NCBI GenBank assembly: GCA_947174185.1
Contig: CAMWHY010000004.1
Coordinates: 1 to 46,910 of the forward strand
Direction: 5' to 3'
Length of the DNA: 46,910 nucleotides
DNA from: an uncultured Lachnospiraceae bacterium
Lineage (GTDB): Bacteria; Bacillota; Clostridia; Lachnospirales; Lachnospiraceae
The notes under the pieces: generated by a model
Told to the model about the DNA's origin: nothing
The model's input: only the letters and a program-made list of their open reading frames with translations
The model's database searches: none
Shown: one piece after another, positions 1-46,910 of the stretch
Layout of the letters: the number at the start of each line of letters is the position of its first letter
How positions within the stretch are numbered: the stretch's first letter is position 1
Position numbers and translations under genes: made by a program

Positions 1-79
1 ATTTTTTTTAATGATACGGAGCCTACCGTGATCTACACAAGTCTCTTCGTCGGAAGCGGAAGATGTTTTTAAGATACAT
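1..79. other. Probable sequencing-adapter remnant at contig end
   Basis: Bases 10-38 match the 29-base Illumina P5 sequence with 4 mismatches (it begins aatgatacgg and ends gatctacac). Bases 39-46 (aagtctct) sit exactly where an 8-base i5 index belongs. Bases 47-79 match the 33-base Nextera read-1 adapter with about 7 mismatches and no gaps (tcgtcgg at 47-53, taaga at 70-74). The 29+8+33 architecture is exact. Bases 1-9 are a T-rich stretch. Genuine chromosomal sequence therefore seems to begin near base 80, shortly before the degV stop codon. The adapter sequences are recalled from memory and no alignment was run. Confidence 0.85.
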
Positions 80-92
80 GCTTTGGATGATG

Positions 93-935
93 TCACTTTG
101 AAACCCAGGCAACCGCGATGGCGCCGGGTCCGGCATGTGTTCCTATGGTACCTCCTACCGTTTCAATGGGAAGTTCCTTAACGTGATCCGCCCACAGCAA
201 GGAATTATCCTCTATGTATTTATGCATCAGCTGATCACTTAATCCGGTATATCCAAGAAAATAGGGTTTATCAAAATCAATTCCACCGGATTCCTGAATC
301 TTCTCTATAATAAAATTATTGGCCTTCTTAGAACCTCTTGCTTTGCCTATTACCACGACTTCTCCATTTTCAATGGCAACAACCGGTTTAATAGACAGCA
401 TCTCTCCCGCAAAAGCAACTGTTTTAGAGACCCGTCCACCCTTCTTCAAATATTCCAGCGTATCTAAAAGAGCAACCAGACGGATTCTCTTTTTGATACA
501 TTCCAACTCTTCTACAATAGCCTCTATAGCCATTCCGTTATCTTTCATTCGCAAAGCATATTCTACCAGAATATGTTCTCCTACTGTTACATTTTCACTA
601 TCTACCACATAAACGGAATCCGAATAATTTTCTGCCGCTATCATAGCGCTCTGCCATGTCCCGGAAAGTCTGCTGGAAATAGTAATGATAATTACTTTTT
701 CTCCCTGACCAACCGCTTCTTCTACCGCCTTCTGAAAAGCATAGGGTGGAATCTGACTTGTTGTAGGTAAAGTATCGCTTTCAATCAGTTTTTCATAAAA
801 TTCTTTATGGGACAACGTAATTCCATCCTGATACTGTTCTTCGCCGAAAGAAATTGTCATGGGAATCACCGTAAGATCTTCTCTTCTATGATCTGTGATA
901 TCTGATGCAGAATCTGTTATAATTCTTATATTCAT
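93..935 (-). CDS. degV: DegV family fatty-acid-binding protein
   Basis: The 280-residue product has the normal length for DegV (FakB-like) proteins, cytosolic carriers that bind one fatty acid between two domains and, with FakA-type kinases, present it for phosphorylation. Visible family marks are DSASD near residue 8, the TTSQ segment near 58, SSRLSGT at 87-93 (ligand carboxylate region), KKGGRVSK in the middle and an HAGPGAIAVAW C-terminus. A GGAAGGAG ribosome site lies about 13 bases before the ATG. Divergent from the tetR gene; its promoter carries two TetR-type palindromes, so fatty-acid or stress control by that regulator is likely. The specific lipid ligand cannot be read from sequence. 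Its stop lies only 14 bases from the adapter-like contig end. Confidence 0.93.
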   Translation of the reverse strand: MNIRIITDSASDITDHRREDLTVIPMTISFGEEQYQDGITLSHKEFYEKLIESDTLPTTSQIPPYAFQKAVEEAVGQGEKVIIITISSRLSGTWQSAMIAAENYSDSVYVVDSENVTVGEHILVEYALRMKDNGMAIEAIVEELECIKKRIRLVALLDTLEYLKKGGRVSKTVAFAGEMLSIKPVVAIENGEVVVIGKARGSKKANNFIIEKIQESGGIDFDKPYFLGYTGLSDQLMHKYIEDNSLLWADHVKELPIETVGGTIGTHAGPGAIAVAWVSK

Positions 936-1022
936 TGAAATATCCCGTCTCCTTCCATTTTAATAATATTCCAGGTATATTCTTTGTCTTTATGACTTCC
1001 TTTTAACATATTCGCTTTATAT

Positions 1023-1037
1023 TTGACCATTGGTCTA
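1023..1037. promoter_or_regulatory. TetR-type operator, site 1
   Basis: TTGACC-ATT-GGTCTA is a near-perfect inverted repeat with 6-base arms. It lies just downstream of the predicted degV transcription start and is paired with an almost identical site 45 bases away. Both sites lie in the divergent region between degV and the TetR-family gene, the usual place for such operators. Confidence 0.7.
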
Positions 1038-1052
1038 AATAGATTTCGTGCA

Positions 1053-1082
1053 ATTATATCATGTTATTTGACCGTTGGTCAA
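1053..1082 (-). promoter_or_regulatory. degV sigma-A promoter
   Basis: Reading the minus strand, TTGACC (1082-1077) and TATAAT (1058-1053) are separated by 18 bases and point toward degV. The -35 box is half of the downstream TetR-type palindrome at 1068-1082, so repressor binding would block polymerase directly. Confidence 0.7.
1068..1082. promoter_or_regulatory. TetR-type operator, site 2
   Basis: TTGACC-GTT-GGTCAA is a perfect inverted repeat with 6-base arms and a 3-base centre. It covers the -35 hexamer of the degV promoter. It is a better palindrome than site 1 and is probably the primary binding site. Confidence 0.75.
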
Positions 1083-1145
1083 TATGGCAAATGTAAAAAA
1101 CAACATCTATTTTAAGTTTGTGCAGTATCACATCTTTATTATTTA

Positions 1146-1154
1146 TGGTATAAT
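1146..1154 (+). promoter_or_regulatory. Extended -10 promoter for the tetR gene
   Basis: TGGTATAAT is an extended -10 element (TGn plus TATAAT) about 54 bases before the tetR start codon. No good -35 box is seen at 16-18 bases, which is normal for extended -10 promoters. The two operators lie more than 60 bases upstream, so autoregulation is less obvious than control of degV. Confidence 0.5.
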
Positions 1155-1207
1155 AAACTCAAGAATCACATCTCGCCACAGCTACAGAAACGGAGGACTT
1201 TATAGTA

Positions 1208-1822
1208 TTGAATGATAAACGTAATCTGATACTGGATTCTCTGGAAACTCTTCTGGAAGAAAAAAAATTACAGAATATCTCTGTCAGCGATATTGCCCAG
1301 AAAGCTAATATTAGCAAAGGAAGTATTTACTATTATTATCCTTCCAAGGATGCTATTTTAAACGCACTGATTGAAAGAAGCTATAAAATGCCTCTGGAAA
1401 CAGCGAAACAGCTAGCCAATCAGTCCGGAATTCCTCTTTTTACCAGAATTGCAATGTTATTCCAATCCTGCTGCAGCGTATCCGCCACATTTATCCGCGA
1501 AAATCGCACACAGGAGGTAGCATCCATTCAGGAAAAAACTTATATCCATCAGAAATACACTAATTATATGATTAAAAAATTAAAACCCGAACTAGCAGCA
1601 ATGATCAAACAGGGAATTGAACTTGGGGAAATCCATTTTGATAACCCTGAAGCGCTTGCAGAAATTGTATTAATTGTGTTAGTCATCAAGCTTGATAACA
1701 CCTTAATTCCCAGCAGCGAAAAAGAGATTAAAAATACCCTAAACGGACTGATCAGTTTATTGGAAAAAGGCGCCGGCATTCCTGCAGGCACCTTACAATA
1801 TCTATCATCCCCGAAATCCTAG
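1208..1822 (+). CDS. TetR/AcrR family transcriptional regulator
   Basis: The 204-residue protein has a typical TetR N-terminal helix-turn-helix (residues about 20-48: SVSDIAQKANISKGSIYYYY), followed by an all-helical ligand domain with no assignable specificity. It starts with TTG, preceded by GGAGG at 1192-1196. It is transcribed divergently from degV, whose promoter is overlaid by two TTGACC-N3-GGTCAA-like palindromes, so it is the likely repressor of degV. By analogy with fatty-acid-responsive TetR proteins, an acyl-type effector is plausible but is only an inference. Confidence 0.9.
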   Translation: MNDKRNLILDSLETLLEEKKLQNISVSDIAQKANISKGSIYYYYPSKDAILNALIERSYKMPLETAKQLANQSGIPLFTRIAMLFQSCCSVSATFIRENRTQEVASIQEKTYIHQKYTNYMIKKLKPELAAMIKQGIELGEIHFDNPEALAEIVLIVLVIKLDNTLIPSSEKEIKNTLNGLISLLEKGAGIPAGTLQYLSSPKS

Positions 1823-1849
1823 TTTTTTATCAAAGGCTACCCGGAACCC

Positions 1850-2662
1850 TTAGGAAAGAAATTCCCTCAAAAGCATTTCCAATTCGTCGTCTCCCATATG
1901 TCCGGCACCATCCTTTGGGTTCTGTTTATCCGCCATTCGTTTTTTCGCTGCATCAGATGTCCTTACTGTCATTGCTTTCGCCGTCATATCTACATCCTCT
2001 GCCGTCTCCGGCGAAAAGTCCTCGTCTGTCGAGTCTAAATCCTCTGTCTCATCTGCCCCACGATACTCGGAAGTTTTTAATACTTTCGGCATACCGCTTC
2101 TTCTCTTACGAAATCCCAGATCTTCCTCCGTCATATCTGCCATACGCATGCTTTCCGGAAGCAGCTCCAGACGCTTCACCATATGATTCTCCATATAATC
2201 AACCAGATTCGTCTTTAACACCTGCTTTTTACCTGTGATATCGATTGCGGAAGAAACGCCAAAATATACGTAAAGTCCAATCATACTAATAATATAGTAC
2301 GGCATCAGCGATATAAAACGGTCTCCTCTGGTGATTCCGGTATAAATACCCATACCTGATACAAATACGGAAAACAGCACCAATTGTCCTGACCAATGTT
2401 GCAGACTGATCAAGCTGATATTTCCTATCCTCAGGTGATTGATAAATTTATCTACAAAAACAGGTATGTTGGTCACTCCTCCATTCATGCGGTAAGAGTT
2501 TGCAAATTTTTTTTTGCACTGTTTTAGGAGCTGATTATCCGTAGCAGTCATATTATCGGTCTCATTAATCATATTCTGATATAAGACTCCAATCATAATT
2601 TGGAAAATTATGCTCAATACTATGAGAAGGACGACAATTCCGATGATAACATTGTGGCTCAT
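1850..2662 (-). CDS. Hypothetical membrane protein
   Basis: I do not recognise a named family. The 270-residue product has an N-terminal transmembrane helix (residues about 5-27), a polar stretch with a KKK run coded by nine A, then two further hydrophobic segments in the middle. A long charged cytosolic tail follows, rich in Glu/Asp and Met-Thr (TEDLDSTDEDFSPE) and ending in an acidic-leucine segment (DDELEMLLREFLS). The start chosen is the ATG at 2662, because GGAAAGGAGA lies 6 bases upstream; an in-frame ATG at 2680 lies inside that ribosome site. It has its own promoter and a hairpin in the leader. The function is unknown; the layout suggests a membrane-anchored protein with a disordered interaction tail. 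Confidence 0.75.
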   Translation of the reverse strand: MSHNVIIGIVVLLIVLSIIFQIMIGVLYQNMINETDNMTATDNQLLKQCKKKFANSYRMNGGVTNIPVFVDKFINHLRIGNISLISLQHWSGQLVLFSVFVSGMGIYTGITRGDRFISLMPYYIISMIGLYVYFGVSSAIDITGKKQVLKTNLVDYMENHMVKRLELLPESMRMADMTEEDLGFRKRRSGMPKVLKTSEYRGADETEDLDSTDEDFSPETAEDVDMTAKAMTVRTSDAAKKRMADKQNPKDGAGHMGDDELEMLLREFLS

Positions 2663-2693
2663 ATGTAATCTCCTTTCCATATCTACTAAAATC

Positions 2694-2721
2694 AGGTGAT
2701 TGCAAAATTGCGCAATTACCT
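2694..2721 (-). promoter_or_regulatory. Leader hairpin before the membrane protein
   Basis: AGGTGATTGC (2694-2703) and GCAATTACCT (2712-2721) pair over 9 of 10 bases around an 8-base loop. The structure sits between the predicted transcription start and the ribosome site of the minus-strand gene, and it lacks a T-run, so it is not a simple terminator. A regulatory role is an inference. Confidence 0.4.
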
Positions 2722-2734
2722 ATTTACTAAAAAT

Positions 2735-2763
2735 ATTATAAAATAGATACCTATATGTCTCAA
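2735..2763 (-). promoter_or_regulatory. Sigma-A promoter for the membrane protein gene
   Basis: On the minus strand TTGAGA (2763-2758) and TATAAT (2740-2735) are 17 bases apart, about 73 bases before the chosen ATG at 2662. Confidence 0.7.
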
Positions 2764-2897
2764 GATATAAGGCATCGCCTTTCCTTTACATTTTCTCCTA
2801 TAATTTTATGTAAATGACTGGAAAGACTGTCTTAATTGTGCTATTATTTTTCATAATGAATACTATGCTGAAGACATGATAAGGAGGAAACAAAACT

Positions 2898-3137
2898 ATG
2901 GTATATAAGACACATGGAACCTGTTCTTCCCAGATCGACATAGAACTGGATCAGGACACCATAAAATCCGTACAATTTACCAACGGCTGCAATGGTAACC
3001 TGAAGGGTATCTGCGCCTTAGTAAAAGGCATGAAAGTACAGGACGCAATCGACCGGCTGGAGGGAATCAAATGCGGTGCAAAGAATACGTCTTGTCCGGA
3101 TCAGCTCGCATGCGCATTAAAACAGATGATCCAGTAA
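2898..3137 (+). CDS. TSCPD domain protein (TIGR03905 family)
   Basis: This 79-residue protein is full length for the TIGR03905 family, small stand-alone versions of the TSCPD domain otherwise found at the C-terminus of class II (B12-dependent) ribonucleotide reductases. The defining cysteines are present: THGTCSS near residue 5, NGCNGN near 31, ICALVKG near 38 and CGAKNTSCPDQLACALKQM at the end. The spacing suggests metal or nucleic-acid binding, but the function is not established. AAGGAGG lies about 9 bases before the ATG. It is followed closely by the murG-like gene and may be co-transcribed with it. Confidence 0.9.
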   Translation: MVYKTHGTCSSQIDIELDQDTIKSVQFTNGCNGNLKGICALVKGMKVQDAIDRLEGIKCGAKNTSCPDQLACALKQMIQ

Positions 3138-3174
3138 TATTTTGACTCAATTATGGAAAGGTATGGTTGTATCT

Positions 3175-4278
3175 ATGAAGAAAATCGTTTTGACTGGCGG
3201 CGGCACCGCAGGACATGTTACGCCAAATATTGCATTGTTACCTACGCTCCGTTCGTTAGGATATGATATTATTTATATGGGTTCTTATGATGGAATCGAA
3301 AAACGACTGATCACCGACTTTGACATACCTTATTATGGCGTGTCCACCGGCAAATTCAGAAGATACCTTGATCCTAAGAATCTCACCGATCCTTTCCGTG
3401 TTATCAAGGGCTATCGTGAAGCTTTAAAATATTTAAAACAGATTCGTCCGGATATCGTTTTCTCCAAGGGCGGATTTGTTTCTGTTCCCGTCGTCAGAGC
3501 CGCAGCCGCCTTAAAAATCCCCTGTATCATTCATGAATCTGATTTAACACCTGGTCTTGCCAATAAGCTCTGTATTCCTGTTGCCAAAAAAGTATGCTGT
3601 AACTTTCCGGAAACACTGCAATGCATTCCGGATGACAAAGCCGTCCTCACTGGTTCCCCGATCCGTGAGGAGCTTTCCAAGGGAGATAAGATCGCCGCGC
3701 TCAATATGTGCGGATTTACTGCCAATCTTCCTGTCATTCTGGTCATTGGCGGCAGCCTTGGCGCCAATGCCATCAATGCCTGCATTAGAAAAGTATTGCC
3801 ACGGCTTCTGACTGATTTTCAGGTAATCCACATCTGCGGCAAAGATAAAATCGACAATCTATTATTAAATACCACCGGATATAAACAATTTGAATATGTA
3901 AAAGCGGAATTAAAGGATCTGTTTGCCTTAGCGGATCTCGTTATCTCCAGGGCTGGCGCCAACGCCATCTGTGAACTGCTTGCTTTAAAGATTCCCAATC
4001 TGCTGATTCCCCTGCCCGCCAAAAGCAGCCGTGGAGACCAGATCTTAAATGCGGAATCCTTTGAAGCTCAGGGATTCAGTATGATCCTGAAGGAAGAGGA
4101 ACTGGATGACAACACTCTGTTAGATAAAATTCATGAATTGTACTTTACCAAAGATAATTATATTAATAATATGAAAAAATCTGTTATGCACGACTCTATC
4201 AAAACCATCACCAGGCTGATCGAAGAAACTGTTGCAGAAAGCAAGGGAACCCCACCAGCCGGTACGGATATTGATTGA
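3175..4278 (+). CDS. murG: UDP-GlcNAc:lipid I GlcNAc transferase (MurG-like)
   Basis: MurG (GT28) adds GlcNAc to lipid I on the inner membrane face to make lipid II for peptidoglycan. The 367-residue product has the hallmark N-terminal GGTAGHVTPN loop (residues about 8-17), a SKGGFVSVP segment near 100, the HESDLTPGLANK donor-side motif near 120, GGSLGAN near 190 and a C-terminal SRAGANAICELLALK nucleotide-sugar site near 260. The ATG at 3175 fits the conserved N-terminus (MKKIVLTGG). Upstream is TTATGGAAAGGTATGG, a relative of the leader motif repeated elsewhere in this window. The gene ends against a hairpin shared with the convergent HIT gene. Some Firmicutes carry two MurG-like genes, so this may be a paralog outside the main cell-division cluster. 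Confidence 0.9.
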   Translation: MKKIVLTGGGTAGHVTPNIALLPTLRSLGYDIIYMGSYDGIEKRLITDFDIPYYGVSTGKFRRYLDPKNLTDPFRVIKGYREALKYLKQIRPDIVFSKGGFVSVPVVRAAAALKIPCIIHESDLTPGLANKLCIPVAKKVCCNFPETLQCIPDDKAVLTGSPIREELSKGDKIAALNMCGFTANLPVILVIGGSLGANAINACIRKVLPRLLTDFQVIHICGKDKIDNLLLNTTGYKQFEYVKAELKDLFALADLVISRAGANAICELLALKIPNLLIPLPAKSSRGDQILNAESFEAQGFSMILKEEELDDNTLLDKIHELYFTKDNYINNMKKSVMHDSIKTITRLIEETVAESKGTPPAGTDID

Positions 4279-4281
4279 AAG

Positions 4282-4308
4282 TACTACAGCAGAATAGCTA
4301 CTGTAGTA
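4282..4308. terminator. Bidirectional terminator between murG and HIT genes
   Basis: TACTACAGCAG (4282-4292) pairs with CTACTGTAGTA (4298-4308) over 10 of 11 bases around a 5-base loop, followed on the plus strand by tatcgttttt. It lies between convergent genes and overlaps the stop codon of the HIT gene. Confidence 0.75.
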
Positions 4309-4708
4309 TATCGTTTTTGATCTGTTCCAGTTCTTCCTGTGCAACCTCAGTAGGTTTCCACAGAATCTTCTGCCCGTCATCCTGATATCTCGGTATCAGA
4401 TGTAGGTGATAATGCATCACCGTTTGTCCTGCCACTTCGCCATTGTTCTGCACAATATTAAATCCGTCGCATTGAAGCTTCTCCGTCATCCTTACTGCCA
4501 TCTTCTTCGCTAGTACCATTACCTTCGCCGCTGTTTCATCCGGCAGTTCATAAAGATTGGCGCTATGCTCTTTCGGAAGAATCAGTGCATGTCCCTTTGT
4601 CGCCGGACCGAGATCCAAAATCACCCGAAAGTCCTCATCTTCATAAATCGTCTTCGACGGTATCATTCCATTTGCAATCTTACAAAATATACAAGAATCC
4701 TGATTCAT
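4298..4708 (-). CDS. HIT family nucleotide hydrolase
   Basis: A histidine-triad protein of about 136 residues. The triad HYHLHLIPR is near residue 95-103, and the zinc-like N-terminal motif CIFCKI is near residue 6. Members cleave nucleoside phosphoramidates or dinucleoside polyphosphates, acting as cytosolic housekeeping enzymes. The ATG at 4708 gives the family-typical start; an in-frame ATG exists at 4720 but would lie one base after the ribosome site GAAAGG. Last gene of the minus-strand operon that begins with the EAL proteins, 25 bases after the flavoprotein. Confidence 0.93.
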   Translation of the reverse strand: MNQDSCIFCKIANGMIPSKTIYEDEDFRVILDLGPATKGHALILPKEHSANLYELPDETAAKVMVLAKKMAVRMTEKLQCDGFNIVQNNGEVAGQTVMHYHLHLIPRYQDDGQKILWKPTEVAQEELEQIKNDILQ

Positions 4709-4733
4709 ACTAATCACCATGCCTTTCAGAAAT

Positions 4734-5729
4734 TTATTTCATAAACGGAAACAGACTGTCCAGCGTCCGCAGACTCTTGAAGTCACCCTTGGAGACAATA
4801 CTGCCCTCCATAAATCCGCCCTGAAATGTCTTACGGCCATCCACAATCTCGTTAAAAGTATCCACATCCATAGTAAGTTCAATATCCTGTCCGCTGATCT
4901 CTTTCTCCTGAATCACAAGTTTTGCATTGTCAATAATGATGACAAACGGGTCTGCTTTCCCCCGAAGATTAATCTTATATTTCAAATGTGTTTCCGGTTG
5001 CGGAAGAAATACCCTTTCAAACAGCTCGCTATAATTCCTCTGGTTATTTTTTGGCGTACTTCCCAGCTTACCCTTAAATATATTGGCTAGCTCCTGAATA
5101 TCCTTTTTCTGCTTGTCCACATACTGATCGTCAGAAACATACTCCGAAAGCTGCTCTGTCTCCTGCTGACTGAAAAAATTGTCCCTTGTCTTATAGATCT
5201 TCTGCTTTACAGCCATACCACTTGCGGGCAGAGAACTAATCTTCTGATTGATCGAACGGTAGATATTCTCCGCGCATTTTTCAATAATTGTCTGATACTG
5301 TTCACTACGCTCCAGCTCCGCTACGTCCGGGATATATCCGCAGATACCGTTACAGGTGATCCCACCCAATGCTTCCCATGCATTAATCAGATCCAGCTGC
5401 CCTTCCTTTTCCCCATAGGTTGTAGACATAACCACCGGAGCCATATACGTCTGCCGTATTTTTTCCTTATCGCCAAACAGCCAACAGGCATCCAGAAAAT
5501 TCATAATATACCCGCCTACGCCGTGCCATTCTACGGTAGAGGCCAGGATAACTCCATCCACTTCCTTTAATGTCTGCGGCAGTCGGGAAATATTATTTTT
5601 CTGATCATACAGGTCATACTTTTCAACACGGACATTTAACTCTTCCAATACCTGCATCATTTTCTTTACTACAAACATCGTCGGGTCGCCGATCAGTCCG
5701 CGTCCTCCATAGTAAATATTGATCTTCAT
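4734..5729 (-). CDS. Flavodoxin-like reductase fused to SCP2-like domain
   Basis: The first roughly 170 residues look like an NADPH-dependent FMN reductase or flavodoxin fold. They show an N-terminal strand, a GLIGDPTM phosphate-loop-like turn, STVEWHGVGGYIMNFLD near residue 65 and STTYGEKEG near 105. A polar linker follows. The last ~100 residues resemble an SCP2 sterol-carrier domain, with FVIIIDNAKLVIQ, DIELTMDVDTF and GGFMEGSIVSKGDFKSL. Its ATG overlaps the stop of the upstream EAL gene (ATGA), so translation is probably coupled. The combination suggests a redox protein with a bound hydrophobic or lipid-like ligand, but the substrate is unknown. It could also be annotated simply as a flavodoxin family protein. 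Confidence 0.8.
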   Translation of the reverse strand: MKINIYYGGRGLIGDPTMFVVKKMMQVLEELNVRVEKYDLYDQKNNISRLPQTLKEVDGVILASTVEWHGVGGYIMNFLDACWLFGDKEKIRQTYMAPVVMSTTYGEKEGQLDLINAWEALGGITCNGICGYIPDVAELERSEQYQTIIEKCAENIYRSINQKISSLPASGMAVKQKIYKTRDNFFSQQETEQLSEYVSDDQYVDKQKKDIQELANIFKGKLGSTPKNNQRNYSELFERVFLPQPETHLKYKINLRGKADPFVIIIDNAKLVIQEKEISGQDIELTMDVDTFNEIVDGRKTFQGGFMEGSIVSKGDFKSLRTLDSLFPFMK

Positions 5730-7651
5730 GCGTCACATACCTCCGGTAATTGAAATTCTTCAAGGTATCTGATATAGTCCTTTCCGGGAATAGGCTTTGA
5801 GAAATAATATCCCTGAAAATAATCGCATCCCAGTTTTAACAGCTTAATAATCTGCGCCTCCGTCTCCACGCCTTCCACTACAACATGAAGCCCCAGCCTA
5901 TTGGTCATATCAAAAATACTCCTTAGTGTAAAATCCGCCTTTTGATTCTTCTCTGAAGACCAGAGGATGCTCTTATCAATCTTCAAGATCTGGAACGGCA
6001 TCTGGTACAGATATGATACATTGGAATATCCCGTTCCATAATCATCCAAAGAAAGAGAAACTCCATTTTCTTCAAAATAGTTTATATTACTAATCAAAGC
6101 AGCGTTGGAAACCATCGCCGAAGATTCTGTAATTTCAAAATTGATCTGACTATTGCTCAGTCCATATTTTTTCATGATTTCTATGAAATTTTCTGCCAGT
6201 TTATGATGCATGCACTGCTTTACAGAAAGATTGACTTCAATATACTCAATACCCAGAGCCGTAAGGTTTTCCTCCATAAAGAAACGACATACTTCTGTAA
6301 ACACTTTCCTTCCAATCTCTAAGATATAGCCCTCACGCTCAGCAAGAGGCACCATAACCTCAGGAGAGATAAAGCCGAGCTTATCGTCATTTAACCGCAC
6401 CAAAGCCTCTGCTGCCACGATACGTTTTTCCTTCGTTGAGAAAATTGGTTGATAATAAACCTGAAATTTATCTTTCTCAAGACCTCGCTTAATTGCCTCT
6501 ATGATCTCCTTCTCATAATCTTCGCCTATAATCTCATTTGCGCCATATACGTGATCGATAATCCCTTCTTTCCTGCCCACCACACTGATCAAATGCACAA
6601 AATCCTCATATGTCGAAACATCCTCAGGGCATTGGGCTCTAACAAAGCTGGTGGATAAGATCACCTTCATGGTACCATTCTTCCATGCCTGCTTAAATCT
6701 CTGGGCGATAGCTTTGATCATATTCTCCGTCTGTTCCTCTTTCATGACTTTCATCTTGATCGCCAACACATTATCATCCACACGAAATACATTGGTTCCT
6801 TTGGTGAATACGGTCAGGAAGGAAATCACATCGGAAAAAATCTCATTTACCGAATCCTGACCAAGAGAATCCGTCAGTATCTTATAATCATGGAGCCTGA
6901 TAAAAAAGATAAAAAATGGGGAATGGGATTTATAATCGACGGCAACTTCCTTCAATAGTATATCCCGATAAATAGCATTCGTCTCATCAAACGATTCATC
7001 CGGCCGTTTCACCGAATAGATCATACAGATGACGCACAATGCCATAATAAAGAAAAATATTCTTTGTTCCGGATAAATCAACTGTATCATATTGGCGCAG
7101 AATAAAAATGCAAAGCAATTTAAAATGTAAGTAATCTTCTCAAAACCTATCGACTTCCTGTAGTGGATAATAACCACCGTGGTAAGCACAACATAGTATG
7201 CCGTATATATCTGCATAATAAGCGGAATACTACCCTTCATAATCATGCCGTACCGGTCAAAACCAAATACCCATCCCGTCCAAATAGATGCAATCACCAG
7301 CCCGGATAATACCATATAAGGAAGATCAAGGCTCTGCCGCCATTTTCTATTCTTCGTCAGATCAATATTGGATATACTCAGTAAATACATAAGACAGACA
7401 GGAAAAATTGCCTTTTGAAGCAGGATATAAAAGACCGCAATAATATTCATAACTATCGTCTGCTGGAACATCCCACTTTGAATCTGCTGGAACAGAATTA
7501 CATCAAAGATTGTGGAGATAAGCATAATCCCCAACATAATATAATATATATTATAAATCTGTAGTGTAATCTTCTTCTTGCCACCAAAAAAGAAGAGCAG
7601 TAAAAAGAAGAGTACAATTGCAACATAATTATAACTAAAATTATACTCCAT
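5726..7651 (-). CDS. Membrane EAL c-di-GMP phosphodiesterase
   Basis: A 641-residue protein with six or seven N-terminal transmembrane helices (about residues 5-205), a degenerate GGDEF domain (RVDDN at the signature position) and a C-terminal EAL domain. The EAL catalytic signature looks complete: AAEALVRL, VNLSVKQ, FEITESSAM, DDYGTGYSN, KIDKSI, VVEGVETEAQ and YFQGYYFSKP. It should hydrolyse cyclic di-GMP; the GGDEF part may bind GTP as a regulatory site. The ATG at 7651 is preferred because GAGGAGG lies 6 bases upstream. It overlaps the upstream gene by 11 bases and the downstream flavoprotein gene by 4. The membrane part probably senses an unknown signal. Confidence 0.9.
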   Translation of the reverse strand: MEYNFSYNYVAIVLFFLLLFFFGGKKKITLQIYNIYYIMLGIMLISTIFDVILFQQIQSGMFQQTIVMNIIAVFYILLQKAIFPVCLMYLLSISNIDLTKNRKWRQSLDLPYMVLSGLVIASIWTGWVFGFDRYGMIMKGSIPLIMQIYTAYYVVLTTVVIIHYRKSIGFEKITYILNCFAFLFCANMIQLIYPEQRIFFFIMALCVICMIYSVKRPDESFDETNAIYRDILLKEVAVDYKSHSPFFIFFIRLHDYKILTDSLGQDSVNEIFSDVISFLTVFTKGTNVFRVDDNVLAIKMKVMKEEQTENMIKAIAQRFKQAWKNGTMKVILSTSFVRAQCPEDVSTYEDFVHLISVVGRKEGIIDHVYGANEIIGEDYEKEIIEAIKRGLEKDKFQVYYQPIFSTKEKRIVAAEALVRLNDDKLGFISPEVMVPLAEREGYILEIGRKVFTEVCRFFMEENLTALGIEYIEVNLSVKQCMHHKLAENFIEIMKKYGLSNSQINFEITESSAMVSNAALISNINYFEENGVSLSLDDYGTGYSNVSYLYQMPFQILKIDKSILWSSEKNQKADFTLRSIFDMTNRLGLHVVVEGVETEAQIIKLLKLGCDYFQGYYFSKPIPGKDYIRYLEEFQLPEVCDA

Positions 7652-9599
7652 TGCCTGCCTCCTCAATCCTTTCCTTTGTCTGCTCTGCCGCATCCTCTAT
7701 AAGATGACGGAATCCCGCCATATCAAGCTGCTCGAAGAAATAATCTCCTTCTGCATAATCGCATGCCATATCCGATACCATATCAAAGAAATCCAGATCA
7801 TCGATCCCCGGTACTCGTGTTTCCAGATTCAGTTCTCTGGAAAGCGCCAGCAGACACTCAAACGTGATTCTTGCCTTGTCGTTTATCAATGCAGACTGCG
7901 TAAAGCTTTTACTGAACTTGATAATCGAAAACGGCAGATCATAAATTGATGAAATATTAGTATATCCGCTTCCATATCCGGTCAGACAAAATCTCACTCC
8001 CTTATCAGCAAGAAATTCCATATTCTCACGAAAAGTTCCTGTTGCATTAGCAATAGCAGCCTCTGAGATCTGCAGACAGATACTTGAAGGATCGACATGA
8101 TATTTCTCCATAATGTCGATCAGCTTATCACTTAATCCCTGTAGCATGCATAATGCAGGAAGGATCTGAATGCAGATAAATTTGATACCCAGCTCCTCCA
8201 ATTTCTCCTCCCCTATGGTACGGCAGGTATATTCAAAGATCATCTGTCCAAGATTCGCCGCATGACCCGCCTTCTCTGCAAATTCCAGTATCTCATCATC
8301 ATATACATATCCTAAACTATCCTCATAAAAACGGATCGTAACCTCTGCGCCAACAATGCTTCTGTCCTTCAGGCAGCAGATCGGCGTATACCGCATATCA
8401 AAATCACTATTTTCCATAGACTGCGCCAACACATCGCTGATCTTTTTGGCACGTTCCAATTCTTCCAGATTAAACTGCTCCACGCGCAGCGTCTCTTCGG
8501 TATATTCTTCTAACGCCATACAGTCCAAGACGCCCAGCAGTTGATCAATGGTATGGAGTTCACCCGGAATAGAAATTCTGCCAATCTTTGCTTTCAAATA
8601 CAGATTGCACTCCACATATCCCCAAGGCTGTCCAAACCGCTCCCGGATTTCTTCTAGAATCTGCTCTGTCTTAGTCTCCTGCAAATCTGAAAACTCCAGA
8701 CAAAAAATATATTTATCTATCCTATATACATTACATTTTGTATGCAAGTTCTTAAAGAAACCAACCATCTGTGACAACGCATCGTCCAGCTTCTCATAAT
8801 CCGCATTAAAATCATCTTTCTGCAGATTATCCAATACAACCATAAATAGTTCACGATGATTTCTATAAAGGCAGTTATGACGCATTACGCTATAAAATAT
8901 CTTTTTCGAATATGCTTTGGTCACACGGTCTATCTGCGCACCAGGATTTTGAATGAAGAAAAGCAATATCAACGAACCGACTGCAATAGCAGTTGTCTCC
9001 AGAACCTGCTTCGGAAATAAAAACTGGAACAGTGTACTTGCCACACACATCGCGATCACAGCCCCAAATATTATCTTCCTACTGAAGGAATAGTATTTCC
9101 GAAAAACAAAAATCAATCCGATCAGATAAATCAGATAGTATCCTGCAATCATATAAAAACCCAGGATTCCATCTCCACGTTGATAAACTCCATCCTCCGT
9201 AATTGTAAACAAATATCCTGTTTTCAGATTTGTCAGAATCATAAAGCCAGCCAAAAACAACGGAAGCACAAAGGACAGTTTAAACAGCAGGGAAGTTTCC
9301 CGCCAGGATTTCGCAATACTCAGGATATACAAACACATCAATGGAAGCACCAGAATATGCGTCGCAAAATATCCTGTCGAACACGCTATCAGTGTACCTG
9401 CCGCAACATTACTACTTCCCAGCAAAGTGATCATGCCATATCTTATAAGTTCACAAATAGCCGACAAAGAATTCATAACAACTAACAGCAATAAAATCTC
9501 ATCCTGAAAAACCGCAATTTTTCTGGTCTTATTAAAATATATTACAATGATGAACGACATCATAACCGTAGTTATCTCATAACCGGTTCCAACAGGCAC
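7641..9599 (-). CDS. Membrane protein with degenerate EAL domain
   Basis: A 652-residue paralog of the next gene, with the same layout of N-terminal transmembrane helices, a GGDEF-like middle and a C-terminal EAL fold. The catalytic positions are lost. EAL is EVT (VGAEVTIRF), the DDFGTGYS loop is LTGYGSGYT, KID is KFS, EGVE is PGID and QGY is EGD. It should therefore not hydrolyse c-di-GMP and probably acts as a sensor or as a partner of the active EAL protein. It starts with GTG at 9599, with GGAGG 10 bases upstream, and is the first gene of the operon behind the promoter at 9636-9664. Confidence 0.88.
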   Translation of the reverse strand: MPVGTGYEITTVMMSFIIVIYFNKTRKIAVFQDEILLLLVVMNSLSAICELIRYGMITLLGSSNVAAGTLIACSTGYFATHILVLPLMCLYILSIAKSWRETSLLFKLSFVLPLFLAGFMILTNLKTGYLFTITEDGVYQRGDGILGFYMIAGYYLIYLIGLIFVFRKYYSFSRKIIFGAVIAMCVASTLFQFLFPKQVLETTAIAVGSLILLFFIQNPGAQIDRVTKAYSKKIFYSVMRHNCLYRNHRELFMVVLDNLQKDDFNADYEKLDDALSQMVGFFKNLHTKCNVYRIDKYIFCLEFSDLQETKTEQILEEIRERFGQPWGYVECNLYLKAKIGRISIPGELHTIDQLLGVLDCMALEEYTEETLRVEQFNLEELERAKKISDVLAQSMENSDFDMRYTPICCLKDRSIVGAEVTIRFYEDSLGYVYDDEILEFAEKAGHAANLGQMIFEYTCRTIGEEKLEELGIKFICIQILPALCMLQGLSDKLIDIMEKYHVDPSSICLQISEAAIANATGTFRENMEFLADKGVRFCLTGYGSGYTNISSIYDLPFSIIKFSKSFTQSALINDKARITFECLLALSRELNLETRVPGIDDLDFFDMVSDMACDYAEGDYFFEQLDMAGFRHLIEDAAEQTKERIEEAGNGV

Positions 9600-9635
9600 G
9601 AAAAAACAACCTCCACATATTCGATAGTCTTCTAT

Positions 9636-9664
9636 ATTATATTATAAATCTCTCGTTCAGACAA
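9636..9664 (-). promoter_or_regulatory. Sigma-A promoter of the EAL operon
   Basis: On the minus strand TTGTCT (9664-9659), a 17-base spacer and TATAAT (9641-9636) point to the GTG start at 9599. A second TATAAT overlaps at 9646-9641. Confidence 0.75.
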
Positions 9665-9761
9665 GGATTTCCGCTCATCTTTTACAGATTTTTCATTAAG
9701 CTATTGATATCCGGCAGGAATGGTATAGGATTTGGTAATATGTATAAAGATAAGAATAAAT

Positions 9762-9790
9762 TTGTATAAAATCGTTATTTGTGATACAAT
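9762..9790 (+). promoter_or_regulatory. Sigma-A promoter of the glycosidase-CotH operon
   Basis: TTGTAT (9762-9767), a 17-base spacer and TACAAT (9785-9790) lie about 70 bases before the ATG at 9861. The promoter diverges from that of the EAL operon about 100 bases away. No c-di-GMP riboswitch consensus was recognised between them. Confidence 0.65.
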
Positions 9791-9860
9791 ACAAAGCCAA
9801 GCTAAAGTTTCCTGTACAGCAACGTATGGATTCAGGATCAATGGAAGGAAAGGGTCGCAG

Positions 9861-11036
9861 ATGGACGGCAGAAAATTTTTGAAAGGACTGGGATGGGTGA
9901 TGTTATTTTTTGTCAGCACGGCTGCCGTCGCCTTCCTAACGTTATATCTTTTAATGATGCTGTTCTGCAACGGACCTTCCATCACGGCGCGTAATACCTT
10001 TGTAGCAACCATGCTGGAAACTGGCGGCATGAAATTTGTCGTTTCATGGTATCTGTCGGAAGAAGAGGTACTCGCCATTACCCACAGCCGTACTGCTGCA
10101 GATGACGCCGCCGCGCGATATGCTGAATTGCTTGACTCCTCCGGACAGCAGACAAGTGCTCACGCTGTCGATATGGATAACTCCATAACTTCGGATGTAT
10201 CAGCGGAAGCCTTGTCTTCCTCCGTGAGAATAGGGGACGACACGATGTTCTCTGAAACTCCCTCTACAATCAGCGAAATCAGTGAGATCGGTCTGATTCC
10301 AATCAGCGGCAGGACTTTTGATGCACAGCTCCTTGTGGTCCGCGATCCGTCCCGTGTCGGTATCGCCACATCTTATCCGTGGTCTTCAACCGAACGTGAA
10401 AAGAATGGTCTGACGACCGGCGAATACTGTGACACCTATGACGCGCTTGCCGCCATCAATGCAGGAGAGTTTATTACAGCCGGTGTCAACTGGGGCGGTC
10501 GTCCAGTCGGCGTAGTTGTCTGCGACGGGGAGATCCTGTTTAACGAACCCGCTTATGGAGACGTTATGATCGGATTTAACGACAGCCATGTACTCATTAT
10601 TGAGGAAATTGGCTCCATGTCAGCGGATCAGTTTGCCTCCTATGTCACGGAGCATGCTATCATAGACGCAGTATCTTTTAAAGACATCAGCAATGGCGAC
10701 ACGAATCATTTTACGAAACTTATAGAAAATGGGGTTCCGGTCAATTTAAACGGCAGGGGCGTCGGTGCCAATCCCCGCACAGCGATCGGACAATGCGCTG
10801 ATGGAACCGTACTATTTCTGGTAACAGATGGACGCGGAACAGCAGGTCATCTAGGCGCTACCGGACAGGATCTAATCAATATTCTTACGGAATACGGTGC
10901 AGTCAATGCAGCTAACTTAGACGGCGGAAGTTCCTCTTCCCTTTATTATGACGGGGAATACAGGATCACTTCTTCTACGCTCTCATATGCGGACGCTTCC
11001 AAGCGGCTGCCAACAGCGTTTATTGTTACAAAATAA
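9861..11036 (+). CDS. Membrane-anchored phosphodiester glycosidase (NAGPA fold)
   Basis: A 391-residue protein with one N-terminal transmembrane helix (about residues 12-36), a Ser/Thr/Asp-rich linker and a C-terminal NAGPA domain (PF09992). Recognisable parts are FNAIDASCENT-like residues replaced here by AAINAGEFIT, NGRGVGANPRTAIGQ, DGTVLFLVTDGRG and the family signature NLDGGSSSSLYYDG. Members cleave GlcNAc-phosphodiester-type links, and bacterial ones are thought to act on phosphodiester sugars of surface polymers. The start at 9861 follows AAGGAAAGG by 7 bases. First gene of an operon with a membrane unknown and CotH. The catalytic domain should lie outside the cell, so it may process the polymer made by the cluster downstream, though this is inference. 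Confidence 0.88.
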   Translation: MDGRKFLKGLGWVMLFFVSTAAVAFLTLYLLMMLFCNGPSITARNTFVATMLETGGMKFVVSWYLSEEEVLAITHSRTAADDAAARYAELLDSSGQQTSAHAVDMDNSITSDVSAEALSSSVRIGDDTMFSETPSTISEISEIGLIPISGRTFDAQLLVVRDPSRVGIATSYPWSSTEREKNGLTTGEYCDTYDALAAINAGEFITAGVNWGGRPVGVVVCDGEILFNEPAYGDVMIGFNDSHVLIIEEIGSMSADQFASYVTEHAIIDAVSFKDISNGDTNHFTKLIENGVPVNLNGRGVGANPRTAIGQCADGTVLFLVTDGRGTAGHLGATGQDLINILTEYGAVNAANLDGGSSSSLYYDGEYRITSSTLSYADASKRLPTAFIVTK

Positions 11037-11079
11037 GTGTGAAAAATATATCTCTTACGCTTTTCGTTGTCGAGAATTC

Positions 11080-11099
11080 GCAGGTTATGGAAAGGCATG
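11080..11099 (+). repeat. Repeated leader motif, copy 1
   Basis: GCAGGTTATGGAAAGGCATG, an exact 20-base match to two other sites in the window (31284-31303 and 38754-38773 on the minus strand). It supplies the GGAAAGG ribosome site 14 bases before the ATG at 11110. Confidence 0.8.
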
Positions 11100-11109
11100 C
11101 TTAATAAGT

Positions 11110-12237
11110 ATGAAAAAAAAGTCAGGCAAAATAAAAGTAATATATATGATTTATCTGGCAGTTCTGATTCTGTTAATGATGGTCTTTCTTTGGTATGCAC
11201 GAAAAACACTGATTCTTTATGAAGCATCCCAGCCGCAATATTTGATGGATGCACTGATCGCTGCACCGGGCCTCACCTTATCCATGAATACTGCGGTACT
11301 GACATTTAATGAATTTGAGACGTTAGACGACTATCAGGAACAGTTGCAGCTTCTTTTGGAGGATAACGACCTGCAGTATCATTTTCTGAAGGAGAGCTAT
11401 ACGGATGGCACCCTCACCTATGGTATCTATGCTGGAGAAACACCAATCGGAACAGCAGTCCTAAAACCTATGAGTACTACCACACGCCTGATCGCAATCC
11501 CTATTACAGATTGGAAGCTTACGGCACTGGACGCATATGAAGAACATGGAGACTACAGCGCCTCCATAACTGTACCTGATAATTACACCGTAAAAATTAA
11601 TGATATCCCACTTACCGACGCTTACATTACGGAAAGAACATTCTATGAGGAGCTGGAATACAGCGCAGCATATGTCAGCGTTCCAGAACAGGTTACTTAT
11701 CAGGTAAGCGGGTTAAAGCATCCTGCACAGATTACGGTTCTGAATGCAAACGATTATGAATTATCACTTTCCGATGCTTCCTCTGCAATCCCTGTTGTTA
11801 CTGATGACTCCGAAATGGCTTCTGATAACATCACTCTCTGCTATCTTCCTGCAGAAGAGGAGATCAGTGCGGAATTAAGATCCATCGTATTGGATGCAGT
11901 AGAAACCTATTCCAATTTTTTCTCCAGAGATCTGCCGGGCTGCCGGGAAAGCGTTGAGCCAATACAAGGATTATTTCCTGAGGATTCTATCTATCTGACT
12001 CTGGCAGACCAGTACCGCCGTGAAGACATGCAGATTTTTTCCGCACATACCAATACTTATTTTTTAAATGAAAGCATCACGGAATATATTCCATATAACG
12101 ATCGGTGCTTTTCCTGCCGCGTCTCCTTTGATAAATCCATGACTTTATCTAACGGGCGGGAAATGATTGATACAACCGACAACATTTATTACTTTATACT
12201 GCAAAATGGCAATTGGCTGATCGCTGATATCCGATAA
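11110..12237 (+). CDS. Single-pass membrane protein, TcaA-like layout
   Basis: I do not recognise a precise family. The 375-residue product has a short Lys-rich N-terminus, one transmembrane helix (about residues 8-30) and a large extracellular part. The middle has repeated beta-rich segments (YTVKINDIPLTDAYITE and similar), and the end resembles an NTF2-like fold (YSNFFSRDLPG ... YYFILQNGNWLIADIR). This arrangement recalls TcaA/YvbJ-like envelope proteins. The ATG at 11110 follows the repeated leader element by 10 bases; a longer in-frame start at 10948 overlaps the glycosidase gene and has no ribosome site. Its place between the glycosidase and CotH genes suggests a shared cell-surface role. 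Confidence 0.75.
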   Translation: MKKKSGKIKVIYMIYLAVLILLMMVFLWYARKTLILYEASQPQYLMDALIAAPGLTLSMNTAVLTFNEFETLDDYQEQLQLLLEDNDLQYHFLKESYTDGTLTYGIYAGETPIGTAVLKPMSTTTRLIAIPITDWKLTALDAYEEHGDYSASITVPDNYTVKINDIPLTDAYITERTFYEELEYSAAYVSVPEQVTYQVSGLKHPAQITVLNANDYELSLSDASSAIPVVTDDSEMASDNITLCYLPAEEEISAELRSIVLDAVETYSNFFSRDLPGCRESVEPIQGLFPEDSIYLTLADQYRREDMQIFSAHTNTYFLNESITEYIPYNDRCFSCRVSFDKSMTLSNGREMIDTTDNIYYFILQNGNWLIADIR

Positions 12238-12301
12238 AATACTTGTTTAGATTAAACAATTGTAAAATTACGGTGTCCGATTCATATATTGTTTTGAAGG
12301 T

Positions 12302-14263
12302 GTGACCAAGTTGAAAAGACAAAATTATTATTTAAAGAAAACAAAATATTTAACCGTATCGCTGATCGTTATTCTATCCGCCTGCACCCGGTTGCCGGAT
12401 TCAGAAAGCATCGGCAGTCCTGTCACCCTGTCAGTCAATGAAGCTGCATCTGCCTCCTTAAATTCAGGCGGCAATATAGCAGATGATTCGTCAGATCCAA
12501 ACATTCCAAGAACTTATACACTTTCTGTCAATATCGGTGCGCCCGCTATTTTCAATATGAGCGATCCCGCTGCTTCACAGACGGCATTCGCGGGACCGCT
12601 TCCGGAATCTGTTACATATTATAAAACCTCCTATTACGGAACCGCTTATGATGGCGTTACCTATTCGTTTGAAAACAATATCATTTATCTGGAAATCACT
12701 CCCGATATCAATGATGCGATGCTGACTGCCGCACGCATTAATTTTAAGCTGCCGGAAGAAACGCAAACCAGCAGCGATGATCTGACAACTTCCGCCGTGG
12801 AGCATACCACAGAGGATCTCCCTGAACGCGGCTGCTATTTTTATCCTCCGGACGCTTCTGCCAACTCATCAGAACCGCCCACATACATCAACTCCGACGG
12901 CAGCATCGATTTGACGCAGAATCCCATCCTATATATCGTAGATTCTGACGGCAGCGTCACTTCCTATCCTGTTGTGACAAAACGCCAGACCTTTGATATC
13001 CCCACGCTGTTCCTTACCACAGATATGGGGGCAGAAATTACTTCCAAGTATGAATATGTCAGCGGAAATTTTACCCTCGATGGCACAACATATGAAATCA
13101 GCATCCGTGGAAGAGGCAATACCAGCTGGAGATATTCTACGCAGAAAAGCTATCTTTTAAAATTTGATGACAAAGTATCTTTCTTCGGCATGATCCCTTC
13201 CGAAAAATGGGTTCTTGTCTCCACCTACCGGGATCCCTCCCTGATCCGCAACTGCGTTGCCATGGATATTGCCGCCTGTATGGATCATTTGGAATATACG
13301 CCAAAACAAATTCCGGTAGATGTCTATTTAAATGGAGAGTATCTGGGAATCTATACGTTTTCTGAAAAAATAGATGTGGATCTGCAAAAAATCAATATGT
13401 TTTCCGGGGAAGATTATCAGCCTCCGGAAGACAGCGAGGATATGGATCTTGCCTTTTTCTTAGAGTGTGGAGGAGATCTGATGAGACCCCATATTTATAG
13501 TCAGGAATACTTTATGACTGCACATTCTCCTAAAATGTTTTTTCAATATCCTGTTTTAGACAAACCCTACACCGATGAATTCTACTATGTTTATAATTAT
13601 ATGAATGAACTGGACCGTGCGCTTGTCAGAGGAGTAGGATATGAAGAATATATCGACGTGGATTCGTGGGTAGACTGGTTTATTGTCATGGAACTGACCA
13701 ATAATACCGACTCCTCTTTCTGGCGGAGCAGTTTCCTCTACCGGCGTCCGGGAGAAAAAGTCATGTTAGGACCTGTGTGGGACTTTGATATGGCATTCGG
13801 AAACTTTGACTACGATAACAAAAGCTATGCTTACTGGGCAACTGCGGAACAGGTCTATGATCTTGCGCAGAATCATTATATGAGTTATCTCTATCATTCG
13901 GATGATTTTATGCTGGCTGTGCAGGAGCGATGGGATGAAGTCAAAGAAGATCTGCTTGCCACGGCTATGGAATCCATTGACCGGCATGCCGAAATGGTTG
14001 CCGCTTCCCGGATCTATAATAATCATGTACGCGGCGCAAGCAGTTCCGAATATCAGGTCAATTCCTTACGGACCTTTATTCAGAACAGATATAACTGGAT
14101 CGATATGAGCATTCATATGTACGGATTTAATAGACATGAAGCGCCATATACCGTTTCAGATCCCGTGCCCGAAGAAGAACTGTTTCCCGAAGGAGACGAG
14201 GGCATCGTCAGCGGCAATGAAATACCGCCGGCCATAGATACGGATCTTAATGTGATCCAATAA
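12302..14263 (+). CDS. CotH kinase family lipoprotein
   Basis: A 653-residue secreted lipoprotein. The signal peptide ends in the lipobox LSAC (about residues 25-28). A Ser/Asp-rich linker and a small beta-domain follow, then the CotH domain (PF08757). Family marks are IRGRGNTSW with KSYLLKFD, LVSTYRDPSLIRN, YLNGEYLGIYTFSEK and GPVWDFDMAFGN, which holds the metal-binding Asp residues. CotH proteins are atypical protein kinases, best known for phosphorylating spore-coat proteins; lipoprotein versions occur next to surface-polysaccharide genes. The GTG at 12302 is 1 base after GAAGG, so the TTG at 12311 (spacing about 10) may be the true start. Followed by a large palindrome that probably ends the transcript. 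Confidence 0.88.
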   Translation: MTKLKRQNYYLKKTKYLTVSLIVILSACTRLPDSESIGSPVTLSVNEAASASLNSGGNIADDSSDPNIPRTYTLSVNIGAPAIFNMSDPAASQTAFAGPLPESVTYYKTSYYGTAYDGVTYSFENNIIYLEITPDINDAMLTAARINFKLPEETQTSSDDLTTSAVEHTTEDLPERGCYFYPPDASANSSEPPTYINSDGSIDLTQNPILYIVDSDGSVTSYPVVTKRQTFDIPTLFLTTDMGAEITSKYEYVSGNFTLDGTTYEISIRGRGNTSWRYSTQKSYLLKFDDKVSFFGMIPSEKWVLVSTYRDPSLIRNCVAMDIAACMDHLEYTPKQIPVDVYLNGEYLGIYTFSEKIDVDLQKINMFSGEDYQPPEDSEDMDLAFFLECGGDLMRPHIYSQEYFMTAHSPKMFFQYPVLDKPYTDEFYYVYNYMNELDRALVRGVGYEEYIDVDSWVDWFIVMELTNNTDSSFWRSSFLYRRPGEKVMLGPVWDFDMAFGNFDYDNKSYAYWATAEQVYDLAQNHYMSYLYHSDDFMLAVQERWDEVKEDLLATAMESIDRHAEMVAASRIYNNHVRGASSSEYQVNSLRTFIQNRYNWIDMSIHMYGFNRHEAPYTVSDPVPEEELFPEGDEGIVSGNEIPPAIDTDLNVIQ

Positions 14264-14277
14264 TGTCTTATACTTCC

Positions 14278-14419
14278 GTTGTACAACATAGACATATCAC
14301 CGCCGGGCACGCTTCCGCTGCGTACGCTTCGCAACGGCACATAAGATGCCAAACTACGGCATCTAAGTGCCGGCGAGCGTACAAGCGCCCTGCTTGTGAT
14401 ATCGTCTATATTGCACAAC
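14278..14419. repeat. 142-base imperfect palindrome, terminator or MITE-like element
   Basis: The outer arms 14278-14300 and 14396-14419 pair at about 22 of 24 positions. The inner arms GTACGCTTCGC/GCGAGCGTAC, CGGCAC/GTGCCG and GATGCC/GGCATC close on the 7-base loop AAACTAC (14351-14357). TTTTTT follows at 14423-14428, so it could end transcription of the CotH operon. It is much larger than an ordinary terminator, and near-identical terminal inverted repeats are typical of small non-autonomous mobile or REP-like elements. No target duplication is evident. Confidence 0.75.
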
Positions 14420-14434
14420 TGGTTTTTTAGGGAA

Positions 14435-14464
14435 TTGCTGATGAAAACGTTAATTGCCTATAAT
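14435..14464 (+). promoter_or_regulatory. Sigma-A promoter of the carbohydrate-binding lipoprotein gene
   Basis: TTGCTG (14435-14440), an 18-base spacer and TATAAT (14459-14464) lie just after the palindrome and 28 bases before the ATG, followed by an AAGGAG ribosome site. Confidence 0.7.
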
Positions 14465-14491
14465 ATAATAAAATAAGGAGAGAATACAAAA

Positions 14492-15559
14492 ATGGGAAAA
14501 ATAGAAAGAATATTTAAATTATTAGCTGCCTGCTTATTCTTTGGGTTTGTTGCCGTGGGATGTAATAATCAGAACTCCGGTAATATGACCGACCCGTTTT
14601 CCGGAGATGCCGCTATCATAACTTCTTCAGGCAACACTATCTCCGATACCGCAGATCCATCTGACATAAACAGCGTATCCTCCCAGACGGAAACCGCCGA
14701 TACTTCCGACTCTGAAGCGTCAGGCGCAAATGCCAATTCGGACAAACCGGAACCGATCGAATATACTGTCTCCGACAATCAGATCCGCTTTACTTCTTAT
14801 GATCTGACAGATACCTATGATGAAGCGTCAGCTACGCTGATTCAAATGAACAATATGGAAGTGACGATTACCGGCATCGGCGCTTCTATTCAGGATAATA
14901 AGATTCTGATTACGCAGGGAGGTACCTATATCTTTGAAGGCAGCCTGACAAACGGACAGATTTACGTAAATGTCAGCGATCAGGAAAAAGTGCAACTGGT
15001 ACTGAATAACGTCGACATCTTTTGTAATACCTCTGCTCCTATATATATTGCCAATGCGGATAAGACGGTGATTACTCTCCCGGAAGGAACTGTCAATAGC
15101 GTCTCCGACAGCTTCGCGCCGATAGACGATACTGTCAAAGGATGCATCTACAGCAAAGATGACCTGACCTTCAACGGCACCGGAACACTGAACGTCACTG
15201 GTAATTATAACAATGCCATCAGCTGTAAAAATGACCTGACAATCGTTGACGGCACTTACAACCTTACTGCGGCCAATAACGGACTGAAAGGCAATGACAG
15301 CATTTCCATATTAACCTGTACCATGAAGATCGTAAGCATGGATGACGGATGCAAAGTAGATAATGACACCGATGCTGACAAAGGCTATCTTTTCATCGCC
15401 GGTGGTTCATTTGACATCACCGCCAATGACGACTGCTTCCAGAGCTCCCGGGCCTTTATTATCCAAGGAGGACATGTACTGGCCAGATGTTACGGAAAGA
15501 CCGTAAATTGCGACGGATATAGCATCGGCGCGGAAAACTATATTTCGTCCGGATATTAG
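14492..15559 (+). CDS. Carbohydrate-binding beta-helix lipoprotein (Cthe_2159-like)
   Basis: A 355-residue lipoprotein with the lipobox VAVGC near residue 24. A Ser/Thr/Asp-rich linker follows, then repeating beta-helix rungs of the Cthe_2159/PF14262 type: TQGGTYIFEGSLTNGQIYV, VQLVLNNVDI, KTVITLPEGTVNSV, CIYSKDDLTFNGTGTLNV, AISCKNDLTIVDGTYNL and GYLFIAGGSFDI. Characterised relatives bind acidic plant polysaccharides, so a role in binding its own surface polymer or dietary glycans is plausible. The last rung (GGHVLARCYGKTVNCDG) is followed quickly by the stop, and the convergent pyruvyl transferase stop begins 1 base later, so the C-terminus may be shortened. It has its own promoter. Confidence 0.82.
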   Translation: MGKIERIFKLLAACLFFGFVAVGCNNQNSGNMTDPFSGDAAIITSSGNTISDTADPSDINSVSSQTETADTSDSEASGANANSDKPEPIEYTVSDNQIRFTSYDLTDTYDEASATLIQMNNMEVTITGIGASIQDNKILITQGGTYIFEGSLTNGQIYVNVSDQEKVQLVLNNVDIFCNTSAPIYIANADKTVITLPEGTVNSVSDSFAPIDDTVKGCIYSKDDLTFNGTGTLNVTGNYNNAISCKNDLTIVDGTYNLTAANNGLKGNDSISILTCTMKIVSMDDGCKVDNDTDADKGYLFIAGGSFDITANDDCFQSSRAFIIQGGHVLARCYGKTVNCDGYSIGAENYISSGY

Positions 15560-15560
15560 T

Positions 15561-16814
15561 CTAACCTGATGTAGACGATACGTCCATATAATGAACGCCC
15601 TCCTTCTTTCCGATATTATCCAAATAGCTTTTAATATCATGACGTCCACAGTAACTTGTTATAAATACAAAAACATCCTTGTCCAATCCTTTGACATCAT
15701 CAGGACCATATATTGTTTTCCCTTTAAAATCTCCTGTACAAAACGTATCCACTGGCATTACCAGCTCACTATGGGGATAATGCTCTTTCATCACATCACA
15801 GAAATTCATGCCGATCTGACCGCATCCCCAGATTGCAAACCGCATATGTTCCAATTTAGTCTGTTCCAGCTTTTTTAATTCGCTAAGATATTTGCTTCCA
15901 TAACAAGCTTTCTTCCGGTCTTTATAGAAATAATCCAGATCAGCAATTTCCGCATACTTATCATAACTTTCCCTGATCCTTTTGATGGCAATATTGCGCA
16001 TTGTCCTTTTGACATCTTCATAATCTACTCTTTGTCCCCCTCCGGACCAATCTACCTTATCTACATCCTCCACGGTATAGATAGATAAGAATTTATCGAT
16101 CCATGCCATTCGCGGAGATATATTTTCAACGATTGGAATCACCGGAATCCCCATTGCCATGCAGGGAGACATACTATGTATTCTGGCTGTAACAACAAGC
16201 TTTGCTTCTTTTTTGTACAATTCCAGATACTCTAACGTCTTATCATAAAAAACCTGATTATCATTGACAGCATCGGACGGCACAATATGAGAAATCGAGA
16301 TACAGTTTTCACGTCCAAATACGGAATAACATTTCTCCTCGACAACAGGAGCGGCATCCGCCAGTATGATCTTATTACCCTTCAAGTCTATCCTGTCCAG
16401 TGTTGCAGTAATACATCCGAATAAATATGCCTGAATGCCATTTTGCCTCATCAAATTAAGGGTAAATTCATCACGGCACCCGATCGGCTGATATATCTTA
16501 AGATAATCCAGCATGTTATCCGAAAGCTTGGTAGCTGCAAAATAGCTAAATCCGATAAAAACAGGGTAAATATTGGGCGGCAGAGGAAATATATTGACCA
16601 CCCAATTTAAAGATAAATTGACATTGATCGGCAAAATTACAGGCTCGCCGTCATAATCCGCCACTTCATTAATGCCTATTTTAATAACCTCATCTCTGGA
16701 TATCCCCATACTTTCATATGTCTGCAAAAACGCTTCCATTTGAAATCCATCACCAAGATTGATAAAACGTCTTTCCTGATTGATTGGCGGTATCATTAAA
16801 ACTGCATACTTCAT
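15561..16814 (-). CDS. Polysaccharide pyruvyl transferase with C-terminal Rossmann-like domain
   Basis: The first ~310 residues match the polysaccharide pyruvyl transferase family (PF04230), which moves a pyruvate ketal from PEP to a glycan. Marks are NLGDGFQMEAF near residue 20, PIGCRDEFTLNLM near 110, FGCITATL near 130 and ARIHSMSPCMAMGIPVI near 210. The last ~90 residues form a separate unit starting RFAIWGCGQIGMNF, which resembles the Rossmann-like domain attached to many surface-glycan enzymes. The ATG at 16814 follows AAGGAATCGGGA; a GTG at 16829 is a weaker option. This is the last gene of the long minus-strand cluster and ends tail to tail with the lipoprotein gene. Confidence 0.8.
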   Translation of the reverse strand: MKYAVLMIPPINQERRFINLGDGFQMEAFLQTYESMGISRDEVIKIGINEVADYDGEPVILPINVNLSLNWVVNIFPLPPNIYPVFIGFSYFAATKLSDNMLDYLKIYQPIGCRDEFTLNLMRQNGIQAYLFGCITATLDRIDLKGNKIILADAAPVVEEKCYSVFGRENCISISHIVPSDAVNDNQVFYDKTLEYLELYKKEAKLVVTARIHSMSPCMAMGIPVIPIVENISPRMAWIDKFLSIYTVEDVDKVDWSGGGQRVDYEDVKRTMRNIAIKRIRESYDKYAEIADLDYFYKDRKKACYGSKYLSELKKLEQTKLEHMRFAIWGCGQIGMNFCDVMKEHYPHSELVMPVDTFCTGDFKGKTIYGPDDVKGLDKDVFVFITSYCGRHDIKSYLDNIGKKEGVHYMDVSSTSG

Positions 16815-16901
16815 TCCCGATTCCTTCACTTTCCCGTATATTTCTATAATTTTTCCCTTCGCAGCTTTCCTGCTGTATGAAAATCGCTGCTTCGGCTATG
16901 A

Positions 16902-17822
16902 TCATTGATACAGCAGAGGATAAATTTCTATGATATCGCTATGCTGCTCATACCACTGATATAACTGCGAGACCGCCTGCTCTATCGGCAGGAACTCATA
17001 TTCTCCGATCTCTTCCAAAAGCCGGTCATTGCTGGCGGTATATTCCGGCGCCAACCCCTCCTGACAAACAAAAATCTCCGGTCTTTTTCCGATCTTTCGT
17101 TCACTAATCCCTGCGACGACATTTGCAAGGCTTAGCAGATCATATTTATTTCCGGAACAGATATTATACTCATGATGCTTCAGTTCCCTGCGCATCATCC
17201 TGTCAAAGATCTTACAGAAATCATCAATATACAGATAATCAAAATACACGTTCTTCCTGATGGAAATGGGAAGTCCCTTGATTGCTTTGCAGCAAGCCCC
17301 CGAGATAAAAGTTGTTCTCCAGTTTTCGTATTTGCCAAACAGACCAAACACACGGAAATTATAAATATTTTCGCTTTTCAGAATCTGCTGATGTATGATA
17401 TACTTTGCAAAGCCATATTCGGTATCCGGAATCCTTCTTCCCAGCTTTTCTCTATCCTGTACATTTCCATACTCTTTCACGGATACGATATCAGAACGTT
17501 TATCATACTCCGCACCGGAGCCGAAATAAAACATCTTTCCATAAAGATCGCTATACTTTTGAAAATTATAAAACATCCGAAGATCATTCTCCAGAATCTT
17601 ACCTGAAATTTTTTCTTCGGGGGTATGCGGAACAAAAATCGCCCCATGAATTACGATATCAAAATGATGCGCCTTTAGATAATCCTCCACCGCCTCTTCC
17701 GACATACAATTCAATTCTGCTCTTCCCGGAGCCCATACCTGCAGATCATCCTTCGTCGCAAAATATTCTTTCAGATTTTTACCGATAAAGCCATTACCAC
17801 CTAAAATAAGTATGTTTAACAT
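16902..17822 (-). CDS. NAD-dependent sugar epimerase/dehydratase (extended SDR)
   Basis: A 306-residue extended short-chain dehydrogenase. It has the N-terminal GGNGFIG nucleotide loop (residues 8-14), GSGAEYDKRS near 102 and the catalytic YGFAKY (YxxxK) near 142. A sugar-binding half follows with YLYIDDFCKI and YNICSG. Such enzymes reduce or epimerise NDP-4-keto-sugars. The ELN segment and length fit RmlD/GDP-fucose-synthase-like reductases, but the product cannot be fixed. Position between a fucosyltransferase-like gene and the pyruvyl transferase suggests it makes a deoxysugar for the same polymer. Confidence 0.85.
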   Translation of the reverse strand: MLNILILGGNGFIGKNLKEYFATKDDLQVWAPGRAELNCMSEEAVEDYLKAHHFDIVIHGAIFVPHTPEEKISGKILENDLRMFYNFQKYSDLYGKMFYFGSGAEYDKRSDIVSVKEYGNVQDREKLGRRIPDTEYGFAKYIIHQQILKSENIYNFRVFGLFGKYENWRTTFISGACCKAIKGLPISIRKNVYFDYLYIDDFCKIFDRMMRRELKHHEYNICSGNKYDLLSLANVVAGISERKIGKRPEIFVCQEGLAPEYTASNDRLLEEIGEYEFLPIEQAVSQLYQWYEQHSDIIEIYPLLYQ

Positions 17823-17880
17823 ATCTGCAAGCTCCCTGCTTATTGCCTTTGCGCATATTATATCATAATTTATAAACTTA

Positions 17881-18894
17881 TTAAATATCTGTTAACCAAT
17901 TTATGATTGACAATCTTCCCTCTCCATCTGCAACGATCCATTTTTCACTTTCCGGATACCCATGCCAGAAATCAGGCGGACAGATTCTGATGCCGTCTGC
18001 CAGAAGCGCCGGCTTATAGGAAAAGGAACTCTTACTGATCACTAAGATATCCGCGCGCACCATATGGAGAAAAGAGTCCTGATCGGACATGTCAAAACAG
18101 TATATCACATTTCCATACTTCTCAAAGCACTGATAATCCTTCTTGTCACCCTGTGAAAACAGATAGATATCCAGTCGGTCTCCAATCTTCTCAGAAACCT
18201 GCCTTACAATATTTTCAAAGTAATCCAGTGACAGCCAGCGCTTTGACATTCCCTGTGCAGCCGTCGTTTCTCCCGCCGCCACAATATCCCCCCGCCGGAT
18301 ATGCACTGCCATGGAAACTCTGTCCTTCTGATAGATCAGACGGTCTTCCTTTCTGGCAGATGCTTCTTCAAATTTTCTTTTGATGTAAGGGATCACTTCA
18401 TATTGTTTTTGATAAAATTGATCCAGTTCCACATTTAAAATAATTTTTTCCCCTGCATAAGAGCGGATGATCTGTCTGATCAACGCCAGACTTTTTTCCG
18501 ATTCATTAAAATAGGGCAGCTTTCTCATCCGGTATCCCTGTTTTTTCAGTTCTTCTACGGACACCTCATGTTCCCCAAACCCCAAAAAATGCTCCCATTC
18601 TTTATTGCGAAATCCCGGATAAGCAAAGGGTATCCCAAACAACATCGAGTAATGATACCCTCCGTTAAAATTGGCTATCTGGTGTCCAATACCCGCTCCT
18701 TCATTGGGAATCTGCGTAATATAAACTGTCCTCTGATCAGCATCCGGAGCCTGTTTCCTATTACGATGGCGGTAAGATGCATAGAAAAAATTGATCCATT
18801 TTCCAGGTTTTATCTTGGAAAACAGGATCCAATGAAGCTTACGGTATATTTTATTTCTAATGGATGCTTTATTCCTTGCCGCGTTCGGTCTCAC
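17881..18894 (-). CDS. Fucosyltransferase-like glycosyltransferase
   Basis: A 337-residue protein with a basic N-terminus. The start of the fold is PNEGAGIGHQIANFNGGYHYS near residue 65, a family-typical donor loop, and MAVHIRRGDIV near 195 is the HxRRGD motif of GT11/GT23-type fucosyltransferases. LVISKSSFSYKPALLADG near 290 is the usual C-terminal substrate region. It probably transfers fucose or a related deoxyhexose from GDP-sugar. It starts with GTG at 18894, with AAGGTATGG upstream resembling other leaders in the window. The family is divergent, so acceptor and linkage are unknown. Confidence 0.75.
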   Translation of the reverse strand: MRPNAARNKASIRNKIYRKLHWILFSKIKPGKWINFFYASYRHRNRKQAPDADQRTVYITQIPNEGAGIGHQIANFNGGYHYSMLFGIPFAYPGFRNKEWEHFLGFGEHEVSVEELKKQGYRMRKLPYFNESEKSLALIRQIIRSYAGEKIILNVELDQFYQKQYEVIPYIKRKFEEASARKEDRLIYQKDRVSMAVHIRRGDIVAAGETTAAQGMSKRWLSLDYFENIVRQVSEKIGDRLDIYLFSQGDKKDYQCFEKYGNVIYCFDMSDQDSFLHMVRADILVISKSSFSYKPALLADGIRICPPDFWHGYPESEKWIVADGEGRLSIINWLTDI

Positions 18895-18922
18895 GTATCT
18901 ACCATACCTTACCGTAGTTAAT

Positions 18923-19330
18923 TTATTGTCTTGCTTTCTCTGCCAGCCTCAGAAATTCATTGTAATCGCGCACATAATTTTTTTCATCATATAGATTCGA
19001 CGCCAGCACCGATAATACGGCATCCTCTGAAAAATCAAAAATCTCCCGCCACATGTAACTCGGAACATATAACCCCTCATAAGGATTTTCCAGAGAAACC
19101 TCCTTTGTAAAAAGTCCATCGTCCAGACGCACCTTACAACTGCCGTGGATACAGATCATGATCTCATCATTATCCCGATATGCACAATGTCCGCGGACAA
19201 CATCTTTACTGGTTTTATATACATTGTATACTCTTTTGATATGAAAGGGGATATCCTTGGTCTCTTCCAGCGCCACCAGCTGTCCCCGGTCGTCCCCATG
19301 TCCCTGAAAAACATATTTTATTACCTGCAT
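18923..19330 (-). CDS. FdtA/WxcM-like cupin, catalytic histidines lost
   Basis: A 135-residue single-domain cupin of the sugar 3,4-ketoisomerase family (FdtA/QdtA), which normally converts dTDP-4-keto-6-deoxyglucose to the 3-keto isomer. The fold marks are clear: DRGQLVALEE near residue 14, IPFHIKRVYNVY near 27, GSCKVRLDDG near 62 and FDFSEDAVLSVLAS near 98. The family segment RGxHAHK reads RGHCAYRD here, replacing both catalytic His residues by Cys and Tyr. It may bind a nucleotide sugar without isomerising it, or do different chemistry. It starts 4 bases after the GNAT stop, and a similar paralog lies just upstream. Confidence 0.85.
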   Translation of the reverse strand: MQVIKYVFQGHGDDRGQLVALEETKDIPFHIKRVYNVYKTSKDVVRGHCAYRDNDEIMICIHGSCKVRLDDGLFTKEVSLENPYEGLYVPSYMWREIFDFSEDAVLSVLASNLYDEKNYVRDYNEFLRLAEKARQ

Positions 19331-19334
19331 GATA

Positions 19335-19826
19335 TCACTCCATCTTCTTTATATGATAAAAAAACACATCTTCCGGCGCCCTGTCAGCCCTTCTCTTTGA
19401 GATCGCCGTCATCTGTTTAAAACCGCCTCTTTCATAAAGTCTTATAGCAGCTGTATTTTTTTTTAATACATTCCAATAGATCTCTTCCAGCCCATATTGC
19501 TCAAAGCCGACCCGTAGGATGTCCTTCATTGCCTGCAGCGCATACCCCTGTCCTTGCGCATCTCTTCTTAAAACAATAGAAAACTCCGCATCTTTGTATT
19601 CCGGATCGATCATCTTAAGACTTACCGTTCCCAGATACTGATCTCTCTCATCTACGATCGCCATATGACAGTTGGTCCGTTTATCCGCACAGGACTCTAT
19701 AAAATGCACACAATCCTCCAATGTTTTTGAACGGAATTTTTCCGGCTGAAGCCCTTTAAGCACAACATCATCGTGCATCCATTCCAGCATTCTGGGAGCA
19801 TCTTTCACCTCTAAGTCTCTTAACAT
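19335..19826 (-). CDS. GNAT family N-acetyltransferase
   Basis: A 163-residue RimJ/RimL-type GNAT. Marks are the N-terminal LRDLEVKDAPRMLEWM, the acetyl-CoA loop RRDAQGQGYALQAM near residue 88 (Q/RxxGxG/A), and NTAAIRLYERGGFKQ near 125. It is wedged between two FdtA-like genes, overlapping the upstream one (ATGTTAA). Acetylation of an amino sugar, by analogy with the FdtA-FdtB-FdtC route to Fuc3NAc, is therefore a reasonable guess. FdtC itself is a left-handed beta-helix enzyme, so this would be a non-homologous replacement. Confidence 0.88.
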   Translation of the reverse strand: MLRDLEVKDAPRMLEWMHDDVVLKGLQPEKFRSKTLEDCVHFIESCADKRTNCHMAIVDERDQYLGTVSLKMIDPEYKDAEFSIVLRRDAQGQGYALQAMKDILRVGFEQYGLEEIYWNVLKKNTAAIRLYERGGFKQMTAISKRRADRAPEDVFFYHIKKME

Positions 19827-20305
19827 GCCCTTCCCCTTTTTTCTTTCGAATCTTTTTGCAGACTATTTATACCAGCGGCTTCTTCCTTATTAATCTTTTG
19901 AATTTCCTCCACATATACGTCATAATCACGAATGTATTCTTCTGGCTTGTAATGCTCGCTGGCTAATACCAAAAGAACAGAATCTTCACTAAAATCATAC
20001 ATTTCTTTCCATACCATCGTTGGCAGATAAATACCCGTATGCGGGCGATTTAGGCAGAAGATCGCCTCATTTCCTTCTCCATCCCTTACCCTGACCTTAC
20101 TTGTCCCCGCAACATTAATCAACACAAACTCCGTTTCACGGTTGGCATGTTTGCCGCGAATAACCTCTTTATCAGAACCATAAATATAAAAACATCTTTT
20201 GATTTCAAAGGGTATCGTCTGATTTCCCTCCACAACAACCAGATGTCCCCTCTCATCCCCATTTTGCGGAAAATCCAGCATCTGAACCTGATTCATATTA
20301 TGCAT
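19820..20305 (-). CDS. FdtA/WxcM-like sugar 3,4-ketoisomerase
   Basis: A 161-residue cupin related to FdtA/QdtA isomerases. DERGHLVVVEG lies near residue 17, IPFEIKRCFYIYG near 31 and FDFSEDSVLLVLAS near 108; a charged, Lys-rich tail follows. In the catalytic segment RGKHANRETEF the first His is kept (residue 53) and the second is Asn (residue 55). It may retain partial or altered isomerase activity. GGAGGGG precedes the ATG by 9 bases. Its paralog lies two genes downstream with both His lost, so the pair seems to have diverged. Confidence 0.85.
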   Translation of the reverse strand: MHNMNQVQMLDFPQNGDERGHLVVVEGNQTIPFEIKRCFYIYGSDKEVIRGKHANRETEFVLINVAGTSKVRVRDGEGNEAIFCLNRPHTGIYLPTMVWKEMYDFSEDSVLLVLASEHYKPEEYIRDYDVYVEEIQKINKEEAAGINSLQKDSKEKRGRAC

Positions 20306-20354
20306 ATCGAAATTCCCCTCCCATTTTTCACTTCTTCTCTATCCCCACTATTTT

Positions 20355-21308
20355 TTATGCTTTATTTTCCTTTTCTTCCTTTCCTCCTATTCCAAATTGC
20401 TCTTCTATGATATATGGCGGGCGGCCTCTCGATGCGTCAAAAGTGCGCCACAGATATTCTCCAAGAATCCCTAGGGTCATCATGATGATACCAAAGCTTA
20501 ACAGCTGTACAATAAACATCTGTGTAAATCCATCCACGTCAATCTTTCCGGACAGCTTATAGACCAGTACAATAACTGCCCATATCACTGCAGCGGCAAC
20601 GGAAATAGCGCCTGTAGCCAAAACCGCTGTGATCGGCAGATTGGAAAAACTGAACAATGTATCCATCACCAGCCGGATCTTCTTTTTGAGTGTCCACTTA
20701 CTTTCACCGATCTCTCTTGCTTTTCTGGTATAAAACACATGCCCTGTCTTAAATCCACTCCATAAGATCTGCCCTGTCAGAGCGCTGTTTGTCTCATCCA
20801 GAGACGTAAGAACGTTGATCACCTTTTTATCCACCAGATATACGTCAAATCCACCCTTTGGCATCGTAGGCAGAGCCGTCTTTCTTACCAGCCAGTAATA
20901 GAAGTTAGCGAACATCGTCTGTCCCCTGCCTTCTTCTCTGCCGGCTCTTTCGGCAAGCACAACATTATTACCATTCTTCCACGATTCGATCATATCTATA
21001 ACGATCTCTGTCGGTTCCTGAAGATCTGCAGCCTTGATAACGGCACAATCTCCAGTGCACCTCTCCATGCCGCAGAGGATCGCCGCATGTGACCCAAAAT
21101 TTCTGGAAAGACTGATTACTTTTACTCTCTGATCCTTTTTAGCGATTTCTTTCATAACCCTGTAACTGTCATCCTGAGAACCGTCATTTACCATGACGAC
21201 TTCCCAATCGATCTCTTGATAAACATATAGTTTGTTGACGATCTCCTGATACAGAGGATCTAAATTATGTTCATTGTAATACACCGGTATCACTAAAGAT
21301 ACTTTCAT
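20355..21308 (-). CDS. GtrB/DPM1-like polyprenyl-phosphate glycosyltransferase
   Basis: A 317-residue GT2 enzyme with the N-terminal VIPVYYNEHNL, VMVNDGSQDDS near residue 40, the SRNFGSHAAILCGM segment near 88 and the DLQEP metal motif near 115, typical of Dol-P-Man/ArnC/GtrB-type enzymes. Two C-terminal transmembrane helices follow (about 225-250 and 262-285). It should load one sugar onto undecaprenyl phosphate, to be used on the outer side of the membrane for glycan side branches. No GtrA-type flippase was seen beside it. Confidence 0.9.
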   Translation of the reverse strand: MKVSLVIPVYYNEHNLDPLYQEIVNKLYVYQEIDWEVVMVNDGSQDDSYRVMKEIAKKDQRVKVISLSRNFGSHAAILCGMERCTGDCAVIKAADLQEPTEIVIDMIESWKNGNNVVLAERAGREEGRGQTMFANFYYWLVRKTALPTMPKGGFDVYLVDKKVINVLTSLDETNSALTGQILWSGFKTGHVFYTRKAREIGESKWTLKKKIRLVMDTLFSFSNLPITAVLATGAISVAAAVIWAVIVLVYKLSGKIDVDGFTQMFIVQLLSFGIIMMTLGILGEYLWRTFDASRGRPPYIIEEQFGIGGKEEKENKA

Positions 21309-21410
21309 ATCCGTTTATTCTCCTCTCTGGAGCATAATTCCTTAGCATCTTGTCGTTAATCTGGACTTATCTTTCCCTTTTATAAAGACAGTTTCTTCGT
21401 TGGCTTGAAA

Positions 21411-23066
21411 CTAAGGGTAAGGCACAAAAACTCCTTCCTCATCCGACAGCTCCATTAACTCATATCTATCTGTATCATACGAATAAACGTAAAATCCCCT
21501 TGCTCCGTCAACGACCCTGTCCGCCGGAAACCAATATTCCCTCGTCCGCCGATCGCCTTCTTTCCAGTCAAATATCGAAGTCCCGTATCCCGTCGCTTCC
21601 TGACCGATACACGTCAATACGGTCGCCTGAAAATCGTCATGGGAGATGGGTGCGGAAGTGATCTGCATCTCCTCCTGAGAAACATGCGGTGGCTTAATAA
21701 AATAAATCGGCTGCGGTGTATTACGGGAAATTCCATGATCCGCCGTGATGATGATCGTCGCATTATCATAGATACCACCCTCAAGATTCTTTAACTGCTC
21801 TAAATATTCCTGAATAATCACAGCAACCCCTTCTGATGTTTCCGCTAAACTGGTTATCTCCTCCGAATGCGTACCATCCGCATGAGTAATCCATGGTTCA
21901 TGTAATCCCGCCAAATGTATAATAGAAAATTTATTATCCAAAGATCCATCCACAGAAAGCCCTTCTTCCATAAGAACCTGATAAAAATCTCCATTTTCGT
22001 GGGGCACCTCATTATCTTCCCATAAAGCAATATCATGAATTACATAATCATACACTTCAAATCTCGGCTTTAAAATATACGGCACATACTTGTAGATCGC
22101 CATCTTTTCCAACTCAATATATAACAAACGATAATCAATCTGCGGTCTCGTCTCTGTGACATTGGCAATAATATGCTCAATATTTTCAATAGGTCCTACA
22201 GAATTATGAATATATCCATAAGAATACAAATCACATTCATAATCTAAATCATGCAACGTATTATAAAAATTACAACTTCGTTCTTCCTGCCAGCAAGCTA
22301 TTTTCCATTCTTCTGAAGTCATATTGCAATCATACTCTACTCCGGTCATCATATGCGCCAGAGAAGGAAATGTAAAATTATAATGACAATCCGCATTATC
22401 ATAATACGTAAAATCTTTTAACGACTCTACAATTTCCGGATGCACTGCCATCGTCTCTTCAAACTGCGTGTTATAGCAGCTGTCAAATAACAGCACAATC
22501 ACATTACTATTAGGAGCAACCTCCAACTGCCCTTCTGCAGATACTGTTTTCTGTCTGTATGCAATAGGAATTGTCGTAATCAGCAGGCTAACTATGGTAA
22601 CAAGCTGTACTGCCGAGATAAAACCTGTAATTCCCATATAAATCTTTTGATACTGTTTCTTACAAATAAACGGTATCACTATCAGTATCAAAGCAAGAAT
22701 CATCCAAATGACCAGATTAGTCCTCGTAGTCTTCTGCATACCGCTCCAGTCCATAGAACTTCCATTCATGTTCATTAACTGCACATTAAGAAACAGATTT
22801 TGGATATAAGAAAGTATGGAAAAAATAAAAATTACCACACAAAGAGCATTTTCTATTTTTTCAGGGAGAAAAGCCAACACAGCACTACCTACAAGCCAAA
22901 GCAAGAGCGAAGTCCCTAAAAACACCCAAAAGAAATCTTTTAAAATAAATATAAATTCATATGCATTTCCTGCATAGATTTCTAATGGTCCTAAAACACC
23001 ATAAAGAAGTATCGGCAATAACGTAAACACTAACGATATTTTTAATTTTTTCTTATAATTTTTCAT
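21411..23066 (-). CDS. Sulfatase-fold membrane transferase, paralog 1
   Basis: A 551-residue protein with about five transmembrane helices in the first ~170 residues and an extracellular alkaline-phosphatase/sulfatase domain (PF00884). Metal and nucleophile positions are visible: FDSCYN (D195), FTFPSLAHMMTG (T232), TADHG (D443, H444) and ISHDDF near 475. Thr rather than Cys/Ser at the nucleophile position argues for a phospho-transferase in the style of LtaS or phosphoethanolamine transferases, not a sulfatase. The likely job is to transfer a phosphate-linked group to the glycan. GAAGGA lies upstream of the ATG. It is closely similar to the copy at 25914-27578. Confidence 0.85.
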   Translation of the reverse strand: MKNYKKKLKISLVFTLLPILLYGVLGPLEIYAGNAYEFIFILKDFFWVFLGTSLLLWLVGSAVLAFLPEKIENALCVVIFIFSILSYIQNLFLNVQLMNMNGSSMDWSGMQKTTRTNLVIWMILALILIVIPFICKKQYQKIYMGITGFISAVQLVTIVSLLITTIPIAYRQKTVSAEGQLEVAPNSNVIVLLFDSCYNTQFEETMAVHPEIVESLKDFTYYDNADCHYNFTFPSLAHMMTGVEYDCNMTSEEWKIACWQEERSCNFYNTLHDLDYECDLYSYGYIHNSVGPIENIEHIIANVTETRPQIDYRLLYIELEKMAIYKYVPYILKPRFEVYDYVIHDIALWEDNEVPHENGDFYQVLMEEGLSVDGSLDNKFSIIHLAGLHEPWITHADGTHSEEITSLAETSEGVAVIIQEYLEQLKNLEGGIYDNATIIITADHGISRNTPQPIYFIKPPHVSQEEMQITSAPISHDDFQATVLTCIGQEATGYGTSIFDWKEGDRRTREYWFPADRVVDGARGFYVYSYDTDRYELMELSDEEGVFVPYP

Positions 23067-23109
23067 TCTTATGGTTCCTTCAAAATATTTAAATTTTCAA
23101 TTCATTATA

Positions 23110-24768
23110 TTATTCCAGTGGGTATGTTATAAGAGTGGCTTCTTCTGGACTCTTATTCATAATCTCATATCGATCTGTTTCATAAGTATATACCCAAAAA
23201 CCTTTTACAATCTCTTTATCCCTATCTGTGGGATACCAAAGTTCCCTTATACGTTGATCTCCTTCGTGCCAATCATAGATAGACGTTCCATATTCGGTAT
23301 AATCTTGTCCTAATATATCTAATATTGTTGCCAAAAAATCATCATGAGAAATCGGTGCAGAAGTAATCTGCATACTTTCTTGTGAAGCATTAGGCAGTTT
23401 AATCAGGAAAACTGGCTGAGGCATAGACCGGTCTATACCGTGATCTGCCAATATAATAATTGTAGAGGCATCATATACTCCTAATGCCTTTAACTGCTCT
23501 ATATACTCGATCATTATAACTGCAAGACCCGCAGAGACTTCTTCCTTACTGGTCTCAATTTCTGATGGCATAGCATCTGCATGGATATTCCAAGGTTGGT
23601 GTATTCCACAGATATGAGACACACTAAATTTATTATTCAATTCTTCATCTATAGAAAGTCCCTCATCCAGAAGTTTCTGGTAAAATTCCCCATTATAATA
23701 TGTTGCACTATTGCCATCCCAAAATGCCGCCTGCTCCATTACGTGGGTCTGTACTTCAAAGGCAGGTTTTATTATATATGGAACATATTTATATATCGTC
23801 ATCTTTTCCATCAAGCTGATTAATAGACTTGTCTGAACGCGCGGCTCCATCTCTGAAATATTGTCATAAATACCTTCCACTGCCTCAGGACTTCCTGCCA
23901 CATAACTAAGCTGTGCAGTATATAAATCGCACTCATACTGTAGCGAATGTAATAATGCATAAAAGTTCTCGCTTGTCGGTTTATGCCAACAATCTTCTTT
24001 CCACTCTTCCTGCGTGATTGTTGGATCATAAGGATAACCTGTAAGCATATGAGACAATGATGGAAACGTATAATTGTAATGGGAATCCGCATTGTTATAA
24101 TAAGTAAAATCCTTCAATATGTTTTCAAAATCCGGATTCTCTGATAATGTATCTTCAAATTGCGTATTATACCAGCTGTCTACTACCAGAACAATAATAT
24201 TGTCATTAGGCGCCATCATAAATTGACTTTCTCCAGAAAACGATTTTTGGCTATAATTGATTGGAATAACCTGTATCAATAAACTGAATACAGCCACGAG
24301 TTGTACTGCACTCAAAAAGGCTGCTATTCCACTATATATCGTCTGGTATTTATCCTTGAAAACAAAAGGAACAACAAAACATATGCCTGCTATAACAATC
24401 CAGATTACAAGATTTGTCAGCATCAGTCCACGCATATTGTTCCATTCCATAGCGCTTCCGTTTGTATTCATCAACTGTTTATTAAAAAACATATTCTGCA
24501 GATATGACAGCAAAGAAAACGTAAATACAACTACACGCAGCACGTTTGATATTCTTTTAGGCAGAATGATCAACACAAAACCTGCAATAAGCCACAATAC
24601 AGCAGACAATAATAAGAAAATATAAAAAAAATCTTTCAGTATGAACACAAATTCATCTGTATTTCCAGCATATATTTCCAACGGACCCAGTATTCCATAT
24701 AGCAATATAGGAAGTAATGCCAACAGCATTGCCTCTGCAGCTTTCCTTTCTTTTAACCAGCCTTTCAT
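23110..24768 (-). CDS. Sulfatase-fold membrane transferase, paralog 2
   Basis: A 552-residue paralog of its neighbours with the same five-helix N-terminus (LLPILLYGILGPLEIYAGN). The sulfatase-fold domain carries VDSWYN, YTFPSLSHMLTG (Thr nucleophile position), LADHGIDRS and SAPISHDDF. It differs most among the three copies. The ATG at 24768 is preferred because AAAAGGAG lies 9 bases upstream, which also removes a 44-base overlap with the acyltransferase gene. Likely an extracellular phospho-group transferase or hydrolase acting on the polymer. Its substrate may differ from those of copies 1 and 3. Confidence 0.85.
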   Translation of the reverse strand: MKGWLKERKAAEAMLLALLPILLYGILGPLEIYAGNTDEFVFILKDFFYIFLLLSAVLWLIAGFVLIILPKRISNVLRVVVFTFSLLSYLQNMFFNKQLMNTNGSAMEWNNMRGLMLTNLVIWIVIAGICFVVPFVFKDKYQTIYSGIAAFLSAVQLVAVFSLLIQVIPINYSQKSFSGESQFMMAPNDNIIVLVVDSWYNTQFEDTLSENPDFENILKDFTYYNNADSHYNYTFPSLSHMLTGYPYDPTITQEEWKEDCWHKPTSENFYALLHSLQYECDLYTAQLSYVAGSPEAVEGIYDNISEMEPRVQTSLLISLMEKMTIYKYVPYIIKPAFEVQTHVMEQAAFWDGNSATYYNGEFYQKLLDEGLSIDEELNNKFSVSHICGIHQPWNIHADAMPSEIETSKEEVSAGLAVIMIEYIEQLKALGVYDASTIIILADHGIDRSMPQPVFLIKLPNASQESMQITSAPISHDDFLATILDILGQDYTEYGTSIYDWHEGDQRIRELWYPTDRDKEIVKGFWVYTYETDRYEIMNKSPEEATLITYPLE

Positions 24769-24784
24769 TGGAAACTTCTCCTTT

Positions 24785-25867
24785 TCAGCTATGTTTTTTC
24801 GTACACAAGTAAACAATCGGTCTTTCAACCAATCGCACTAATATCCAAGATAATAAAAACGACACTATCAATACAACTATATAACAAATATAAATTTTTA
24901 AATTGCCGATCTGTTGCCCAAAGAGCTTTTGTGCTATTTCTAATAAGGGAAAATGAAATAAATAAATTCCATAGGAATATTTTCCTAAGGTTTTAAATAT
25001 TGGATTCTCAATCAAACAGATCTTATCTATAAATGAAATAAATATCATAATTGCAAATACCAATGCATATTCTACGATTACAGCTCCATGATGTATCATA
25101 AAGAATAACCACAACAAACATACTCCTGTAGCAGCATAACAAAAGCTCTTTTTTCCATTACTTAAGTGCCGTTTAATAGTATTCAAAATATCTGTCTTTT
25201 CTAAAATATAATATAAGATCATCCCTATTACCAATACCGGTAATTGCGCTACGATAGAAAAATTCATCCAATATGCAGTCCACACATAAGTATCTTCTCC
25301 AAAGTCTATCGTCCCTATCGTATGGTTGCATATGATATTGCACAACCACGAAAGCGCTAATAGTATAAAGAGTTTATCAATACGATCCATCAATCGATAT
25401 AGCAGGGGTGCCGCCACAATAAATATAGCAAGAGTTCCTATATACCAATTAATGTTGATGGCATTAGACCACCATGGATACAAGCCATGAATAAACAAAA
25501 AATTAGATATAATCGTCCCCATCGTCATACCATGAGTTCCCGACCAATAAGACGATGTCAAACCATCCTTTACCAATACAAATAAATTAGCAATATAATA
25601 CAGTGGTATCAAACGTATAAAACGTTTTATATACCATGCTTTTAAAGAAATACCTTCTTTCTTTTCATGTTCTTTCTGCAAAGATTTAAAAATAAGCATG
25701 GATGAAATAATCAAAAAAATCTGAACACCTTTTGCACCCGCAGATGACAATTCTCCTATAACGCCTCCCAAATCTGCAGCCCCGCAATGCACTAATAGTA
25801 TTCCCAATATTGCTATTCCTTTAAAGGCATCTACGTTATTAAAATATATTGTCGAAGTTTTATTCAC
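24785..25867 (-). CDS. Membrane acyltransferase (acyltransferase-3 family)
   Basis: A 360-residue multi-pass protein of the PF01757 family, which O-acetylates or otherwise acylates surface glycans. The N-terminus has the expected NVDAFKGIAILGILLVHCG (His near residue 27 is the catalytic candidate) and AGAKGVQIFLIISSMLIF near 45. About ten transmembrane helices follow, with YSYGIYLFHFPLLE near residue 293 and a C-terminal LVRLVERPI. It sits between two sulfatase-fold genes in the same direction. The DNA is visibly more AT-rich than its neighbours, which may mean independent acquisition. Confidence 0.88.
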   Translation of the reverse strand: MNKTSTIYFNNVDAFKGIAILGILLVHCGAADLGGVIGELSSAGAKGVQIFLIISSMLIFKSLQKEHEKKEGISLKAWYIKRFIRLIPLYYIANLFVLVKDGLTSSYWSGTHGMTMGTIISNFLFIHGLYPWWSNAININWYIGTLAIFIVAAPLLYRLMDRIDKLFILLALSWLCNIICNHTIGTIDFGEDTYVWTAYWMNFSIVAQLPVLVIGMILYYILEKTDILNTIKRHLSNGKKSFCYAATGVCLLWLFFMIHHGAVIVEYALVFAIMIFISFIDKICLIENPIFKTLGKYSYGIYLFHFPLLEIAQKLFGQQIGNLKIYICYIVVLIVSFLLSWILVRLVERPIVYLCTKKHS

Positions 25868-25913
25868 TGTATATTTTCCTTTTCCGCATTTTTAACAAAA
25901 CTACACATCTGCT

Positions 25914-27578
25914 TTAATGACAGGGTACATAGATTCCTGCCTCATCCGGCAGTTCCATTAACTCATATCTGTCCGTGTTATACGTATAAATATAATATCC
26001 CCTTGGTTTGAAAACTGATCCAACAGTATCCCAGTCCTCCGGAAACCAACACTCCCTCGTCCTCTGATCGCCGTCCTTCCAATCAAACACCGATGTGCCA
26101 TACCCCGTACTGTCCTGACCAATGCACGTTAGTACAGTCGCCTGAAAATCGTCATGCGAAATCGGCGCAGAAGTCACCTGCATCTCTTCCTGTGAAGTAT
26201 GCGGCGGTTTAATAAAATAAATCGGCTGCGGCGTATTACGGTCAATACCGTGATCTGCCGTAATGATGATAAGAGCGTTATCGTAGATGCCCCCACCCAG
26301 ATTTTTAAGCTGCTCAATATATTCCTGAATAATCACTGCATTCCCTTCTGATGTTTCCGATAAACTGGTAGTCTCCTCCGAAAGCGTACCATCGGCATTG
26401 GTATGCAACGGATAATGAAAGCCCTGCAGATGTAAGACAAAAAATTTATTATTTAATGATACATCAACGGAAAGACCTTCCTCCTTCAATTCTTGATACA
26501 AACCGCCATCTTCCCAAACATTCACCCTTTCTTCAAAGTAAGCAATATCCTTGAGCACATTATCATGTACTTCAAATCTCGGCTTCAAAATATAAGGCAC
26601 ATATTTATAAATCGCCATCTTTTCCAACTCTACATACAGAAGACGATGATCTATCATGGGAGATGAACTAATGACTGTATTGTCAATAATACCCACCAGA
26701 TTCGTAGGCGATCCAACTGCATAATCATCCTCGCCATAATAATCACACTCATAATTCAACTCATGCAGTAAATTATAAAAATTAACACTTCGTTCTTCGT
26801 GCCAGCTGGACTCTTTCCACTCTTCCGGAGGCATATCACAATCAAACTCTGTTCCTGTCATCATATGTGCCAGAGATGGATAAGTATAAAAATAATGACA
26901 GTCTGTATTATCATAATATGTGAAATCTTTCAATGACTCTGCAATTTCCGGATGTATGGCCATAGTTTCCTCAAACTGCGTGTTATAAACGCTATCTAAC
27001 AACAGTACGATTACATTACTATTGGGGGCTACCGCAAGCCGTCCTTCCACAGATAAGATCCTTTCGCTGTATCGGATGGGAACTGTCGTAACAAGAAGAC
27101 TGACGATCGTCACAAGCTGTACGGCGGAGATAAACGCCGTAATTCCCAGATAGATCTTCTGATACTGGTTTTTAAATACAAACGGAATCACTGCAAACAC
27201 AACAGCAAGGACAATCCAGATGATCAGATTAGTTGCCATCATTCCTCGCATACTTTCCCAATCCATAGCGCTTCCGTTCATATTCATAAGCTTACTGTTC
27301 AAAAACAGATTCTGCACATAGGAAAGAACGGAAAAGATGAAAATAACAACATGCAGCACATCTCCTGCCTTTTTAGGCAGGGATGCCAAAACCGCGCTTC
27401 CCACAAGCCATAGTAGCACAGATCCGATGAAAAAAAAGAAAAAAAAGTCCTTTAATATAAAATCAAACTCGTCTGCGTTTCCAGCATAGATTTCCAACGG
27501 ACCTAGTATTCCATAAAGCAATACCGGAAGAAGCGTAAAAATCAAAGAGAGCTTCCATTTTTTCTTAAAGTTCTGCAT
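25914..27578 (-). CDS. Sulfatase-fold membrane transferase, paralog 3
   Basis: A 554-residue paralog with five N-terminal transmembrane helices and an extracellular sulfatase-fold domain. The key positions are LDSVYN, YTYPSLAHMMTG (Thr at the nucleophile position), ITADHGIDRN and APISHDDFQATVL. It is most like copy 1, with long near-identical stretches (FEETMAIHPEI, MAIYKYVPYILKPRFEV), pointing to a fairly recent duplication within the cluster. Its ATG overlaps the stop of the ABC transporter gene (TAATG), so the two are translationally linked. Confidence 0.85.
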   Translation of the reverse strand: MQNFKKKWKLSLIFTLLPVLLYGILGPLEIYAGNADEFDFILKDFFFFFFIGSVLLWLVGSAVLASLPKKAGDVLHVVIFIFSVLSYVQNLFLNSKLMNMNGSAMDWESMRGMMATNLIIWIVLAVVFAVIPFVFKNQYQKIYLGITAFISAVQLVTIVSLLVTTVPIRYSERILSVEGRLAVAPNSNVIVLLLDSVYNTQFEETMAIHPEIAESLKDFTYYDNTDCHYFYTYPSLAHMMTGTEFDCDMPPEEWKESSWHEERSVNFYNLLHELNYECDYYGEDDYAVGSPTNLVGIIDNTVISSSPMIDHRLLYVELEKMAIYKYVPYILKPRFEVHDNVLKDIAYFEERVNVWEDGGLYQELKEEGLSVDVSLNNKFFVLHLQGFHYPLHTNADGTLSEETTSLSETSEGNAVIIQEYIEQLKNLGGGIYDNALIIITADHGIDRNTPQPIYFIKPPHTSQEEMQVTSAPISHDDFQATVLTCIGQDSTGYGTSVFDWKDGDQRTRECWFPEDWDTVGSVFKPRGYYIYTYNTDRYELMELPDEAGIYVPCH

Positions 27579-29344
27579 TACGCATGTTCCTTTCTACCTG
27601 AATCTTTGTCATTATTCACCTGTTCCACTTTACCGCCTTCTACTTTATAAACCGTATCACAGTGTTCGATCGTCGTCAGACGGTGTGCGATCATCAGCAT
27701 AGTTTTTGTCCCCTGTAGTCCCTCAATCGCCTTCATAACTTCCTTTTCCGTCTCGTTATCAAGGGCGGATGTCGCCTCGTCAAATACCAGGATCTCAGGA
27801 TTGCGGTACAACGCTCTTGCGATTCCGATCCTCTGCCTCTGTCCGCCGGAGATCCTGTCTCCGTGTTCCCCAACTTCCGTATCCAGACCGTTCGGAAGTC
27901 CCTTAACAAATTCCTTTAATTGGGCGCCCTCCAACGCTTTCCATACCTGTTCATCATCAATGTCCTTTTCACTGATTCCAAACGCTACATTTTTACGGAT
28001 GCTGTCATCCGTAAGATAGATGACCTGAGGAATATATCCGATATTTTTACACCAGCTTTCCAGATTGTTCCTGATATCCACCCCGTCTACCAAAACCGAA
28101 CCTTTTTCCGGTTCCAGCAGTCCCAGTATAATATCCGCCATGGTGGTCTTTCCGCCGCCGGAAGGACCGATCAATGCCACAGAATGACCCTTCGGAATAC
28201 GAATACCTACATCGCTTAAAACATCCTTTTCCGTACCCCGGTATCGGAAGGAAACTCCCTTAACTTCAATAGAGTCGGAAAATTCCATCTTTTTTAAATC
28301 ACCATGTTCTTTTTCTTTTTGCTTTTCCAGTTCCTCAATCTCTTTAATGTCATGATATACCAGATCAATGGAAGCCCTGCTGAAAATAATGCTATTCATA
28401 TAAGTGGAGATACCGTTTACGGAAGGCATAAGTTTATAAGCCGCTACGCAAAATGTGGCAAGCTGCGGGATCAGCGCAGTATAATTATCATTGAACATTA
28501 CATTCACTCCTAAAAATACAAGGATTCCCGAGATGCTGACGGTTTCTATCAGATATTTAGGTATGGAATTATAGATATTGAACAGATTCATGACTTTGTT
28601 CTGCTTTTTAAAATTCCTCTCATATGCGTCAACAAAATAATCGCCGTTTCCCATGACTTTGATCTCTTTCACACCTTCAAATGCCTGCCGGAGATCCTTC
28701 GACATATACGCACTGTATTTCTGATTCTGCGCCCCATAAGACCGGAAACGTTTGTTAAATACCAGAAAAATCAACACAGCACAGATAGAAAGCAATACCG
28801 TGATCGTAATCGTCATCCAGAAATTAGTGACGATCAGATATGCAATAATACTGACTGCCGTGATCCCATTAGAAATTACACGCAACACATTGATAATGGT
28901 GTTGTACAATTCCCCTGTATCGCTGCCTACTCCACGCATCAATTCCGCAGAATTTTTTAACAAGAAAAATTCATAAGGCTGTTTAAAATATGTTTTTAAC
29001 AGTCTGATGGAAAGTTTTCTCCTGACATCCGCAGAAAACAGATAAAGCTGGCTGTTCATATAAATCAGATAAAAAGATTTAACAATATAAATAAATACGG
29101 TAATGCCGATCAGCCATAACAATATTTCTTCCTTGCTCTCTGTTCCAATCAGCCGCGACAACAAAATTGCCATTTTACTGTCTGATACGGTATTTTCTTC
29201 CATGGCAAGTTCTATAATCGGCAGAACGATCGCGATTCCTAAAAGCTCTACTACGGAACCTAGCGCAATCAGGATAAAAACATAGGCTGTCCTTAATTTT
29301 ATCTTCCTGTCAAACAGGTAATTTAATTTTTTTAAGGTTTCCAT
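27578..29344 (-). CDS. ABC transporter, fused permease-ATPase (MsbA/PglK-like)
   Basis: A 588-residue half-transporter with six transmembrane helices (about residues 15-310) followed by an ATPase domain. Walker A is GPSGGGKTT near 372, the Q-loop YIPQ near 415, the signature ISGGQRQRIGIARAL near 478, Walker B ILVFDEATSALD near 500 and the switch IAHRLTTIEHCD near 540. Inside a glycan cluster, such exporters flip lipid-linked sugars (PglK) or lipids. No Wzx flippase is seen in the window, so this is the best candidate for export. The ATG at 29344 follows GGAG; a TTG at 29356 is less likely. Confidence 0.9.
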   Translation of the reverse strand: METLKKLNYLFDRKIKLRTAYVFILIALGSVVELLGIAIVLPIIELAMEENTVSDSKMAILLSRLIGTESKEEILLWLIGITVFIYIVKSFYLIYMNSQLYLFSADVRRKLSIRLLKTYFKQPYEFFLLKNSAELMRGVGSDTGELYNTIINVLRVISNGITAVSIIAYLIVTNFWMTITITVLLSICAVLIFLVFNKRFRSYGAQNQKYSAYMSKDLRQAFEGVKEIKVMGNGDYFVDAYERNFKKQNKVMNLFNIYNSIPKYLIETVSISGILVFLGVNVMFNDNYTALIPQLATFCVAAYKLMPSVNGISTYMNSIIFSRASIDLVYHDIKEIEELEKQKEKEHGDLKKMEFSDSIEVKGVSFRYRGTEKDVLSDVGIRIPKGHSVALIGPSGGGKTTMADIILGLLEPEKGSVLVDGVDIRNNLESWCKNIGYIPQVIYLTDDSIRKNVAFGISEKDIDDEQVWKALEGAQLKEFVKGLPNGLDTEVGEHGDRISGGQRQRIGIARALYRNPEILVFDEATSALDNETEKEVMKAIEGLQGTKTMLMIAHRLTTIEHCDTVYKVEGGKVEQVNNDKDSGRKEHA

Positions 29345-29371
29345 AGGTATCTCCAAACATATCTTTTCAAT

Positions 29372-30238
29372 TTATTTCTCTGCTATCGTTATCTGATACC
29401 AGTCTCTCAGGTAAAACTTCTCATCCCACATACCAATCCTTGGGCAGATCACATATTTTTCCGGATTTTGATTCTGATATGCGCCCCACCAGCTGTAAGA
29501 ACTGTTTGCAATGATATTGTTGCGGCATCGGCTCATCAGATACATATCGTCTCTGACCGGAGACTGTGAATCATAGCTGACAAAAGTTATCTGCCGCCCG
29601 GAATCTTTATAATATTCTCTGGCAAAATCCATATCATCCGAAAAGATATAATAATGCGGGGTCACGCCTAAATGCTCTTCCATCTTTATCATCGCGGCAT
29701 CATAATAAGACATCGGAATATCCCATGCAAGACCTACGTAATCACCTCTCCGGATATGCACGGATACGCTCTCCTCCCGCTGCATTTGTTTTGCCAGCGC
29801 GGTTACACTCTCTGTCTTATCTTCTTTCGGCTGCAGCAGTGGTAACAGTTCTTCGCGATATTGATTGAAATAATCCGGATTCTGCCAGAACCCATCAAAA
29901 TACGTATTCTTATTTATCTCAAATACGTCCGGATCATATTGGATCAACTGTTTTTCCTTATATACGGTAGTATTCCACCCTATTGCATTTCTTTTACAGA
30001 ATCTGTTGATACCCAGCTTTCTATATAACAGCCGGCTGTCATAAGGATATGTTATGAGTTTATCATAGGCAATATTCAAATGCAGGATCTCCGCTTGCCG
30101 GTTCTTTACGATATGATGATGCAGCATACTGGTATCCAGCCACAGCTGCGCCTGCAGTCTCTTTGACACTGCATAGCCCAGCGCATAACAAAACAGCTGG
30201 TTTCCATATCCTCCCTTAATATCCACGATCACATTCAC
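29372..30238 (-). CDS. GT11-type alpha-1,2-fucosyltransferase
   Basis: A 288-residue GT11 enzyme of normal family length. The N-terminal DIKGGYGNQLFCYALGYA (residues about 7-24), the donor motif VSVHIRRGDYVG near 155, FSDDMDFA near 200, and the C-terminal NSSYSWWGAY near 245 are all classic. GT11 enzymes move fucose from GDP-fucose to the 2-OH of a galactose-type residue, making H-antigen-like structures. It starts with GTG at 30238. It is next to a GT10-like enzyme in the same operon, so a Lewis-type product is conceivable. Confidence 0.9.
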   Translation of the reverse strand: MNVIVDIKGGYGNQLFCYALGYAVSKRLQAQLWLDTSMLHHHIVKNRQAEILHLNIAYDKLITYPYDSRLLYRKLGINRFCKRNAIGWNTTVYKEKQLIQYDPDVFEINKNTYFDGFWQNPDYFNQYREELLPLLQPKEDKTESVTALAKQMQREESVSVHIRRGDYVGLAWDIPMSYYDAAMIKMEEHLGVTPHYYIFSDDMDFAREYYKDSGRQITFVSYDSQSPVRDDMYLMSRCRNNIIANSSYSWWGAYQNQNPEKYVICPRIGMWDEKFYLRDWYQITIAEK

Positions 30239-30271
30239 TGATTTATTCCGTCTCTCTCCTATGGATTTTTT

Positions 30272-31270
30272 CTATGATTTATTTTCTACATCATCCAGTG
30301 AAAATTCATCCCTATAATGCATCATCAGATAATCCTCTATACACCGATACTGCTTCACCCGCTCAAAATTATCGATCACTGCCTCCCGTCTTGCTTCATA
30401 ATCCTGGGCGGAACACTGCTTCAGAACGTCTTCAATATGATCGCATTTTTCCTCTTCCAGTGTGATAATACCATCCATATTAAAATACTTACCAATCTTT
30501 GTCGCGCCCAGATAAACCGGGATCGTCATAGACGCAAAACAATCCAGAATCTTTTCCGTAAAATAATAGGGCTTTACATCATTTTCCACCACTATGCTGT
30601 AACGATAATCATCTAAGGCATCCGCCTTTTTATTGACACGATTGTTGCAAAAAGCCCCATATCCATCCGCCAGATCTGCTTCCACCGCCCTTTTTGCTGT
30701 CTCTACACGTAATCTATGATATTTTGTGTGGGATTTGGCAGAAGCCACCACCGAAACATTTTTCTCTTTCTTCTCATAACGCCGTTCATCCAGCGTTCCT
30801 CCATTGACTGCAGTGCCATACCAAAGTCCGCTGGCAGGAATAAACAATGCGTTTTGATACCGGTCTAAGACCTGATCCGAGAACGTAAAGATTTTACTGT
30901 ATTCTGCCATTCTGCCCGGATCATCCATCACACGTGTATAATCCTCCGGCTGGATCGTCTCTGATTCAAACAACAGCGCATATTTACGGACACAATAAGG
31001 ACTTGCCTCTTCAAATATAGCCTTATGGGAAAAAAACTGGATCGGAAGTCCCGTGTTGTTGCGATCCCACAAAATTTCCTCCGGTTCCTGATCTAAGACC
31101 AGTGTATACGGCGTATGCTGCGCCAAAACATCCTGTAGGTAAAATACCCGCTTTCTCTGCCCTTTCCGGTTATATACTAATGGCTCCTGCTGCGCTTTCA
31201 ATATCTGAAAATGCTGTTTGATTCTGCGTTCCCTCATAATCTTATAAGGAACGATATCCCTTAATTTCAT
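30272..31270 (-). CDS. GT10-like alpha-1,3/4-fucosyltransferase
   Basis: A protein of about 332 residues. The diagnostic stretch near residues 228-270 reads YRYSIVVEND, then KPYYFTEKILDCFASMTIPVYLGA, matching the GT10 signature (FxxxFEN...YVTEKIxDAF...PVYxG). ASAKSHTKYHRLRVETAK near 175 fits the family donor-side helix. GT10 enzymes transfer fucose to the 3- or 4-OH of GlcNAc. The ATG at 31270 follows AAGG by 7 bases; a TTG lies at 31276. The N-terminal ~100 residues are divergent. Located between GT2 and GT11 genes and preceded by one copy of the repeated leader. Confidence 0.82.
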   Translation of the reverse strand: MKLRDIVPYKIMRERRIKQHFQILKAQQEPLVYNRKGQRKRVFYLQDVLAQHTPYTLVLDQEPEEILWDRNNTGLPIQFFSHKAIFEEASPYCVRKYALLFESETIQPEDYTRVMDDPGRMAEYSKIFTFSDQVLDRYQNALFIPASGLWYGTAVNGGTLDERRYEKKEKNVSVVASAKSHTKYHRLRVETAKRAVEADLADGYGAFCNNRVNKKADALDDYRYSIVVENDVKPYYFTEKILDCFASMTIPVYLGATKIGKYFNMDGIITLEEEKCDHIEDVLKQCSAQDYEARREAVIDNFERVKQYRCIEDYLMMHYRDEFSLDDVENKS

Positions 31271-31283
31271 CCGCAATCCTTAC

Positions 31284-31303
31284 CATGCCTTTCCATAACC
31301 TGC
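31284..31303 (-). repeat. Repeated leader motif, copy 2
   Basis: On the minus strand this reads GCAGGTTATGGAAAGGCATG, identical to the copies at 11080-11099 and 38754-38773. Its GCAGG can pair with CCTGC just upstream (minus-strand reading of 31332-31336). It precedes the GT10-like start codon. Confidence 0.8.
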
Positions 31304-31385
31304 AAACTTTAATGCACTTTAGTGCTATGCCGCAGGCACACTAACTGCTTTTCTATATCATAGTCCTGTAACATTTCAGGCATCT

Positions 31386-32411
31386 TTATTCTAAGTTATA
31401 CTCGTAATTGATCCACACTCTGATCCTGCCCATACATCTACTGAACAGGTTTCTCAGTTTTTTATAAGTTCTGTTTGCCCATGAGACCTGCGAAGTTTTT
31501 ATGGCTTTCCCGATCAGCATATGTGTTGTTTCTGCGGCATCATTAACATGACTAATCTTATCCATCTGATCTTTTAAAAGCAGCAGCTGTTTTCGCGATA
31601 CCGCTTCTTCTCCACGATACACGATATCCTCAGCTGTCCTTTGACAGTACCGAACTGTCTGTCTGAGCGCTTCCTCCTGTTGCTCCCGGCTGTCAGCCTG
31701 ATCATATGCCGCCTGGTATCGTCCGAGTTCTCTTTTGATCGTCCTGATCGACGCTTTCCCCCGCGTCAGACTTTCCTGATATGCCCGGTATGCATAAAGG
31801 CAATGATTATATTTGACCATACTTTTGCAGTGTTCCAGAATCTCCGCCATATAGCATGCATCTTCCCCCCGCTGCCGGCTGGTAAAACGAACACTGAGCG
31901 CCAGTTCCCTTTGATATAGTTTTCCCCAAATCATCTTCCGTATTTTACCGCTGATCTGCCGTATCTCCTGCGGAGACTGGAAATGTCTGATGGCTTTATC
32001 TGTATCTTCAAATACATTCTTTGCAGAAAGCATATATACTTTCCCAAAATCAACCAGAGCAGCCTGATACCGCTCGGCAATGCCCACCACTTCCGCAACA
32101 CATCTCTTTGCAATATAGTCATCTGCATCCACATACATAATATAATCGCCTGTGGAACGATCCATCCCAAAATTACGCGCCTGTCCGGCTCCCTGATTTT
32201 CCTTATGATAACAATGTACTGTAGGGAACTCCGCAGCATATCTGTCACATATTTCGCCGCATCCATCCGTCGAGCCATCATCTATCACGATAATTTCAAT
32301 ATTAGCATATGTCTGCTCCACAAGGGATGACAGACACTTGTCTAAATATCGTTTTGCATTATATACGGGGACGATGATGCTTACTCTTTTTTCCGGATTC
32401 TCATTCTGCAT
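31386..32411 (-). CDS. GT2 family glycosyltransferase
   Basis: A 341-residue inverting GT-A enzyme. Marks are VSIIVPVYNAKRYLDKCL near residue 10, VIDDGSTDG near 42, NQGAGQARNFGM near 76 and the metal motif YVDADDYI near 97. The C-terminal third is helical, Arg/Gln-rich and variable. It should add one sugar of the repeat unit on the cytosolic side. The sugar cannot be read from sequence. It lies between the phosphonate genes and the fucosyltransferases. Confidence 0.92.
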   Translation of the reverse strand: MQNENPEKRVSIIVPVYNAKRYLDKCLSSLVEQTYANIEIIVIDDGSTDGCGEICDRYAAEFPTVHCYHKENQGAGQARNFGMDRSTGDYIMYVDADDYIAKRCVAEVVGIAERYQAALVDFGKVYMLSAKNVFEDTDKAIRHFQSPQEIRQISGKIRKMIWGKLYQRELALSVRFTSRQRGEDACYMAEILEHCKSMVKYNHCLYAYRAYQESLTRGKASIRTIKRELGRYQAAYDQADSREQQEEALRQTVRYCQRTAEDIVYRGEEAVSRKQLLLLKDQMDKISHVNDAAETTHMLIGKAIKTSQVSWANRTYKKLRNLFSRCMGRIRVWINYEYNLE

Positions 32412-32427
32412 ATTTCACCTCTTTGTA

Positions 32428-33549
32428 TTATCTATTAAGATAAGACATAAAGGCCTCCCGGTTCTCCGCCGCCGTCTCCTTTGGTCTCCCCAGATCTGCT
32501 CTGGAATCAAGTCCCACCATGATCTCGCAGAGTACAGGTCCTTTTTCATTCAGCAAGTCTCTTATCTGCGTCATATCTTCCTGCTTAGCGATAGAAAGCG
32601 CCTTCTTATATCCTGCTGCCTGTGCCACTTTTACAAAACTGACTGCCTGTGCGCCGGTGGGCATTGCGCCAACTGACTCATGCGCCTGATTATTAATGAT
32701 GATATGAATATAATTCTCCGGGGCATTGGCTGCCAAAAATGCCATGCCTCCCATATGCATCAACGCCGCGCCGTCCCCATCAATACAGACCACTTTTCGA
32801 TCCCGCTGATCCTGTGCAATGCCAAATGCGATCATGGATGCATGTCCCATACCGCCCACTGTCATAAAAATCCGGTCATGATTACCATATAGCTTATCAC
32901 TCTGTTCATAAAGTTCTCTGGAGATCTTACCCGTCGTCGATACAATACATGCCTCCTGCGGAATCATTTTAAGAAGTTCACCCAGCGCCCATTCCCGGTT
33001 CATCGGATATCCATTTTCCCAGACAAATTTATCTGCTTTTTCAAAGGTTCCTTTTTTTACAACCAGAGCAAATTGTTTCCTCTCTGCCATGGCGTCCTCT
33101 GCCTGTTTTAAGATAGTCTCCATCTCTTCCATGGTAGTATCTGCATCCAAAACCGCGTAAGGTATGGAAAGCACATCTAATAATTCTTTCGTGATCTTTC
33201 CCTGATAGACATGCTGCGGCTCATCCTTCACCCCGGGTTCTCCGCGCCATCCAACAATCAAGAGCATCGGTATGCCATACACTTCCTTATTGGCAAGGGA
33301 TGTAATCGGATTGACGATATTGCCCAGACCGGAATTCTGCATATAGACGCATGCCGGATGACCGGACGATAAATACGTCCCCACAGCGATACCAATGGCA
33401 GCGCCTTCATTTACCGGCACATAATGTTTCAATTGACCCTGATAGGACTGCAGCCCGTCGCAAAACTGCTTCAAGGTAGAATCCGGCACTCCAGTGATCA
33501 CTTCGATCCCCATCTGTTCAATGCTTTGTAATAAGGTCTGTGCATTCAT
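32428..33549 (-). CDS. aepY: Phosphonopyruvate decarboxylase
   Basis: A 373-residue thiamine-diphosphate enzyme that turns phosphonopyruvate into phosphonoacetaldehyde, making phosphonate synthesis irreversible. The N-terminal PYR part has ITGVPDSTLKQFCD near residue 18, VNEGAAIGIAVG near 46 (catalytic Glu) and YMQNSGLGNIVNP near 69. The C-terminal PP part has TVGGMGHASMIAFG and the ThDP motif from CIDGDGAALMHMGGM to INN. Length and motifs match AepY/Ppd. It overlaps the stop of the cytidylyltransferase gene by 32 bases, so the two are probably co-translated. Confidence 0.95.
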   Translation of the reverse strand: MNAQTLLQSIEQMGIEVITGVPDSTLKQFCDGLQSYQGQLKHYVPVNEGAAIGIAVGTYLSSGHPACVYMQNSGLGNIVNPITSLANKEVYGIPMLLIVGWRGEPGVKDEPQHVYQGKITKELLDVLSIPYAVLDADTTMEEMETILKQAEDAMAERKQFALVVKKGTFEKADKFVWENGYPMNREWALGELLKMIPQEACIVSTTGKISRELYEQSDKLYGNHDRIFMTVGGMGHASMIAFGIAQDQRDRKVVCIDGDGAALMHMGGMAFLAANAPENYIHIIINNQAHESVGAMPTGAQAVSFVKVAQAAGYKKALSIAKQEDMTQIRDLLNEKGPVLCEIMVGLDSRADLGRPKETAAENREAFMSYLNR

Positions 33550-34228
33550 TAATCTTTTTCAACTCCTCTACTGTGTCAATTTCTATGATCTGTCCCTCAT
33601 AAACCGGCTCCACCACCAGATCCAGTTTATCCAGGTTCCTGTCTACCACATCATCCCAGAAAAGCTCGCCGCTGCCATTCCATGTATAAGCCTGTTCGAT
33701 CAGATTTTTTAACGTTGCCGCATCTTTCTGACAAAACCATGCAACGCCTACCATATTGTACGCATCCGTCCCGCCTTTTCCTACGCGGCTGATCCGTCCG
33801 TCCTTAATTCCAAATGTCCAATCGTCAGAATATCCTGCCTGCATCCTTCCATAATAACAGGAGTGATGCAGCTCCTTTTGAAAGATCTCGGGAGCAGCCA
33901 CATACAGGTCCGACTCGCAGATAAAGCAGTTACCTAACGGCAGTATCTCCCGTGCTGCGTAAATAGATGAGATATTGTTTTTGACATCATATTCTTCATT
34001 CCTGATCAGATGTACCTGCGGATACTTTGCTTCCATCTGCTGAAACTGTTCTCCCAGATAGCCTGTCACGATATAAATTTCATCTACCGGTCTGGTCAAC
34101 AGTCCCTCGATCACTGTCTCGATCATCGGTTTCCCGTGAACCGGTATCAAAGGTTTTGGCATCGTCTCCGTCAGCGGACGCATCCTGGTGCCCATGCCGG
34201 CGGCCATAAGGATTGCATATTCTTTCAT
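33518..34228 (-). CDS. pntC: PntC/LicC-like cytidylyltransferase
   Basis: A 236-residue nucleotidyltransferase. The pyrophosphorylase motif MAAGMGTRMRPLTETMPKPL is at residues 8-27. ESDLYVA near 105 holds the metal Asp, and DDWTFGIKDGRI and ELFWDDVVDRN follow. Its closest known types are LicC (CTP:phosphocholine) and PntC (CTP:2-aminoethylphosphonate) enzymes, which activate small aminoalkyl phosphates or phosphonates as CDP or CMP derivatives. Placed between PEP mutase and decarboxylase genes, CMP-AEP synthesis is the natural reading. The substrate choice is inferred from context. Confidence 0.85.
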   Translation of the reverse strand: MKEYAILMAAGMGTRMRPLTETMPKPLIPVHGKPMIETVIEGLLTRPVDEIYIVTGYLGEQFQQMEAKYPQVHLIRNEEYDVKNNISSIYAAREILPLGNCFICESDLYVAAPEIFQKELHHSCYYGRMQAGYSDDWTFGIKDGRISRVGKGGTDAYNMVGVAWFCQKDAATLKNLIEQAYTWNGSGELFWDDVVDRNLDKLDLVVEPVYEGQIIEIDTVEELKKINECTDLITKH

Positions 34229-34285
34229 TACTTGTTCCTCTTTTTTATTATAATTTAGGCAATTACAACAGTCTGGAACGGCTTA

Positions 34286-34315
34286 CATAACTCTTTGTTT
34301 TCACTTGGAGTTATG
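34286..34315 (-). promoter_or_regulatory. Hairpin in the PEP mutase-pntC spacer
   Basis: CATAACTC (34286-34293) and GAGTTATG (34308-34315) are perfect 8-base arms around a 14-base loop in the 125-base gap between the two genes. There is no T-run, so it may stabilise or process the mRNA rather than terminate it. Confidence 0.4.
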
Positions 34316-34353
34316 CAGACCTCATAGTTAAATTACCACAAAAACCTAATATC

Positions 34354-35649
34354 TTATAACTCATCAATCAATCGGATAATGTCCTTAAATGACATTAACG
34401 CTTCGTCTGCTTCAAGCGAACGGTGATTTTTCAATATCGTTTCCGCCGTTTTCTGCATTGCCGGAAAAGCGCTTCTTGTCAGCTGATTGGCATAGATAAC
34501 GATATTCACGCCTGCCTTGGCAAGTTCTTCCTCCGTTATAGAGGAAAAAGAAGTCGGCACAACTACGATGGGTGTCTCCTGATCCGTCTCACGGAACAGA
34601 CGACAGAATTCCACGATCTCATCAGGCGTTTTCTTTCTGGAATGAATCATGATCCCGTCTGCCCCGGCTTCCACATAAGCCTTTGCCCGGGTCAAAGCAT
34701 CCTCCATTCCCTGCTCTAAGATCAGGCTTTCAATCCTCGCAATGATCATACAATCATCTGTCCGCAGGGCTTCCTTTCCTGCGCTGATTTTGGCGCAGAA
34801 GTTCTCAATACTGTCCTGTGTCTGCTCTACTTCCGTGCCAAATAAGGAATTTTTCTTCAGTCCGGTCTTGTCTTCTATGATTACAGCAGAAACCCCCATC
34901 CGCTCCAATGTGCGGACATTATAGACGAAATGCTCGATCAGCCCTCCGGTATCGCCATCCAGAATGATCGGCTTGGTCGTTACATCCATAACATCATCAA
35001 TGGTTCTGATCCGGGAAGACATATCAACCAGCTCTATGTCCGGTTTACCCTTTGCTGTAGAATCGCACAAACTGGATATCCACATGGCATCAAACTGATC
35101 CAGTTCACCATGATGCTCTACCACCGTCTTTTCTGCAATCAATCCTGTCAGTCCGGAATGCACTTCCAGCGTCTTGACGATCGGACGCATTGCGATCAGC
35201 TGCTTCAGCCTTTTCCTTCTAAACTCCGGCATCGCCAGTTTTTCTTTGATACGGTCATCTATCTTTTTGACTTCCCTGTTATACGTATAAGGCGCTTCAA
35301 TTAGTTCTCCGCCATACTCAGAGAGGTTCTTCAGTACATTCTGGCGGATCGCATTCTCCGGTCCCTCTTTCCAGTTGTCCCCATGAATCACATAATCCGG
35401 TTTTTCTTTTGCAATCACTTCATCATACATGATGGTATTCTGCACGATCACACGATCCGCAAGGCCGGTATTTTTCACGATCTCTATCCGATCCTCTAGA
35501 GAGATCGTCGGAAAGCGGTTGTATCTTACCATCGCTTCATCGGCCAGAACGCCCACAATCACTTCGCCATATTCCTTCGCTCTTTTTAAAATATTCAGAT
35601 GTCCCTCATGGATCACATCTGTACAAAAACAAGTATAAATCTTCTTCAT
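34354..35649 (-). CDS. aepX: PEP mutase with N-terminal cytidylyltransferase domain
   Basis: A 431-residue two-domain protein. Residues 1-140 form a glycerol-3-phosphate-cytidylyltransferase-like domain with TDVIHEGHLNIL (HxGH) and YVIHGDNWKEG. Residues ~145-431 are PEP mutase, which rearranges PEP to phosphonopyruvate, the entry step of nearly all natural phosphonates. The diagnostic loop IEDKTGLKKNS near residue 268 is the true mutase signature (EDKxxxKxNS), distinguishing it from isocitrate-lyase-family lyases. GSLILDGDTGG-like metal-site residues are present as ILDGDTGGLIEHF. Fused forms are known from surface-polysaccharide loci. GGAG precedes the ATG, and the AEP transaminase gene lies immediately upstream. 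Confidence 0.95.
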   Translation of the reverse strand: MKKIYTCFCTDVIHEGHLNILKRAKEYGEVIVGVLADEAMVRYNRFPTISLEDRIEIVKNTGLADRVIVQNTIMYDEVIAKEKPDYVIHGDNWKEGPENAIRQNVLKNLSEYGGELIEAPYTYNREVKKIDDRIKEKLAMPEFRRKRLKQLIAMRPIVKTLEVHSGLTGLIAEKTVVEHHGELDQFDAMWISSLCDSTAKGKPDIELVDMSSRIRTIDDVMDVTTKPIILDGDTGGLIEHFVYNVRTLERMGVSAVIIEDKTGLKKNSLFGTEVEQTQDSIENFCAKISAGKEALRTDDCMIIARIESLILEQGMEDALTRAKAYVEAGADGIMIHSRKKTPDEIVEFCRLFRETDQETPIVVVPTSFSSITEEELAKAGVNIVIYANQLTRSAFPAMQKTAETILKNHRSLEADEALMSFKDIIRLIDEL

Positions 35650-35709
35650 TTCTTAATTCTCCTTAACCATATTTTCACAACGCAAATTTTTACAAAACAT
35701 CTTCCCATT

Positions 35710-36843
35710 TTATTGGTACATCACAGGTATGGATACATTGTATTTTGTTAAGGCCTCCCTGAATACCACAAAGAAATCTTCAATATCCTGTTCCGTGATC
35801 GCCCCCAATGCACACAGACGGAACATCCCTTTCTTCTCTACCTTACCGGGATAGATCGTAAAACCTCTTTCATAACAGTAATCATGCACTTTTCCAAAGT
35901 CCCAGTTCGGGTCGTCAGGATAAAGCGCTGCTGCCACCAACTCAGACTGAATTTCTTCCGGAATAAAGATATGAAATCCAAGTTCCGTAAGATTTCTGCG
36001 GATGGCTGCAAAAACCTTTCGATGCCGTTCCCATTTTGCCTGTTCACCTTCTGCAAAATATTCCTTCAGAGCCTGCCTTGTGGCATAAATCACTTGTACC
36101 GGAGGCGTAAAATGCATTTCTCCATGCTCCATAAAATACTGATACTGCAAATATAAGTTACAATAATAGGATCGCTTCGGATATTCCGCCGAAGCTTCTA
36201 TTGCATCCCGTCTGCCAATAATAAAGGATAATCCTGTCATAGCCATGATACCCTTTTGCGCCGATGCCATACAGAAATCAACATTATCCTCATGTATATT
36301 GATCGGACGCATCGCATAAGTAGAGGTTGTATCCACAACAAATCTCGCACCATACCGGTGCACTAATGCACCGATCTCCCTGATCGGATTTAATAGGCCT
36401 GTCCCTGTCTCATGGTGCGTAATATATACCAGCGCAATATCCGGGTTCTCCTGCAGGACTTTTTCAACCTCTTTCAGATCGGGCTGCTGATTAATTGGCA
36501 GCTTCATGTCGATATGCTCCAGACCATAATAGTTACAGATTTCTACCCCACGGCTGCTGTAAGCTCCATTATTGATCACAAGGATTTTCTTTCCTTCCGG
36601 CAGGAGTGAGTTTAGACAGATATCCATATTGATCGTTCCTGAACCACAAAACAGGACTGCTGCATATTCTTTCGGATCTGCGTGGACGATCTTTAACAGA
36701 CCCTCTTCGATCTCCCGCATGATTCCCACAAACTCTTTCTCCCGTGGACAGATATCCGGTACGATCTGCGCCATCTTTACAGTATCCGTCGTCGTTGCCG
36801 GACCGGGATTTAATAATACTTTTCTTTCTACTTTCACATCCAT
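35710..36843 (-). CDS. phnW: 2-aminoethylphosphonate-pyruvate transaminase
   Basis: A 377-residue class V PLP aminotransferase. LLNPGPATTTDTVKMA near residue 10 is the PhnW N-terminus, FCGSGTINMD near 65 binds phosphate, VDTTSTYAMRP near 168 holds the cofactor Asp, and SAQKGIMAMTG near 192 holds the PLP lysine. In a biosynthetic cluster it runs toward AEP, aminating phosphonoacetaldehyde. In B. fragilis the same step is called aepZ. It is followed by PEP mutase and preceded by the insertase-transferase fusion, 30 bases away. Confidence 0.93.
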   Translation of the reverse strand: MDVKVERKVLLNPGPATTTDTVKMAQIVPDICPREKEFVGIMREIEEGLLKIVHADPKEYAAVLFCGSGTINMDICLNSLLPEGKKILVINNGAYSSRGVEICNYYGLEHIDMKLPINQQPDLKEVEKVLQENPDIALVYITHHETGTGLLNPIREIGALVHRYGARFVVDTTSTYAMRPINIHEDNVDFCMASAQKGIMAMTGLSFIIGRRDAIEASAEYPKRSYYCNLYLQYQYFMEHGEMHFTPPVQVIYATRQALKEYFAEGEQAKWERHRKVFAAIRRNLTELGFHIFIPEEIQSELVAAALYPDDPNWDFGKVHDYCYERGFTIYPGKVEKKGMFRLCALGAITEQDIEDFFVVFREALTKYNVSIPVMYQ

Positions 36844-36873
36844 TGTTTTGGGCTCCTTATCGTTCTTTTTTAC

Positions 36874-38745
36874 TTATGCCTTTTTCTGCCGTTCCATTAA
36901 TTGATTGATCAGATATAATGCCCCTGTCTTTCCGCTGGAGCCGACATTATAGATATAACGGTCTCTGAGTTCCTTCATAGCTTCCGCAGAAAATTCTTTA
37001 TCATACAATAATGTTTTCACCGTCTTCGCCAGGTCATCCATCTGATCAACATCCAGCGAAATGCCAACTTTGTCTCTTAGCTCAATATCAATCGGCACCG
37101 TGGTAAGCTCCTGATAATCCGGATTCATGATCTTCATAGGTGTATTGATAAAAAGAACCGGTTTTAACGTTGCAAAACAATATTCAAAAGCGATGCTCGA
37201 CCAGTCTGTTACCAGCAGATCCGCGGTATACACCGTACTATTGGAGGAAAAATCCGTCTGTATCTCTATATTTTTACCCTCATACTTCTTTCGCAGACGT
37301 TCTATCTTATCCATACAGTGCCTTACATACTGGGGATGCGGTCGTACGATAATGTGATAATCCGTCTCTGCAAGCTGCCCCAGCATAGGCTCGATGCAAA
37401 GATCCAGAATATTGTCCTTTTGCCAGGAGGGTGCGATTAATACCGTTTTCCCGCCATCATCTCCCCTACTTTGATCCGACAGATTTTCATATCCTTTGAT
37501 CATATTATCAATAACTCCGGAGCCCCACTCAATCAGATTTTTCTTTGGCAGACCATATTTCTCCTCCCGCTCCGCAATCTCCTCTTTATTCTTCGGTCCG
37601 GAAGTAAAAATCGTATCAAAATGATCCAGCGCATTTTTGTGAAAACTCAGATTAGAACTATTGACGTCATGGGGCAGATAGACATACTCGATATCTTTCT
37701 GCACATAAGAACGCTTTAGCTGGAAGTTCTCCAGATCCGGCGTCGTCATCACCATGATATCTGTCTCCAGCTTCATCATCAACACGATCAGTCGGTTCTC
37801 TCCAATGTAGTAAGGCTTAAACTGGTTGCTCTCCAGCTTGAACACCTCGTCCTCAGCATCGCTTGTGATATAATGGATCACAATATTCGTCCTTCTGATG
37901 ATTTCTTCAATTACATTTTTATAATATTTATAAAATCCGTTTTTTTCCGAATAAAATACGATTTTTTTCTTTCCGGCAGACAAAAACCGTTTATAATCCT
38001 CTTTTTCTTTATTACGGTAGGGATTTTTCTTATTCTCTTTTTTTCCTGATGCCAGATACTGTCTTGCCTCTTTTAATTCTGCCTTACTCTTTTCCAGCGC
38101 CTCATAATCAATATAATCCTTAGGATTGATCCAGATATTCAGTAAAAACAGTTGTAAAACAGAAAAAAGATTGCTGCAGGTCCAATAAAATCCCACACCA
38201 ATCGATACAAAAAGCCCGAGATACAGCGACAATACCACGGAAAAGATCATCGTACCATACTGATTCAGCGCTCCCTGCTCTGCCTGAAGCACATTGATCT
38301 TATTCTGAATATAGCACATAAACCATGCTGAAATACCTGCAAGAGCCGGAATCAGCAGCGTCCATCCCCAAGCTTGCGTCGGTACTGCCGTCAAATCAGT
38401 TCCCTTTTTCACGGCTTCCACAACACCCATCAATAGCGCCAGCTGCACAAAAAGAGGCACGAGATCAAGAAACGGACTGTATTTCTCCTGTTGAAACAGC
38501 TTATACTGCTCTTCCGAAATCTTCTCCTTGTTTCCAAAATAAGCAGCCTCAATATGATTTAACTGAGGGCGCATCCTTACAGTCTTGATAGAATTCTTCT
38601 GAACCCAGACAGACAGGGGAAGCAATATCACTTTCGTTAATAATGTAAAAATCAATATTGCCATCCAATAGTTCGGTATGATCTTATAACATCCATTGAT
38701 CAGCCATACCAGCGCATCTATGACAACATCCGCAATCATCTTCAT
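36874..38745 (-). CDS. YidC/Oxa1 insertase domain fused to TagF-like glycerophosphotransferase
   Basis: A 623-residue fusion. Residues 1-220 are a YidC/Oxa1 membrane domain with about five transmembrane helices, including WMAILIFTLLTKVILLPLSV; Lys38 takes the place of the usual groove Arg. A Lys-rich linker follows. Residues ~260-623 match the CDP-glycerol glycerophosphotransferase family (PF04464), with YLPHDVNSSN, VRPHPQ near 468 and TDWSSIAFEY near 513. TagF-type enzymes use CDP-alditol donors to build phosphodiester polymers. Lying beside genes for CMP-AEP, it might instead use CMP-AEP, with the YidC part as a membrane anchor or protein-assembly site. The ATG at 38745 follows the repeated leader; an upstream in-frame ATG lies inside the ribosome site. 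Confidence 0.88.
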   Translation of the reverse strand: MKMIADVVIDALVWLINGCYKIIPNYWMAILIFTLLTKVILLPLSVWVQKNSIKTVRMRPQLNHIEAAYFGNKEKISEEQYKLFQQEKYSPFLDLVPLFVQLALLMGVVEAVKKGTDLTAVPTQAWGWTLLIPALAGISAWFMCYIQNKINVLQAEQGALNQYGTMIFSVVLSLYLGLFVSIGVGFYWTCSNLFSVLQLFLLNIWINPKDYIDYEALEKSKAELKEARQYLASGKKENKKNPYRNKEKEDYKRFLSAGKKKIVFYSEKNGFYKYYKNVIEEIIRRTNIVIHYITSDAEDEVFKLESNQFKPYYIGENRLIVLMMKLETDIMVMTTPDLENFQLKRSYVQKDIEYVYLPHDVNSSNLSFHKNALDHFDTIFTSGPKNKEEIAEREEKYGLPKKNLIEWGSGVIDNMIKGYENLSDQSRGDDGGKTVLIAPSWQKDNILDLCIEPMLGQLAETDYHIIVRPHPQYVRHCMDKIERLRKKYEGKNIEIQTDFSSNSTVYTADLLVTDWSSIAFEYCFATLKPVLFINTPMKIMNPDYQELTTVPIDIELRDKVGISLDVDQMDDLAKTVKTLLYDKEFSAEAMKELRDRYIYNVGSSGKTGALYLINQLMERQKKA

Positions 38746-38753
38746 ACTAATTC

Positions 38754-38773
38754 CATGCCTTTCCATAACCTGC
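38754..38773 (-). repeat. Repeated leader motif, copy 3
   Basis: On the minus strand GCAGGTTATGGAAAGGCATG, identical to copies 1 and 2. Its CGCAGG end pairs with CCTGCG to make a hairpin at 38769-38788, five bases before the GGAAAGG ribosome site of the insertase-transferase fusion. Confidence 0.8.
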
Positions 38774-38798
38774 GATTTGGGCCGCAGGCACAAATTGC

Positions 38799-38825
38799 GA
38801 TTGAAAAATCAAAGATTTTTCAATC
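38799..38825 (-). promoter_or_regulatory. Perfect 12-base hairpin before the YidC-TagF gene
   Basis: GATTGAAAAATC (38799-38810) and GATTTTTCAATC (38814-38825) form a perfect stem with a 3-base loop, just after the stop of the small membrane protein. It has no following T-run and may act as an RNA stability or partial-attenuation element. Confidence 0.6.
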
Positions 38826-38832
38826 TACAATC

Positions 38833-39096
38833 CTAATCCTCTTCCGTTTCCTCAATATCCTTCAGCTCGATCTTTTCTTCCGGCTGTTCATCCTTTTTGC
38901 CCTTCTTAAAAAGCTTGGCAATTTTATGACGAAACACGGTAAGGATGGCGCCCAGCGCAATAAATACGGCAGCTACAGCCTGCACCACATAAGTCACTGC
39001 GGAAGGATCGATATAAGCAAACGATACGTTTGAAAAGAACATCCAAAAGCAGGTAAAAAAGTACACGAATTTTACAGCATTTCCAAAATGTTTCAT
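38833..39096 (-). CDS. Small membrane protein with YIDP motif
   Basis: An 87-residue protein with an N-terminal signal-like hydrophobic stretch (about residues 8-27), then AYIDPSAVTYVVQAVAAVFIALGAIL as a second transmembrane segment, and a Lys-rich then Glu-rich tail (KLFKKGKKDEQPEEKIELK). The YIDP/YLDPG-like segment recalls unnamed small proteins found in bacterial exopolysaccharide clusters. No function is known to me. It may be a partner of the insertase-transferase fusion encoded just downstream. The charged tail suggests membrane-surface interaction. Confidence 0.75.
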   Translation of the reverse strand: MKHFGNAVKFVYFFTCFWMFFSNVSFAYIDPSAVTYVVQAVAAVFIALGAILTVFRHKIAKLFKKGKKDEQPEEKIELKDIEETEED

Positions 39097-39186
39097 TTGT
39101 CAGTTTCTCCGTTTCTCTCAATAATTCTTTAATAGATTTCTTACCCCACCGGCAGCGGTATGGAGTTAGTGTTCCAAAACATATTT

Positions 39187-39215
39187 ATTTTATAACAAAT
39201 GCCAATTTTTTACAA
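39187..39215 (-). promoter_or_regulatory. Putative internal promoter for the phosphonate section
   Basis: On the minus strand TTGTAA (39215-39210), a 17-base spacer and TAAAAT (39192-39187) lie right after the acetyltransferase stop and about 90 bases before the small membrane protein. It could give the YidC-TagF and AEP genes their own transcript. Confidence 0.45.
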
Positions 39216-39217
39216 GA

Positions 39218-39745
39218 TTACTTCAATTTTTTAGCCGGCACACCGCCGATGGTAATCCCTTCTTCTTCAAAAGAATCAATCACCACCGCACCTGCCGCCA
39301 CTGTGATATTGTCAGCCAGCTTACACGGTCCAAAGACTTTTGCACCTACCCATAGTTCACAATGATCGCCAATCTCCGCTCCGCTGCCGATACAATTTTG
39401 ACCGTGCAGTTTACAGTTGCTTCCTATCTTTGCGCTTCCTACAATGATATTCGTATGTGCAATATATAAACCGGGACCAAAAGCCCCCTCTCCCATATCA
39501 AGATTCAATATTCTGCCCAGTTTATTTTTTCTGTGTTTCCACCAGATGTATCCTAACCAGTGAAACTTGTTGGAATCCCGCAGCGCATAATGATATTCCG
39601 TCATGCGCATCCTCTTGATATATTGAAATACATAATAATCCCTATCCTGACAGAGCCATGCATAAAAAGTATGCAAATTTCCCTTTAAACAGGGGTAATT
39701 ACTTCTTTCTTTTTTTATGGTTTCTTTTATTTCCCGTTTATTCAT
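39218..39745 (-). CDS. Serine-O-acetyltransferase-like hexapeptide acetyltransferase
   Basis: A 175-residue left-handed beta-helix acyltransferase. The last ~80 residues show hexapeptide repeats (IIVGSAKIGSNCKLHGQNCIGSGAEIGDHCELWVGA split over several turns) and end IGGVPAKKLK, like CysE/WcaB/NeuD types. GLYIAHTNIIVG supplies the catalytic His. The N-terminal ~85 residues are helical and specific. Inside a glycan locus it most likely acetylates a sugar rather than serine. Confidence 0.85.
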   Translation of the reverse strand: MNKREIKETIKKERSNYPCLKGNLHTFYAWLCQDRDYYVFQYIKRMRMTEYHYALRDSNKFHWLGYIWWKHRKNKLGRILNLDMGEGAFGPGLYIAHTNIIVGSAKIGSNCKLHGQNCIGSGAEIGDHCELWVGAKVFGPCKLADNITVAAGAVVIDSFEEEGITIGGVPAKKLK

Positions 39746-39785
39746 CCCCGATTACCTATTGCGCCTGATTTTCTTTGGAATATGA

Positions 39786-40772
39786 TTACGCTTTTAATAA
39801 ACGAAAGTATAAAAGCGTCCAGATAACCCAAGCTTTTAATCTATCTTGAAACGATGTTACCATAAATTGATCCAGTTTTTTTAATTCAGATTGACTGATA
39901 GGGACTATTTCATAATCATTTAAATGAAACTCTTCCCTCTCATCGATCAACTGTCGACTAAAATCATATTCTTTTGCATTTACCTTCCGGCTGTCTGTTA
40001 TCTTGGCACAATTCAAACCAGAACCGTCACACCCTATATTCCTTACCATGGAAACGATGGGCATTAATGAATACTTATCTCTCATGGTCAGGTAAAGTCC
40101 CATTACACAATCAATATGTTTTAATTTTTTCTGATCATTTAATGCCAGATAATGATTGTTTCTTGCAATATTTACTGCCTCAATAAATAAATGTCTATTT
40201 TTTTTATATAAAAAATGCGCATTATGAAAACGTCTCATATATTGCTGGATATCTTCTTTAGAAAACTGCAGAAGCTGTTTTCGCCGATTGATCCATGTTG
40301 CATAACCCCATGCCGGAAACAGACAAGTATTTTTTATGATTACGCCGTCTCTCTCCCACTCAACAGGATAGCTATACCCGCATATGGCAAATATATTTTC
40401 ATCATCCGCATATTTTTCCAGACATTCATTAACATATGTTAAAAAACAGGGTGAAAATACATTATCATCTTCTGTAAAAATATAGGTGTCAAAATCCTTT
40501 TCCGCCTCTTTAATTAAAAATTTTGTATTTTCATGAGAACCAATATTTTTTTCATGATAAAAAATATGAACCTTATGAAATCCTGTAATCCCCTGTTCTG
40601 TATATTTCCTTACTTTTAGATAACCTTCCCTGTATTTCTCGCTGGGAGGATAATCTACAGAAATATAAATGTCCGTAAATTCAGCCCCCTTATTTTTTTG
40701 CAATGATTCTATACACTGCCGCAAATGGTCATAGCGATTTAATGTTTTTATAATCACAGGTGCATATTCCAT
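39786..40772 (-). CDS. GT-A fold glycosyltransferase (GT2/GT13-like)
   Basis: A 328-residue protein. The N-terminal IIKTLNRYDHLRQCIESL and ISVDYPPSEKYREG fit a nucleotide-sugar GT-A fold. FTEDDNVFSPCFLTYV near residue 100 is an EDD metal motif like that of GT13 GlcNAc-transferase-type enzymes. FPAWGYATWINRR near 150 is typical of bacterial relatives in polysaccharide loci. Sugar and linkage are unknown. It starts 21 bases after the aminotransferase stop. Confidence 0.8.
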   Translation of the reverse strand: MEYAPVIIKTLNRYDHLRQCIESLQKNKGAEFTDIYISVDYPPSEKYREGYLKVRKYTEQGITGFHKVHIFYHEKNIGSHENTKFLIKEAEKDFDTYIFTEDDNVFSPCFLTYVNECLEKYADDENIFAICGYSYPVEWERDGVIIKNTCLFPAWGYATWINRRKQLLQFSKEDIQQYMRRFHNAHFLYKKNRHLFIEAVNIARNNHYLALNDQKKLKHIDCVMGLYLTMRDKYSLMPIVSMVRNIGCDGSGLNCAKITDSRKVNAKEYDFSRQLIDEREEFHLNDYEIVPISQSELKKLDQFMVTSFQDRLKAWVIWTLLYFRLLKA

Positions 40773-40793
40773 AAATACCTTATCCTCTTTTCA

Positions 40794-41909
40794 TCAAAGG
40801 CGTTTCGCATAATTTAAAATAATATCACAGATTCGGTCAACATCCTCCAATGCCAAATCTGCGTAAAGCGGCAATGTCAAAATTCGTCTGCTGATATCCA
40901 AAGCAATTGGCGTCTCCGCGGCATCATAAATTCCCTGAAAGCATTTAAAATCATTCGTAATTGGATAAAAATACTTTCTTGCACCAATTCCATGACGCTC
41001 CAATTCATCAAATACCTCATCACGGTCTGCCTTAAATACATTTTTGTCAAAAACAACCGGAAAATATGCATAATTAGGGATGACATCCATTTGTTCCGGA
41101 TTCAGCCGTATGCCGTCAATGTGATTTAGGCGTTCCCGATATCTTTCCGCAACCACTTTTCTTTTGGCTATTTCCGCTTCAAGATAACGCAGGTTGCATA
41201 ACCCCATTGCAGCGCAAAATTCATTCATTTTAGCATTCGCACCTACTGCTTCTACTATTTCAGGTCCATGTATACCAAAATTCTTAAGATCACGAATGGA
41301 ATTTCCAAATGCATTATCATGAAAGCAGACAGCGCCTCCTTCAATTGTATGAAAAACCTTTGTAGCGTGAAAACTGAAACAGGATACGTCTCCAAAATTA
41401 CCAACGCCTCTATCCTTATACCTCTCGCCAAATGCGTGTGCCGCATCATAAATCACTTTAAGATGGTATTTTTCAGCAATACGATCTATTTCCGCGATAT
41501 CGCAAATATTACCATATACGTGAACCGGCACAATCGCACATGTCCGATCTGTAATCAGTTCTTCTATCTTTGTTACATCTATGGTAAAATCATCAGGATT
41601 GATATCGCAAAAAACCGGCGTCAACCCATTACGGACGATTGCATGCGTTGTAGATGCAAAGGTAAAGGGCGTTGTAATTACCTCACCCTGCAATTGCAGC
41701 GCCTGCATGGAAAGCTCCAATGCCATATGTCCATTCGTAAGCAGATCGACCTGTTCTACGCCCAGATATTCCTGCAATTTCTTTTGAAGCGCCTTATGCT
41801 TTGGTCCCATATTCGTCAGTCGATGTGTGTCCCATATATCCCTGATCTCATCAATATATTCCTCTAATGGCGGCATCGAAGACCTTGTCACTAAAATTTT
41901 ATCTGCCAT
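40794..41909 (-). CDS. DegT/DnrJ/EryC1 sugar aminotransferase
   Basis: A 371-residue PLP enzyme that aminates keto-sugar nucleotides. Marks are VDLLTNGHMALELSMQAL near residue 53, TPFTFASTTHAIVRNG near 80, VPVHVYGNICDI near 128, IYDAAHAFGERY near 153 (cofactor Asp) and SFHATKVFHTIEGGA near 178 (PLP Lys). It resembles VioA/FdtB-like enzymes. With the FdtA-like genes it could make a 3-amino sugar, but the position aminated cannot be read. The ATG at 41909 has AGAAGG 7 bases upstream. It lies beside an ATP-grasp gene, which could acylate the amino group. Confidence 0.92.
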   Translation of the reverse strand: MADKILVTRSSMPPLEEYIDEIRDIWDTHRLTNMGPKHKALQKKLQEYLGVEQVDLLTNGHMALELSMQALQLQGEVITTPFTFASTTHAIVRNGLTPVFCDINPDDFTIDVTKIEELITDRTCAIVPVHVYGNICDIAEIDRIAEKYHLKVIYDAAHAFGERYKDRGVGNFGDVSCFSFHATKVFHTIEGGAVCFHDNAFGNSIRDLKNFGIHGPEIVEAVGANAKMNEFCAAMGLCNLRYLEAEIAKRKVVAERYRERLNHIDGIRLNPEQMDVIPNYAYFPVVFDKNVFKADRDEVFDELERHGIGARKYFYPITNDFKCFQGIYDAAETPIALDISRRILTLPLYADLALEDVDRICDIILNYAKRL

Positions 41910-41959
41910 CACTTATCCTTCTTTTTATAAATATTTCGTAGGTAATATTCATCTCCAGA

Positions 41960-43060
41960 TCATTCATTGTTTTTCATTTCTAATGTATAAACTTCTTTTG
42001 TATCCTCCCGGTTATAGATATCCCAATATTCAAAATCACGCAATCCACTATTTAAAAGCTGCTCATCATCCATATGTTTTACACAAAGTTCCGGATGTCC
42101 CTGCATTCCTCCGCCCCAATAATACTTTGCTTTTACATTTGTCTTTTCTATAGAAAAATCGGCCAGCAAACCATAATCATATAACATAAATTCAAAAAAA
42201 TTATAACCATAATCACAGAACAATTGCGACGGTCCCCAGAATCTGGGATTTGCTTCTATCATGTAGTATTCTCCATTATATTTGCGCAGTTCAATCATCA
42301 CTAATCCATAAAATCCCAGCTGAAGAAGTAGCTTTTGATACTGTTCCTTTATCTTTTCGTGATGGATATCGGCAACGCAGGCAGCCAGGATCGATTTGCC
42401 GTCAGGCTGCTGCAGAAGATTTTTTTGTGAAATAGAATAAACTTCATTATCTTTTGAAAAATAAAATAATAAATAATAGCTTTCTCCTTCGATATACTCC
42501 TGAATATCAAAATCATTTTTATCATAATGATCCCTAAAATATCTATACTTTTGTTCATCCATCAGAAGAATGGGCGCATATATATTTCCTGAATCGGAAA
42601 TATACTTTTTAGGTTTTGCTACAACTGGTCCTGTAAATTCCTCATTCAACGATAGTTTTTGGGGAACAGTCAGTCCTGCCTTCTCACAGATCTGCCAAAA
42701 ACTTTCCTTGTCGGAAATCTTCGTATATAAGTCCTCTGACACCAAGGGAATTTGACAATGTATTCCCTCAAATTCCTTGCGATGTTTTAAAAGAAATCGA
42801 TTCAGCATTTCCGTACTAGGCGCTATAAAAATAGTTTCCTTATATTGCTGATAAAGATCTTGCAATATCTGCAACATCTCGTCCAGCTCAAGTTCTCTTT
42901 TCTGCCTTATGCAAAAAACCTTATTGCAATATATCGTCTTAAGAATCGGATCCTGTTTACCGATAGCAATAATCGCATATTGATGTATCTTATTTTTCTC
43001 CAAAGTCCTAAGAAAGGAAATTACCGCTCTTTGATTAAATCCTGAAAATATTGCTATCAT
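41960..43060 (-). CDS. ATP-grasp family ligase
   Basis: A protein of about 366 residues with an N-terminal Rossmann-like part (IAIFSGFNQRAVISFLR), the ATP-grasp lid segment GPVVAKPKKYIS near 150 and FDIQEYIEGESYYL near 185. The metal/ATP site YMIEANPRFWGPSQL near 275 is typical of carbamoyl-phosphate-synthase-like ligases. Such enzymes join a carboxylate to an amine; next to a sugar aminotransferase this might be an amino acid to an amino sugar. Start sites are uncertain: the ATG at 43060 gives a compact N-terminus, whereas a GTG at 43087 would overlap the previous gene by 23 bases. Confidence 0.82.
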   Translation of the reverse strand: MIAIFSGFNQRAVISFLRTLEKNKIHQYAIIAIGKQDPILKTIYCNKVFCIRQKRELELDEMLQILQDLYQQYKETIFIAPSTEMLNRFLLKHRKEFEGIHCQIPLVSEDLYTKISDKESFWQICEKAGLTVPQKLSLNEEFTGPVVAKPKKYISDSGNIYAPILLMDEQKYRYFRDHYDKNDFDIQEYIEGESYYLLFYFSKDNEVYSISQKNLLQQPDGKSILAACVADIHHEKIKEQYQKLLLQLGFYGLVMIELRKYNGEYYMIEANPRFWGPSQLFCDYGYNFFEFMLYDYGLLADFSIEKTNVKAKYYWGGGMQGHPELCVKHMDDEQLLNSGLRDFEYWDIYNREDTKEVYTLEMKNNE

Positions 43061-43064
43061 GGCG

Positions 43065-44678
43065 TCACTGACCATCATCCTTTCCACGAAGAAAGCCCCG
43101 CTGATAATATTCGCATCCCTTCATATCATGCGTACTAAAATATTCTGTTATCTGCTTTAATAACGCATCATTGTAGCTTTTTGTTCCATCATTGCTCTTA
43201 AAATATTGCAGCGGCATCTCTTCCTGCATCTGATTATAAGCATTATTGACCAAAATAGCAAATTCATCAGAATATTTTGCCGTTTCTGTTTTCATTGTAC
43301 CACTATTTTTTAGATAAAATACCTTCTTTGCGGTCTTGATCTGCTCACTGTCCAATCTTTCTATCTTATGAATATTTTTCAGGCATTCTTCATATTCTTC
43401 CCTGGTCTTAGGCTCCACCGTATAGCCAAAACTTGAATAATAAGGCTTCCCAACGATGACCGCAGGAATCCCTTCGCATGCAAACTCCGCTCCCGCATTA
43501 CCTCCTATCGTCACAAGCACATCTGCGATATTTCGGATGCTCTCTGCACTGACGTCATCCGATAAAAAGAAGATATTCGGTTTTTTAAAGCGTTCATACA
43601 TATCTTCTATAGAATCTTCCGACTCATTATAAGATTTTCTGGTGGGATGTGGTTTTAAGATCCAGTTGACCGCCGTATTCTCTCCCGCAAGTTTCAGAGT
43701 CTGTTCTGTCCAATCATAATAATCCCTAAAATAAAGATCCCCATAATTAAATACGGCATCTGTAAAGGTATGCGCCATAATCACTACATTTTTCTTATGC
43801 GGATCCAGCCCCTGCTCCCGGATCACAGTCTCTCTGGAAATAACCTTTTTTCCTGCAAAAGCGCCTTTATCAATATTTCTTCCATTTTTTCCTTCATATC
43901 GTTCCCGCAGATATTGTTCGCTCCATAAAACAGCCGATTCATCAACATCATCAAAATTTTGATGAATCAACATTCCACTCCTGATACCTCTTTTCCTGAT
44001 CTCGCCATCCTTTTCAAATATGATCTTTTCCTCCCCCACAGGACTGGTATTATAGATCCGAGCGCCATATTTTTGAAATAATTTAAGAAATAGATTTTCA
44101 TGATATGCAATATCATCGCATACCACATATGCAGGTTGATATTTTTTACATAGCCGATCAAGCATATACGTAGTCCACAAAATATGACACATCTTTTTTA
44201 GACATATTTTGTTTCGAGCAGATTTTATAGTTGATAAAGCCGAAGTTCTGATTATATCCTCATACAAAGATTTCCCTGCCAAAATGTCGCACGCACGGAC
44301 TTTCTTCAAACCTTCTCCGGTACCGTCAAAAATCATAAATCCTGCCGTCTTCATCCCGGCTTTCAGGGCGGCCAGATAGTCTGTGTGGTTCATTTTATCC
44401 AATGAAACATGTTTCATGCCAAATGATTTGATCAATTCCGTCAACAGATGATTTTCTCTCCAGGTAAGCACGACAGGCCTGACCTTGGCAGACATTTCTA
44501 TCCCCTTAGCATACAACAGTTTTGGCAGTATCCATCCCATCTGCATACGAACCATCGAAAAATTAATAAAAACATATTGTTCCGTATGTTGTATTTTAGG
44601 CCACTGTTTTTGATTGACCTCAATAAACTGTTTTACCAATTCTTCGGAAAGCGGCAATTGTTCTTCTCTTTTTCCCAT
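43065..44678 (-). CDS. KpsC/LipB-like GT-B glycosyltransferase
   Basis: A 537-residue protein. The C-terminal half has WILKPHPTRKSY near residue 340, FFLSDDVSAESI near 372 and TIGGNAGAEFACEGIPAVIVGKPYY near 390. These are typical of capsule-polysaccharide biosynthesis proteins related to KpsC/LipB and to CDP-glycerol-type transferases. The N-terminal half is an all-alpha/beta acceptor domain. It probably transfers an acidic or phosphate-linked sugar to the growing chain. Start is ATG at 44678 after AAGGAAGG. Confidence 0.7.
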   Translation of the reverse strand: MGKREEQLPLSEELVKQFIEVNQKQWPKIQHTEQYVFINFSMVRMQMGWILPKLLYAKGIEMSAKVRPVVLTWRENHLLTELIKSFGMKHVSLDKMNHTDYLAALKAGMKTAGFMIFDGTGEGLKKVRACDILAGKSLYEDIIRTSALSTIKSARNKICLKKMCHILWTTYMLDRLCKKYQPAYVVCDDIAYHENLFLKLFQKYGARIYNTSPVGEEKIIFEKDGEIRKRGIRSGMLIHQNFDDVDESAVLWSEQYLRERYEGKNGRNIDKGAFAGKKVISRETVIREQGLDPHKKNVVIMAHTFTDAVFNYGDLYFRDYYDWTEQTLKLAGENTAVNWILKPHPTRKSYNESEDSIEDMYERFKKPNIFFLSDDVSAESIRNIADVLVTIGGNAGAEFACEGIPAVIVGKPYYSSFGYTVEPKTREEYEECLKNIHKIERLDSEQIKTAKKVFYLKNSGTMKTETAKYSDEFAILVNNAYNQMQEEMPLQYFKSNDGTKSYNDALLKQITEYFSTHDMKGCEYYQRGFLRGKDDGQ

Positions 44679-44771
44679 CCCAATAACCTTCCTTTTATAT
44701 TTCCTTAAGCCATCGTTTCCTGAATCAATTTTTATTCTGCTGATACATTTTCTTCTTTCCTGCAGACATGA

Positions 44772-45917
44772 CTATAGGATCATGCTTTGTTTTATAACCT
44801 GATAGATCTGCTCTGCCGTTTTTTCATTCTTAAAATTAGCCTTTGCATAAACATACGCATTTTGTCCCATCTCTTTTACCAAAGCTCTGTCCATAATCAT
44901 TTTCTTCATATACCCAGCCAATTGATCAACCTCTCCTCCCTGATAAAGATATCCTGTATTTTCGTTCCGCATAATCTCGCTTGTCCCAGAACCTTTGGCA
45001 CCGATTACCGGCATAGAGGAAAGTAGATATTCTACGGTAACTCTTCCATATGCCTCATTTTGAGAACAGATTACACCTACATCCATCTCATCCAGTAATT
45101 TCATCACATCACTGCAATATCCTGCAAATGTTACATAACTATCAAGATTATTACTTTTACAGTATTCTCTTAATTTTTTTTCGTAATCCTTGCCTTCACC
45201 AACCAGAGTCACATGAAAATCTGTAACCTTTTCCCTAAGCAATGTATCGACCGCTTTTAATAATTCCAACTGATTCTTTCCATCCTGCAAAGCGCCTACA
45301 TAACAGAAATTAAGTTTTTGATCATCATTCCAATTACTTCTTAAAGTTTTACGACTGTATATTCCATCATAGATACAGATTGTTTTGGCTGACGGACTGA
45401 TACTTTCCTTAATATAACTTTCAATACCTTTTGACACCGCAATCACAGCAGCAGCCGCATCAAACTTAGCCTTTACTGCTTTAGGCGTATAACTAAATAC
45501 AATATGATAAAATTTGTTTCCATATTCCCTGACATGCCAGATATGCGGCAGCTTCATCCTTTTTGCAAGATCTGCGCCAATCTGAATCGTAGAATTATTA
45601 GAATAAATAAGATCGAATCCCTTATCCACTATTTTATCCATTATTTCTTTCAGATATTTTCTGTTCTCTATACAGGCTTTGATCCCCCGCAATCTCCGTA
45701 ATCTCGCGTCCTCAGATACAACCCATGCCTTCATGGGATGAATAAAATATGGTATCTTTAATCGTTCCAATTCTTCATGCAGACTACCATCCTCAACTGT
45801 CGGCATTAAGACATAGGGTTCCACATCATATTGTTCACGCAAATCAATCATAAGCTGTACCAATGAACGATTTGCTCCTAACATCGCGCGACAGTATGTT
45901 ACAAATAAAATTTTCAC
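44772..45917 (-). CDS. GT4 family glycosyltransferase
   Basis: A 381-residue GT-B retaining enzyme. The N-terminal FVTYCRAMLGANRSLVQLM has the acceptor-side loop, AAVIAVSKGIESYIKE near 160 is the hinge region, NFCYVGALQDGKNQLELLKAV near 205 starts the donor domain, and the C-terminal SQNEAYGRVTVEYLLSSMPVIGAKGSGTSE, read in pieces, holds the EX7E-type site. It should add a hexose to the lipid-linked intermediate. GGAGG lies 8 bases before the ATG. Confidence 0.92.
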   Translation of the reverse strand: MKILFVTYCRAMLGANRSLVQLMIDLREQYDVEPYVLMPTVEDGSLHEELERLKIPYFIHPMKAWVVSEDARLRRLRGIKACIENRKYLKEIMDKIVDKGFDLIYSNNSTIQIGADLAKRMKLPHIWHVREYGNKFYHIVFSYTPKAVKAKFDAAAAVIAVSKGIESYIKESISPSAKTICIYDGIYSRKTLRSNWNDDQKLNFCYVGALQDGKNQLELLKAVDTLLREKVTDFHVTLVGEGKDYEKKLREYCKSNNLDSYVTFAGYCSDVMKLLDEMDVGVICSQNEAYGRVTVEYLLSSMPVIGAKGSGTSEIMRNENTGYLYQGGEVDQLAGYMKKMIMDRALVKEMGQNAYVYAKANFKNEKTAEQIYQVIKQSMIL

Positions 45918-45975
45918 ACAAATCCTCCATGTCAGAGCAGTTTTACTGCAATCAATGCAAATTTAAGGTTCCAAC

Positions 45976-46104
45976 TCAAATTACCGGTTGAAAATTCGAT
46001 TTCCCTCTACATATAATTTCGTTGTTTATGATAAATCTAATCTCTATTTTTCCAACATAAAACTCTTTGAAACACTGCAAAAAATATAATTTCTTTAATA
46101 TCAT
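45976..46104 (-). other. Tiny ORF in an AT-rich gap, possible remnant
   Basis: Between two glycosyltransferase genes a 42-codon ORF runs from an ATG at 46104 to TGA at 45976, with GAGGG 4-5 bases upstream. The peptide starts MILKKLYFLQCFKEF and shows no family I recognise. It may be a remnant of a longer gene or non-coding sequence. The rest of the 208-base gap shows nothing further. Confidence 0.25.
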
Positions 46105-46125
46105 ATATCCCTCAGAAAGTTTGCA

Positions 46126-46910
46126 TTAATATCTCCCTTTGTCAAAAATATATAACTTTCTATATCTATTTCCATTCATAAGTATTGCCATCGCGCCCGC
46201 TCCCACAATAGGTGTAATCAAAGAATCACATTTTGATAATAGATAAACAGATGTCAGATAATCTAATCCTTCCTGCTTCAAATCAACTTTCTTTTTTCTG
46301 AAAATCTGAGCAATTCCCTTATTTCCCGTGTTTGAATCATATCTGTTTTCCTGATTTACAATTAATTTATCCCCATATCTATTTTTAAAATATAAATATA
46401 TTTGCTCATCCTCTGTGGCCAAAAAAAGATATTCATACTTTTCACTCTCCATCATATCATCCACAATAGAACACAATTCTTCATTCTCAGGCACTATACT
46501 GTGGTCTCTTGGAGATAAACTTTTATAATCAGTTCCTCTTGCCTTTACACCTAGAATTCTTTTTTGCCCCCCCCCAAATAATTTTCTATGCGTTTGGATT
46601 ATATAGTTCTCTGTTGCCGAGTTGAATTTGATATAATTTTCTATAATATTATGATAAGTACCTACATATTCCTTTGATAGTAGTTCACTCCGAGAACCAT
46701 ATCCACCTGATGAGACTCCGGAAATAATTACATTCTTGCTTTTACGAATTTCTTCTAAAGAATATTTTTCTTGTGGCTGTCGAAACCAATATTCCCAAGA
46801 ATTAACTTTTCCTATCTGGTTAGGATATAAATACATATTGGAAAAATATTTAAAATCTATGATTGGAATATAATTATTATTTAATGCGTATTGAATGTGC
46901 TTAACAACAT
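46126..46910 (-). CDS. Fucosyltransferase-like protein, 5' end outside the window
   Basis: The frame stays open from an ATG at 46836 back to the window edge, adding residues such as YALNNNYIPIIDFKYFSNMY that fit the family, so the real start is beyond 46910. Visible parts are VNSWEYWFRQPQEKYSLEEI, LGVKARGTDYKSLSP (equivalent of the HxRRGD/RGTDY donor motif), YLFLATEDEQIYLYF and SLITPIVGAGAMAILMNG. These match bacterial fucosyltransferase-like GT-B proteins near the NodZ/GT23 and GT11 group. The DNA is more AT-rich than most of the cluster and includes a G9 run. Function by analogy: transfer of fucose or another deoxyhexose. Confidence 0.75.
   Translation of the reverse strand, partial: VVKHIQYALNNNYIPIIDFKYFSNMYLYPNQIGKVNSWEYWFRQPQEKYSLEEIRKSKNVIISGVSSGGYGSRSELLSKEYVGTYHNIIENYIKFNSATENYIIQTHRKLFGGGQKRILGVKARGTDYKSLSPRDHSIVPENEELCSIVDDMMESEKYEYLFLATEDEQIYLYFKNRYGDKLIVNQENRYDSNTGNKGIAQIFRKKKVDLKQEGLDYLTSVYLLSKCDSLITPIVGAGAMAILMNGNRYRKLYIFDKGRY
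46567..46575 (-). repeat. G9 homopolymer inside a coding frame
   Basis: Nine consecutive C on the plus strand encode three Gly codons (LFGGGQKR) in the fucosyltransferase-like gene. The frame is intact on both sides with exactly nine. The tract stands out in AT-rich DNA. Confidence 0.9.

Follow-up and report, generated by a model that had tools for sequence, protein, structure and literature searches.

A YidC-TagF fusion protein as a candidate 2-aminoethylphosphonate transferase of a surface decoration system in Lachnospiraceae

The stretch of Lachnospiraceae DNA analysed here (the window, 46,910 nucleotides) encodes a protein that joins a YidC/Oxa1 domain to a TagF-like transferase, beside the genes for CMP-activated 2-aminoethylphosphonate (AEP). 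We propose, with roughly even credence, that this fusion is the membrane-bound AEP transferase in a system of three parts that spans the membrane and decorates surface polysaccharide. The features on which the proposal is built are collected in Table 1.

Table 1. Features of the window discussed in the text
Feature	Coordinates	Strand	Remarks
YidC-TagF fusion gene	36874..38793	(-)	single unbroken frame, 639 aa counted from the first TTG
YidC/Oxa1 (60KD_IMP) domain	38137..38670	(-)	residues 42-219; Lys54 replaces the groove Arg
TagF-like (PF04464) GT-B domain	36877..37989	(-)	residues 269-639
His375-Asp376 codons	37666..37671	(-)	376 is the best column separating AEP-linked from CDP-alcohol-linked loci
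AepZ/PhnW 2-aminoethylphosphonate aminotransferase	35710..36843	(-)	TIGR03301, 451.5 bits
PEP mutase with N-terminal cytidylyltransferase-like domain	34354..35649	(-)	TIGR02320, 412.5 bits
PntC-like MobA/LicC-type NTP transferase	33518..34228	(-)	expected CMP-AEP maker; enzyme type described in PMC6697681
Phosphonopyruvate decarboxylase (Ppd)	32428..33549	(-)	TIGR03297, 467.1 bits
87-aa membrane protein (YIDP protein)	38833..39096	(-)	AYIDPSAVTYVVQAVAAV motif; conserved partner
AlkP-superfamily membrane protein	25914..27578	(-)	predicted extracytoplasmic phosphotransferase
Second AlkP-superfamily membrane protein	23110..24828	(-)	
Third AlkP-superfamily membrane protein	21411..23066	(-)	modelled: five long N-terminal helices, then AlkP domain

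Results

Both halves of the fusion match Pfam above cut-off, 60KD_IMP over the YidC domain (94.2 bits; cut-off 35) and Glyphos_transf over residues 386-614 (51.8 bits; cut-off 22.1), while the NCBIfam model TIGR03592 scored 78.8, under its cut-off of 84.3. In Foldseek comparisons the AlphaFold2 model (mean pLDDT 84.5, pTM 0.61) aligned with YidC of B. halodurans (3wo7) at a TM-score by target of 0.74 and with TagF (3l7k) at 0.58. The presence of a YidC-TagF frame in 94 loci, the window included, excludes an assembly artefact. Removal of near-identical copies (at least 97%; nine loci) left 85 loci, in which fusions cut by a contig end, such as that of L053, were retained; L055 (cut), L056, L057, L058 and L008 have no YidC-TagF frame and stand outside the 94. 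The 80 named loci were the top-ranking hits of a query linked to AEP genes, with L098, where no frame has both domains, omitted. The family is centred on Lachnospiraceae, and its domains were found in the orders YidC-TagF, YidC-TagF-AlkP, AlkP-YidC-TagF, YIDP-TagF and YidC-AlkP. The open-access literature that we searched, by titles and the beginnings of abstracts, yielded no description of a TagF or AlkP enzyme joined to YidC.

An in-frame ATG at 38745, residue 17 of the TTG frame, would give a protein of 623 aa and is the likelier start, because for example the frame of the L060 homologue begins exactly there. The preliminary description had placed the start at this ATG, had recognised a YidC/Oxa1-PF04464 fusion and had remarked on the replacement of the groove Arg by Lys; the last two observations hold, and the Lys is widespread in the family, where 77 of the 81 sequences aligned have K at position 54 and the other 4 have R. 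Lys at this position was considered as a mark of lost insertase function and this was dropped: the same genome has a separate housekeeping YidC, its frame adjoining yidD-like and jag-like frames (named by eye), with Tyr at the groove position (aligned by eye), so that by itself the Lys is a poor guide to any loss of insertase activity.

The four AEP genes lie directly downstream of the fusion on the same strand, and with PEP mutase, Ppd, aminotransferase and PntC-type enzyme the full AEP tailoring set is present. A survey for co-occurrence with aepX, suggested in the preliminary description, indicated that the fusion tracks the AEP pathway. In 299 genomes drawn evenly from the family the fusion was found in 16, PEP mutase in 32 and both in 10; PEP mutase is thus present in 10 of 16 genomes with the fusion versus 22 of 283 without it (Fisher p = 2.5e-7), and in 8 of the 10 the two genes share a contig at a distance of at most 3 kb (by coordinates). 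This sample is the fairer measure, since the AEP share among the fusion loci (PEP mutase within 10 kb in 35 of the 85) is inflated by the AEP-linked query with which the 80 named loci were drawn.

A CDP-glycerol reading was rejected. In the genome of the window, which is 97% complete, the TagD model TIGR01518 gave just 32.6 bits (cut-off 165.4), on the N-domain of PEP mutase, and by homology the CDP-alditol donor pathway expected for the PF04464 family, as judged by TagD in the genome, is missing. No separate TagD-like gene was detected within 10 kb in the 85 fusion loci, with the PEP mutase N-domain, weak for TagD, as the probe. The pattern named beforehand as one that would count against phosphonate transfer, fusions that co-occur chiefly with tagD while AEP genes are absent, was therefore not what we found in this genome and these loci.

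Apart from the 35 loci with PEP mutase, 15 of the 85 carry a predicted CDP-ethanolamine-type or CDP-choline donor module, 12 with an NTP-transferase/PLP fusion (one also with LicA) and 3 with LicA alone. Among known enzymes is a serine-phosphate decarboxylase related to 6oux. In another 35 loci no donor module was seen; 21 of them have less than 4 kb on one side and 14 do not. L090 and L096 represent one syntenic locus in which the NTP-transferase/PLP fusion gene, at 11841-13691 of L090, replaces the four AEP genes of L096: the flanks before the fusion and the two genes just past the module are 81-100% identical, the more distal ones 41-68%, and the YidC-TagF proteins themselves 75%. In a quick TagF tree the donor and architecture labels change at least 12 times, where 3 changes would suffice. 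Of the earlier suggestion of a phosphonate (or alditol-phosphate) transferase, the phosphonate part is supported by the association with AEP genes, the alditol-phosphate part is disfavoured, and the CDP-ethanolamine-type and CDP-choline modules had been left out.

Within the TagF domain, His375, His486 (in an RPHP motif) and Asp530-Trp531-Ser532 are invariant in 81 sequences, and the domain profile matches Cps3D (E 1.1e-7) and TarL (E 1.9e-6). The roles of such residues are known from TagF, and the characterised TagF enzymes have an HG motif. Residue 376 was the best of 606 columns in separating the donors, being non-Gly in 34 of 35 AEP-linked sequences and Gly in all 15 that are CDP-alcohol-linked, a rule found post hoc that did not pass phylogenetic correction (five independent pairs, of which 4 agree, 0 disagree and 1 is a tie; p = 0.125). 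Beyond the training set it fails in two of three CDP-alcohol-linked cases (L056 with HA and L165 with HW) and holds in L031 (HG). The 30 columns that best separate the donors are distributed as 24 in TagF, 4 in the linker and 2 in YidC, these regions having 366, 22 and 218 of the 606 columns, respectively.

The 87-residue neighbour had been put forward as a possible membrane partner, and the comparison of loci bears this out: its YIDP motif adjoins 73 of the 85 fusions versus 3 of 1181 control windows. The motif also lies at the N-terminus of TagF-like paralogues. For the YIDP protein itself, a Pfam match above cut-off was not found.

The window also encodes three AlkP-superfamily membrane proteins, the third of which scored 23.0 with Pfam Sulfatase, just below the cut-off of 25. 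Columns invariant in 42 AlkP sequences include D195, T232, H384, H389, D443 and H444, and the best solved match of the 42-row profile is LtaS (2w5q, E 5.4e-12); phmmer with one AlkP domain sequence against PDB chains returned two weak kinesin matches and nothing else. In LtaS-type enzymes such residues are the Thr nucleophile and the metal ligands. The window proteins have what defines the LtaS/EptA type, namely transmembrane helices and an AlkP domain with the Thr nucleophile and metal ligands. The AlkP proteins, which are linked to the YidC and TagF domains and in several architectures fused with them, had been missed in the preliminary description.

An AlkP-type protein is fused to the fusion protein or encoded within 10 kb in 59 of the 85 loci, with YidC, TagF and AlkP in one protein in 14, and was not seen in 26. 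The idea that AlkP domains are absent where AEP genes are present was rejected, given AlkP in 26 of 35 AEP loci and three in the window. For controls, 24 family-sample genomes with PEP mutase and no fusion beside it were taken and 22 used (not G180 and G186); at control loci L142 and L148 PEP mutase itself is absent from the ORF calls. Pfam Sulfatase matched 12 of 18 family-sample fusion loci versus 3 of the 19 loci that have PEP mutase but no TagF-like gene (p = 0.002). The three control loci are G214, where a 686-aa frame adjoins AepZ, G245 and G319, and they indicate that no TagF-like gene is needed for AlkP to occur alongside AEP genes. Probes derived from the fusion-linked AlkP proteins found none in the 19 control loci, a control that is too kind because of that derivation, and the same probes missed both sulfatases of L187; the broader Pfam control slightly lowered our confidence in an AlkP transfer step. 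In L187, from another family of the phylum, PepM, Ppd, NTP transferase, AepZ, a TagF-like gene and two sulfatase-domain genes are consecutive, and the probes used found no YidC there, which suggests that YidC is not always required.

Discussion

In the pathway that we propose, the TagF domain would face the cytoplasm and take CMP-AEP produced by the four downstream genes. Use of this donor is well supported and, in our judgement, very probable. AEP would then be attached to a lipid carrier in the membrane, and the lipid-linked headgroup would cross the bilayer by way of the YidC domain together with the YIDP protein; this step we hold to be somewhat short of an even chance. Judging from the pattern of fusions, a YidC domain that passes a lipid-linked group across the membrane would fit better than one that holds the acceptor, as had been suggested before. 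Outside, the AlkP membrane proteins would take AEP off the lipid and attach it to the glycan, which is rather likely, the genetic linkage being observed and the chemistry deduced. In relatives the same core would take another donor module, predicted to be of the CDP-ethanolamine type or for CDP-choline. PMC10491306, whose title presents lipid scrambling as common to protein insertases in general, has E. coli YidC among the insertases assayed in vitro for this activity; Oxa1-family members, B. subtilis MisCB among them, were treated there in scrambling simulations.

A first rival dispenses with the lipid intermediate. AEP could be moved by the TagF domain from CMP-AEP straight onto an inner-face undecaprenyl-linked oligosaccharide, in the manner of LicD, with YidC and YIDP as anchors and the AlkP proteins engaged in something unrelated, for instance the transfer of glycerol phosphate from phosphatidylglycerol. 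TagF enzymes normally work on the inner membrane face, which agrees with this scheme, as do the 26 loci without AlkP in their flanks and the presence of AlkP in three control loci without TagF-like genes. LtaS uses phosphatidylglycerol, and the AlkP proteins could draw on this lipid independently of AEP; EptA-like use of phosphatidylethanolamine is unlikely, since no PS decarboxylase was found in the genome. In keeping with direct transfer, the neighbours of PntC loci named in PMC6697681 are LicD-like transferases or glycosyltransferases. However, AlkP is fused to YidC-TagF or to YidC itself, occurs more often next to fusions than next to PEP mutase on its own, and a whole YidC fold would be an extravagant anchor, so we consider direct transfer unlikely, though it deserves to be taken seriously.

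A dedicated insertase, in which the YidC domain inserts or chaperones YIDP and the polytopic AlkP proteins and the transfer is left to TagF, appears to us distinctly improbable. The intact YidC fold, with Lys or Arg at position 54 in all 81 sequences, and the nearby genes for YIDP and AlkP, whose products resemble membrane proteins, would suit such a role, but the genome has its housekeeping YidC, insertion needs no covalent fusion to TagF or AlkP, and in the two C16 YidC-AlkP proteins the groove residue is Asn (by eye). Least probable of all, and very much so, is a teichoic-acid-like polymerase of glycerol- or ribitol-phosphate whose adjacency to AEP genes reflects shared capsule islands. Membership of PF04464 and the structural and sequence neighbours, TagF, TarL and Cps3D among them, are what one would expect of it; against it stand a genome without a glycerol-3-phosphate cytidylyltransferase above cut-off, donor modules that serve CMP/CDP-aminoalkyl donors, and the module swap between L090 and L096.

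With TagF, TarL and Cps3D the fusion shares the GT-B fold, the invariant His375, the RPHP motif and a TDWS segment, but it differs in its N-terminal YidC domain, in the residue after the His, which is non-Gly in nearly all AEP-linked members, and in adjoining genes for CMP-AEP or CDP-aminoalcohols instead of CDP-alditols. The 60KD_IMP match and the fold are common to YidC/Oxa1 insertases; unlike them, the YidC domain here is joined to enzymes, is encoded in a surface-glycan locus, is extra to the housekeeping yidC and has the groove Lys. The AlkP proteins resemble LtaS, EptA and YejM/PbgA in their five long N-terminal helices (one protein modelled), AlkP domain and invariant catalytic-type residues, whereas their genetic tie to YidC-TagF and YIDP sets them apart.

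The logic that we propose is like that of three-component glycosylation by GtcA/GtlA/GtlB, in which (PMC7389260) a lipid-linked unit is built by a transferase in the cytoplasm, carried across by a flippase and attached by an outer transferase. The protein families are unrelated, the fusion and AlkP belonging to other Pfam families than the GT2, GtcA-type flippase and GT-C that define that type, and a phosphono- or phospho-amine would be moved here, not a sugar. Similarly, the LicC/LicD phosphocholine and PntC pathways (PMC6697681) have in common with these loci a CMP/CDP-activated aminoalkyl donor and PntC-like or LicC-LicA-like genes, but here YidC-TagF takes the place of LicD as the proposed transferase and would have an outer AlkP partner.

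Taken more broadly, these proteins might form a new class of transmembrane phospho/phosphono-transfer machine, in which a YidC-fold lipid conduit is joined, covalently or via YIDP, to an inner nucleotide-dependent and an outer AlkP transferase and the modules for CMP-AEP, CDP-ethanolamine-type and CDP-choline donors can be exchanged; its YidC/Oxa1 member would move lipid headgroups and not proteins. We put this forward tentatively, as rather less than an even prospect. The steps beyond CMP-AEP in surface phosphonate tailoring are called enigmatic in the PntC paper (PMC6697681), and for these steps the fusion offers a specific candidate for the enzyme, together with a proposed pathway of three genes in Lachnospiraceae. 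Should the YidC domain serve as a conduit for lipid headgroups, it would give a physiological setting to the lipid scrambling that PMC10491306 proposes as general among insertases. Surface decoration with AEP, phosphoethanolamine-type groups and phosphocholine would be linked to one modular machine, a small set of genes, in which most relatives of the fusion lie, that seems to add a rare carbon-phosphorus group, or its phosphate cousins, to cell-surface sugars.

The fusion protein and its distribution

The window's YidC-TagF gene is one open frame in which 60KD_IMP (residues 42-219) and PF04464 (386-614) each score above their Pfam cut-offs, and the fusion claimed in the preliminary description thus stands; homologues suggest that the start chosen there, the ATG at 38745, is the true one. 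An AlphaFold2 model, computed from the window's sequence and 66 relatives (67 in all), had a mean pLDDT of 84.5 and a pTM of 0.61, and Foldseek matched it to TagF 3l7k (TM by target 0.58), Cps3D 8qoy and YidC 3wo7 (0.74), among many GT-B enzymes. The organism's own genome (2.96 Mb) holds four YidC-type matches: the housekeeping one, which adjoins yidD-like and jag-like frames, that of the window and two in contig C16.

Loci were drawn from a search of 60 related genomes, a scan of an 84,980-species collection (best 80 of 469 relatives), wider stretches and the window. A YidC-TagF frame was present in 94 of them, or 85 once copies were removed. Among the best 80 of the 469 relatives, 64 were titled Lachnospiraceae, with other titles such as Butyrivibrio, Lacrimispora, Colinaster, Eubacterium, Oscillospiraceae, Ruminococcaceae and Eubacteriales. 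A TagF match at E 1e-30 occurred in 5 of 398 sampled phylum genomes, own genome counted, and in three of the five (G318, G669, G726) a matched frame was not fused to YidC, so that the fusion is rare outside this mainly-Lachnospiraceae group. In L022, a stretch of contig C47 in genome G018 matches the fusion's TagF end at 88% identity across 81 residues and contains two in-frame TAG codons; this remnant is probably a decayed copy in a species of the same genus.

Coordinates of the features discussed
Sequence	Coordinates	Strand	Feature
Window	5726-9599		Two EAL-domain proteins side by side, close to polysaccharide locus; c-di-GMP control possible
Window	12302-14263		CotH-kinase-domain protein
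Window	21411-23066	-	AlkP-type protein, 551 aa
Window	23110-24828	-	AlkP-type protein, 572 aa
Window	25914-27578	-	AlkP-type protein, 554 aa
Window	29372-31276		GT11 and GT10 glycosyltransferases in tandem, inside polysaccharide locus; fucosylated glycan possible
Window	36874-38793	-	YidC-TagF fusion, 639 aa
Window	38833-39096	-	YIDP protein, 87 aa
L001	1219-2610		Own-genome housekeeping YidC; Tyr at conserved groove Arg position (by eye)
L008; L009	12148-18934; 1132-3776		Second locus, in own-genome contig C16: YidC-AlkP, YIDP-TagF, YidC-AlkP; 75% identity between the two YidC-AlkP proteins; AlgJ/AlgX-like and MBOAT-like genes upstream (named by eye)
L041	5597-7405		CotH-kinase-domain protein adjoining this locus's YidC-TagF-AlkP triple fusion
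L090	11841-13691		605-aa-type gene; 28 of the 32 family-sample genomes with it or its matches lack a YidC-TagF fusion
L110	3802-5370		GtrII-family (Glucos_trans_II) membrane protein; cluster neighbours fusion in 6 loci, hinting at parallel outer-face glycosylation
L111	3366-5291		DUF6020 membrane protein; likewise in 6 loci, with the same hint
L117-L119	~8672-9967		Conserved 411-431-aa protein with N-terminal hydrophobic segment, directly upstream of fusion, at usual YIDP position of most loci
L128	10001-11943		Fusion broken into 140-aa YidC piece and 518-aa frame, AEP genes alongside; probable frameshift or assembly error
L140 (G214 contig C20)	44987-45832		686-aa sulfatase-type frame directly adjoining AepZ-PepM-PntC-Ppd; no TagF-like gene by probes

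The recurring unit

Downstream of the fusion, on the same strand, lie AepZ, a PEP mutase whose N-domain is cytidylyltransferase-like, a PntC-like NTP transferase and phosphonopyruvate decarboxylase; upstream is the small YIDP membrane protein, with the motif AYIDPSAVTYVVQAVAAV. The preliminary description had recorded the AEP genes and this neighbour correctly and left unmentioned the three proteins farther downstream, also on the same strand, that are matched by AlkP-type probes. The glycosyltransferases (GT10 and GT11 families included), ABC transporter, FdtA-like and acyltransferase genes of the window mark it as a surface-polysaccharide island. The model of the 551-aa AlkP protein (pLDDT 91.7) has five long N-terminal helices followed by an AlkP-superfamily domain, with structural matches to YejM/PbgA, LtaS and EptA among many sulfatases. 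Invariant columns in 42 aligned relatives include D195, T232, H384, H389, D443 and H444, and the best match of the AlkP profile to solved structures was LtaS (E 5.4e-12).

In 14 of the 85 loci an AlkP-type protein forms one polypeptide with the YidC-TagF core; when separate genes within 10 kb are counted as well, the number rises to 59. The domain orders found were YidC-TagF, YidC-TagF-AlkP and AlkP-YidC-TagF; a YIDP-TagF protein adjoins YidC-AlkP in contig C16 and in other genomes. The YIDP motif occurs within 600 nt up- or downstream of the fusion in 73/85 loci (in L079, L114 and L136, three of the 12 that lack it, there is little room on one side) versus 3/1181 single 660-nt control windows, which supports the earlier proposal of the small neighbour as a partner. 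It also stands near the N-terminus in 16/16 TagF-like paralogues examined, and the YIDP-TagF form too is neighboured by AEP genes (L028, L034, L035, L037, L145, L147, L157, L188). The L187 locus comes from another family of the phylum and runs PEP mutase, Ppd, NTP transferase, AepZ, TagF-like, a 115-aa frame and two sulfatases; a probe search found no YidC there.

In 19 loci (354 kb) that have PEP mutase but lack a TagF-like gene, fusion-derived probes, which missed the L187 sulfatases, detected no AlkP. When Pfam's Sulfatase model was used instead, at E 0.01, 3 of these 19 (G214, G245, G319) were positive versus 12 of 18 family-sample fusion loci (p = 0.002); in G214 the sulfatase-type frame adjoins AepZ, so AlkP can accompany AEP genes without a TagF-like gene. 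Taken together, the linkages, domain orders and L187 point to TagF plus AlkP as the recurring unit, with YidC and YIDP as probable membrane parts and one of three donor modules feeding it.

Donor modules

Within 10 kb, 35 of the 85 loci have PEP mutase, 12 an NTP-transferase/PLP fusion of about 605 aa (one also with LicA), 3 a LicA-type choline kinase alone and 35 no donor module, 21 of these having less than 4 kb on a side. Where at least 4 kb was available on both sides (55 loci), the counts were AEP 29, NTP-PLP 9, LicA 2, NTP-PLP with LicA 1 and none 14. Two examples of the 605-aa protein have NTP_transf_3 and Aminotran_1_2 domains; the closest match of the PLP half is 6oux ('Threonine phosphate decarboxylase-like enzyme', E 2.3e-41), and those of the N half include LicC 1jyk and 6pd1. 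From these matches it is predicted to make CDP-ethanolamine or a similar CDP-aminoalcohol, and the gene would be a one-protein route to it. NTP-transferase/LicA-like proteins occur in L101, L117, L119 and L134.

Since an AEP-linked query served to pick the 80 named loci as its closest relatives, the family sample gives the fairer test of the AEP link. Of its 299 genomes, 16 have the fusion, 32 PEP mutase and 10 both (Fisher p = 2.5e-7), and the co-occurrence that the preliminary description had proposed to survey is thereby borne out. The two genes are at most 3 kb apart in 8 genomes; the 605-aa-type gene, present in 32/299, adjoins the fusion in three more (G143, G253, G270). In the 15 fusion genomes besides the window's, every sampled TagF match was a YidC fusion.

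L090 and L096 are one chromosomal locus: identity is 81-100% for genes ahead of the fusion and for the two nearest ones past the module, 41-68% for those farther out and 75% for the YidC-TagF proteins, and the AepZ, PEP mutase, PntC and Ppd of L096 are replaced in L090 by the 605-aa gene. Mapped onto a quick TagF tree, the donor/architecture labels change at least 12 times, against a possible minimum of 3. Residue 376, directly after the invariant His375, ranked top of 606 alignment columns when 35 AEP-linked and 15 CDP-alcohol-linked sequences were compared, being non-Gly in 34/35 of the former (the exception, L129, has its PEP mutase several genes off) and Gly in 15/15 of the latter. Outside this training set, and with probable or possible copies of its rows left out (L159-L161, L174-L176), it is non-Gly in 14/14 AEP-linked sequences (L024, L028, L034, L035, L037, L145, L147, L157, L167, L168, L169, L170, L182, L184), several of which are single-genus orthologues and not independent, L024 being seen only with AepZ alongside. 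It is Gly in 1/3 CDP-alcohol-linked ones (L031 yes; L056 and L165 no). Phylogenetically independent pairs gave four agreements, no disagreement and one tie (p = 0.125), a pattern suggestive of residue 376 tracking donor type.

Proposed mechanism

The linkage, fusions, folds and conserved catalytic-type residues of the decoration system are observed, and on them a mechanism can be proposed. PntC-type enzymes are described as producing CMP-AEP (PMC6697681). The TagF domain would use this donor, the product of the transfer would be lipid-linked (the weakest step), the YidC domain would pass it across the membrane and the AlkP protein would attach the group outside.

The rival readings are a direct LicD-like transfer at the inner face, a dedicated insertase and a teichoic-acid-like polymerase. 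We favour the lipid step partly because LtaS and EptA, AlkP enzymes of similar shape, take their headgroups from lipids. It is favoured also because a search of the organism's own genome (97.45% complete) turned up no phosphatidylserine decarboxylase and because insertases have been proposed to scramble lipids as a general property (PMC10491306).

No description of the YidC-TagF/AlkP assembly or of its AEP link was found in the open-access literature searched; the component parts belong to known families. That the decoration system is a new class seems to us somewhat doubtful. By analogy, it would be a variant of three-component surface decoration.
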